NCBI GenBank assembly: GCA_016873715.1
Contig: VGWF01000026.1
Coordinates: forward strand, 1 to 41,525
Length of the DNA stretch: 41,525 nucleotides
Reading direction: 5' to 3'
Origin: Lentisphaerota bacterium
Lineage (GTDB): Bacteria; Verrucomicrobiota; Kiritimatiellia; PWTM01
The position numbers were made by a program, and so were the translations under genes. Shown piece by piece: positions 1 through 41,525 of this stretch. The notes under the pieces were generated by a model, which was not told the origin of the DNA, did no database searches, and worked only from the letters and a program-made list of their open reading frames with translations. Each line of letters starts with the position of its first letter. The first letter of the stretch is position 1.

Positions 1-112
1 CACACCGCCACACCGCCACACCGCCACACCGCCACACCGCCACACCGCCACACCGCCAAACTGCCACACCGCCCCACAGCCCCACTGCCACACCGTCATA
101 CGGCCACACTTC
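1..112. repeat. Octamer tandem repeat
   Basis: Seven perfect copies of the 8-base unit CACACCGC occupy 1-56, followed by about seven degenerate copies up to 112. The tract begins at the window edge, so its true length is unknown. No gene is supported in it; the long minus-strand open frame that reaches it is an antisense shadow of the isomerase gene. Confidence 0.9.
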
Positions 113-290
113 CGTTCCCGCCCCGCCTTTCACCATCCACCGGGGAGGGGACACAGAGGGCGCGGGGGCTCGAGAGCGGTCGGCGCCGCTCGTCCGCCGC
201 CGCAGTCCGGTCCTCCGTTCGGTTGTCCTCCTCCGGCTTCGATGGTGGATGATCGCTGTCCGGCGTTCGTTGTCCGCCGGCGGTTGGGTA

Positions 291-319
291 TTGACCGGAC
301 CGGTCGGCCGCGCGAATCT
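291..319 (+). promoter_or_regulatory. Weak candidate promoter of the isomerase-transporter pair, with palindrome
   Basis: TTGACC (291-296) resembles a -35 box and a poor -10 candidate, GAATCT, lies 17 bases downstream (314-319). The -35 overlaps a perfect palindrome, GACCG-gac-CGGTC (293-305), that could be an operator. The isomerase ATG would follow closely. The -10 match is weak, so this is only a suggestion. The rest of 113-290 holds nothing I can name. Confidence 0.2.
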
Positions 320-326
320 CCGCGGC

Positions 327-1787
327 ATGAAGATCCCCCGCCGCAAACCGCTGTCCGCCCGGGTCGGCCTCTTCGGCGTCGGCCACCACGTCTACTGGGC
401 CCAGTTCCCGGGGCTCCTCGACGAGATGCACCACAAGCTCGACGTGCTGGCGGGCAAGCTCGCCGTGCACGGGGTCGAGGTGGTGCCGTTCGGCATGGTC
501 GACAACGCGATCGGCGCGGCGGAGCTGCTGCCGAAGCTCAAGGCGGCGGATCTCGACCTCGTGATGGTCGACATGGTGACCTACGCGACCTCGTCGACGA
601 TCGGCGCGCTGTTCCACGGCCTCGACGTGCCGATGGTGCTCGTCGCGCTCCAGCCGCTGCAGGCGATGGACTACGACCGCGCGTCGACCTACATGCAGCT
701 CTGCAACGACGACTTCTGCTCCGTGCCCGAGTTCATGGGCGTCGCCGCGCGCATGGGCGCCCGCGTGCCGGAGGTCATCCTCGGCACGCTCGAGGGCGAC
801 CCGGCCGCGGACGCCGAGCTCGCCGAGTGGTGCGCCATCGCCCATGCGCTGCACGACCTGCGCCGCGCGCGCATCGGCCACATGGGGCACGTGCTCGAGG
901 CGATGCTCGACATGCACACCGACCCGACCGCCGTCACCGCGGCCTTCGGCGCGCACGTCGTGCAGTGCGAGCCGGACGAGATCCTCCGGCATTACGCCGG
1001 CGACGGCGATGCCCCGGCGGTCGAGGCGAAGAAGCGCGAGATCCTCGGCTTCTTCGACACGCCGGACCCGAAGTCCGACCCGATCACGACGAAGCTGACC
1101 GACCGCGATCTGCACGTCGCCGCGAAGGCCGCCGTCGCGCTCGAGGCGTTCATCGCCGACCGCCGGCTCGACGGGCTCGCCTACTACTACGAGGCCTCGC
1201 CCGGCACGCCGATGCGCGAGCTGATGACGAACCTGATCGTCGGCAACTCGCTGCTGACCGGCGCCGGCTTCCCGATGTGCGGCGAGTTCGACCTGAAGAC
1301 CTGCCTCGCGATGCTGATCATGGACCGCCTCGACATCGGCGGAAGCTTCGCCGAGTTCCATCCGGTCGACTTCACGCGCGGCACGGTGCTGGTCGGGCAC
1401 GACGGGCCGCACCACGTCAACATCGCCGACCGGAAGCCGGTGCTGCGGAGCCTGCTGAAGTACCACGGCAAGCCGGGATCCGGCGCGAGCGTCGAGTTCA
1501 GCATCCGCGAGGGGCCCATCACGATGCTCAGCATCGGCGTCACCGCCGCCGGCCGGTTCAAGTTCGTCGTCGCGGAGGGCGAGTCGGTCCGGGGCCCGAT
1601 CCCGCCGACGGGCAATACGAACACCCACGGCCGCTTCGAGCCCGACGTGCGGACGTTCCTCAAGCGCTGGGTCGCCGCGGGACCGACGCACCACTTCGCG
1701 CTGGGCATCGGGCACCATGCGGGGACGATCACGAAGCTGGCCGGCGTGCTCGGCATCGAGTGCTCGAACGTGACGGCGGAGAGATGA
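327..1787 (+). CDS. L-arabinose isomerase-like sugar isomerase
   Basis: This 486-residue protein resembles the L-arabinose/L-fucose isomerase superfamily, which interconverts aldoses and ketoses with a bound Mn2+. The length is close to AraA (about 500). Four residues match the AraA metal/catalytic set in order and spacing: Glu320 (GEFD), Glu343 (FAEFHP), His358 (VGHDGPHH) and His463 (GIGHHAG), corresponding to E306, E333, H350 and H450 of E. coli AraA. The N-terminal region (FGVGHHVYWAQFPG) is also family-like. I chose ATG 327 because the open frame extends 26 codons upstream to ATG 249 without family-like sequence; neither start has a clear ribosome binding site. The stop overlaps the next gene, an MFS transporter, so the two are probably co-transcribed. 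The substrate is not certain: overall similarity to classical AraA looks limited, and many PVC genomes have such paralogues beside transporters. Confidence 0.8.
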   Translation: MKIPRRKPLSARVGLFGVGHHVYWAQFPGLLDEMHHKLDVLAGKLAVHGVEVVPFGMVDNAIGAAELLPKLKAADLDLVMVDMVTYATSSTIGALFHGLDVPMVLVALQPLQAMDYDRASTYMQLCNDDFCSVPEFMGVAARMGARVPEVILGTLEGDPAADAELAEWCAIAHALHDLRRARIGHMGHVLEAMLDMHTDPTAVTAAFGAHVVQCEPDEILRHYAGDGDAPAVEAKKREILGFFDTPDPKSDPITTKLTDRDLHVAAKAAVALEAFIADRRLDGLAYYYEASPGTPMRELMTNLIVGNSLLTGAGFPMCGEFDLKTCLAMLIMDRLDIGGSFAEFHPVDFTRGTVLVGHDGPHHVNIADRKPVLRSLLKYHGKPGSGASVEFSIREGPITMLSIGVTAAGRFKFVVAEGESVRGPIPPTGNTNTHGRFEPDVRTFLKRWVAAGPTHHFALGIGHHAGTITKLAGVLGIECSNVTAER

Positions 1788-3001
1788 ACGCGCGCGTCGC
1801 GCCGATCGCGTGGGCGCTCTGCGGGCTGCTCTTCGCGGCCACGGCGCTGAGCTTCCTCGACCGGCAGGTGCTTTCGGTCCTCGCGCCGAGGCTGATGGAG
1901 GATCTCGGCTTCGACAACACGGTGTACTCGCGCGTCGTCTCCGCCTTCGTGCTGAGCTACACGCTGATGTTCGCGCTCGGCGGCTGGATGATCGACCGGC
2001 TCGGGACCGTGCGCGGGCTGGCGATCGCCGTGGGGATCTGGTCGCTGGCGAGCGGCGCGCACGCGCTGGCGGCGGGTGCGCTGGGCCTGGGCATCGCCCG
2101 GTTCTTCCTCGGCCTGGGCGAGGGCGCCTGCTTCCCGGCCGCGACGAAGGGCGCCTGCGAGTGGTTCCCGGCGGAGAAGCGGGCCTTCGCGATCGGCCTC
2201 GCGAACGGCGGCTCGGCCTTCGGGGCGGTGCTGGCGCCGCCGATGACCGCGTGGCTGTACGGCCTCGTCGACTGGCGCGGCGTCTTCGTGGTCACCGCCG
2301 TCGTCGGGCTGATCTGGGTGGCGGCGTGGCTCGCCGCGGGCCGGTTCGCCCCCGCGCCGGCCGCCGCCGCGCCATGTCCGCCGCCGTGGCGTGCGTGGGG
2401 CGGGTTGCTGCGGCAACCGCAGGTCTGGCGGATCCTCGCCGCGCGCGCCCTGTTCGACCCCGTCTTCTACTTCTACATGTTCTGGATCCCGAAGTACCTC
2501 TCGAGCGAGCGCGGGTTCTCGCTCGAGGCCATCGGCGACCTCTACTGGATCCCGTTCCTCGTGCTGGGCATCAGCAACGTCGGCAGCGGGCACGTCTCGG
2601 ATCTCCTGGTCCGCGCCGGATGGACCCCGCGCCGCGCGCGGCGGACGCTGCTGACGGCCGCCGCGTGGCTGACCCCCGCCTCGTGCCTCGTGGCGTGGAC
2701 GCCGTCCGCCGGGTGGGCCATCGCGCTGATGTCGTTGCTGACGTTCGCGCACGGCTTCTGGATCTGCAACTTCCTCGCGTCGGTCAGCGACGACTTCCCG
2801 GCCGGCTCCATCGCGACGATCGTCGGACTTTCCGGCACCGTCGGCGGCTCCGCGAGTTTCCTGACCAGCCTTGCGATCGGGCCGGTCGCGGACCGGTGGT
2901 CCTTCACGCCGGTCTTCATCGTCTGCGCGGCTCTCTACCCGCTGGCGCTCGCGGTGCTGATGTCCGGCCGGCGCGTGCGGGCCGTTCCGTCCGGCGCCTG
3001 A
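1784..3001 (+). CDS. MFS transporter, hexuronate/anion-cation symporter type
   Basis: This is a 405-residue inner-membrane protein with about twelve hydrophobic helices. Family features are FLDRQVLSVLAP after helix 1, the loop 2-3 signature GWMIDRLGTVRG, and WFPAEKRAFAIGLANGGSAFG in helices 4-5, which resemble the anion:cation symporter branch (ExuT, GudP-like) of the major facilitator superfamily. Such proteins import hexuronates or other sugar acids with protons. ATG 1784 overlaps the isomerase stop in an ATGA arrangement, so translation is probably coupled and the substrate is likely the compound the isomerase acts on or a precursor. The exact substrate cannot be read from the sequence. 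A hairpin follows four bases after the stop. Confidence 0.85.
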   Translation: MNARVAPIAWALCGLLFAATALSFLDRQVLSVLAPRLMEDLGFDNTVYSRVVSAFVLSYTLMFALGGWMIDRLGTVRGLAIAVGIWSLASGAHALAAGALGLGIARFFLGLGEGACFPAATKGACEWFPAEKRAFAIGLANGGSAFGAVLAPPMTAWLYGLVDWRGVFVVTAVVGLIWVAAWLAAGRFAPAPAAAAPCPPPWRAWGGLLRQPQVWRILAARALFDPVFYFYMFWIPKYLSSERGFSLEAIGDLYWIPFLVLGISNVGSGHVSDLLVRAGWTPRRARRTLLTAAAWLTPASCLVAWTPSAGWAIALMSLLTFAHGFWICNFLASVSDDFPAGSIATIVGLSGTVGGSASFLTSLAIGPVADRWSFTPVFIVCAALYPLALAVLMSGRRVRAVPSGA

Positions 3002-3004
3002 GCC

Positions 3005-3028
3005 GGGGCGGACAGGGGTGTCTGCCCC
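3005..3028 (+). terminator. Hairpin after the MFS gene
   Basis: GGGGCGGAC (3005-3013) can pair with GTCTGCCCC (3020-3028) with one G-U pair and a six-base loop. No T-run follows, so it may act as an RNA-stabilising or Rho-assisted 3' end, or be a dispersed palindrome, rather than a classical intrinsic terminator. Confidence 0.45.
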
Positions 3029-3140
3029 ACAACTCCTGCACAGGACCGGGAGAGCCGCCGGCCCCGGCGGCCGGACGCCGGATCGAACCATCGGCCCGGC
3101 TTGGTCGACCAGGAACGAACGATGCTTCGAGGGCCTTCTG

Positions 3141-3229
3141 CACGGCCGCGACGGAGCGCGGCCCTCCAGACCCGGCCTCTCGTATCTCCAGGGAACAGGA
3201 CTGGAGGGCCGCGCTCCGTCGCGGCCGTG
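3141..3229. repeat. 29-bp perfect inverted repeat, REP/MITE-like
   Basis: Left arm 3141-3169 and right arm 3201-3229 are exact reverse complements over 29 bases, around a 31-base spacer (3170-3200). The spacer contains CTCCAGGGAAC, the same boundary sequence that ends the palindromic elements at 14378-14802, and the inner arm ends read CCTCCAG/CTGGAGG as in those elements. It codes for nothing recognisable. It lies between the MFS gene and the promoter of the sigma factor gene. Confidence 0.85.
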
Positions 3230-3302
3230 TCCATGCGTACATCACACGGGTGGACACCGAAGACCCGAGGCTTCGCCGAGGCTCTGGTGCCACGGATGCG
3301 GC

Positions 3303-3332
3303 TGTAACACCGGGGGGCGGTTCCCGTACTAT
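3303..3332 (+). promoter_or_regulatory. Candidate ECF-type promoter of the sigma factor gene
   Basis: TGTAAC at 3303-3308 and CCCGT at 3323-3327 are placed like the -35 (AAC) and -10 (CGT) elements of ECF promoters, with 16 bases between TAAC and CGT. The same block occurs without gaps upstream of the kinase gene at 4151-4178. Transcription would start near 3335, leaving a leader of about 47 bases. The repeated motif suggests the sigma factor acts on its own gene; this is inference from position and similarity. Confidence 0.5.
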
Positions 3333-3381
3333 GCAAAGGGTGGGGCGGGACCGGGCCGTCCGGCATCCCGCCCGAGTCGCA

Positions 3382-4143
3382 ATGAGCCCCGACACCAGCC
3401 GCACTGCGTCCGCCGGCCAGCCGCCGGAGGCCCCGCGGGTCTTCTGCACCACCCGCTGGAGCGTCGTCCTCTCCGCGCGCGGCGGCGCGGAGGGCGCGGG
3501 AACGGGCGAGGCGCTCGGCGAACTGTGCCGGATCTACTGGTATCCCCTGTACGGCTACGCGCGCCGCTGCGGGCGCCCGCCTCATGACGCCGAGGATCTG
3601 ACGCAGGCCTTCCTCGCGCACCTGCTGCGGCCGGGCGCGCTGGACGGCGTCCGCCGCGAGAAGGGCCGGTTCCGGTCCTTCCTGCTCGCGTCGATGCGGA
3701 ACTTCATGGCCGACGAACACAGCCGCGCCGCCGCGCAGAAGAGGGGTGGCGGCCGCGTGGTGTCGTTCGACGCGATGTCCGCCGAGTCGCGGTTCGCCGC
3801 CGAGCCGCGCGACACCCGCACCCCGGAGCGCGAGTTCGACCGGCAGTGGGCGCTGGGGCTGCTCGACGAGGTCCTGCGGCGTCTCGAGGCCGAGTACGCG
3901 GCGGAGGGGCAGGGGGCGCAGTTCGACGCGCTGCGGTCCGCGCTGACCGGCGACGCGTCCGCCGCTCCCTACGCCGACCTCGCCGCGACGCTCGGGTCGA
4001 CCGAGGGGGCGCTGCGCGTCGCCGTCCACCGCATGCGCCGCCGCTACCGCCGCCTGCTGCGCGACGAGGTCGCCGGGACCCTCGCCCGGCCGGAGGATGT
4101 CGACGACGAGCTGCGCTGCCTGCTGGAGGCCCTGGCGTCATGA
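3382..4143 (+). CDS. ECF-like RNA polymerase sigma factor
   Basis: This 253-residue protein has a sigma-70 region 2 at about residues 45-115 (IYWYPLYGYARRCG, DAEDLTQAFLAHLL) and a region 4-like helix-turn-helix at about 175-235 (YADLAATLGSTEGALRVAVHRMRRRYRRLL). The opening VFCTTRWSVVL and the DAEDLTQAF core are typical of the PVC-type ECF-like sigma factors usually encoded next to a Ser/Thr kinase, as here. It would direct RNA polymerase to a dedicated promoter set; no anti-sigma gene is visible, so the kinase may be the control partner. ATG 3382 is the first start after the promoter-like block and lacks an obvious Shine-Dalgarno sequence; the frame is open far upstream but that part is not protein-like. 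Confidence 0.88.
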   Translation: MSPDTSRTASAGQPPEAPRVFCTTRWSVVLSARGGAEGAGTGEALGELCRIYWYPLYGYARRCGRPPHDAEDLTQAFLAHLLRPGALDGVRREKGRFRSFLLASMRNFMADEHSRAAAQKRGGGRVVSFDAMSAESRFAAEPRDTRTPEREFDRQWALGLLDEVLRRLEAEYAAEGQGAQFDALRSALTGDASAAPYADLAATLGSTEGALRVAVHRMRRRYRRLLRDEVAGTLARPEDVDDELRCLLEALAS

Positions 4144-4150
4144 ATCAAGC

Positions 4151-4178
4151 TAACGCCGGGCGCGCGTTCCCGTTGTAC
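4151..4178 (+). promoter_or_regulatory. Second copy of the ECF-type promoter motif, before the kinase
   Basis: TAAC (4151-4154) and CCCGT (4169-4173) repeat the sigma-gene block with the same 16-base spacing. In a gapless alignment of 3305-3331 with 4151-4177 about 19 of 27 positions agree, including an intact GTTCCCGT. Transcription would begin near 4181, just ahead of the kinase ATG at 4205. A GGAAGGAG sequence at 4184-4191 is purine-rich but 13 bases from the ATG, longer than usual. Confidence 0.5.
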
Positions 4179-4204
4179 CGGGTGGAAGGAGCCCGGTCGG
4201 CGCC

Positions 4205-7440
<3,236 letters not shown>

Positions 7441-7444
<4 letters not shown>

Positions 7445-8421
7445 ACGACCGCCGCCCCACCGCCGGCCGGCGCGCGAAAGGGATCCTGTGGCTGACGGGA
7501 CTCCTCCTCGCGGCGATGGCCGTGGCGGTCGCGGAGCGCTTCGGGCCGAGCCGGCTTGAGCCGCGTCACGAGGGCCGGCGGCTCGGCGCGTGGCTGCGCG
7601 GGCACCCGCGCGAGTACACGCCGGCCGTGCAGGCGGTCGGGACGAACGCGCTGCCGTACCTGCTGTCGGAGTTGCGCGTCACCGATCCCTTCTGGCTGCG
7701 GTGGGGCGAGGCGCAGTTCGCCCGGCTGGAGATGGGGCCGCCGTGGGAGCCGGCGCGCGTCCGGCGCTACCACGCCAGGCTGGCGCTGCAGATCCTCGAC
7801 ACGAACGCGGCGCCCGCGCTGCTGGACGCGGTCTTCGCGCGGCCGATGAGGCTCCGCGACGGCGACCCGGGGTACGAGGCGGCCTTTGCGCTGACGTGGA
7901 TGGCCTCGCCGGCCGCGCAGGAGCTCGTGGCGTCGCGCATCGATGGCGCGATGAACGACGCCGACGCGAAGACCCGCCGGACCGCCTGCCTCGCGCTGGC
8001 CGCGGGCAATCTGCGCCATGTCCCCGCGGCGCGCATCGTGGCGATGACCCGCGATGCCGAGCCGGCGGTCCGTGCCGCCGCCCTGCGCGCCGTCGCGATC
8101 GCCGGCGCCGGCGGCGAGGGCATCCTGGACGCGGTGGCGGAACGGCTGACGGACGACCACGCGGTCGTGCGGCGGCTGTCCGCCGAAGCCCTCGCCTCGT
8201 GGCGCACGAACGCCGCGCCGGCACTCCCGGCCCTCTGCGCGGCATGGACCAACGAGCCCGCGCGCCCGCGCGGGGCGGCCGGGCTCGACGACTGGCTGTC
8301 ACCTCCCTCCCCGCCGGATCGGATGCGCGAAGTCATTTCGACCGCGATCCGGGCCGTCGCCTCTGGCGTGCCTCCGATCCCGCGCGGTGATGACGACGAC
8401 GCTCGCCCGGCCGTGGACTGA
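7441..8421 (+). CDS. Membrane-anchored HEAT-repeat protein
   Basis: This 326-residue protein has one N-terminal membrane helix at about 13-33 and then alpha-helical repeats of the HEAT/PBS-lyase type. Examples are near 190-240 (ARIVAMTRDAEPAVRAAALRA) and 245-275 (ERLTDDHAVVRRLSAEALAS). HEAT solenoids usually serve as protein-binding scaffolds; no catalytic motif is visible. ATG 7441 overlaps the kinase stop (ATGA), so it is translationally coupled to the kinase and probably belongs to the same signalling unit, perhaps as a substrate or assembly factor outside the membrane. The orientation and partner are inferred. Repeated Thr/Asp-Asn-Ala-Ala-Pro-Ala phrases are common in PVC HEAT proteins. 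Confidence 0.75.
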
Positions 8422-8460
8422 CCCGTGAGGGAAGGAGTTGCCCGGGGATCCGCCGCTCTC

Positions 8461-8481
8461 GGCCCGCCCGGCGGTCGGGCC
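8461..8481 (+). terminator. GC-rich hairpin after the HEAT gene
   Basis: GGCCCG (8461-8466) pairs with CGGGCC (8476-8481) around a nine-base loop, 40 bases after the stop. There is no T-run, so intrinsic termination is doubtful. Confidence 0.3.
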
Positions 8482-8513
8482 CCACCACGGACTCCACAGG
8501 GACGATCAGGTAG

Positions 8514-8534
8514 GGCCGGGCCGCTGGCCCGGCC
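8514..8534. repeat. Perfect 9-bp-arm palindrome, REP-like
   Basis: GGCCGGGCC (8514-8522) and GGCCCGGCC (8526-8534) are perfect inverted arms around GCT. No T-run follows. It sits between the HEAT gene and the leucine-leader promoter and may be a 3'-end hairpin or another dispersed palindrome. Confidence 0.6.
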
Positions 8535-8576
8535 GTGAACGGATCCCGGAAACGGCGATCCTGCCGCGCCGCCTCC

Positions 8577-8605
8577 TTGACACGGCGGGCGGGCGCGATT
8601 AGGGT
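8577..8605 (+). promoter_or_regulatory. Promoter of the leucine leader and leuA operon
   Basis: A perfect TTGACA (8577-8582) is followed after 17 bases by TAGGGT (8600-8605), a three-of-six -10 match. The predicted start near 8612 is only about three bases before the leader-peptide ATG (8615), so the leader would be read almost leaderless. Position upstream of a complete attenuator supports the call. Confidence 0.6.
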
Positions 8606-8614
8606 CTTCGCGAC

Positions 8615-8710
8615 ATGAATTCCATCGCGACTCGCGTGACGCTTCGGGGGCTGCTTCTGCGGCTTCTCGGCCTTGCGCCGTTCACGGTGGGGCCGGTCGA
8701 AGGGGCGTAA
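8615..8710 (+). CDS. Leucine-rich leader peptide of the leuA attenuator
   Basis: This 31-codon frame, ATG to TAA, encodes a short peptide with seven leucines between residues 10 and 20 (LRGLLLRLLGL). Four of the seven leucine codons are CTT, which is scarce in the surrounding GC-rich genes where CTG and CTC dominate. That would make translation of the leader sensitive to charged tRNA-Leu. It lies between a promoter and a strong terminator upstream of 2-isopropylmalate synthase, the layout of classical leucine attenuation. It has no other recognisable function and no Shine-Dalgarno sequence, being nearly at the predicted transcript start. Confidence 0.75.
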   Translation: MNSIATRVTLRGLLLRLLGLAPFTVGPVEGA

Positions 8711-8767
8711 GCCCTCCGAGTACCGGATCAGGTGAAGGAACCCACCGCACGACGCGGTGGGTTTTTT
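8685..8767 (+). terminator. Transcription attenuator (antiterminator/terminator) of the leuA operon
   Basis: The terminator is AACCCACCGC (8739-8748) pairing with GCGGTGGGTT (8754-8763) around ACGAC, with six T bases at 8762-8767. Its 5' arm can instead pair with CGGTGGG at 8685-8691 (with CCCACCG 8741-8747), forming an antiterminator. A second hairpin nests inside that loop: CCGGT 8693-8697 with ACCGG 8722-8726, plus GGGC-GTAA-GCCC over the leader stop codon. A weaker stem, CGTGA (8635-8639) with TCACG (8682-8686), could hold the antiterminator arm when the leader is not translated. A ribosome stalled on the Leu codons would free 8685-8691 and let transcription continue; a ribosome reaching the stop codon would cover it and allow termination. 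Confidence 0.8.
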
Positions 8768-8835
8768 GTTGTACGGAAGGGTCGGTTGGGCAAGAGTCGC
8801 CGGCTGGCCGGCGAATGGAGAGGCAGGATAGCGCG

Positions 8836-10445
<1,610 letters not shown>

Positions 10446-10449
<4 letters not shown>

Positions 10450-11324
10450 CCGGAGCGACCGCCACGCCGTTCGTGCCGGACGGGAGGACCCGCGCCTACG
10501 CGGTGATCGGGCACCCGATCGGTCACACGCTGTCGCCCGCGATGCACAACGCCGCGTTCCGGGTCCTCGGCCGGAACGCGGTGTACCTCGCGTACGACAT
10601 CGAGCCCGACCGCGTCCTCGAGTGCCTCCGCGCGATGGCGGCGATGGGCTTCGGCGGCGTCAACGTGACGGTGCCGCACAAGGAGACCGTCTTCCGCGGT
10701 CTCGACCGGCTCGACGACAGCGCGCGCCGCGTCGGCGCGGTGAACACCGTCCAGTTCACGCCGGAGGGGCTCGTCGGGCACAGCACCGACGCGGAGGGCT
10801 TCCTGCGCGCGATGCGGGAAGCGTTCGGCCGCGGACCGCAGGGCCTCGAGGTGTTCGTCCTCGGCGCGGGCGGGGCGGGCCGGACGGTCGCCCTCGAATG
10901 CGCCCGCGCGGGCGCGGCATCGGTGACCGTCAGCGACGTCGACGCGGCACGCGCGGAGCGGCTTGCGGCGGAACTCGGGTCGGCCTCGCCCGGCGCGCGG
11001 GCGAAGGCGGTGGCCGCGGCGGAGGCCCGGGCCTCCGCCGCCGCGTGCGGGCTCGTCGTGCAGGCGACGCCGGTCGGCATGAAGGCCGGAGACGTCTCGC
11101 CGCTGCCCTCCGAGGCTTTCGGCGCGGGTGCGCTGGCCTTCGACCTCGTCTACGGCGTGCCCGAGACGCCCTTCATGCGCGCGGCCCGGGCGGGCGGCGC
11201 GAGGGCGTCGAACGGGCTCGGGATGCTGCTGCACCAGGGCGCGCGGTCGTTCGAGATCTGGACCGGCGTGACGCCGCCGGTGGACGTCATGCGCGCGGTG
11301 CTCGAGAAGGCGGTCTACGGATGA
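10446..11324 (+). CDS. aroE: Shikimate dehydrogenase
   Basis: This 292-residue protein reduces 3-dehydroshikimate to shikimate with NADPH. Substrate-binding motifs are HPIGHTLSPAMHN near 23-35, NVTVPHK with the catalytic Lys79, VGAVNT near 96-101, and STDAEGF with Asp115. The nucleotide-binding loop is VLGAGGAGR, and the C-terminal GLGMLLHQG is typical. GTG 10446 is the start: it overlaps the leuA stop as GTGA, and no ATG lies between the leuA end and the conserved domain. The gene forms part of a tight operon with leuA, pilD and aroK. It is a shikimate-pathway enzyme placed under what looks like leucine control. Confidence 0.95.
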
Positions 11325-12163
11325 ACTGGGAGCTGCTGCCCCGCGAGTTCCTCGCGTTCGTCGCGTTCACGTTCGGGGCCTGCATCGGCAGCTTCCTCAA
11401 CGTGTGCATCTGGAGGCTCCCGCGCGAGGAGTCGGTCGTGAGCCCCGGCTCGCACTGCCCGAAGTGCAACACGCCGATCGCGTGGTACGACAACATCCCG
11501 CTGGCGAGCTGGCTGGCGCTGGGCGCGAAGTGCCGCGCCTGCCGCGCCCCGATCTCGCCGCGCTACGTGCTGGTCGAGGCGCTGGTGGGGGTGCTCTTCG
11601 CGTGGGTTGCGTGGCGCTACGGGTGGGACGTCCGCACGCCGGTCTACTGCGTCGCGATGACCGGGCTCGTGCTCGCGACCTTCATCGATCTCGACGAGAT
11701 GTACATCCCCGACCGCGTCTCGCTCGGCGGCATCGCGCTCGGCCTGGTGCTGGGCCCGCTCCTCCCGTCCCTGCACGACGCGACGACGGCGTGGGGCGGC
11801 CTGCGCGCGGCGGGCATCGGCGCGCTGGTCGGCGCCGGCAGCCTGGGCGCCATCGCGTGGATCGGGACGAAGATGTTCGGCAAGGAGGCGATGGGCATGG
11901 GCGACGTGAAGCTCATGGGCGCCATCGGCGCGTTCCTCGGCTGGACCGGCGTCGCCTTCACCTTCTTCGTGTCGGCCTTCTCCGGCGCGGCGGTGGGCCT
12001 GACCATGATCGCCCTTCGCCGGAAGGAGATGCAGAGCGCGATCCCCTTCGGCCCCTACCTCGCGCTCGGCGCCGCGATCTGGATGCTGGGCGGAAACGAC
12101 CTCTGGGATCTCTACATCCGATTCATGGCCGGCCGCCTGCGCGCCCCGGGGTTCGACGGATGA
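11321..12163 (+). CDS. pilD: Prepilin peptidase / N-methyltransferase
   Basis: This 280-residue integral membrane enzyme is of the type IV prepilin peptidase family (GspO/PilD), which removes leader peptides from pilins and pseudopilins and methylates the new N-terminus. The N-terminal domain keeps the four zinc cysteines Cys46, Cys49, Cys71 and Cys74 (CPKC, CRAC) required in the bifunctional form. The aspartate protease residues are Asp123 in FIDLD and Asp195 in GMGDVK. About seven or eight membrane helices are visible. ATG 11321 overlaps the aroE stop (ATGA). No pilin or secretion gene is in the window, so its substrates are elsewhere. Confidence 0.93.
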   Translation: MNWELLPREFLAFVAFTFGACIGSFLNVCIWRLPREESVVSPGSHCPKCNTPIAWYDNIPLASWLALGAKCRACRAPISPRYVLVEALVGVLFAWVAWRYGWDVRTPVYCVAMTGLVLATFIDLDEMYIPDRVSLGGIALGLVLGPLLPSLHDATTAWGGLRAAGIGALVGAGSLGAIAWIGTKMFGKEAMGMGDVKLMGAIGAFLGWTGVAFTFFVSAFSGAAVGLTMIALRRKEMQSAIPFGPYLALGAAIWMLGGNDLWDLYIRFMAGRLRAPGFDG

Positions 12164-12795
12164 CGGGGCCGGACGCCAACCTCGTGCTCGTCGGCTTCAT
12201 GGGCACGGGCAAGTCGGCCGTCGGCCGGCGGGCGGCGCGCGCGCTCGGGCGCGAGCTGGTGGACATGGACGCCGTGATCGAGGCGCGCGAGGGCCGCCCG
12301 ATCCCCGAGATCTTCCGCGACAGCGGCGAGCCGCAGTTCCGCGCGCTGGAGCGGGCGCTGGTCGGCGAGCTGGCCGCGCGGCGCAACCTCGTGATCTCCT
12401 GCGGCGGCGGGATCGTGCTCAACCCGGACAACGTCGCGGACTTCGCCCGCACCGGCGTCGTCGTCTGCCTCACCGCGTCGCCGGAGGTCATCCTGCGGCG
12501 CGTCGCGCACGACACGAACCGCCCGCTGCTCCAGGCGCCGGACCGCGAGGCGCGCGTGCGCGAGCTGCTCGCGAAGCGGCAGCCGCTCTACGACGCCATC
12601 CCGGACCGCGTCGATTCGTCCGGCCTGACGATCGGCCAGGCCGTCGGCGCCGTGCTCGAGCTCTTCCGCGCGCGCGCCGGGTCGGCCGCGCCGGCGCCGG
12701 GGGACGCCGCGGATGGCGGGGTGCCGCGGGTATCCGTCGAACGGCCGGGCGGGCCGCCCGCGCCGCCTCCGCCGTCCGGGGTGCAGGGGGCCTGA
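12160..12795 (+). CDS. aroK: Shikimate kinase
   Basis: This 211-residue protein phosphorylates shikimate with ATP. The Walker A loop GFMGTGKS is at about 12-19, followed by VDMDAVIEAREG (shikimate-binding Asp), FRALE, SCGGGIVLN and the lid segment NRPLL. The core ends near residue 175; about 35 further residues are Ala/Pro-rich with a run of prolines and look disordered, which makes it longer than most shikimate kinases (about 170-180). ATG 12160 overlaps the pilD stop. Together with aroE it gives two consecutive-but-one shikimate steps in the operon. Confidence 0.93.
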   Translation: MTGPDANLVLVGFMGTGKSAVGRRAARALGRELVDMDAVIEAREGRPIPEIFRDSGEPQFRALERALVGELAARRNLVISCGGGIVLNPDNVADFARTGVVVCLTASPEVILRRVAHDTNRPLLQAPDREARVRELLAKRQPLYDAIPDRVDSSGLTIGQAVGAVLELFRARAGSAAPAPGDAADGGVPRVSVERPGGPPAPPPPSGVQGA

Positions 12796-12798
12796 CGT

Positions 12799-13926
12799 GT
12801 GAAGATCCTCGTCGTCGAGTTCCGCGATCCGGCGCACCCGCAGGCGGGCGGCGCGGAGGCGGTCCTGGTCGAGGTCTTCAGCCGCATCGTCGCCGCGGGG
12901 CATTCCGTCGACTACCTCTGCTGCCGCCCGCCGGGGTTCCCGGCGGAAGCCGCGGTGCGGGGCATCCGCATTCTCCGCCGCGCCCCGCAGGCGGTCTTCA
13001 ACTACGCGGCGCCGTGGGTCTACGCGCGCGAGCTGCGGCGCAACGGCTACGACGTGATCGCGGAGGGCATCGACAAGATCCCGTTCTTCCTGCCGCTGGT
13101 GGAGCGGCGCGTGCCGGTCGCATGCATCGTGCCGCACCTCTTCGGCGAGGCGATCTTCCGCGAGGCGTCGTGGCCGGTCGCGTCCTACGTGTGGCTGATG
13201 GAGCGGCCGATCCCGGCGGTGTACCGGCGCAGCCTCTTCTCGGTGCTTTCGGAAACGACGCGCGACGACGTCGCGGGCCGCGGCGTCGATCCGGGCCGGA
13301 TCCGCGTGATCCATCCCGGCCTCGACCTCGCCGCGCACACGGCACCGGCCGCCAAGCCGCCGCGCGTGCGGCCGACCGTGCTCTACGTCGGCCGGCTCAA
13401 GCGCTACAAGGGCATCGAGCTCGTGCTGGAGGCCGTTGCGCGGCTGCGCGGGCGCTTCGCGGACATCCGCTTCGACGTCGTCGGCGTCGGCGACCATCTC
13501 GCCGCGCTGCGGCGCCGCGCGGCGGACCTCGGCCTCGCGGACGCGGTCACCTTCGCCGGCCGCGTGTCGACGGAGGAGAAGGTCGCGCGGATGCAGGCGG
13601 CGGATGTGCTCGTCTACACCTCGCCGAAGGAAGGGTGGGGGCTCTCGGTCCTCGAGGCCAACGCGTGCGGGACGGTGGTGGTCGCCAGCGACTCGCCGGG
13701 GCTGCGCGAGGCGGTGGTCGACGGGACGACGGGGTTCCTCGTGCCCCACGGCGACGTCGACGCGCTGTCCGAGCGCATCGGACGGATCCTCTCCGACGAC
13801 GCCCTCCACGCCCGCCTCCGCGCCGGCGCCCTCGAATGGGCCTCGCGCTTCACCTGGGACCGCGCCGCCGCCGAGACGCTGGCGCTGCTGCAGGAGGCGG
13901 CCGGGGCGAAGGGCGGAGAGCGGTGA
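12799..13926 (+). CDS. Group 1 (GT4-like) glycosyltransferase
   Basis: This 375-residue predicted cytoplasmic enzyme has a GT-B fold. The N-terminal glycine loop is QAGGAEAVL; the C-terminal nucleotide-sugar domain begins with LYVGRLKRYKGIE and has the EX7E motif (Glu278 in PKEGWG and Glu286 in VLEANA), followed by ASDSPGLREAVVDGTTGFLVPHGD. Donor and acceptor are unknown; surface polysaccharide synthesis is a reasonable guess. GTG 12799 is three bases after the aroK stop. The last codons run into a GAGCGGT/GAGCGGC heptamer repeat (13918 onward), so the C-terminal residues GGER and the stop codon come from repeat sequence. Confidence 0.88.
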   Translation: MKILVVEFRDPAHPQAGGAEAVLVEVFSRIVAAGHSVDYLCCRPPGFPAEAAVRGIRILRRAPQAVFNYAAPWVYARELRRNGYDVIAEGIDKIPFFLPLVERRVPVACIVPHLFGEAIFREASWPVASYVWLMERPIPAVYRRSLFSVLSETTRDDVAGRGVDPGRIRVIHPGLDLAAHTAPAAKPPRVRPTVLYVGRLKRYKGIELVLEAVARLRGRFADIRFDVVGVGDHLAALRRRAADLGLADAVTFAGRVSTEEKVARMQAADVLVYTSPKEGWGLSVLEANACGTVVVASDSPGLREAVVDGTTGFLVPHGDVDALSERIGRILSDDALHARLRAGALEWASRFTWDRAAAETLALLQEAAGAKGGER

Positions 13927-14030
13927 GCGGCGAGCGGTGAGTGATGCTTGGTGAAGTGGACGAGACTCGCGGGAAAACCGGAGTCAACATCCAACAGCCA
14001 ATACCCAATCTCCAACATCCAACCGGGGCG

Positions 14031-14109
14031 ATGGGTGGGTCGGGCTGCTGCGAGACCGCGGGGAGGGCATGGTGGCGCAGCGTGCGGGCTCGCGGTAGCT
14101 CGCCCTGGA
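14031..14109 (+). repeat. Palindromic element copy 1 (type B)
   Basis: The 5' part reads TCGGGCTGCTGCGAGACCGC and the 3' part GCGGGCTCGCGGTAGCTCG, forming an imperfect inverted repeat. It differs from type A in its middle (GGGGAGGGCATGGTGGCGCAG). It ends in CCCTGGAAA instead of the usual CCCTCCAGGGAA. Confidence 0.75.
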
Positions 14110-14377
14110 AAGAGGCGAGGGTCGGGGGGCGAGGGAGGACTTTGTCGAGTGGCAGGTGTCGAGTGTCGGCCTCTTCGTCGTGGCCTTCCTCGATTTCCGC
14201 CGTTGGATGTTGGTTGTTGGATACCGGATGTTGATCCCCGCACCTCGTCCCTCGCCCCTCCAGGGAACACCGGGAATCGAACGCCGAACACCGAACAGCC
14301 AACATCGAACATCGAAGGCCGGACTCAACATCCAACAGCCAACGTCCAACAGCCAACACCCAACAACCAACCGGGTG

Positions 14378-14460
14378 ATGGAGGGCCGAGCTATGCGAGG
14401 CCGAAGGAGGTGACACGGACGCAGTGTGCGGGCTCGCGGTAGCTCGCCCCTCCAGGGAAC
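14378..14460 (+). repeat. Palindromic element copy 2 (type A)
   Basis: An 83-base unit. Its ends TGGAGGGCCGAGCTATGCGA and CGCGGTAGCTCGCCCCTCCA are imperfect inverted repeats of about 21 bases, followed by GGGAAC. The middle contains GACACGGACGCAGTGTG. Confidence 0.85.
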
Positions 14461-14555
14461 GTCGAGAATCGAACGCCGAACATCGAACATCGAAGTGCGG
14501 ACTCAACATTCAACAGCCAACGTCCAACAGCCAACATCCAACAACCAGCCGGGTG

Positions 14556-14638
14556 ATGGAGGGCCGAGCTATGCGAGGCCGAAGGAGGTGACACGGACGC
14601 AGTGTGCGGGCTCGCGGTAGCTCGCCCCTCCAGGGAAC
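14556..14638 (+). repeat. Palindromic element copy 3 (type A)
   Basis: Identical by eye to copy 2 over the full 83 bases; starts 178 bases after it. Confidence 0.85.
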
Positions 14639-14719
14639 GTCGAGAATCGAACGCCGAACATCGAACATCCAACATCGAACATCGAAGGCCGGACTCAACA
14701 TCCAACAGCCAACCGGGTG

Positions 14720-14802
14720 ATGGAGGGCCGAGCTATGCGAGGCCGAAGGAGGTGACACGGACGCAGTGTGCGGGCTCGCGGTAGCTCGCCCCTCCAGGGA
14801 AC
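14720..14802 (+). repeat. Palindromic element copy 4 (type A)
   Basis: Same 83-base unit, 164 bases after copy 3. The heptamer tract before it is shorter than in the other intervals. Confidence 0.85.
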
Positions 14803-14939
14803 ACCGGGAATCGAACGCCGAACATCGAACATCCAACATCGAACGCCGAACATCGAACATCCAACATCGAACATCGAAGTGCGGACTCAACATCCAACAG
14901 CCAACGTCCAACAGCCAACACCCAACAACCAGCCGGGTG

Positions 14940-15019
14940 ATGGAGGGCCGAGCTATGCGAGGCCGAAGGAGGTGACACGGACGCAGTGTGCGGGCTCGCG
15001 GTAGCTCGCCCCTCCAGGG
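14940..15019 (+). repeat. Palindromic element copy 5 (type A)
   Basis: Same unit up to CCTCCAGGG, then joins a different flank, GTGCGGAGACAGG, instead of GGGAAC. It starts 220 bases after copy 4. Confidence 0.85.
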
Positions 15020-15140
15020 TGCGGAGACAGGAGGGATGAGGGAGAAGACCTGGAGAAGCCGGACTTCGGTGTTGGATGTTCGATGTTCGGCGTTCGATGT
15101 TCGCCCGCCTCGCCCCTCGCCCCTCGCCCCTCTTCCTGTG

Positions 15141-15222
15141 ATGGAGGGTCGGGCTACTGCGAGACCGCGGGGAGGGCATGGTGGCGCAGCGTGCGGGCTC
15201 GCGGTAGCTCGCCCCTCCAGGG
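15141..15222 (+). repeat. Palindromic element copy 6 (type B)
   Basis: Type B middle as in copy 1, with intact TGGAGGG and CCCTCCA ends. Its downstream flank (15220-15338) repeats the flank of copy 5 (15017-15135) at a period of 203 bases with only a few differences. Confidence 0.85.
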
Positions 15223-15347
15223 TGCGGAGACAGGCGGGACGAGGGAGAAGACCTGGAGAAGCCGGACTTCGGTGTTGGATGTTCGATGTTCGGCGTTCGA
15301 TGTTCGTCCGCCTCGCCCCTCGTCCCTCGCCCCTCGCCGGCGGTCGC

Positions 15348-18300
15348 TCAGCGGAGCAGGTCCTTGAGTGTGCCGGGGAGCTGAACGGGGCCCTGGGGCA
15401 TCTGGGGGGCGACGAGCTGCTGGAAGTCCGGGCGCGGGTGGAGGCCGGCGAAGCGGTTGTCCTGGCGGAGCTGGTCGCGGACGGGCTGGCCGCCGGCGCG
15501 GACGGCGTTCTGGAGCGCGGCCATGGCTTCGTCGGGCCGGCCGAGCGCGAGGCGGACGCCGCCGAGTTCGACCCATCCGTTCGGGTCGTTGGGCTGGAGG
15601 GTGGTGTAGCGCACGAGGGCGGCATCGAGCATCGGGATGCGCTGGGCCTCGTAGGCGAGGCGGCCGAGCTGGAGGTAGACGGGGGGCGGCAGGCTCGGCT
15701 GGGCGAGCAGGTCCTGCATCATGCGGTCGAACTGCGGCCAGCGGTTGAGCCGGCGGTAGAGGGTCACGAGTTCGATGGCGGCGTTGACCTCCATCCGGCC
15801 GCCCTGGACCTGCTGCTCGAGTTCGGCGATGCGCTTGGAGCTGCCCTCGATGCCGTCGATGAAGCCGAGGAACTCGCGGATCTTGTCGTTCTTCGGATCG
15901 CCGACGAGGAAGTCGTTGATGATCTTCCGCGCGTCCTCGTAGCGGCCGCGGGCGAGGTAGACGTCCGCCAGCCGGAAGTTCGCCTCGGGGCTGAGCGGGT
16001 AGAGGTCGACGGCCTGCCGGAACGCGAACTCCGCCTCCTCGAAGTGGCCGCGGGCGGCGTAGAGGCCGGCGATGGCGCCGCGGAGCTTCGAGAAGGTCTT
16101 CCGGGCGACGACATCGCGCTTGAAGGCGTTGTCGGCCAGGAGCCGCTTGCAGTACCAGTCCCAGAAGCCGCGGTCCTTCGCGATCAGTTCCGGCGTGATC
16201 TGCGAGGGCTGCCGGCAGATCTTCATGATGAGCCCGTGCGGTTCGAGGAACTCGTACATCCACGGGATGACGTAGCTCTCCTCGACGTAGAACTCGTGGC
16301 GCGGGTTGTTGTCGTAGATCTGGCGGGCGAGGATGCCGTTGATCTGCATGACGCCCTGCACGCCCTGCACGCTGATGCGGCCGTCCTTGACGGCGATGTC
16401 GGCGCCGGCGTTGAGCTGGCCGGCCTTGACCTGGTCGAAGTACTGCTGGAACGCCGCGTTGCTGTCCAGGATCGACGGGATCCAGATCGTGTCGCCGTAG
16501 AGGTCGCGCATCACGTTGAGGTAGGTGTTGTCCGCGAGCGCGTTCTGGGTGATCAGGTAGACGTCCGACCGGACCTTCGCGGAGTAGATCATGTAGGTCG
16601 GCACGAAGCGGCCGGGGTCGGTGCCGCCGAAGAAGACGGCGTTGGTGGCCATCTCGGGCGGGTAGGTCTTGTCGGGATACTCGGCCCACGCCTTCTCGAA
16701 CCCGGAGGGCGGGAGCGTCTCCTCGAGGTACTCCCGGACGCCGTTGACGCCGCGGAGCTGCCAGTCGCCGAACTGCCAGCCGAAGTCGTGGCCGTTCTGC
16801 TCGGCGCCGCCGAAGACGTCCACCAGCTCCTTGTCGAATCCGTTCTGCCACAGCATGAGGCCGGGCGGCAGCACGAGCGCGGCGGCGACGGCGCCCCAGC
16901 GGAGGGCCTTCACGGCGCCGACGAGGATCTCGACCATCGCGAGGGCGAGCACGAGGCCGTAGCCGAGCCACAGCGCGTAGAGGGTGTGCGACTGGATGAA
17001 CTGCACGCGGCCGATGAACAGCGTCTGCACGTCCAGCGCCGGGTTCCACATGATGATGAAGACGATGCCGACGGCGACGAAGCCGAGGACCGTCGTCAGC
17101 AGCCACGAGCAGCTTCCCTCGTGCGCCTCGAAGCCGAAGCGGAACGGCTCGCGCTGGAGCGCGTACAGGGCGACGCCGATCGCGGGCGGCGCCGCCATCA
17201 TCAGCAGGACGGCCAGCGCGCCGCCGACGCCGAGGCCCTGCGAGCCCGCGAGCATGCGCGCGAGCTGGAACTCGTAGAAGAGCAGGGTGAACGCGAGGCC
17301 CGCGAGGACCAGGATGTAGAGGATCACGGTCAGCAGGTTCCGGGAGGACGTCTGCTTGAAGATGTAGGCGATGAGCTGCACGGCCTTGCCGGCGACGCCG
17401 ATGCCGCCGAGCAGCAGGGCGAAGGAGGCGACCATGCGGTAGAGGGCGACGACGAAGGCGGGCGTCGCGACGCCGAGAAGCGCGAGGCCCATCTCCACGC
17501 TGACCAGCACGCCGACCGCGAGCGCCAGCAGGAAGGCGATGCTGAAGGCGCGGACGCGGCGGCCCGCGATCGTGATCTCCCACATCGTGAAGGGCAGGAT
17601 GCCGCCGACGACGAGCGGCAGCGTGAACTGGCGGCGAAGGTCGGCGAGGAAGGCCCCCGCCTGCGAGACGAACTTCAGCGAGAAGACGTCCGTCGGCGTG
17701 ATTCGCTCGTACTGGCCGCGGCTGATCGCGTGGAGGAAGCCCTCCCACGTCCGCGGGTAGGCCCAGTTCATCGGCGGGTTCTGGTCCGACGCGAAGGGCA
17801 GGTAGAGGTAGAACGACAGGCCGAGCTCGGCGAGCAGGATGGTGAGGGCGACCGCCTTGCCGTTGGGCAGGAAGGCCCATCCGGCGAGCGGAATCCCGAC
17901 GGCGAGGACGATGTAGACCCAGAACGCGGGGCCGGTCGGCCCGGCGGGCGCGGTCCACGCGAGGGTGGGCTTGTCGAGTTTCGCGAAGACGACATTGGCG
18001 ACGAGCACGACGAAGAGACCGGCTCCGACGATGAGGAAATCGCGGAAGAGCTCGGGATCGCGCACCAGGATCCCGAGGGCGAGGGCGAGGGCGAAGAGCA
18101 TCAGCGTCTGGTGGTTGGTGATGCCGAGGCCGAAGAGGAAGGCCATCGCGTAGAGGAAGACCCGGTCCGCCGGGCGGGCCATCCAGCGGTACAGGAGCAG
18201 CATCACGAGGATCTGGAAGAAGGCGTTGAGGGCGTAGACCTCGACGATCACCGCCTGCGACCACATGACGGGGCTGAAGGCGAGCACGAGGCCGGCGGAG

Positions 18301-18779
18301 ACGCCGCAGATGGCGCAGAAGACCTGCTCGGTCCGGGCGCCGAGGATCTCGTCGAACCGGCGGATGCCGCGGAGCAGGTCGGCGCTGGAGCGGCTGACGA
18401 GCATCGCGAGAAGGCCGCAGGCGAGGGCGCCGAAGAAGGCGGAGGCGAGGCCGACGCCCCACGCGGGGTTCGGGTGGCCGAGGAAGTCCTTCGCGTGGAA
18501 GACCCACTGGAAGAACCAGGTCGTCAGCGTCCAGATCGGGTAGCCGGGCGGGTGGGGGACGCCGAGGTAGTCGGAGGCGACGGCCAGTTCGCCGGAATCC
18601 TCCAGCGTGACCGTCGGCGCCAGGGTCATCACGTAACCGGCGAGCGAAAGCAGGAAGCCCGCCCAGAAGGCGATCCAGTCGGACCGGCGGAAGAACCGCT
18701 TCCCGGTCCCATCGGTTGCTTCCGTCCGTGCAACCGGTTCCATCCCGGCCGCCTGCCCGTCCATCGTGCGCGAGTTCAT
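15348..18779 (-). CDS. DUF2723 multi-pass membrane protein with TPR-like C-terminus
   Basis: This 1143-residue protein begins with the DUF2723 signature: VTLEDSGELAVASDYLGV then HPPGYP at about residues 57-81, with Glu60 and Asp61 in the first external loop, as in GT-C glycosyltransferases. Many membrane helices follow to about residue 610, then an extracytoplasmic region. From about 880 to 1120 there are TPR-like helical pairs (EANFRLADVYLARGRYEDARKIIND, WVELGGVRLALGRPDEAMAAL). DUF2723 proteins are widespread in Bacteroidetes and PVC bacteria and are thought to move sugars from lipid carriers onto proteins or glycans; the acceptor here is unknown. ATG 18779 has no clear ribosome binding site. 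The gene stands alone, convergent with the glycosyltransferase across the repeat array. Confidence 0.88.
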   Translation of the reverse strand: MNSRTMDGQAAGMEPVARTEATDGTGKRFFRRSDWIAFWAGFLLSLAGYVMTLAPTVTLEDSGELAVASDYLGVPHPPGYPIWTLTTWFFQWVFHAKDFLGHPNPAWGVGLASAFFGALACGLLAMLVSRSSADLLRGIRRFDEILGARTEQVFCAICGVSAGLVLAFSPVMWSQAVIVEVYALNAFFQILVMLLLYRWMARPADRVFLYAMAFLFGLGITNHQTLMLFALALALGILVRDPELFRDFLIVGAGLFVVLVANVVFAKLDKPTLAWTAPAGPTGPAFWVYIVLAVGIPLAGWAFLPNGKAVALTILLAELGLSFYLYLPFASDQNPPMNWAYPRTWEGFLHAISRGQYERITPTDVFSLKFVSQAGAFLADLRRQFTLPLVVGGILPFTMWEITIAGRRVRAFSIAFLLALAVGVLVSVEMGLALLGVATPAFVVALYRMVASFALLLGGIGVAGKAVQLIAYIFKQTSSRNLLTVILYILVLAGLAFTLLFYEFQLARMLAGSQGLGVGGALAVLLMMAAPPAIGVALYALQREPFRFGFEAHEGSCSWLLTTVLGFVAVGIVFIIMWNPALDVQTLFIGRVQFIQSHTLYALWLGYGLVLALAMVEILVGAVKALRWGAVAAALVLPPGLMLWQNGFDKELVDVFGGAEQNGHDFGWQFGDWQLRGVNGVREYLEETLPPSGFEKAWAEYPDKTYPPEMATNAVFFGGTDPGRFVPTYMIYSAKVRSDVYLITQNALADNTYLNVMRDLYGDTIWIPSILDSNAAFQQYFDQVKAGQLNAGADIAVKDGRISVQGVQGVMQINGILARQIYDNNPRHEFYVEESYVIPWMYEFLEPHGLIMKICRQPSQITPELIAKDRGFWDWYCKRLLADNAFKRDVVARKTFSKLRGAIAGLYAARGHFEEAEFAFRQAVDLYPLSPEANFRLADVYLARGRYEDARKIINDFLVGDPKNDKIREFLGFIDGIEGSSKRIAELEQQVQGGRMEVNAAIELVTLYRRLNRWPQFDRMMQDLLAQPSLPPPVYLQLGRLAYEAQRIPMLDAALVRYTTLQPNDPNGWVELGGVRLALGRPDEAMAALQNAVRAGGQPVRDQLRQDNRFAGLHPRPDFQQLVAPQMPQGPVQLPGTLKDLLR

Positions 18780-18848
18780 GAAGGGCCGCCACGTTAGACC
18801 GCCGGAAAGGCGGGGTCAAGCCGCGCCCGCGGCCGGTCGCGGGGATCC

Positions 18849-18974
18849 GGGAGTGGGGAGAACGGGAGGCGGGAGCAGGGAGAACGGGAGCAGGGAGAAC
18901 GGGAGCAGGGAGAACGGGAGCGGGGAGAACGGGAGACGGGAGCGGGGAGAATGGGAGGCGGGAGCGGGGGCGGG
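18849..18974. repeat. GGGAG-based 7+8-base tandem repeat
   Basis: The tract is assembled from a 7-base unit GGGAGNN and an 8-base unit GGGAGAAC (or GGGGAGAAC variants). Three consecutive 15-base copies of GGGAGCAGGGAGAAC lie at 18871-18915, with related copies on both sides. It fills most of the gap between the DUF2723 start (18779) and the end of the hybrid kinase (19065). The remainder of the gap shows nothing I can name. Confidence 0.9.
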
Positions 18975-19064
18975 ATTCGGGCCGCGGGGCTGGCCGACAC
19001 CAACGCCCCCGCGGCCGCAAGGTTCCACAGGCTCGGATGTGTCGTGGTCCCGTGAAGCGGTTTC

Positions 19065-22043
19065 TCAGCCGGGTTCGGCCTCGACCCATGTTGCGAAGAT
19101 GCGGGTGAGTTCGTCGCGGAGGAGGGGCTTCGTGAGGTAGTCGTCCATGCCCGCCTGCGCGCACTTCTGCTGGTCCCCCTCCATGGCATGGGCGGTGAGC
19201 GCGACGATCGGGATGCGTCGCGGCCGGCTCTCGTCACGCTCGCGGCGCCGGATCTCGGCGGTGGCCGTGCAGCCGTCCATCTCCGGCATCTGGCAATCCA
19301 TCAGGATGATGTCGATGGGCGGCTCGGCGAACGCGCGGTCGACGGCCTTTCGGCCGTTGTCGACGACCTCGACGGTGCAGCCCATGCGTTCGAGCATGCC
19401 GCGGGCGACTTCCTGGTTGATAAGGTTGTCCTCGGCGACGAGCACGCGCCGGCCGGCGGTGCTTCCGGCCGGGCCGCCGTCGCGAGGCGATTCCGACCGG
19501 TCCGCAGCGCCGACGGGGAGGCCGAGGAGGTCGGCGATGCAGCCGCAGAGGTCCGCCTGCCGGACGGGCTTCCGGACGCACTGGGCGATGCCCGCGGCGG
19601 CGGCCTCGCGAAGGGTCGCCTCCGAGTCGCCGGAGGTCAGCATGATCATCGGGAGGCCCCGCAGGGCGGGGGTGGACTGGATGGCCCGTGCCAGATCGAG
19701 GCCGTTGCGCCCGGGCATGTGCAGGTCGAGAATGCCGAGGCGGTAGGGATCGCCCGACTTCGCGGCCTTCTCGAGGGAGGCGAGCGCGGGGTCGGCTCCC
19801 TCCACGGCGGTCGGCCGCATGCCCCAGGCGGACAGTTGCGCGACGAGGATGTCCCGGTTGATCCGGCGGTCGTCGACGATCAGCGCGCGCAAGCCCGGGA
19901 GGCCCGTCTTCAGGGCGCGGGTCCGCGGGCCATCCTGCTGCACCTCGAGCGGAATCTCGAACCAGAAGGTCGAGCCCCGGCCGGGAGCGCTGGTCAGGCC
20001 GATGCCGCCGCCCATGAGCCGGACGAGCTCCCGGGTGATGGCGAGGCCCAGCCCCGTTCCGCCGTACCGGCGCGTGGTCGAGGCGTCGGCCTGCACGAAC
20101 GACTCGAAGAGGCGCGCCTGGTGCTCGGGCGAGATCCCGATGCCGGTGTCGGCCACCTCGAACCGGAACAGGGTCTTCCCGTCCTTCGCGACCGGGCCGG
20201 CCACCCGCAGCACGACGTCGCCGCGCTCGGTGAACTTGACCGCGTTGCCGATCAGGTTCATCAGGATCTGCCGCAGCCGGCCGGGGTCGCCGCGCACGCC
20301 GGCGGGGAGGCCGGGGGGGACGTCGAGGGCCAGTTCGATCGGCTTGCGGTGGCCCTGGTCGACGAAGAGGTCCAGCGTCTGCTCGAGGAGCTGCCGCAGG
20401 TCGAAGCCGAGCACCTCCAGTTCGATGCGGCCGGCCTCGATCTTGGAGAAGTCCAGGATGTCGTTGATGATCCGCAGCAGGTGCTCGCCGGAGTTGCGGA
20501 TCGCCTCGGCGATGTTCGACTGGCGGGGGGAAAGGGGCGTGTCCTTCAGGAGATCCGCCATGCCGAGGATGCCGTTCATCGGGGTGCGGATCTCGTGGCT
20601 CATGTTGGCGAGGAACTGCGACTTGTGCCGGTTGGCGACCTCGGCGGTCTCCTTCGCGGCGACGAGTTCCTCCTGCACCCTGCGCCGGTCGCAGGCGTCC
20701 AGCGCGATCCCGAGGATGTCGGCGATGGAGCCGACGAAGTTCTCCTCGTCGAGCTCCCAGCGGTGCGGCGGGCCCCGGTGTTCGTGGCGGATCACGCCGG
20801 CGACGCGGCCGGCGTGCCGGATCACGGCATCGAGCGTCGATGTCACGCCGTCGGGCTGGAGGGGCGACCCCGCGAGGGTTGCCGACCTCGGGTCGGTGCG
20901 GGCGTTGTGGGCGACGATCGAGCGGGACGCCTCCAGGGCGGTGAAGTACTCGGCGTGGTCCCGCGCTTCGACGCGGGCGCCGGAGGCGTGGCTCCGGTCG
21001 GCCGTCTCGAAGGCGTCGATGCACTCCACGGCGGCGTGGTCCTCCGAGAACATCCAGATCGCGGTCCGTTCGGCGCCGAGGGTGTCCGCCGCCGCCTCGG
21101 TGATGACCCGCATGGCGGCGGCGCGGTCCCCGGCGTGGATCGCCGGCTCAGTCACGAGCCGCGCCAGCGCCTCGCTCTGCACGCGCAGGCGCGCCTCGCG
21201 GGCCGCGTTGGAGATGCTGAACTTCTCCGCACGGTCCTTGGCCGCCTCGAGGTCGGACGTCCGCTCGGCGACCTGCCATCCGAGGATCTCGTTGTGACGG
21301 GTCTTCTCCGCGGTGGCCGTCTCGATCTGCCCGAGCATGCCGTTGAGGCCGTCCACGAGCTGTCCGAGTTCGTCGTGGCCCCAGGCGGAGGCCCGGACGG
21401 CGTAGTTGCCGTTCCGGCGGACGGTGTTCATGGTCTCGATCATGCTGAGGATCGGGGCGGAGACGACGCGCTGCAGGCGAGTGGCGAAGAGATAGGCGGC
21501 GAAGGCGGCGAGGAAGAGGGTGATGGCGGCCGCCACCACCTGGCGGCGGACCAGCGCGGTTGTCGGCTCCATGTCGGCGACCAGGTAGAGGATGCCGGTG
21601 AGCCGTCCCTCCGGGGCGATCGGGCGCCAGAGGTGGGCGTAGCGGCCGACGACCTTCCACGCGCTCAGGAGCAGCGCCCCGGAGGAGGCGGCGTAGGGCT
21701 CCGCCCGCGCCGTTCCTGCGGCCTTGCTGGAGTAGGTCGTCAGGAGCCGCCCGTCGGGCAGGCGCAGGGTCGCCCACGCGACCGAGGGTTTGGCCTTCAG
21801 GACCGTCAGGGTCTCCGCGGCCGCCTTCGCGTCACCGGCGGCGACCGCGCTCGCGCAGGTGGAGCTGAGGAGATCGGCGGTGCTGGTCAGGTCCTGCCGC
21901 AGCTGCTCGCGTGCGATCAGCAACTGGCCGACGATGTAGACCATCGCGAAGATGAGCAGGGCCGTCATCGTCGCGAGCATGACGATCAGCACCAGCTTGC
22001 GCTGGATGGTGATGTCGCCCAGCCGCAGTCCCTGCCATCTCAC
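19065..22043 (-). CDS. Hybrid sensor histidine kinase, HAMP-GAF-HisKA-ATPase-REC-REC
   Basis: This 992-residue inner-membrane protein has helix 1 at about 17-40, a periplasmic sensor region that resembles CHASE8 domains, helix 2 at about 168-188, HAMP and coiled coil at about 190-280, a GAF-like domain at about 285-450, HisKA with His483 in MSHEIRTPMNG, an ATPase domain (NAVKF, DTGIGI, GGTGLGL), and two receiver domains with phospho-acceptors Asp773 (DLHMPG) and Asp916 (MDCQMPEMDG). There is no C-terminal HPt domain, so phosphate must pass to a separate HPt protein or the receivers act as internal switches. The start is GTG 22043, which overlaps the stop of the upstream kinase gene as GTGA, so the two are translationally coupled. 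Confidence 0.9.
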   Translation of the reverse strand: MRWQGLRLGDITIQRKLVLIVMLATMTALLIFAMVYIVGQLLIAREQLRQDLTSTADLLSSTCASAVAAGDAKAAAETLTVLKAKPSVAWATLRLPDGRLLTTYSSKAAGTARAEPYAASSGALLLSAWKVVGRYAHLWRPIAPEGRLTGILYLVADMEPTTALVRRQVVAAAITLFLAAFAAYLFATRLQRVVSAPILSMIETMNTVRRNGNYAVRASAWGHDELGQLVDGLNGMLGQIETATAEKTRHNEILGWQVAERTSDLEAAKDRAEKFSISNAAREARLRVQSEALARLVTEPAIHAGDRAAAMRVITEAAADTLGAERTAIWMFSEDHAAVECIDAFETADRSHASGARVEARDHAEYFTALEASRSIVAHNARTDPRSATLAGSPLQPDGVTSTLDAVIRHAGRVAGVIRHEHRGPPHRWELDEENFVGSIADILGIALDACDRRRVQEELVAAKETAEVANRHKSQFLANMSHEIRTPMNGILGMADLLKDTPLSPRQSNIAEAIRNSGEHLLRIINDILDFSKIEAGRIELEVLGFDLRQLLEQTLDLFVDQGHRKPIELALDVPPGLPAGVRGDPGRLRQILMNLIGNAVKFTERGDVVLRVAGPVAKDGKTLFRFEVADTGIGISPEHQARLFESFVQADASTTRRYGGTGLGLAITRELVRLMGGGIGLTSAPGRGSTFWFEIPLEVQQDGPRTRALKTGLPGLRALIVDDRRINRDILVAQLSAWGMRPTAVEGADPALASLEKAAKSGDPYRLGILDLHMPGRNGLDLARAIQSTPALRGLPMIMLTSGDSEATLREAAAAGIAQCVRKPVRQADLCGCIADLLGLPVGAADRSESPRDGGPAGSTAGRRVLVAEDNLINQEVARGMLERMGCTVEVVDNGRKAVDRAFAEPPIDIILMDCQMPEMDGCTATAEIRRRERDESRPRRIPIVALTAHAMEGDQQKCAQAGMDDYLTKPLLRDELTRIFATWVEAEPG

Positions 22044-24112
22044 GATTTCGGCCTCGCCGCGCAGGCGCGCCCCAGGGCCTTCAGGAGTTCATCGCCGTGG
22101 AAGGGCTTCGGCACGATCGCCCTGGCCTGCCGGAGGAGGTCCGCCTCGCGGTCCGCCGTGAGCAGGGAGCCGGTGGCCAGCAGCACCGGGGCCTTGCATC
22201 CGGCGCGCGCGAGTTCCTTCATGCACTCCTCGCCGGTCATCACCGGCATGTTCATGTCGAGGACGAAGGCGGAGACCTCGTCGCGGTGCGCCAGGTAGTA
22301 ATCGAGGGCCTCGCGGCCGTTGACGGTCCGGACGACGCGATAGGAGCGGCTCTCGAGGAGCCGGACCAGCAGCCCGAGGACCAGGGGTTCGTCCTCCGCC
22401 ACGAGCACCGTCCGGCCCTCTCCCGAGGCGGGCTCGCCCGCGCCGTGCTGCGCCGCCCGGTCGTCCGGGGGCGCGACGCTTTCCTTTAACGCCGGGAGGT
22501 AGATCCGGAACGTCGTGCCCTTGCCGGGCTCGGTGTAGCAGCAGATGTGTCCGCCGTGGTCGCGGACGATGCCGAACACGATGGACAGTCCCAGCCCCGT
22601 CCCCTTGCCCGGGGCCTTCGTGGTGAAGAAGGGATCGTAGATCTTGGAGAGAACGCCCTTGTCGATTCCGGTGCCCGTGTCCGACACGGCGATCATGACG
22701 TGGGGCCCCGTCTCCGAGTCCGGGTGGGCGAAGCCGTAGTTCTCGTCGAGCACGACGTTGGCGGCCAGGATGCGCAGGGACCCCCCGGCCGGCATGGCCT
22801 GCGCGCCGTTCACCACCAGGTTCATCAGGGCCTGGTGCAGGTGGGATGCGTCGGCGTGGACCATCCAGAGATCCCCGGGCACGTCCGCCCGGACGGCGAT
22901 GTTCTTCGGCTGCGTCCGGGAAACCAGGGTCGCGACTTCCTGCACGAGGGGGCCGATGAAGACGGGCTCCCGCTTGCCCTGGGCCTTGCGCGAGGTGAAG
23001 AGCAGCTGCTGGGTCAGCGCGCGCCCCCGGACGGCGGCATCGCTGATCTGCCCGAGCCCGTTCTTCAACTCGTCCGGCGACGGCGGGGCCGCGGACAGCA
23101 GTTCGGCCCAGCCGAGCACGCCCTGGAGCAGGTTGTTGAAATCGTGGGCGACGCCCGCCGCGAGGACTCCCATCGCCTCCATCTTCTGGGAATGGAGCAG
23201 GACCTTCTGCAGTTCCCGGAACTCCGTGATGTCCTTGACCGAGTAGACGACCGACACCAGCCGCCCGCCGTCGCCGAAGACGGGCGCGGCGGAGAGCAGA
23301 ACATCCCGCCCCTCGCGCCCATACTCCTGAAGCTCCACGTGGGCCGGGGCGAGGGTCTTCACAACCTTGAGGGCCGGGCATCCGTCCGTGATGGACCGCC
23401 GGCATCCCATCGCCTCGTGACAGGAGCGGCCGACCATCGCCGAGAGGGGGCGCCCGCTCATCCGGGAGGCGGCGCGATTCGCGCGGAGGATCGTCAGGTC
23501 CGGACTGAGCAGGAGGACGGCGTCGTCGATCGCGTCGAACGTCAGCTTCCATTCCCGCTCGGCCTGGGCGATCGCCGATCGCGCTCCGTCGAGGTCCCGC
23601 AGATTGGCCGCGGCGCGCAGGAGGTACCGGAGGCGGTAGCCCTCGTTGACCCAGTTGGCGGGCTTGCTGACGAACTCCGAGGCGCCGGCGTCGAAGGCGG
23701 TGCGGATGGCCTCCGCGTCGTTCAGCGACGTCAGCATCACGATCGGAAGGTGCTCGGCGCCCGGGCTCGCGCGCAGGGCGCGGCACAGGTCGAACCCGTC
23801 GGCATCGGGAAGCACCACGTCGAGCAGGACGGCGTCCGGGCGGAGGTCGAGGAATCTCTGCACCACGCCGGCTCCCTCGGACATGGACACGACATCGAAT
23901 CCCGCCTCGCCGAGGTGGTGCTCGGCCAAGCCCCGGATGGTCGCGTCGTCGTCCACCAGCAGGACCCGGGGGCGGCCCGCGCCCGCCCAGGCCTGCGGCG
24001 GCGCGACGGCGGTGGCGGGTTTCGGGCCGGCATCCCCGGCGACGCCACGGGTGCCCGGGCGTCCGGAGGACTTGCGCGGCTGCGCGCGCCGGACAGGTCG
24101 GCGCGTCTTCAT
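22040..24112 (-). CDS. Hybrid histidine kinase, REC-PAS-HisKA-ATPase-REC
   Basis: This 690-residue protein has no membrane helix and is probably cytoplasmic. After a basic, low-complexity N-terminus come a receiver domain at about 48-165 (Asp98 in LLDVVLPDADG), a PAS domain at about 185-300 with a cysteine-rich stretch (Cys231, Cys237, Cys245 in SCHEAMGCRR and DGCP), a HisKA domain with His323 in GVAHDFNNLLQG, an ATPase domain (LMNLVVNGAQAM, DTGTGI, GKGTGLGLSI) and a C-terminal receiver (Asp619 in LDMNMPVMTG). The N-terminal receiver suggests it is itself a target of another kinase, plausibly the overlapping downstream one. The purine-rich GGAAGAAGG lies directly before ATG 24112. No DNA-binding output protein is nearby. 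Confidence 0.9.
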   Translation of the reverse strand: MKTRRPVRRAQPRKSSGRPGTRGVAGDAGPKPATAVAPPQAWAGAGRPRVLLVDDDATIRGLAEHHLGEAGFDVVSMSEGAGVVQRFLDLRPDAVLLDVVLPDADGFDLCRALRASPGAEHLPIVMLTSLNDAEAIRTAFDAGASEFVSKPANWVNEGYRLRYLLRAAANLRDLDGARSAIAQAEREWKLTFDAIDDAVLLLSPDLTILRANRAASRMSGRPLSAMVGRSCHEAMGCRRSITDGCPALKVVKTLAPAHVELQEYGREGRDVLLSAAPVFGDGGRLVSVVYSVKDITEFRELQKVLLHSQKMEAMGVLAAGVAHDFNNLLQGVLGWAELLSAAPPSPDELKNGLGQISDAAVRGRALTQQLLFTSRKAQGKREPVFIGPLVQEVATLVSRTQPKNIAVRADVPGDLWMVHADASHLHQALMNLVVNGAQAMPAGGSLRILAANVVLDENYGFAHPDSETGPHVMIAVSDTGTGIDKGVLSKIYDPFFTTKAPGKGTGLGLSIVFGIVRDHGGHICCYTEPGKGTTFRIYLPALKESVAPPDDRAAQHGAGEPASGEGRTVLVAEDEPLVLGLLVRLLESRSYRVVRTVNGREALDYYLAHRDEVSAFVLDMNMPVMTGEECMKELARAGCKAPVLLATGSLLTADREADLLRQARAIVPKPFHGDELLKALGRACAARPKS

Positions 24113-24432
24113 CCTTCTTCCGCCAACGAATCAAGAGGCCCGACGCTTCTGCGCCTTCGATGCATCCTCATCACGACCCTGCGCATCCATCCAACCTCCC
24201 GCCGCGGCCGGCGGCGCGTACCTTCGCAACCCCCCCCCCTGAAACGGGAAGATGCCGCAGCGGGCCGCCAGCGTCAACCCCGAGAAGCCGGGACAGGGCG
24301 CATTTCGCGTCCGGTCAAGCAATCACGGGGACGCCCCCGCGGACGCTCCGTCCGGCCGGGCCCGGAAGGGTCTGGTCTTGCCCGGGCGGCCGGCCGGGGC
24401 TACCGTGGCCGGCAATCGCGGAGGGTCCGGTC
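24113..24432. other. Divergent intergenic region
   Basis: This 320-base gap separates the minus-strand kinase operon from the plus-strand HNH gene and should hold both promoters. I see a run of ten C bases at 24230-24239, and TTGACC on the minus strand (24314-24319), but no convincing -10 partner. No coding sequence is supported. Confidence 0.5.
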
Positions 24433-24810
24433 ATGGGCGCGGAAACGGGCGGAGCGGGGACGCCGAGGGCGATCGAGGAGATGCGTCGCGAGGCGGCCCT
24501 GCGGGCGCAGGGCTACCGCGAGCGCGCGCTGCGGATCCTGCCGCACGTGTGCGCGTCGTGCGGGCGCGCCTTCGACGGACGGCGGCTGAAGGAGCTGACC
24601 GTCCACCACAAGGACCACAACCACGACAACAACCCGCCCGACGGCAGCAACTGGGAGCTGCTCTGCCTCTACTGCCACGAGTTCGAGCATGAGAAGGGGC
24701 TCTCGTCCGCGATGCGGGCCGTCTCGGGTTCGACCACCGACCGCCGCCCCTCGGGCACCTTCCAGCCGCTCGCCGGGCTCGACGCGCTGCTGCCCCCGGA
24801 GAAGCCGTAG
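24433..24810 (+). CDS. YajD-like HNH nuclease family protein
   Basis: This 125-residue protein has a zinc-binding HNH core: Cys40 and Cys43 (CASC), VHHKDHNHDN with His58 and His59, SNWELLCLYCHEFEH with Asn73, Cys78, Cys81 and His82. Layout and length resemble E. coli YajD (about 115 residues), an HNH family protein of unclear role that may cut or bind nucleic acid. The C-terminal 35 residues are not conserved-looking. GGAGGG at about 24420-24425 is well placed as a ribosome binding site for ATG 24433. No restriction or toxin partner lies beside it, so it looks like a stand-alone housekeeping gene. Confidence 0.8.
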   Translation: MGAETGGAGTPRAIEEMRREAALRAQGYRERALRILPHVCASCGRAFDGRRLKELTVHHKDHNHDNNPPDGSNWELLCLYCHEFEHEKGLSSAMRAVSGSTTDRRPSGTFQPLAGLDALLPPEKP

Positions 24811-24865
24811 CGGCCCGTGCGCCCCCCGCCGTCCCGCGGGCTCCGGAAAGAAGTGAAATCCGTGA

Positions 24866-24894
24866 TTGAAATGTGCATTTGAATTGCTCTACCG
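24866..24894 (+). promoter_or_regulatory. AT-rich candidate operator/promoter of the efflux operon
   Basis: An AT-rich patch (about 24850-24890) stands out from the surrounding GC-rich sequence, 50-90 bases before the tetR start. It contains TTGAAA (24866-24871) and the palindrome AAATG-tg-CATTT (24869-24880). A TetR repressor commonly binds such a palindrome in its own promoter. The -10 element is not clear. Confidence 0.35.
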
Positions 24895-24941
24895 TCCCAT
24901 CCTCCGGTGCGGTCGCGGCCGGGCGGCGGAAGGAGTCGGGC

Positions 24942-25601
24942 ATGCCGGACAGGCGGGATACGAAGCGGCGGTTGCTCGAGACGGCGAGCCTCGTGTTCGC
25001 CGACCGGGGCTACCGCGGCGCGACGGTGCAGGACCTCTGCCGGGCGGCCGGCGTCAACGTCGCGGCGGTGAGCTACCACTACGGCAGCAAGGACGGGCTC
25101 TACCTGGCCGTCTGGAAGCACGCGGAGGCGGCCTTCCGGGCAGCCTCGGAGCGCATCGGGGCGATCGGCGACCCCCGCCGGCGCCTCGCCGAGACGATCC
25201 GCTTCCGGATCCGGCACGTCTTCGACGACGGCCTCACGGGGTGCCTGCGGCGCCTCGTGTACCACGAGATGGCCGATCCTTCGCAGGCCCACGGCGAGGT
25301 CTTCAACCGGTTCGTCTGGCCGCAGATGGCGCAGCTGACCGGGCTGGTCGCGGCAGCGCTGGAGGTGCCCCCGGACGACCCGCGCGCGGGCCGCTGCGCG
25401 TTCTCGATCCACAGCCAGATGGTCTTCCTCAACGTGATGCGGATCCGGGGCAAGACCCGGCCGCTGGCGCAGATCCTGGGGTCCGCCTCGCCGACGGAGG
25501 AGCAGATCCGCGGATTCGCGGAGCACTTGGTGACGTTTGCCGCGGGGGGGCTGGCGGCGGTCCGGCGCGGGTCGCGGGCGGCCGGGGGGAGGACGGCATG
25601 A
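24942..25601 (+). CDS. TetR-family transcriptional regulator
   Basis: This 219-residue protein has the TetR helix-turn-helix at about residues 7-52 (RRLLETASLVFADRGYRGATVQDLCRAAGV in sequence, ending VSYHYGSKDGLYLAVW), and a longer ligand-binding half similar to the CerR/DUF1956 group. GGAAGGAG at 24928-24935 is a good ribosome binding site for ATG 24942. It overlaps the outer-membrane factor gene (ATGA) and is the first gene of a four-gene efflux operon, so it most likely represses the pump until an inducer binds. The inducer is unknown. Confidence 0.9.
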   Translation: MPDRRDTKRRLLETASLVFADRGYRGATVQDLCRAAGVNVAAVSYHYGSKDGLYLAVWKHAEAAFRAASERIGAIGDPRRRLAETIRFRIRHVFDDGLTGCLRRLVYHEMADPSQAHGEVFNRFVWPQMAQLTGLVAAALEVPPDDPRAGRCAFSIHSQMVFLNVMRIRGKTRPLAQILGSASPTEEQIRGFAEHLVTFAAGGLAAVRRGSRAAGGRTA

Positions 25602-27046
25602 GGGGGCTGGCCCGGTGGCTTCCGGCGGGGCTTGTCTGCGCGATCGCGGCGGCATCGTGCACGTCGCTTCGGCCGGACCTGGAGTCCGCGAAGCGCGAGG
25701 CCGGGGCGCTGCCCGCGGCCTACGCGGCGGCGGAGACCGGCGGCGGGGCGGTGTCGAACGCCTGGTGGCGGTCGTTCGGCAGCCCCGAACTGGACGGGCT
25801 CATGGCGCGCGCGCTGCGGGGCAACATGGGCGTCGCGGCGGCGGAGGCGCGGCTGCGGCAGGCGCGCGCGGTGGCGGAGAAGGCCGGCGCGGCGCTTCGT
25901 CCCGAGGTGACCGGCTCGGCCGGCGCGGGGGTCACGCGCGTGCGCGGCACGGGGCAGGGCGGAGCGCGCGCGACGACGACGGTGGAGGACTACAGCCTCG
26001 GGCTGGCCGCATCCTACGAGATCGACCTGTGGGGCCGGGTCCGCGCGGTCCGCTCCGGGGCCGGACTCGCCGCCGAGGCCTCGGCGAGCGACCTGGAGAC
26101 GGCGCGGATGACCGTGGCGGCCCAGGTGGCCGACCGGTGGCTCGCCCTGCGCGAGGCGAACGCGCAGGTGGACCTGATCCGGGCCCAGATCGGCACGAAC
26201 GAGCGGGTGCTCGACCTGCTGCGCGAGCGGCTGGTCCGCACCTCGGCGACCGTGCTGCTCGATGTCTACCAGCAGGAACAGTCGCTGCGCGCGACCGAGG
26301 CCCTGCTGCCGCCGGCCGTGCAGCGCGCGGACCTCCTGCGGAACGAGCTGGCCGTCCTCGTCGGCGAGCCGGCGGGCGCGGACATCGGCGGCGCCGGCCG
26401 GGACCTGCCGTCGCTGCCGCCGGCCCCCGCCGCCGGCGTGCCGGCGGACCTGCTGGCCCGCCGGCCCGACCTTTGCGCCCAGCGGGCGCGCCTGGAGGCC
26501 GCGGGGTGGGACGTGGCCGCCGCGCGGGCCGACCGGCTTCCGGCGCTGCGGCTGACCGGCGCGGCGGCCTATGATTCCGCGGAATTCGCCGACCTGCTCG
26601 ACGACTGGGTCCTCAACCTCGCCGCGGGGCTGGCGGCCCCGGTGTTCGACGCGGGCCGTCGCCGCGCGGAGGTCGACCGGGTGCGCGCCGCGCTCGACGT
26701 GCAACTCGCGCAGTACCGCCAGGTGGTTCTCGACGCGGCGCGCGAGGTGGAGGATGCGCTCGTCCGCGAGCGCCGCCTGGGCGAGCGCCTGGACGCCAAG
26801 CGGCGCGAACTCGCGAGCGCGACGCGCGCGCTGGACGAGGCCCGGCGCAGCTACCTGAAGGGCGGTTCGGGCTACCTGCCCGTGCTGCTCGCGATGCGGT
26901 CGGTCCAGGCGCTGGAGCGCGAGGAAGTGGCGGCCGGGCGCGAGCTGCTGGCGAACCGCGTCTCGCTGTACCGCGCGCTGGGCGGCGACTGGTCCGGCGC
27001 GGCGGTCGACCGGGCGGTGGAGATGACGGAAGGGAAGGCACCATGA
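25598..27046 (+). CDS. RND outer-membrane factor lipoprotein (NodT/OprM type)
   Basis: This 482-residue protein is a TolC-like outer-membrane channel component. A signal peptide ends at AAASC with Cys21 as a likely lipidation site. Typical motifs are WWRSFGSPELDGLMARAL, SYEIDLWGRVR, LLARRPDL and LAAPVFDAGRRRAEVD, in family order. The sequence forms two related halves of long helices. It overlaps tetR upstream and the membrane-fusion gene downstream, so it is the exit channel of this tripartite pump. Confidence 0.92.
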   Translation: MRGLARWLPAGLVCAIAAASCTSLRPDLESAKREAGALPAAYAAAETGGGAVSNAWWRSFGSPELDGLMARALRGNMGVAAAEARLRQARAVAEKAGAALRPEVTGSAGAGVTRVRGTGQGGARATTTVEDYSLGLAASYEIDLWGRVRAVRSGAGLAAEASASDLETARMTVAAQVADRWLALREANAQVDLIRAQIGTNERVLDLLRERLVRTSATVLLDVYQQEQSLRATEALLPPAVQRADLLRNELAVLVGEPAGADIGGAGRDLPSLPPAPAAGVPADLLARRPDLCAQRARLEAAGWDVAAARADRLPALRLTGAAAYDSAEFADLLDDWVLNLAAGLAAPVFDAGRRRAEVDRVRAALDVQLAQYRQVVLDAAREVEDALVRERRLGERLDAKRRELASATRALDEARRSYLKGGSGYLPVLLAMRSVQALEREEVAAGRELLANRVSLYRALGGDWSGAAVDRAVEMTEGKAP

Positions 27047-28281
27047 CTCCGGAGAGCCCGTATTCACTGCGTTCGAAGGGACACCGCCCGCATCCCGTCC
27101 TGCGGATCTTCATCCCGCTGGTCCTGGTGGCGGCGGCCGTGTTCGGGGCCATCTGGCTGGTGAAGACCGGTCCCAAGCCGACGCCGCGTCCGCCGGGCGA
27201 GCGCGCCGCGGTGGTCGTCGTGACCAACCTGGTCCTGTCGGACGTGACGGTGGAGATCGAGACGACCGGCACCGTGGTGCCGAGCCGCTCGATCACGCTC
27301 ATGCCGCGCGTGTCGGGGCCGATCGTGTGGGTCGACCCCCGCTTCCTCCCCGGCGGCCGGTTCCGCGCGGGCGAGACGCTCGTGAGGATCGATCCCGCCG
27401 ACTACGCGCTGGCCGCGACCAACCGACAGGCCGGCCTCGTGAAGGCCGAATACGATCTCGAGGTGGAGCAGGGGATGCAGGACCTCGCCGCGTACGAGTG
27501 GCGGGCGGTGGCAACGAATGCGCCGGCCGGCGCCTACACGGACCAGGATCGCAGCCTCGCCCTCCGCGAGCCCCACCTGCGGCTGGTCCGCGGGAACCTG
27601 GCCTCGGCCCGCGCGCTGCTCGACCAGGCGCGGCTCGACCTCGACCGCACGGCGGTCCCCGTCCCCTTCAACGCGGTGGTCCGCGCGCGGAAGGCGGACC
27701 TCGGCGCGCAGGTCTCGCCGCAGACCGCGCTGGCCGACCTCGTCGGGACCGACGCCTACTGGGTCCGCGTCGCGCTTCCCGCGGGACAACTCCGCTGGGT
27801 GCGGGCGGCGGGGGCGGACGGGAAGGACGGGGCGCCCGCCGTCGTCTCCCCCGTGCCGGGCCTCGAGATGAACGCGACCTGGAAGGGGACGGTCCTGCGC
27901 GTGCTGCCCGAACTCGAGGAAGGCGGCCGCCAGGCCCAGCTGCTCGTCGAGGTTCCGGATCCCGACCGGCCCGCCACCGGGGACGCCCCCCTGCTGCTCG
28001 GGTCCTACGTCCGCGTCCGCATCGAGGGCCCCGTGCTCAGGAAGGTCGTGGCGATCCCGCGCACCGCCCTGCGCGAGGGCGACTGCGTCTGGGTCGTGCG
28101 CGCCGACAGCCGGCTCGAGGTCCGCCCCGTCGGGGTCGCCTGGAGCGACCGCGACCGCGCCGTCATCGGCCGGGGGCTGGCCGAGGGCGAGGCGATCGTG
28201 GTCAGCGAACTCGCCGTTCCGCTCACCGGGATGCTCCTGAAGGTCCAGGCGGCCGCCGCCCCCGGCGGGGAGGCGCGGTGA
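27043..28281 (+). CDS. RND periplasmic adaptor (membrane fusion protein)
   Basis: This 412-residue protein has one N-terminal membrane helix at about residues 20-42, then a lipoyl/barrel-sandwich half motif (TGTVVPSRSITLMPRVSG), a helical hairpin, the second half (RTAVPVPFNAVVRARKADLG) and beta-barrel domains. It would link the inner-membrane pump to the outer-membrane factor. ATG 27043 overlaps the previous stop (ATGA) and its stop shares one base with the pump start. There is no lipobox, so it is membrane-anchored by the helix. Confidence 0.92.
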   Translation: MTPESPYSLRSKGHRPHPVLRIFIPLVLVAAAVFGAIWLVKTGPKPTPRPPGERAAVVVVTNLVLSDVTVEIETTGTVVPSRSITLMPRVSGPIVWVDPRFLPGGRFRAGETLVRIDPADYALAATNRQAGLVKAEYDLEVEQGMQDLAAYEWRAVATNAPAGAYTDQDRSLALREPHLRLVRGNLASARALLDQARLDLDRTAVPVPFNAVVRARKADLGAQVSPQTALADLVGTDAYWVRVALPAGQLRWVRAAGADGKDGAPAVVSPVPGLEMNATWKGTVLRVLPELEEGGRQAQLLVEVPDPDRPATGDAPLLLGSYVRVRIEGPVLRKVVAIPRTALREGDCVWVVRADSRLEVRPVGVAWSDRDRAVIGRGLAEGEAIVVSELAVPLTGMLLKVQAAAAPGGEAR

Positions 28282-31200
28282 TGCCGACGCCCGCCATCGA
28301 ACGCGGTCTCAAGCGCGGCGCCGTCGCCTGGATGGCGAACAATCCCGTCACGGCGAACCTGCTGATGTTCTCCCTGCTGATCGGGGGGCTGATCAGCTTC
28401 CTGAACATCAAGCAGGAGGTCTTCCCGGACTTCGAGCTGGACGCCGTCAACATCTCGGTCGTCTACCCGGGCGCCAGCCCCGAGGAGGTGGAGCGCGGCA
28501 TCGTCCTGGCCGTCGAGGAGGCGGTGCGCGGCGTCGAGGGCGTCGAGAAGGTGACCTCGACCTCGCGCGAGGGCAGGGGCATGGTCGTCTGCGAGCTGCT
28601 GCTCGGCGCCGACCGGCAGAAGGCCTACCAAGACATCCAGCAGGAGGTCGCGCGCATCACGACGTTCCCCGAGGACGCCGAGGAGGTCGAGGTGTCGCTG
28701 GCGACCCGCCGCCGCGAGGTGCTGCAGATCGCGCTGTACGGCGACGAGAGCGAGCGCACGCTGCGGACGCTCGCCGAGCAGGTCCGCGACGAGCTGCTCC
28801 AGAACGAGGACGTGACGCAGGTGGACCTCACCGGCGTGCGCGATCCCGAGATCTCGGTGTCGATCCCGCAGGACACGCTGAGGGCGTACGGCCTGACGGT
28901 GGTCGACGTCGCCCGCATCATCGACGCCGCCAGCGTCGAACTGCCCGCCGGCGGCGTGAAGACGCGGGGCGGCGAGATCCTGCTGCGCGTCCGCGACCGC
29001 CGCGACTGGGGCGAGCAGTTCGCGAGGATCCCCGTCCTGAAGACGGCCGGAGGCCGCCAGGTGCTCCTCGGCGAGATCGCCGCCGTCGAGGACGGCTTCG
29101 AGGACGTCGACCGCTACGCAACCTACGAGGGCCGGCGCGCCGTCATGATCGAGATCTACCGCGTCGGCAACCAGACCCCGATGCAGGTCGCCGACGCCGC
29201 CCGCCGGACCCTCGCCGACCTCAACGCGAAGCTGCCCCCCGGCGTCAAGCTGGAGGTGCTGCGCGACTGGTCCGACATGTACCGCCAGCGCGCCGAGTTG
29301 CTCACGAAGAACGGGCTCCTCGGCCTGACGCTGGTCCTCGCCCTGCTGGGGCTGTTCCTCGATGCCCGCCTGGCCTTCTGGGTGGCGATGGGCATCCCGG
29401 TGTCCTTCCTGGGCGGGCTGCTCCTGATGCCGCTCTTCGGCGCGACGATCAACATGATCAGCATGTTCGCGTTCCTGATCGCCCTGGGCATCGTCGTCGA
29501 CGACGCGATCGTCGTCGGCGAGAACGTCTACGAGTACCACCAGCGCGGCTACCCGTTCCTCAAGGCGGCGATCGTCGGGACGCGCGAGGTCTCGATGCCG
29601 GTCGTGTTCAGCGTGCTGACGAACATCGTCGCCTTCGTCCCGCTGTTCTTCATCCCGGGCCTGATCGGCAAGATCTGGGGCGTGATCCCGATCGTCGTGA
29701 TCTCCGTCTTCAGCATCTCGCTGCTCGAGTCGCAGTACATCCTCCCGGCGCACCTCGGCCACGGCGGCGACCGCAGGCGGACGCGGATCGGCCGGTGGTT
29801 CCACGAGCGGCAGCAGCGCTTCAGCGTCGGGTTCATGCGCCGCGTGCACGAGGTCTACGGTCCGGTCCTCGACTGGGTCCTCTCGCACCGCTACATCACG
29901 ACGGCCCTCGGGGCCGCGATCCTCGTCGTGACGATCGGCTACGTGAGGAGCGGCCGGCTCGGCATGGTGCCGATGCCGCGCGTCGACGCCGACTACTCGG
30001 TCGTGACCGCCGCGCTTCCCTTCGGAAGCTCGGTGCGCGCGACCGAGCGGGTGCGCGACGCGCTGGAGGCCGCCGCGCGGGATCTCGGGCGGGAGATCCA
30101 GGAGAAGGACCCGCGCGGCCGGCGGGAGGTCACGGGGATCTACTCGGAGATCGGCGAGGAGTTCCGCGACGTGTCCGGCGGGCACGTCGTCGAGGTGCGC
30201 GCCTACCTGGCCGACGCGGACCACCGCCCCGTCAACACGAAGGAGTTCACCGAACGCTGGCGGGCCCGCGTCGGGGCGCTGGCCGGCGTCGACGCGATGC
30301 AGTACGAATCCGACCGCGGCGGCCCGGGCTCCGGCGTGTCGCTCTCGATCCAGTTGAGCCATGCCGACACCCGGCAGCTGGAGAAGGCCGCCGCGGAAAC
30401 CGCCGCCTGGCTCCGCGAGTTCCCCGGCGTCTCCGACATCGACATGGGCTACACGCCCGGCAAGGCGCAGTTCGACTTCACGATCCTGCCGGCCGGCCTG
30501 AGCCTGGGGCTGACGTCGGAGGAGATCGCCCGCCAACTCCGCGGCGCGTTCTACGGGGCCGAGGCCCTGCGCCAGCAGCGCGGCCGCAACGAGGTCAAGG
30601 TGCGCGTCCGCCTTCCCCTGGAGGAGCGCGGGAGCGAGCAGGACATCGGCAACCTGCTGATCCGCGCGCCGACCGGGGCCTACGTGCCGCTCTTCGAGGT
30701 CGCCCGGCCGGAGCGCGGGCGGTCCTACACGACGATCCAGCGGCGCGACGGCCGGCGCGTCTTCACCGTGACCGCCAACGTGACCCCCGTGGACGCGAGC
30801 GAGGCCATGCTCGCAACCTACCTCGGGATGAAGTTCCCCGAACTGCGCGACCGGTACCCCGGCCTCGGCTACGGCTTCGCCGGGCAGCAGGAGGACCTGC
30901 GCAAGGGGATGAAGGCGATGCGCATCGGGTTCCTGGCGGCCATCCTCATGGTCTACCTGCTCCTCGCGATTCCGTTCCGCAGCTACACGCAGCCGCTGAT
31001 CATCATGGTGAGCATTCCGTTCGGCATCGTCGGCGCGGTGGCCGGCCACGTGCTGATGGACTTCTCGATGAGCATGATCAGCGTGATGGGCATCATCGCG
31101 CTCGCCGGCGTCGTCGTGAACGACAGCCTTGTGCTGATCGAGTATGCCAACGCCCGGCGGAAGGAGGGGCTCAACGCCCACGATGCGATGCTCAACGCCG

Positions 31201-31442
31201 GGGTGCGCCGCTTCCGGCCGATCATGCTGACGACGCTGACGACGTTCTTCGGCCTGGCCCCGATGATCTTCGAGCAGAGCCGCCAGGCGCGCTTCATGAT
31301 CCCGATGGCGCTGTCGCTCGGCTACGGACTGCTCTTCGCCACCGTCATCACGCTGGCGATGACCCCGGCCCTGTACATGATCCTCGAGGACGCCGCCGGC
31401 TTCTTCAAGCGCCTCCGCGGGCAGGAACAGACGTCCGCGTAG
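28281..31442 (+). CDS. RND efflux transporter permease (AcrB/HAE-like)
   Basis: This 1053-residue inner-membrane pump has the RND layout: helix 1, a first large periplasmic domain (VYPGASPEEVE), helices 2-6 with GIVVDDAIVVGENVYE, a second periplasmic domain and helices 8-12. Asp407 and Asp408 match the proton-relay pair of AcrB. The position of the AcrB helix-10 lysine (K940) appears to be Asn947 (VVVNDSLVLIEYAN), as in many environmental RND pumps. Exported substrates are not known. ATG 28281 uses the last base of the upstream TGA. The gene ends ten bases before the convergent PPC-like gene. Confidence 0.93.
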   Translation: MPTPAIERGLKRGAVAWMANNPVTANLLMFSLLIGGLISFLNIKQEVFPDFELDAVNISVVYPGASPEEVERGIVLAVEEAVRGVEGVEKVTSTSREGRGMVVCELLLGADRQKAYQDIQQEVARITTFPEDAEEVEVSLATRRREVLQIALYGDESERTLRTLAEQVRDELLQNEDVTQVDLTGVRDPEISVSIPQDTLRAYGLTVVDVARIIDAASVELPAGGVKTRGGEILLRVRDRRDWGEQFARIPVLKTAGGRQVLLGEIAAVEDGFEDVDRYATYEGRRAVMIEIYRVGNQTPMQVADAARRTLADLNAKLPPGVKLEVLRDWSDMYRQRAELLTKNGLLGLTLVLALLGLFLDARLAFWVAMGIPVSFLGGLLLMPLFGATINMISMFAFLIALGIVVDDAIVVGENVYEYHQRGYPFLKAAIVGTREVSMPVVFSVLTNIVAFVPLFFIPGLIGKIWGVIPIVVISVFSISLLESQYILPAHLGHGGDRRRTRIGRWFHERQQRFSVGFMRRVHEVYGPVLDWVLSHRYITTALGAAILVVTIGYVRSGRLGMVPMPRVDADYSVVTAALPFGSSVRATERVRDALEAAARDLGREIQEKDPRGRREVTGIYSEIGEEFRDVSGGHVVEVRAYLADADHRPVNTKEFTERWRARVGALAGVDAMQYESDRGGPGSGVSLSIQLSHADTRQLEKAAAETAAWLREFPGVSDIDMGYTPGKAQFDFTILPAGLSLGLTSEEIARQLRGAFYGAEALRQQRGRNEVKVRVRLPLEERGSEQDIGNLLIRAPTGAYVPLFEVARPERGRSYTTIQRRDGRRVFTVTANVTPVDASEAMLATYLGMKFPELRDRYPGLGYGFAGQQEDLRKGMKAMRIGFLAAILMVYLLLAIPFRSYTQPLIIMVSIPFGIVGAVAGHVLMDFSMSMISVMGIIALAGVVVNDSLVLIEYANARRKEGLNAHDAMLNAGVRRFRPIMLTTLTTFFGLAPMIFEQSRQARFMIPMALSLGYGLLFATVITLAMTPALYMILEDAAGFFKRLRGQEQTSA

Positions 31443-31452
31443 CCCGCCGCGG

Positions 31453-33762
31453 CTACTGGATCAGCCGGGCCTCGACGCTGGCGACCTCGCGGTTGGCGAA
31501 CTCGTCGGTGATGAGCCAGAGCTGGTAGAGGTTCTCGACCTGCCGCAGGTAGCCGTCCACCTCCGACTTCCGCAGCGTGCGCTTCGCGTCCTTCGGCCGG
31601 TCCTCGTCGCGGATCGGCGGGCGGATGCGGTCCGCCGGCGCCTTGTACGCCGGATCGAAGACGAGGGCCGGAAGCGTTTCCGCCGGCAGCAGGTGCCGCC
31701 ACAGGAACGCCTGCATGCGGTCCTCGGCCGGAACGGCGGTGCGGACGATCTCGGCGTCGCCGGCCTTCGCGGTGCCGACGACGGTGAGCTGGACCGGTTT
31801 CTCCGTCTCCTCCAGGGTCGTCTTCACCGCCAGGCCCACGGAATCCTGCTTCGCGCCGAGCGTGGCGCCCGCCGACTCGAACCCCTGCGGAAGGTCCTTG
31901 AAGGCGAGCTGGATCGGCCCCTCGAAGCCGTCCCTGCGGATGGCGTACACGGTCACGGCGGCGGAGCCCTTGGCCTGGATCGAGACGCGCGAGGGGATCG
32001 CGCGCAGCTCGAAGTCCGGGCGCGGCGGGCCGATCCGGAGCCGGTAGGCGAAGTCCCTGCCCGACTGCCGCCGCGTGTCGCCGAGGTGGACGTGGTACTT
32101 CCCGTCGGCCGGGAGCTTCACCATCAGGTAGGAGTCGGCGTGGTCGGTGTTGAGGCCCGAGGCCGCGTCGTAGCGGTCGTCGTTGAGCGCGAGGATCCGG
32201 CCGTCCGCCGCGGTGACCTTGACGAACGAATCCAGCGGGGAGCCGAGCCGGCGGGCGTGGACCTCGGCGACGATCGTCTCGCCGGCCTTGCCGTCGATCT
32301 CGAAGATGTCCCAGTCGCCGGGCCGGTCCGACCGGCCGTTGACGATGACCGGAAGCGTGACCTTCTGCGCCGTGGCGGGCTCGTCGTTGGACTCCTGGTC
32401 CAGGCACTCGGGCAGCGTGTCCAGCATGAACGGGACCTGGTTGGAGACGCGCTTCCCGTCCGTCGCCGCCAGCAGGTGCCGCCCCGGTTTGGCCTCGGCG
32501 GGCGGGGGCGCGATGGTCGCCTTGTCCAGGTTCCACCCGGTCATCTCGATCTTCGCCGGTTCGCCCGCGCGACCGCCGAGCGGGAAGATGCCGGTCACGT
32601 AGGGCAGTTCGCCGACGGTGATGCGGTAGACGAAGCTCTCGCGGCCGCGGAAGAGCGCCTCGTGGATCGTCAGCAGGTACTCGCCGTCCTCCGGCACCTC
32701 GAAGAAGATCACGGGGTCGGGGTTCGAGCGGAAGTCGTCGCCGTAGGCCAGCTCGTTCCCGTTCGCGTCGCGGATCCGGAGGACGGCCTGGAGCCAGCCG
32801 GGGACGCCGTCGGGCACGTAGGGGACGAGTTCGCGGGCCCGGGCGCTGACGAGCAGCCGCTGGCCCTTGGTCGCCTCGAAGCGGTAGCGGTTGATCTCCC
32901 CCGCGGCGATCTGCCCGTTCATCGTGCACGGCACGGCGACGCGCACCTCCTCCTCCGCCGCCGGGCGCTTGCGCTGGGCGAGGTGCTCCTTGCCGAGGAC
33001 CGGGAGCTGCATCGTCTTCATGGGCTTGCGCGCGACCTCGGGCACCTGGTCGACGTAGAAGGGCAGCGGGTTGGAGACGCCGCGCTTCGTGACCACCCGG
33101 ATCTCGCGCCGGCCCGGCTTCGCGTCGGGGGCGATCGTGATCTCGGCGAACACGAGCTCGGTCTGCGAGCGGACGGCGGGATCGCGCTGGTCCTCCGCGA
33201 ACCTCCGCTGGATCATGTCGATCATCTTCTGCTTGGCCGCCTCCCGCTCGACGGCCTCCGGCGACGCGTTCGTCGCGGCCGGCGCGCCCGCGCCCGCGTC
33301 CTTCGGCTTCTCCAGCTTCGCGTGGCACTTGCTGCAGACGTCCGCCTCGAGCGGGTTGGCAGTTCCGCACACCGTGCAGACCAGGGCGGGCACCGCGTTG
33401 GGCCCGGCGTCCGGCCCGATGGGGGCGGGGAGTTCGATCGCCGCCATGCGGGCGACGATGGAGTCGTTGACCGTCGTCTCCTTCCTCCGCAGCTCGTTCA
33501 ACTGCTGGTTGAGGAGCCCCATCTCCTGGTTGTCGAAGACCCGGTAGTACTCGACCAGCCGCGCGGTGACCCCTTCGCCGGTCACGATCACGTCGGAGGC
33601 GTTGGCCAGGCCCTGCCCGCCGAGGCGGATGGGGAAGGTGGTGTCCTGCTGGCCGCCGGCGGGATAGGTGAACCCGATGTACTGGTTCTGCCCGCGGGCG
33701 GCCAGGGCGGCCGCCACAAGGATCGCCAACCCCAGGGACGGAAGGGCGTGGAGTCTGCGCAT
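31453..33762 (-). CDS. Exported protein with PPC (pre-peptidase C-terminal)-like domains
   Basis: This 769-residue protein has a Sec signal peptide (about 1-24) and an N-terminal IPT/TIG-like segment (GFTYPAGGQQDTTFPIRLGG). Later segments match PPC-type beta domains found in PVC proteins: NGQIAAGEINRYRFEATKGQRL near 285, GDWDIFEIDGKAGETIVAEV near 480, and HADSYLMVKLPADGKYHVHLGD near 550. A four-cysteine zinc ribbon (Cys129, Cys132, Cys143, Cys146) and a flanking charged helix sit in the N-terminal third, which is unusual for an exported protein. GGAGAGG lies before ATG 33762. It is the last gene of a three-gene unit with DUF1501 and PSCyt2/PSD1 proteins; the role is unknown, perhaps ligand or matrix binding. 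Confidence 0.8.
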   Translation of the reverse strand: MRRLHALPSLGLAILVAAALAARGQNQYIGFTYPAGGQQDTTFPIRLGGQGLANASDVIVTGEGVTARLVEYYRVFDNQEMGLLNQQLNELRRKETTVNDSIVARMAAIELPAPIGPDAGPNAVPALVCTVCGTANPLEADVCSKCHAKLEKPKDAGAGAPAATNASPEAVEREAAKQKMIDMIQRRFAEDQRDPAVRSQTELVFAEITIAPDAKPGRREIRVVTKRGVSNPLPFYVDQVPEVARKPMKTMQLPVLGKEHLAQRKRPAAEEEVRVAVPCTMNGQIAAGEINRYRFEATKGQRLLVSARARELVPYVPDGVPGWLQAVLRIRDANGNELAYGDDFRSNPDPVIFFEVPEDGEYLLTIHEALFRGRESFVYRITVGELPYVTGIFPLGGRAGEPAKIEMTGWNLDKATIAPPPAEAKPGRHLLAATDGKRVSNQVPFMLDTLPECLDQESNDEPATAQKVTLPVIVNGRSDRPGDWDIFEIDGKAGETIVAEVHARRLGSPLDSFVKVTAADGRILALNDDRYDAASGLNTDHADSYLMVKLPADGKYHVHLGDTRRQSGRDFAYRLRIGPPRPDFELRAIPSRVSIQAKGSAAVTVYAIRRDGFEGPIQLAFKDLPQGFESAGATLGAKQDSVGLAVKTTLEETEKPVQLTVVGTAKAGDAEIVRTAVPAEDRMQAFLWRHLLPAETLPALVFDPAYKAPADRIRPPIRDEDRPKDAKRTLRKSEVDGYLRQVENLYQLWLITDEFANREVASVEARLIQ

Positions 33763-33787
33763 GGACCTCTCCGTTTCGCGGCGCCGG

Positions 33788-35191
33788 CTACAGGATCTCC
33801 TCCAGCATCCCGGCGGACTTCATCCCCTCGCGCTCGGTGTCCAGCACGTAGGCGTCGAGCCCCCACGGATGAGGCAGCTTGGCCGAGGCGTCGATGCCGG
33901 CCAGCAGGTACATGCTGCCCAGCAGGTCGGCCGGGTAGACGGGCCGGGTCCCGACCTTCTCGCCCTTCTCGTCCGAGGCGCCGACGACGCGGCCGCCCTT
34001 GAAGCCGCCGCCCGCGACGAGCACGGTGAAGACATCGCCGTGGTGGTGGCGCCCGCCGTTCCACGGCGGCTCCCAGGAGATCCTGGGCGTCCGGCCGAAC
34101 TCGCCGGTGCACCACACGAGGGTGGAGTCCAGCAGGCCGCGCTCGCCGAGGTCGGCGAGCAGCGTGGCGAGGCCCTGGTCGAGCATCGGGCACTGCGACC
34201 GCATGGTGGCGAAGTGGCCACCGTGCGTATCCCAGCCGCCGGGGAAGCTGATCGTGATGTAGGGCACGCCCGCCTCGACCAGCCGGCGCGCCGCGAGGCA
34301 CTCCTGCCCGAAGGTGTTCCGGCCGTACCGGTCGCGGAGCGCGCTGGACTCGTTGTCCAGGTTGAAGACCTCCCTGCCGCTGCCGAGGATCAGGCCGTAG
34401 GCCCGCTGCTTGGCCTCCTCGGCGCCGGCGATCTCCGGCGTGTCCGAGAGGCCGTAGCCGAGCATGTTGACCTTGTCGACAAGGTCGCGGCGGGCGCGCT
34501 GGCGGCCGTCGTCGATGCCGCGGTTGATGATGCCCTCGACCTCGAAGCGGGCCGCGTTGGGATCGCCCCCGGTGGCGAAGGGCTTGTAGGCCGGGCCGAG
34601 GAAGCCCTCCTCGGAGAAGCGGCCGGCGGCCTGGAGCATCACGACGTAGGGCGGAATCAGCCCCTTGTACTGCTCGCGGCGGAAGTAGGTGAAGATCGCG
34701 CCGACGCTCGGGTACGCGAGCCGTCCGCCCGGCAGGTGGCCGGTCTGCATCAGGTAGGCGGCCGTCTCGTGGCCGTTGTTCCCGTGGGTCATGCTGCGGA
34801 TCAGGGAGTACTTGTCGGCCTGCTGCGCCAGCTTCGGGAACAGGTAGCCGAGCTTGACGGTGTCGACGTTCGACGGGATGAACCGGTTGTCGAAATCGCC
34901 GAGGTACTCGTAGCCGGTGCCGGGCTTCGGGTCCCACGCATCGTTGTGCGACATGCCGCCCCAAAGGAAGATCTGGATGACGGACTTGGTCTGCCCCTTC
35001 TTCGCCTTGGCCCGGGCGGCGTCGTCCCGCACGGCCTTCTCGTCGGCCGGTTTCGGCGCCGGGGCGTCGGCGCGGGCCGGAACCGCGTTCGGCCCCAGGG
35101 CCCCGGCCGCGAACACGCCGGCGGCGCCCAGGGTTCCGCGCCGCAGGGCCTCGCGCCGGGTGATGGAGGAGTGACGATGGCTCGTGCTCAT
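33788..35191 (-). CDS. DUF1501 family protein, Tat-exported
   Basis: This 467-residue protein starts with a twin-arginine signal (TRREALRRG then GAAGVFAAGALGP). The rest matches DUF1501, a group related to the alkaline phosphatase/sulfatase fold: FLWGGMSHNDAWDPKP, MTHGNNGHETAAYLMQTG, GGWDTHGGHF and WCTGEFGRTP in order. Histidines and aspartates in these motifs may bind metal. DUF1501 genes are nearly always next to PSCyt2/PSD1 genes in Planctomycetota and relatives, as here (82 bases downstream of it). The biochemical role is not established. A GAGAGG sequence precedes ATG 35191. Confidence 0.9.
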   Translation of the reverse strand: MSTSHRHSSITRREALRRGTLGAAGVFAAGALGPNAVPARADAPAPKPADEKAVRDDAARAKAKKGQTKSVIQIFLWGGMSHNDAWDPKPGTGYEYLGDFDNRFIPSNVDTVKLGYLFPKLAQQADKYSLIRSMTHGNNGHETAAYLMQTGHLPGGRLAYPSVGAIFTYFRREQYKGLIPPYVVMLQAAGRFSEEGFLGPAYKPFATGGDPNAARFEVEGIINRGIDDGRQRARRDLVDKVNMLGYGLSDTPEIAGAEEAKQRAYGLILGSGREVFNLDNESSALRDRYGRNTFGQECLAARRLVEAGVPYITISFPGGWDTHGGHFATMRSQCPMLDQGLATLLADLGERGLLDSTLVWCTGEFGRTPRISWEPPWNGGRHHHGDVFTVLVAGGGFKGGRVVGASDEKGEKVGTRPVYPADLLGSMYLLAGIDASAKLPHPWGLDAYVLDTEREGMKSAGMLEEIL

Positions 35192-35273
35192 GGCTGCCTC
35201 TCTTTCCGCTTCCGCTTCGATGGCTGTCTCCGGATCCGCCGTTTCGCGTCGTATCGTTTGTTTCGGATTGCGT

Positions 35274-38200
35274 TCAATGCCTCAGGAGGAACTCGGGGCT
35301 GTTGATCAGGGCCCAGGACAGGTCGATCCACACGTCCCGACCCTTCGTCGCCCCGCCCGCCGCGTACTCCTCGGCGGCCCGGATGTCGGCCTCCGTCGGG
35401 AACCGCGAGAGGATGGTCAGGTAGAGCCGCTCCGCGATCTCGGCCGGCTTGCCGCCGGAGGAGCAGATCGCGCCGAGCGTCGGGCCGTTCTGGAGCTTGC
35501 CCTGGATCGCGGCCGAGTTGAGCATGTAGAGCCACTGCGTCGAGGCCATCTCGTTGATGCGCTCGGCCTCCATCCCCGTCGCGCGGGCGGACCGCCCGAA
35601 CAGCGTGAGGAACGGGCTGGTGACGCTGCCGTCGGCCAGCCCGACCGCGGACATCTCCTTCGGGATGTAGGTGAACGGCTCGGGGACCGCGCTGGTGTAG
35701 AGGTCCGAGCTGCCGGTGATCTGGTTGACCGCGTCGATCAGCACCTCGGCCTCGACGCGCCGCATGAGGTAGTTCGCGAAGTTCGCCCGGGCCTCCGGCT
35801 TCGCGTCGCGCATGATCGACGAGAACTGGTAGGTGGTCGACGTCAGGATCATCCGCTTCAGCCGCTTGAGGTCGTAGCCGCCCGCGACCAGTTCCTGCTC
35901 CAGGCAGGCGAGGAGTTCGGGGTTGGCCGGCGGGTTGCCGTCCCGGATGTCGTCCGGTTCGTGGACGATGCCGCGGCCCATCACCCACGCCCAGGTGCGG
36001 TTGACGACGGCCTTCGTGAACCAGGGGTTCTCGGGCCGGATCAGCCAGTCGGCGAAGGCCTCGCGCGGGTCGCGGTTCGGCGGGACCGTCGTCGCGACGC
36101 CGTCCGGGAAGGCCGCGGCGACCGGCCCGTTCTGCTTGAGGGGCTCGGCGAGCGACGGCGGGATCTGGTTCGTCATCGCGACCGACTTGGCCACCGCGTC
36201 CACGCCCGGCGCGATGCTGCCGGGGACGGCCGTCGAGCGGAGCGGATCCCAGAAGACGATCTCCTCCTTCCACTCGCTGGTCGGCTTGTAGCCGATCTGC
36301 GTGAAGAAGGCCGCCATGCCGGCGCGCCGCTCCGCGGGCCACAGGTGCACCCGCGTGCCCATCATCGTGAGGGCGACGATCGCGGCGATGCCCTCGGGCG
36401 TCTTGTCCTGGATCGCGCGGTAGAAGTTCACCGGGCCGACGCGGAAGTTGCTGCCGCTGGAGGTCAGCAGCTCGCGCGCGAACTGGTCGTAGCGCTTGTT
36501 CCTCGCGACCGACTCCCACACCCAGCGGTGATAGGCTTGCGCGGCGTTCGGCCAGAGCTTGACGGGGAACTCGGCCTTGATGCGGAGCGCGTCGCTCCAC
36601 TTCATCGCCCAGTAGTCGGCGTGCTCCTGGCGGTCGAGGAGCCGGTCGACCAGCGCGGGGCGCTTGTTCGCGTCCGGATCCTGGATGAAGGCGCGCGCGT
36701 CGTCCGCGGAGGGAAGGCGGCCGGTGATGTCGAGGTGGGCGCGGCGGACGAACACCGCGTCGGAGCAGAGCCGCGGCTGGATGCCGACGGCCTGCAGCTT
36801 CGCGAAGACGAGCTCGTCAATCCGGTTCGACGGCTTCGGCGGCTCGGGGCTCTCCATCAGGGCCGGCACGCGCGCACCCGCGATGATCCGGTAGAGGACC
36901 GCCTTCGTCCGGTCGACCGTTCCGCGCCGGTCGTCGGAGACCTGCACCGCCGCCGTGTACGCGGCGCGGGTCCGCTCGGCCTCGGCCTTCAGCGGCACCG
37001 CCGCCGCCTCGGCCGCCTTGGCGGCCTCCTCGTCGGCGACGTGCGACTGCTTGGCGGCGGCGATCCGGTTCTTCAGGCCCTCCAGGCCCTCCTCGGCGGA
37101 CTTCTTCCGCGCCTCGGCGCGGCTCAGTGCCTGTGCCGCGTTGTTCGCCTGCACCGCCGCCTGCTCCAGCGCCTTCGCCTTCGGGTCCAGGGCCGCCTTC
37201 GCGTCGTTCGCCGCCTTGCGCCGCTCCGCGGCCAGCGCCGCGGCCTGCCGGTGGGCGGCATCGAGCGGGAGGACGTCCTTGCCGGAATCCTGCGCCGCCT
37301 GCTGCGCCCACGCGTCGGCGGCCGTACGGCCCTTCGCCCCGGCCAGCGCCTGGTCGGCGGCGTTCTTCTGCGCATCCGCGTCGGCCAGCTTCTGCCCGGC
37401 GGCCGCGGCCTGGGCCTGCGCGGCCTGCTCGCCCTGCTGGGCCTTGGCGAGCGCCGCCTTCGCGTCATCCGCGGTCTTGCGCTTCGCCGCGGCGTCGTCG
37501 GCCGCCTGCTTCTTCTCCGCCTCGGGCTTCGCGGCATCGGCGGCGATCTGCGCGGCCGCGGCCTGGGCGGCCTGCGCGGCCTGCTCGGCCGCCTGGACCG
37601 CGGACGCGGCGGCGGCGGTCTGGGCCTTGAGGTTCGCCAGCGCGTCGTCGGCCGGCTTCTTCGACGCCTGGGCCTCGCCCAGCTTCTGTGCGGCGGCGGT
37701 CGCCGCGGCCTGCGCCTGCTGCTCCGCCTGCTGCGCGGCCGCCAGCGCGGCGGCCGCGTCCGCCGCGGCCTTGCGTTTCGCCGCGGCACCGGCCGCGACC
37801 TGGTTCTTCTCGTCCGCCGTCTTCGCCGCGGCCTGCGCGACCTGCTCGGCGGCCTGCAATGCCGCCGTGCCGGTGGTGATCTGGGTCCGCGTGTTGGCCA
37901 GGGACGCGTCGGCCACCTTCCGCTTCGCCTGCGCCTGCGCGAGCTTCTTCGAGGCGGCATTGGCTTGCGCCAGCGGACCCTGCTGGGCGGCCTGCGCCGC
38001 GGTCAGCGCCGCCTTGGCCTCGCCGGCGGCCTGGCGCTTCGCGGCGGCGGCCGCCGCGGCCTGCTGCTTCTGCGCCTCGGTCCGGCCGGCCCGCTCGGCG
38101 AGCGTGCGGGCGACGGCCTCCGCGGCCTGCGCGGCCTGCTCCGCCGCCTGCGCCGGGCCGTCGAGTGGGGCGGTCTTCGCCTTCGCCGCGGCGAGGGCGT

Positions 38201-41165
38201 CGTCCGCCGCCTTCTTCTGCGCGGGCGCCTCGGCGAGCGCCTTCGCGGCGGCGTCGACCCGCGCCTGCGCCTGCGGCTCGGCCTGGCGGGCCTGCGCGAG
38301 CGCGGCCTTTGCGGCCTCGGACGCCTGGCGCTTCGCCGTCGCCTCGTCGGCCGCCTTCTGCTTCTCCTCGGGAGACTTCGCGGCATCCGCGGCGACCGCC
38401 TTGGCGGCGGCGTCGGCCGCCTGCGCGGCCGGTTCGGCGGACTTCAACGCGCCGTCGGCCGCGGCGACCTGGGCCTTCGCGGCGGCGAGGGCGTCGTCTG
38501 CCGCCTTCTTCTGCGCGGGCGCCTCGGCGAGCGCCTTCGCGGCGGCCTCGACCCGGGCCTGCGCCTGCTGCTCGCTCTGGCGGGCCTGCGCGAGCGCCGC
38601 CTTCGCGGCCTCGGCGGCCTTGCGCTTCGCGTCCTCGTCGGCCGCGGCCTGCTGTTTCTCCGCGTCGGTGACCGGCTTGAGGTCGGCTTCCGCGGCGGCG
38701 GCGGCCTGCTCCGCGGCCTGCAACGCGGCCGTGGCGGCGGCCACCCGGGCGCGGAGCGGGGCGGCCGCGGTCTCGGCGGCCCCGGCCTGCGCCTCGGCGT
38801 CCGAGAGCGCCTGCGCCGCGGTGGCGGCCTGCGCGGCCAGCCGCGGCTCGGACTGCTGGGCGCGGGTCAGCGACGACTTCGCGCTGTCGGCGGTCCGGCG
38901 TAGCGCCGTCGCCTGGGCCGTCGCCTTCTTGGCGTCCTCGTCGATCCTCGCCGCGACCTCCGCGGCGGCCCGCGCGGCGGCCTCGGCCTCGCGCGCCGCC
39001 TTCTCGGCCGCGTCGTAGGCCTGCTGGAGCGGGAGCGCGGCGGCCTTGGCGTCCTCGAGCGTCTTGTCAAGGCCGGGCTTCACACCCGTCGCGTCGGCCA
39101 GCGCCTTGACGGCCTCGGGCACGGCGGCCTCGGCCTGCTTGAGCTCCGCCACGCCCTGGTCGCCGGCGAGGTTTCTCGCGTCCGTCGCCTGCTGCCGTTT
39201 CGCGATGGCGACCCGGCTCGCGTCGGCATAGGCCTTGTCCGCCGCCTGCATCGCGGCCCGCAGCGGGACGATCGCCGCCTCGGCGTCGCGCGCCGCGACG
39301 ACGGCCACCTCGAACTCGGCCCGGGCCCGGTCCTCCGGGTTCATCGCGGCGAGCATTTCCGTCCACGCCTGGTTCGCCGCCGTGCGCCGCTCGGCCGCCG
39401 TTTTCTCGGCGGCCGCGAGGCCCGCCCGCGCGTTGTCCGCCGCCGCCTTGGCCGCGACGACCGCGGCGTCGGCGTCGCGGACCGCCTGCTCCGCCGCCTG
39501 CATCGCCTGCGTCGCCGCGGCGACCTTCGCCGTGACGCCCGCGAGGGCCGCCTCGGCCGCCTTCTTCCGCGCGTCGGCCTCGGCCAGCTTCTGCGCCGCG
39601 GCGGCGGCCTGGCCCTGCGCCGCCTGTTGCTTCTGCTGGGCCTGCGCGAGCGCGGTGCGGGACGCCTCCGCCTCCGCCCGCCGCGTCGCCACCAGCGCGG
39701 TCGCCTGCTGGCTCTCCTGTTCGACGCGGAGGATGTCCTTCGCCGTCTCGCATGCGGCCTGGTGCGTCGCCTGAACGGTGGCGACCTGCCCGACCGCGTT
39801 CGTCACGGCCTCGTCGGCGGTCTTCCGCGCGGTATCGATGTCGGCCAGCCGCTGGCCGGCGGCCGCGACCAGCGCCTGCGCGTGCTGCTCGCTCTGCTGC
39901 GCCCGCGCGACGAGATCCGCGGGCTGGCCCGGCGCGGCCGCCGTGGCCGCCTGGGTCTTCACGTTGGCCATGACCTGGTCGACGAGTTGCTTGTGGGCCG
40001 TCGCCTCGTTCATCGTCTGCGCGACGGCGGCGGTCCGCGCCCGCGCCTGTGCCTCGACCTGCTGCGCCTGCGCCAGCGCCGTCGCGGTGTCGGCCACCGC
40101 CTTGCGCCGCGCGGTCGCGTCGGCCAGCACCTTGCCCTTCTCCCCTGCGATCGCCGCGGCGTCCTGCGCGGCCTTGTCCGCGGTCGCGGTGGCGGTCGCG
40201 GCCGTCGCCGTACGGCCCTTGGCGGCGGCGAGGGCGTCGTCGGCCGGCTTCTTCTCCGCCTCGGCCTGGGCCACCGCCTGTGCCGCGGCGGCGGCCGGGG
40301 CCTGCGCCTGCGACTCGGCCTGCTGCGCCTGGGCGAGGGCGGCCGCGGTGTCGGTGGCGGTCTTGCGCTTCGCGGCGGCCTCGTCGGCGGCCTGCTTCTT
40401 CTCGGGTTCCGGCTTGGCGGCATCGGCGGCGATCTGTCCGGCCCGGGCCTCGGCCTCCTGGGCCGCCTTGCCCGCGGCGTCGGCCGCGGCCGCGGCGGTC
40501 GTGACCTGGGTCCGGAGCGCGGCGAGGGCGTCGTCCGCCGCCTTCTTCTGCGCGAGGGCTTCGGCGAGTTTCTTCGCGGCGGCGTCGGCCGGGGCCTGCG
40601 CCTGCGGCTCGGCCTGCTGCGCCTGGGCGAGGGCGGTCCGCGCCGCCTCGGCGGCCTTGCGGGCGGCGTCGGCGTCGGCCGCCGCCCTGGCGGCCTCGTC
40701 CGCGATGCGTGTGACCTCGGCGGCCTTCGCTTTCGCGGCGGCGTCGGAGTCCTGGACGGCCTTGTCCGCCGCGGCGACGGCCTGCTGGGCCGCGGCGACC
40801 GCGGCGTTGGCGTCCGCCAGCGCCTTGTCCGGCGCCGCCTTGGCGTTGGTCGTGTCGGTGAGCGCCTGGTTCGCGGCGGCCAGCCCGGCTTCGGCGGGCT
40901 TCTGCTGGCCCGCGACGAGATCGTCGACCTGCTTCTTCGCGTCGGCCGCCTGCTGCCGCTTCGTCGCGGCCGCCTGCTCGGCGGCGGTTTGCGCGGCGAC
41001 GGCCTGGTCGGTGGCGGCTCGGGCGGGAGGGACGGCGGCCGCGGCTTCGCGGGCCGCCTGGTCGGCCGCCGCGAAGGCGGCGTTGGTGACGATCGCGGCG
41101 GCGGCCTGGAAACAGACCGCCGAGGCGAGCAGGAGAACAAGAACTGGAATCGACCGGGTTCTCAT
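35274..41165 (-). CDS. Giant alanine-rich coiled-coil protein with PSCyt2 (DUF1549) and PSD1 (DUF1553) domains
   Basis: This 1963-residue protein has a Sec signal peptide (about 1-24, ending QAAAA). About residues 25-1440 are almost entirely Ala, Lys, Gln, Glu and Asp in long helices. Repeated phrases (AAKRKxA, AALAQAQQAE, QKKAADDALAAAK) recur about every 86-98 residues, giving roughly 14-15 degenerate copies. From about Asn1447 the sequence is a normal PSCyt2 domain (NRIDELVFAKL, RRAHLDITGRLPS, YWAMKWSDALRIKAE) followed by PSD1 (PENPWFTKAVVNRTWAWVMGRG, LILTSTTYQ-like MILTSTTYQFSS, LNSPEF-like INSPEFLLRH). No CxxCH haem motif was seen, unlike PSCyt1-containing relatives. It is the first gene of the unit with DUF1501 and the PPC-like protein. 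Long open frames on the opposite strand across the coiled coil are codon-bias shadows. Confidence 0.85.
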   Translation of the reverse strand: MRTRSIPVLVLLLASAVCFQAAAAIVTNAAFAAADQAAREAAAAVPPARAATDQAVAAQTAAEQAAATKRQQAADAKKQVDDLVAGQQKPAEAGLAAANQALTDTTNAKAAPDKALADANAAVAAAQQAVAAADKAVQDSDAAAKAKAAEVTRIADEAARAAADADAARKAAEAARTALAQAQQAEPQAQAPADAAAKKLAEALAQKKAADDALAALRTQVTTAAAAADAAGKAAQEAEARAGQIAADAAKPEPEKKQAADEAAAKRKTATDTAAALAQAQQAESQAQAPAAAAAQAVAQAEAEKKPADDALAAAKGRTATAATATATADKAAQDAAAIAGEKGKVLADATARRKAVADTATALAQAQQVEAQARARTAAVAQTMNEATAHKQLVDQVMANVKTQAATAAAPGQPADLVARAQQSEQHAQALVAAAGQRLADIDTARKTADEAVTNAVGQVATVQATHQAACETAKDILRVEQESQQATALVATRRAEAEASRTALAQAQQKQQAAQGQAAAAAQKLAEADARKKAAEAALAGVTAKVAAATQAMQAAEQAVRDADAAVVAAKAAADNARAGLAAAEKTAAERRTAANQAWTEMLAAMNPEDRARAEFEVAVVAARDAEAAIVPLRAAMQAADKAYADASRVAIAKRQQATDARNLAGDQGVAELKQAEAAVPEAVKALADATGVKPGLDKTLEDAKAAALPLQQAYDAAEKAAREAEAAARAAAEVAARIDEDAKKATAQATALRRTADSAKSSLTRAQQSEPRLAAQAATAAQALSDAEAQAGAAETAAAPLRARVAAATAALQAAEQAAAAAEADLKPVTDAEKQQAAADEDAKRKAAEAAKAALAQARQSEQQAQARVEAAAKALAEAPAQKKAADDALAAAKAQVAAADGALKSAEPAAQAADAAAKAVAADAAKSPEEKQKAADEATAKRQASEAAKAALAQARQAEPQAQARVDAAAKALAEAPAQKKAADDALAAAKAKTAPLDGPAQAAEQAAQAAEAVARTLAERAGRTEAQKQQAAAAAAAKRQAAGEAKAALTAAQAAQQGPLAQANAASKKLAQAQAKRKVADASLANTRTQITTGTAALQAAEQVAQAAAKTADEKNQVAAGAAAKRKAAADAAAALAAAQQAEQQAQAAATAAAQKLGEAQASKKPADDALANLKAQTAAAASAVQAAEQAAQAAQAAAAQIAADAAKPEAEKKQAADDAAAKRKTADDAKAALAKAQQGEQAAQAQAAAAGQKLADADAQKNAADQALAGAKGRTAADAWAQQAAQDSGKDVLPLDAAHRQAAALAAERRKAANDAKAALDPKAKALEQAAVQANNAAQALSRAEARKKSAEEGLEGLKNRIAAAKQSHVADEEAAKAAEAAAVPLKAEAERTRAAYTAAVQVSDDRRGTVDRTKAVLYRIIAGARVPALMESPEPPKPSNRIDELVFAKLQAVGIQPRLCSDAVFVRRAHLDITGRLPSADDARAFIQDPDANKRPALVDRLLDRQEHADYWAMKWSDALRIKAEFPVKLWPNAAQAYHRWVWESVARNKRYDQFARELLTSSGSNFRVGPVNFYRAIQDKTPEGIAAIVALTMMGTRVHLWPAERRAGMAAFFTQIGYKPTSEWKEEIVFWDPLRSTAVPGSIAPGVDAVAKSVAMTNQIPPSLAEPLKQNGPVAAAFPDGVATTVPPNRDPREAFADWLIRPENPWFTKAVVNRTWAWVMGRGIVHEPDDIRDGNPPANPELLACLEQELVAGGYDLKRLKRMILTSTTYQFSSIMRDAKPEARANFANYLMRRVEAEVLIDAVNQITGSSDLYTSAVPEPFTYIPKEMSAVGLADGSVTSPFLTLFGRSARATGMEAERINEMASTQWLYMLNSAAIQGKLQNGPTLGAICSSGGKPAEIAERLYLTILSRFPTEADIRAAEEYAAGGATKGRDVWIDLSWALINSPEFLLRH

Positions 41166-41184
41166 CTCAAAGCGTTCCGGGCCG

Positions 41185-41216
41185 GGGACCGGGGCTTCCG
41201 GGGGCCCGCCGGTCCC
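41185..41216. other. Hairpin in the upstream region of the giant gene
   Basis: GGGACCGG (41185-41192) and CCGGTCCC (41209-41216) are perfect inverted arms around a 16-base loop, about 20 bases upstream of the minus-strand start at 41165. It could be in the 5' leader of that gene. The rest of 41217-41342 shows no gene or clear promoter. Confidence 0.4.
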
Positions 41217-41342
41217 TACGGCGATACTTCCAATGATCCTATCTCGCGGTCGCAGCCAACGCCAGCCGGAAGTCGGTGCCGGAAAGAGGCGCCGAAACCA
41301 GGCCGCCGGAGGGATGGAAGTTTCGGGGGAGGAAGGCGAAAC

Positions 41343-41525
41343 GGCTCTCCATCAAAGAAGGGGGCACGGCATCAACCGTAGGCCTATACGATAGGCCAAG
41401 AAGAGAAGAACGGAGGATGCCATGCCTTGGGAAGAGAGTGTGCTCAGTCTGCCCGGAATGCACGTGAAAAGGGTGGAGGGATGGAACGCGGTGCACGTAT
41501 GGGTGAGGTCGGAGGAGGAGGTGAG
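41343..41525 (+). mobile_element. Probable left end of an ISL3-like insertion sequence
   Basis: GGCTCTCC at 41343 resembles the GGCTCT start of ISL3-family terminal repeats, and a transposase-like reading frame begins 79 bases later. A perfect palindrome, GGCCTA-tacga-TAGGCC (41381-41397), lies between and includes a TATACG promoter-like stretch. The right end is outside the window, so neither the second terminal repeat nor a target duplication can be checked. Confidence 0.4.
41422..41525 (+). CDS. Start of a probable ISL3-family transposase (partial)
   Basis: The frame from ATG 41422 runs open to the window edge (34 complete codons). Its beginning, LSLPGMHVKRVEG then VHVWV, is like the N-terminal beta region that precedes the CxxC zinc motif of ISL3 transposases. 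GGAGGA at 41412-41417 is a good ribosome binding site. Too little is present to be sure of the family. Confidence 0.45.
   Translation, partial: MPWEESVLSLPGMHVKRVEGWNAVHVWVRSEEEV

Follow-up and report, generated by a model that had tools for sequence, protein, structure and literature searches.

A predicted leucine attenuator with a probably leaderless leader peptide upstream of leuA in a Lentisphaerota bacterium and its relatives

The stretch of DNA analysed here (the window, 41,525 nt or 41.5 kb, from a source genome of 5.13 Mb in 289 contigs) carries, directly upstream of leuA, what we read with a probability of roughly 92% as a ribosome-mediated transcription attenuator that controls leuA and, probably, the closely packed genes downstream of it. 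A preliminary description of this DNA had proposed a leucine attenuator of the ribosome-stalling kind, and that proposal is supported by the anatomy of the region, by its conservation in relatives, by compensatory change and by folding with the ribosome at different positions. The defining features that can be tested in sequence, namely a Leu-rich open reading frame (ORF), a terminator and a competing antiterminator arm, are all present; the dependence on ribosome position comes from folding predictions.

The leader region and its predicted folding

All features of the window described below lie on the forward strand. The promoter (8577–8605) is composed of a −35 element, TTGACA, at 8577–8582, where the preliminary description had placed it, a 17-nt spacer and a −10 element, TAGGGT, at 8600–8605. 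It was assigned from the sequence, and its spacing to the leader start is kept class-wide. The −10 element is weak, with only three consensus bases retained (T, A and the last T). The leuL-like leader ORF (8615–8710) is 31 codons in length; it starts with ATG at 8615, which is located 9 nt past the −10 element and has no Shine-Dalgarno sequence, and it ends with TAA at 8708–8710. The encoded leader peptide is MNSIATRVTLRGLLLRLLGLAPFTVGPVEGA. The sensor codons (8642–8674) comprise seven Leu codons within 11 positions; they start at 8642, 8651, 8654, 8657, 8663, 8666 and 8672, and read CTT, CTG, CTT, CTG, CTT, CTC and CTT, respectively. Among ORFs of 8–60 codons on both strands of the window, the leader is the sole case in which a stretch of 11 codons includes at least six Leu. 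Of all Leu codons that the longer window ORFs contain, 5.6% are CTT, and the chance of finding at least four among seven is low (p = 3e-4). The earlier account of this leader, with 31 codons, seven Leu in 11 and four CTT that are uncommon nearby, is thus borne out by the sequence.

The intrinsic terminator (8739–8767) was identified by folding and by a scan of the window. It consists of a hairpin (3:4), whose stem AACCCACCGC/GCGGTGGGTT spans 8739–8763, and a run of six T at 8762–8767. Folded alone, the terminator has an energy of −19.8 kcal/mol (z = −4.5), which was matched by none of 200 shuffles; the z-score for folding of the whole leader is −2.95. It is the only terminator scoring 22 or more on either strand of the window. 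Strict consensus scans called neither a promoter nor a terminator at the leader locus, because of the weak −10 element and because part of the T-run belongs to the stem.

Region 3 (CCCACCG, 8741–8747) is the 5′ arm of the terminator and the predicted partner of region 2 (CGGTGGG, 8685–8691), the antiterminator arm, which lies within the leader ORF and codes for part of TVG. Region 1 (8668–8680) is the partner that is predicted, from minimum free energy and pairing probabilities, to hide region 2 in a 1:2 hairpin when there is no stall at Leu. Both the strong terminator with six T and the competing antiterminator had been claimed before; the former was confirmed at 8739–8767, and the latter was found at exactly the position given, complementary to region 3 and covarying in relatives.

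The gene behind the leader (8836–10449) encodes 2-isopropylmalate synthase, as both NF002086 (E = 1.1e-223) and TIGR00973 match it over their curated cut-offs. Its start codon, ATG at 8836, is preceded by GGAGAGGCAGGA. The GTG start of aroE (shikimate dehydrogenase, 10446–11324) overlaps the leuA stop (GTGA), so aroE is probably under the same switch as leuA. The end of aroE is in turn overlapped by a gene for an A24 prepilin peptidase (11321–12163), and this one by aroK (shikimate kinase, 12160–12795). Because leuA, aroE, the prepilin peptidase gene and aroK overlap end to end (10446–12795), the shikimate genes are probably governed by the leucine switch as well.

In the mechanism that we propose, the first transcribed base would be that of the ATG at 8615 or lie a few nucleotides ahead of it. 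A ribosome would load on the nearly leaderless 5′ end and translate the leader. When leucyl-tRNA is scarce, the ribosome would stall in the Leu run (8642–8674) and cover region 1; region 2 (8685–8691) would then pair with region 3 (8741–8747), no terminator would form and leuA would be transcribed. When leucine is plentiful, the ribosome would reach the stop codon and leave, and region 1 would recapture region 2. With region 2 hidden, the 3:4 hairpin and the T-run would terminate transcription at about 8767.

Folding of the nascent RNA (3′ end at 8749–8755) was performed with the ribosome represented by a mask of ∼30 nt. With no ribosome, or with the ribosome at the stop codon, region 2 is paired upstream with a probability of ∼0.95. 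When Leu 8663 or Leu 8666 occupies the A site, the antiterminator (regions 2:3) has a probability of 0.82–0.98, and with Leu 8657 in the A site it has a probability of 0.96 once the RNA reaches 8755. No benefit for antitermination was predicted from a stall at the earliest Leu codons (8642 and 8651) or at the last one (8672). Folding with the leader constrained, which the preliminary description had suggested as a check, therefore predicts antitermination for stalling within the Leu run only.

In full-length equilibrium folding, the terminator is favoured at every ribosome position and the states are not distinguishable. The decision must therefore be kinetic and dependent on co-transcriptional timing, a dependence that is common to all such attenuators. 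Region 2 sits within the ORF, 23 nt before the leader stop; therefore, a terminating ribosome may leave region 2 uncovered, and it is the 1:2 hairpin that must hide it.

Predicted attenuators and codon choice in relatives

The DNA upstream of leuA was sampled for 91 genes from the class and for 39 from other classes in the phylum, the latter serving as negative control. An attenuator was called when an ORF of 8–60 codons containing four or more Leu in a stretch of 11 was followed by a terminator no more than 130 nt downstream. By this rule, attenuators are present in at least 45 of the 91 leuA regions of the class, covering 19 of 36 families, and about half of the class regions have none. In the window's own family, all six readable leuA regions carry one; it is also present at L002 and L006. 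The 39 regions from the other classes gave one weak match only (L115, weak terminator), which was set aside by hand, as were L089 and L101 (not of the phylum, and with weak terminators) and the duplicates L036 and L164. At L010, L015 and L017, a Leu-rich ORF of leaderless type is found with no terminator accepted by the rule.

A Leu-rich ORF and a terminator were also seen before leuA outside the class, at L031, L054, L079 and L103 (Pedosphaera and Planctomycetota) and at L066 and L096 (Syntrophaceae and Ghiorsea). Owing to these out-of-class genes, the distribution of leucine attenuators may be wider than so far described.

The leader peptides diverge widely, as exemplified by that of the window compared with MKTMSIWMLTLLALCGDTRSTAGDGCCVG and MNFISTLLLGLFLLLCEG; the features that are kept are the Leu codons and, following them, the arm. 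Apart from the arms, the sequence varies too much to be aligned in a trustworthy way. Covariation was assessed by a swap test, in which the best ungapped complement of the terminator 5′ arm in the segment from the Leu run to the terminator was compared with that obtained using the arms of other families. Over 43 attenuators, the fit of the own arm is 9.72, compared to 8.08 for other-family arms (p = 5e-7); averaged by family, the difference is positive in 15 of 17 families (p = 2.5e-4). The arm types CCCACCG, GCCCGCC, TCCCGCC, CTCCGCGG, CCTCCGCGG and GGCTCCGC are each matched within their own leader. Like that of the window, region 2 of most attenuators lies within the ORF, 19–25 nt before the leader stop; in members of family f18 (e.g. 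L020, L023, L156 and L157) it is located past the stop. Leu codons and antiterminator pairing, the two features whose conservation the preliminary description had singled out for checking, are both conserved in relatives, with compensatory changes.

Folding with the masked ribosome was extended to the same number of attenuators (43, with L143 and L200 left out by hand). The mean probability that the terminator arm is held off is 0.63 for a stall at Leu, 0.38 for the ribosome at the stop and 0.43 for no ribosome; the difference between Leu and stop is significant (p = 4e-6; family-averaged, p = 0.02). In some relatives (L005 and L168), the ribosome-free state is predicted to be antiterminated already.

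In ilv-leu operons that begin with ilvB, there is no leader at leuA; an Ile/Leu/Val-rich leader of the same attenuator design precedes ilvB instead (L228, MSNKTSIARLKGAGLSVAGLLVVLRPAVGEPPG; L229, MNKLYTNIIINLLNLVLTVVNGLVLVVSIDVDGKEAGSK; L230, MRKTVSITALEATVVLVPLVVLGLVRPVGAPIGRRSRD). The sensor codons thus track the content of the operon, which we consider the strongest single argument for amino-acid sensing. Upstream of hisG, no candidate His leader was found ahead of a terminator in ∼27 relatives, and the 28 trpE regions examined have no general Trp leader. One trpE region (L280, genome G016, reverse strand) is an exception: ∼290 nt upstream of trpE it holds MKRTVCITVARWLWRGDSPERLAA, a Trp leader candidate of leaderless type; a promoter, TTGACG...TATCTT, ends 8 nt before its ATG, and a hairpin with TTTTGTTT follows. 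It is the only case with a leaderless-type promoter among the 28.

The choice of Leu codons is distinctive across the class. In the 21 attenuators with readable leuA, CTT makes up 34% of the Leu codons of the leaders, compared to 2.9% of those of leuA (odds ratio 17, p = 1e-24), whereas the share of CTG is 59% in leuA and 20% in the leaders. The genome has one tRNA-Leu gene each with the anticodons GAG, CAG, TAG, CAA and TAA, among 43 tRNAs found. According to the decoding rules, tRNA-Leu(GAG) reads both CTT and CTC. As this single tRNA probably also serves CTC, CTT is probably a rare codon of a busy tRNA that is shared with the common CTC, rather than a codon with a rare tRNA of its own. The term "rare CTT codons" in the preliminary description is therefore right for codon usage, and is so class-wide, but not for the tRNA. 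In theory, a busy, scarce isoacceptor is the first to lose its charge (PMC1183508); in the leu leader of Salmonella, replacement of the rare CUA by CUG reduced the sensitivity (PMC1183508).

Leader start and alternative readings

In 35 of the 45 attenuators, the −10 element of the best promoter is located 6–10 nt before the start codon; based on this spacing, the leader is probably translated leaderless, from the first bases of the messenger, both here and in most relatives that carry the switch. The strict pattern TTGAC-N17-19-TANNNT-N5-10 precedes 24 of the 45 leader starts, compared to a single one among 826 further start codons of that DNA. The earlier suggestion of a nearly leaderless start agrees with this spacing and its conservation. 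Its qualification as unusual for an attenuator has to be dropped, since it is probably the usual form in the class and has been reported in Streptomyces lividans and Sinorhizobium meliloti. A transcript start downstream of 8615 had been named as evidence against the switch; judged from sequence, the promoter-to-start spacing is conserved in the class.

The leaderless-type promoter pattern is over-represented in this genome, with 17 matches compared to three for a reversed-pattern control, and most relatives also have an excess; leaderless mRNAs look common in this genome. In the own genome, the pattern ends directly at the starts of ordinary genes (L211–L227), two of which (L218 and L221) we take, by eye, to be of CopG type and antitoxin-like.

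One alternative is compatible with the attenuator reading: the attenuator is genuine but has an ordinary 5′ untranslated region, either because the real promoter is located further upstream or because the true start codon is internal. The weak −10 element of the window would fit this, and so would family f29 (L193, L196, L207 and L208), in which the best promoter is 26–32 nt upstream of the start and the Leu codons directly follow the start. The f29 leaders are nearly identical (MNTNLLLNxLLLLALTxRGAxLLV), contain up to eight CTT codons and probably represent a leadered version within the class. However, the 6–10 nt spacing, the strict pattern at leader starts and the genome-wide excess all argue for the leaderless form, and we consider an ordinary 5′ untranslated region unlikely.

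Far less probable is that the leader controls the translation of leuA and not its transcription, like the actinobacterial LEU element, in which the Leu run pairs with the leuA Shine-Dalgarno sequence. The Leu-rich and probably leaderless ORF before leuA has counterparts in Actinobacteria (PMC1262725; PMC8079986), and eight bases of the Leu run in the window are able to pair near the leuA Shine-Dalgarno sequence. However, when scored across families, the pairing of the Leu run with its own Shine-Dalgarno sequence (7.28) is no better than with those of other families (7.11, p = 0.78). Moreover, descriptions of the LEU element show a pseudoknot and no terminator, whereas a strong terminator and a covarying antiterminator are conserved here. 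With no pairing signal and a terminator present, the LEU element was rejected.

Least probable of all is a translation-independent terminator switch (a riboswitch, a T-box or a protein-bound leader) next to an incidental Leu-rich ORF: the conserved terminator/antiterminator pair alone would be compatible with it, but the Leu content is kept though the peptide sequence varies, and shifts to Ile/Leu/Val before ilvB, the promoter stands at a fixed distance from the leader starts, folding predicts antitermination from the Leu stall and not from the absence of a ribosome, and neither the window nor any of 15 related loci gives a hit to an Rfam leader or riboswitch family at gathering score, the best sub-threshold hits being unrelated sRNAs.

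Beyond the single locus, we tentatively suggest a wider picture, which we hold somewhat less probable than its opposite. In this class, which is probably Kiritimatiellia, branched-chain attenuation may routinely use leaderless leader peptides with the antiterminator arm inside the coding sequence; such leaders may have originated independently of those of Actinobacteria and Alphaproteobacteria, may shift from leuA to ilvB or back, their sensor codons changing accordingly, and selection for CTT, a codon that is otherwise avoided, may tune them.

Comparison with known systems

In the open-access literature, we found no description of an attenuator for Verrucomicrobiota or their relatives among the PVC bacteria, although surveys in subscription journals may hold one; within that literature, the earlier statement that none was known for this lineage stands. 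A survey of 2010 noted leader-peptide systems as known in Proteobacteria and Actinobacteria only, and then added Firmicutes (PMC2965389). With the attenuator described here, the known range of ribosome-mediated attenuation gains a phylum. Within the class, probably leaderless forms of the switch occur naturally beside forms with a leader, a collection that is useful for the study of RNA polymerase-ribosome coordination without a 5′ untranslated region. The repeated choice of CTT allows the selective-charging explanation of attenuator codons to be tested independently (PMC1183508).

Like leuL of Escherichia coli and Salmonella, the attenuator contains a Leu-rich leader peptide, the 1:2, 2:3 and 3:4 pairings and an intrinsic terminator; it also shares the use of a rare Leu codon, which is CUA there (PMC1183508) and CTT here. 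Different from enterobacterial leuL, it is probably leaderless, has its region 2 in the ORF (∼23 nt ahead of the stop codon) and stands before a leuA gene whose downstream neighbour is aroE. The enterobacterial leu leader is led by a Shine-Dalgarno sequence and stands before leuABCD. Sequence kinship between the two is not shown, as no Rfam leader family matches.

In Streptomyces lividans, leaderless leader peptides precede leuA (LeuL1), leuS (LeuL2), trpE and other genes (PMC8079986). Translation of the leucine leader begins at the RNA 5′ end there, as it probably does in our case, and LeuL2 is followed by a hairpin and a U-run (PMC8079986); LeuL1, which stands before leuA, has no typical terminator, and the phylum is different. 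The actinobacterial LEU element shares an ORF with a run of Leu codons before leuA (PMC1262725), but it is a pseudoknot with a stem between the Leu run and the Shine-Dalgarno sequence and has no terminator; that stem is unsupported here. In Sinorhizobium meliloti trpL, the attenuator RNA starts at the AUG of the leader peptide (PMC7298713), as is probable for ours, but the amino acid is tryptophan and the host belongs to the Alphaproteobacteria. Taken together, it is well supported that the attenuator upstream of leuA is of a known kind, leaderless leaders included, and that it is new for this lineage, in a probably leaderless design with the arm inside the ORF that is common in the class and carries a clear codon signature.

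What the first reader, a model, noticed from the sequence alone, without database searches (positions are those of the whole stretch)
35274..41165. 1963-residue PSCyt2/PSD1 protein with a 1400-residue repetitive coiled coil and no haem motif
PSCyt2 and PSD1 domains usually follow a cytochrome-like PSCyt1 or a carbohydrate-binding domain. Here they follow about 14-15 degenerate Ala/Lys/Gln-rich helical repeats of 86-98 residues behind a signal peptide. Such a rod could span the periplasm or form a filament presenting the C-terminal domains. I do not recall this architecture.
Basis: partly seen in the sequence, partly recalled or inferred. Interest (0 to 1): 0.75.

Follow-up and report, generated by a model that had tools for sequence, protein, structure and literature searches.

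The report
Coiled-coil rod on haem-less DUF1549/DUF1553 protein
This is a real 1963-residue secreted protein of Planctomycetota- and Verrucomicrobiota-type bacteria in which a long, repeat-built helical rod carries a haem-less version of a common but uncharacterised bacterial domain pair; it belongs to a conserved three-gene cassette that appears to have moved between phyla and whose function nobody has tested.

Summary
One intact ORF (35274-41165, minus) encodes a signal peptide, about 1400 Ala-rich helical residues, then PSCyt2 (DUF1549) and PSD1 (DUF1553); no CxxCH. It is neither a join nor a singleton: 40 further coil-bearing loci (4 more truncated) lie in Planctomycetota, Verrucomicrobiota, Kiritimatiellota and Lentisphaerota, one clade, one origin of the coil. 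Short paralogues without the coil also lack haem: the CxxCH loop is replaced by GTRxxxWP throughout the subfamily. The coil is ordered (N-cap, units R1-R5 of 98/87/92 residues, C-tail) and under purifying selection; the window's copy alone carries the whole module twice. Behind it lie a Tat-exported DUF1501 protein with a sulfatase-like fold and a PPC protein, in nearly every relative; a zinc ribbon in the PPC protein occurs in 21 of 34 coil loci and 0 of 32 short loci. Head and DUF1501 are 74-82% identical to Planctomycetota genomes whose RpoB is only 44-46% identical, suggesting horizontal transfer. Best reading: an envelope complex in which the rod is spacer and scaffold for a sulfatase-fold module. 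Architecture and cassette are shown; function is inferred. New variant of a known kind.

The parts
35274..41165 (-). Coil-PSCyt2*-PSD1 protein, 1963 aa (whole ORF incl. stop)
   Evidence: 40 further coil-bearing relatives
41094..41165 (-). Sec-type signal peptide, residues 1-24 (MRTRSIPVLVLLLASAVCFQAAAA)
   Evidence: read from sequence; complete relatives start with a comparable hydrophobic stretch, with no conserved lipobox seen. No SignalP run
39354..41084 (-). Coil module 1 (residues 28-604): N-cap copy 28-191, units, C-tail copy 467-604
   Evidence: cap profile 150 bits, tail profile 117 bits; BLAST within own genome: cap 44% id E 6.5e-16, tail 39% id E 2e-9
36864..39335 (-). Coil module 2 (residues 611-1434): N-cap 611-780, units R1-R5 764-1236, R6-like unit, C-tail 1287-1434
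   Evidence: cap 256 bits, tail 222 bits; same unit order in relatives
36414..36824 (-). PSCyt2 (DUF1549) N-terminal part, residues 1448-1584
   Evidence: Pfam PF07583 E 9.6e-27, profile 1-144 of 209
36336..36359 (-). Residues 1603-1610 GTRVHLWP, where canonical PSCyt2 has GCAACHDHKFDP (haem motif)
   Evidence: comparison with L001 of the same genome and with no-haem relatives
35364..36065 (-). PSD1 (DUF1553), residues 1701-1934
   Evidence: Pfam PF07587 E 2.2e-39
33788..35191 (-). DUF1501 protein, 467 aa, twin-arginine (RREALRRG) N-terminus, sulfatase/alkaline-phosphatase-like fold
   Evidence: Pfam PF07394 E 5e-90; 77 PDB matches with E<=1e-3, the 50 listed nearly all sulfatases and kin; conserved directly downstream in relatives
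31453..33762 (-). PPC-domain protein, 769 aa, Sec-type signal
   Evidence: Pfam PF04151 E 8.6e-8; conserved third gene
33307..33384 (-). Zinc-ribbon insert in the PPC protein (residues 127-152)
   Evidence: weak zinc-ribbon hit here (below cut-off), over cut-off in L007; CxxC...CxxC in 21/34 coil loci and 0/32 short loci

Best explanation
A secreted, probably periplasmic, scaffold protein. After Sec export the Ala-rich heptad coil forms a long helical arm, possibly folded back on itself at its helix breaks. The arm positions a haem-less PSCyt2-PSD1 head, which works as a structural or docking domain and not as a cytochrome. The head acts with the two proteins encoded behind it, the Tat-exported DUF1501 protein (sulfatase/alkaline-phosphatase-like fold) and the PPC protein, on a sulfated or phosphorylated glycan or envelope polymer. 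Shown: architecture, single origin of the coil, haem-loop loss, cassette, selection on the coil, patchy distribution. Inferred: periplasmic location, physical complex, scaffold role, substrate class.
For: Coil fused to head in 40 further loci, one clade with SH-aLRT 100. Coil under purifying selection, with conserved caps and the same unit order across phyla; the caps were found only in these proteins in the six genomes searched. DUF1501 and PPC genes directly downstream in nearly every locus long enough to show them, and no other conserved neighbour. Export signals on all three proteins (sequence). The DUF1501 model matches S1-type sulfatases and kin. The zinc ribbon in the PPC partner occurs only with coil heads (21/34 vs 0/32), which links coil and cassette. 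AlphaFold2: helices for the coil, confident mostly helical head.
Against: I found no biochemistry for the DUF1549, DUF1553 or DUF1501 families. The DUF1501 model is only moderately confident (pLDDT 63.5, TM about 0.38), and the two Asp at the end of strand 1 of sulfatases (own knowledge) read WGG here, so activity is not assured. No physical contact between the three proteins was tested. Short paralogues occur in the same cassette without any coil, so the coil is an add-on. SignalP and localisation were not run.
Confidence: 0.45

Rival explanations
1. Periplasm-spanning tether or ruler: the coil bridges inner membrane or peptidoglycan and outer membrane, TolA-like, holding the head at a set distance; the unit number sets the length.
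For: TolA domain II is also Ala/Lys/Glu/Gln-rich helical (own knowledge). Length varies by whole units (coil 450-1435 aa). A basic KRK patch conserved in the unit (K .90, R .96, K .80 over 247 units) could contact a polyanion.
Against: No membrane anchor, lipobox or peptidoglycan-binding domain seen; signal peptides look cleavable. Length differs threefold between relatives, odd for a ruler. No TolA-type Pfam hit.
Confidence: 0.2
2. Cell-surface filament or adhesin: coils assemble laterally into fibres outside the cell and display the head.
For: Very long Ala-coil with conserved charge patches; secreted.
Against: No outer-membrane export system, anchor or surface-display domain in the cassette; the DUF1501 partner carries a Tat-type signal, i.e. 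is sent to the periplasm.
Confidence: 0.15
3. The coil is a neutral low-complexity expansion fused to an ordinary head, with no function of its own.
For: Length is very variable; the window's copy is duplicated; short forms without coil occur in the same cassette.
Against: dN/dS 0.12-0.32 across the coil in eight pairs; N-cap and C-tail 52-67% identical between phyla; ordered, distinguishable units.
Confidence: 0.08
4. Artefact: assembly join, frameshift, or reading of the wrong strand in GC-rich DNA.
For: Long spurious ORFs exist on the other strand (538 and 584 aa).
Against: The same fused frame occurs in 40 other assemblies, including isolates ZRK34 and CA13; selection acts on this frame.
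Confidence: 0.01

Closest known systems
PSCyt2 (PF07583, DUF1549) / PSD1 (PF07587, DUF1553) proteins of the PVC bacteria
   Same: Both Pfam domains in the usual order, above cut-off; secreted
   Different: Usually combined with PSCyt1, CBM or protein-interaction domains (PMC5615132, Fig. 8 legend) and carrying CxxCH; here a 450-1435-residue coil instead and no CxxCH
DUF1501 genomic module of PVC bacteria (Kamneva et al. 2012, as cited in PMC4452313 and PMC4960237)
   Same: DUF1501 gene in a conserved gene cluster, signal peptides
   Different: A third PPC gene is constant here, with a zinc ribbon in many coil loci; the secondary sources I could read name no coil
Short no-haem PSCyt2/PSD1 paralogues (for example L048, L064, own-genome L002-L005)
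   Same: Same head (55-67% identity), same haem-loop replacement; DUF1501 and PPC genes downstream where the locus is long enough to show them
   Different: No coil (about 26-165 residues before the head; L003 has 238 non-coil residues); PPC partner without the zinc ribbon
S1 sulfatases / alkaline phosphatase superfamily (fold of the DUF1501 partner)
   Same: Foldseek matches, 77 with E<=1e-3
   Different: 9-16% identity, low TM; the strand-1 DD metal motif reads WGG; a Cys/Ser-x-Pro-x-Arg motif was not seen
TolA domain II and other Ala-rich periplasmic helices
   Same: Composition and helix (works-like comparison only, from own knowledge)
   Different: No sequence family match, no membrane anchor

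Membership tests
PSCyt2 (DUF1549) | Match to PF07583 over its curated cut-off | tested here: met
   94.7 bits against a cut-off of 29.8, but only profile 1-144 of 209
PSCyt2 (DUF1549) | CxxCH haem-binding motif (the reason for the name cytochrome) | tested here: not met
   No CxxCH in the protein, nor in 84 no-haem relatives except one stray upstream of the coil in the L014 frame; the loop is replaced
PSD1 (DUF1553) | Match to PF07587 over its curated cut-off | tested here: met
   135.7 bits against a cut-off of 28.5, profile 2-243 of 244
DUF1501 module | DUF1501 gene directly adjacent on the same strand | tested here: met
   33788-35191, 302.9 bits; conserved in relatives
DUF1501 module | Association with intracellular membranes or a compartmentalised cell plan | not testable with these tools
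   Claim of Kamneva et al. known only through PMC4452313 and PMC4960237
TolA-like periplasmic tether | N-terminal membrane anchor plus Ala-rich helical domain plus TolA C-terminal domain | tested here: not met
   Ala-rich helix present; signal peptide looks cleavable; C-terminal domains are PSCyt2/PSD1
S1 sulfatase (for the DUF1501 partner) | Alkaline-phosphatase-type fold | tested here: inconclusive
   77 Foldseek hits with E<=1e-3, TM at most 0.40, model pLDDT 63.5
S1 sulfatase (for the DUF1501 partner) | Formylglycine motif C/S-x-P-x-R | tested here: not met
   Not seen in the 38-sequence alignment; the likely corresponding stretch reads THGNNGHETAAYLMQTG (read by eye)

The most novel reading that the evidence does not exclude
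A horizontally moving three-gene envelope system in which a modular coiled-coil arm, extended by whole units and duplicated entire in this genome, scaffolds a haem-less DUF1549/DUF1553 head together with a sulfatase-fold DUF1501 enzyme and a zinc-ribbon PPC protein: a periplasmic scaffolded hydrolase complex not described before.
Probability: 0.3. Interest if true: 0.7.

Novelty: new variant of a known kind. Interest (0 to 1): 0.5.

Why it matters
DUF1549 and DUF1553 are among the most expanded unknowns of Planctomycetota (41 copies of each domain in Rhodopirellula baltica, PMC2754498) and are usually called cytochromes. A whole subfamily without the haem loop, tied to a fixed cassette, shows that the haem is dispensable for part of the family and separates a cytochrome role from a DUF1501-partner role. 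The coil form is present once per genome in the genomes checked, isolates included, so the role of the DUF1501 module becomes testable on a single marked locus instead of on dozens of paralogues.

Tried and rejected
Artefact or frameshift: rejected. Recent tandem amplification of one unit: rejected, units are old and ordered. Coil borrowed from a stand-alone protein: no such protein with the caps in six genomes searched. Solved relatives of the head or coil by sequence: none convincing; Foldseek gave no match at E<=1e-3 for coil plus head, only weak coiled coils. Virus-borne copies: none confirmed in viral contigs; plasmid copies of this DUF1501 subtype: none (best 34% identity). The original DUF1501-module paper (10.1093/gbe/evs113) is not held. 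The first RpoB comparison used wrong frames and was redone; the first profile searches failed on flags or time and were redone.

Full report
Observation. The ORF 35274-41165 on the minus strand is intact and codes for 1963 residues. PSCyt2 (DUF1549) covers residues 1448-1584 and PSD1 (DUF1553) 1701-1934, both far above Pfam's cut-offs; the first 1440 residues match no family convincingly. That part is 40% Ala, 10% Gln, with a clear 98/87-residue repeat and a heptad period in its few large hydrophobic residues.

Relatives. A search of one genome per species with the 528-residue head returned 80 loci. Sorting them by what precedes the head gives two classes. Loci at 70% identity or more carry 450-1292 residues of the same Ala-rich coil, fewer only where the contig ends or the frame is cut (the raw L014 frame of 1702 includes upstream read-through); loci at or below 67% have a short N-terminus. 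In a tree of the heads the 41 coil-bearing rows (the window and 40 others), plus four truncated ones, form one branch with SH-aLRT 100; its sister is a short Pirellulaceae protein. So the coil was gained once. The genome of the window also has four short no-haem paralogues and one canonical PSCyt1-PSCyt2-PSD1 protein.

Haem. In the canonical paralogue L001 the loop reads GLTMGCAACHDHKFDP. In the window and in the coil and short relatives aligned it reads roughly ALTxMGTRxxxWP. Pfam matches therefore stop at about profile position 126-149 of 209. Haem loss belongs to the whole subfamily and predates the coil.

Anatomy of the coil. Profiles built from relatives define a 172-residue N-cap, a unit of 98 residues (variants of 87, 92 and 94) and a 150-residue C-tail. 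The order R1 (92) - R2 (98) - R3 (98) - R4 (87) - R5 (98) - R6-like - tail recurs in Planctomycetota, Verrucomicrobiota and Kiritimatiellota; length changes by whole units. Across 247 units large hydrophobics sit at positions 5, 26, 40 and 47, in heptad register, and K33 and the basic triplet 92-94 are nearly invariant; gaps cluster at 66-81. The window's protein is the only one found with two full caps: residues 28-604 and 611-1434 are two copies of the coil module (confirmed by BLAST). dN/dS in the coil is 0.12-0.32 in eight pairs, against 0.05-0.19 for the head. In six genomes searched the caps occur in no other protein, and are absent from a genome with only the short form.

Structure. AlphaFold2 on residues 1052-1963 with 68 relatives gives helices of 148, 79 and 58 residues broken near the KPEAEKK-type segments, and a confident, mostly helical head. 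Nothing in the PDB matches at E<=1e-3. The coil's best matches are SMC, MukB and chemoreceptor coiled coils; one (5xg2, an SMC arm fragment made of two separate segments) reaches TM 0.66 by target length, which hints that the coil folds back.

Neighbours. On the same strand follow DUF1501 (82 bases on) and a PPC-domain protein (25 bases on). Both are conserved downstream in nearly all loci long enough to show them, coil and short class alike, and no other neighbour is. DUF1501 has a twin-arginine start and its model matches sulfatases, but the usual sulfatase motifs are not evident. The PPC partner holds a zinc ribbon in 21 of 34 coil loci and 0 of 32 short loci, so the third gene changed together with the coil; this association is confounded with the single origin of the coil clade.

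Spread. Only 3 of 289 genomes of the window's phylum and 1 of 294 of Planctomycetota (the query's own centre) show the coil-class head (only the top candidates of each genome were scored). The four coil genomes checked beyond the window's hold one coil copy each and one or more short ones. Between the window's genome and two Planctomycetota isolates RpoB is 44-46% identical while head and DUF1501 are 74-75% and 81-82% identical. Vertical descent with extreme constraint is possible, but transfer is the simpler reading, in line with the mixed phyla in the tree (inner support only moderate).

Literature. In the library searched, one paper names DUF1549 (PMC2754498: a PSCyt2/PSD1 gene possibly controlled by an ECF sigma factor; 41 copies of each domain in R. 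baltica) and one describes PSCyt architectures (PMC5615132: CBM and protein-interaction partners, no coiled coil mentioned, function unknown). The DUF1501 module of compartmentalised PVC bacteria is cited in PMC4452313 and PMC4960237; the original was not available.

Conclusion. A real, conserved and unusual architecture of a known family. The mechanism given (scaffold arm for a sulfatase-fold envelope module) is the best fit but rests on genome context, export signals and fold similarity.

Noticed in passing
window 33307-33384 (PPC gene 31453-33762): Zinc ribbon (CTVCGTANPLEADVCSKCH) inside a Sec-exported PPC protein; among relatives it occurs only in cassettes with a coil head and is missing from short-form cassettes. 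An exported zinc ribbon is unusual.
   Followed up: partly
window 27043-31442 (+): HlyD-type adaptor (27043-28281) and AcrB-type RND pump (28272-31442), convergent with the cassette; they do not recur beside relatives.
   Followed up: partly
window 15348-18779 (-): 1143-residue protein with a TMEM260-like O-mannosyltransferase domain and C-terminal TPRs.
   Followed up: no
window 4205-7444 (+): Ser/Thr protein kinase with further segments incl. DUF1648, 1079 aa.
   Followed up: no
window 19188-22298 (+): 1036-residue open frame without a Pfam hit; a nearly as long frame (992 aa) lies opposite, so the coding strand is undecided.
   Followed up: no
L014 (uncultured Lentisphaerae), ORF 3895-10575: The open frame starts about 550 residues upstream of the signal peptide; the upstream part, with the only stray CxxCH, looks like non-coding read-through.
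   Followed up: partly
window residue 1963 (bases 35277-35279): The C-terminal His (PEFLxRH-stop) is invariant in all 68 aligned heads, which may point to a functional C-terminus.
   Followed up: no
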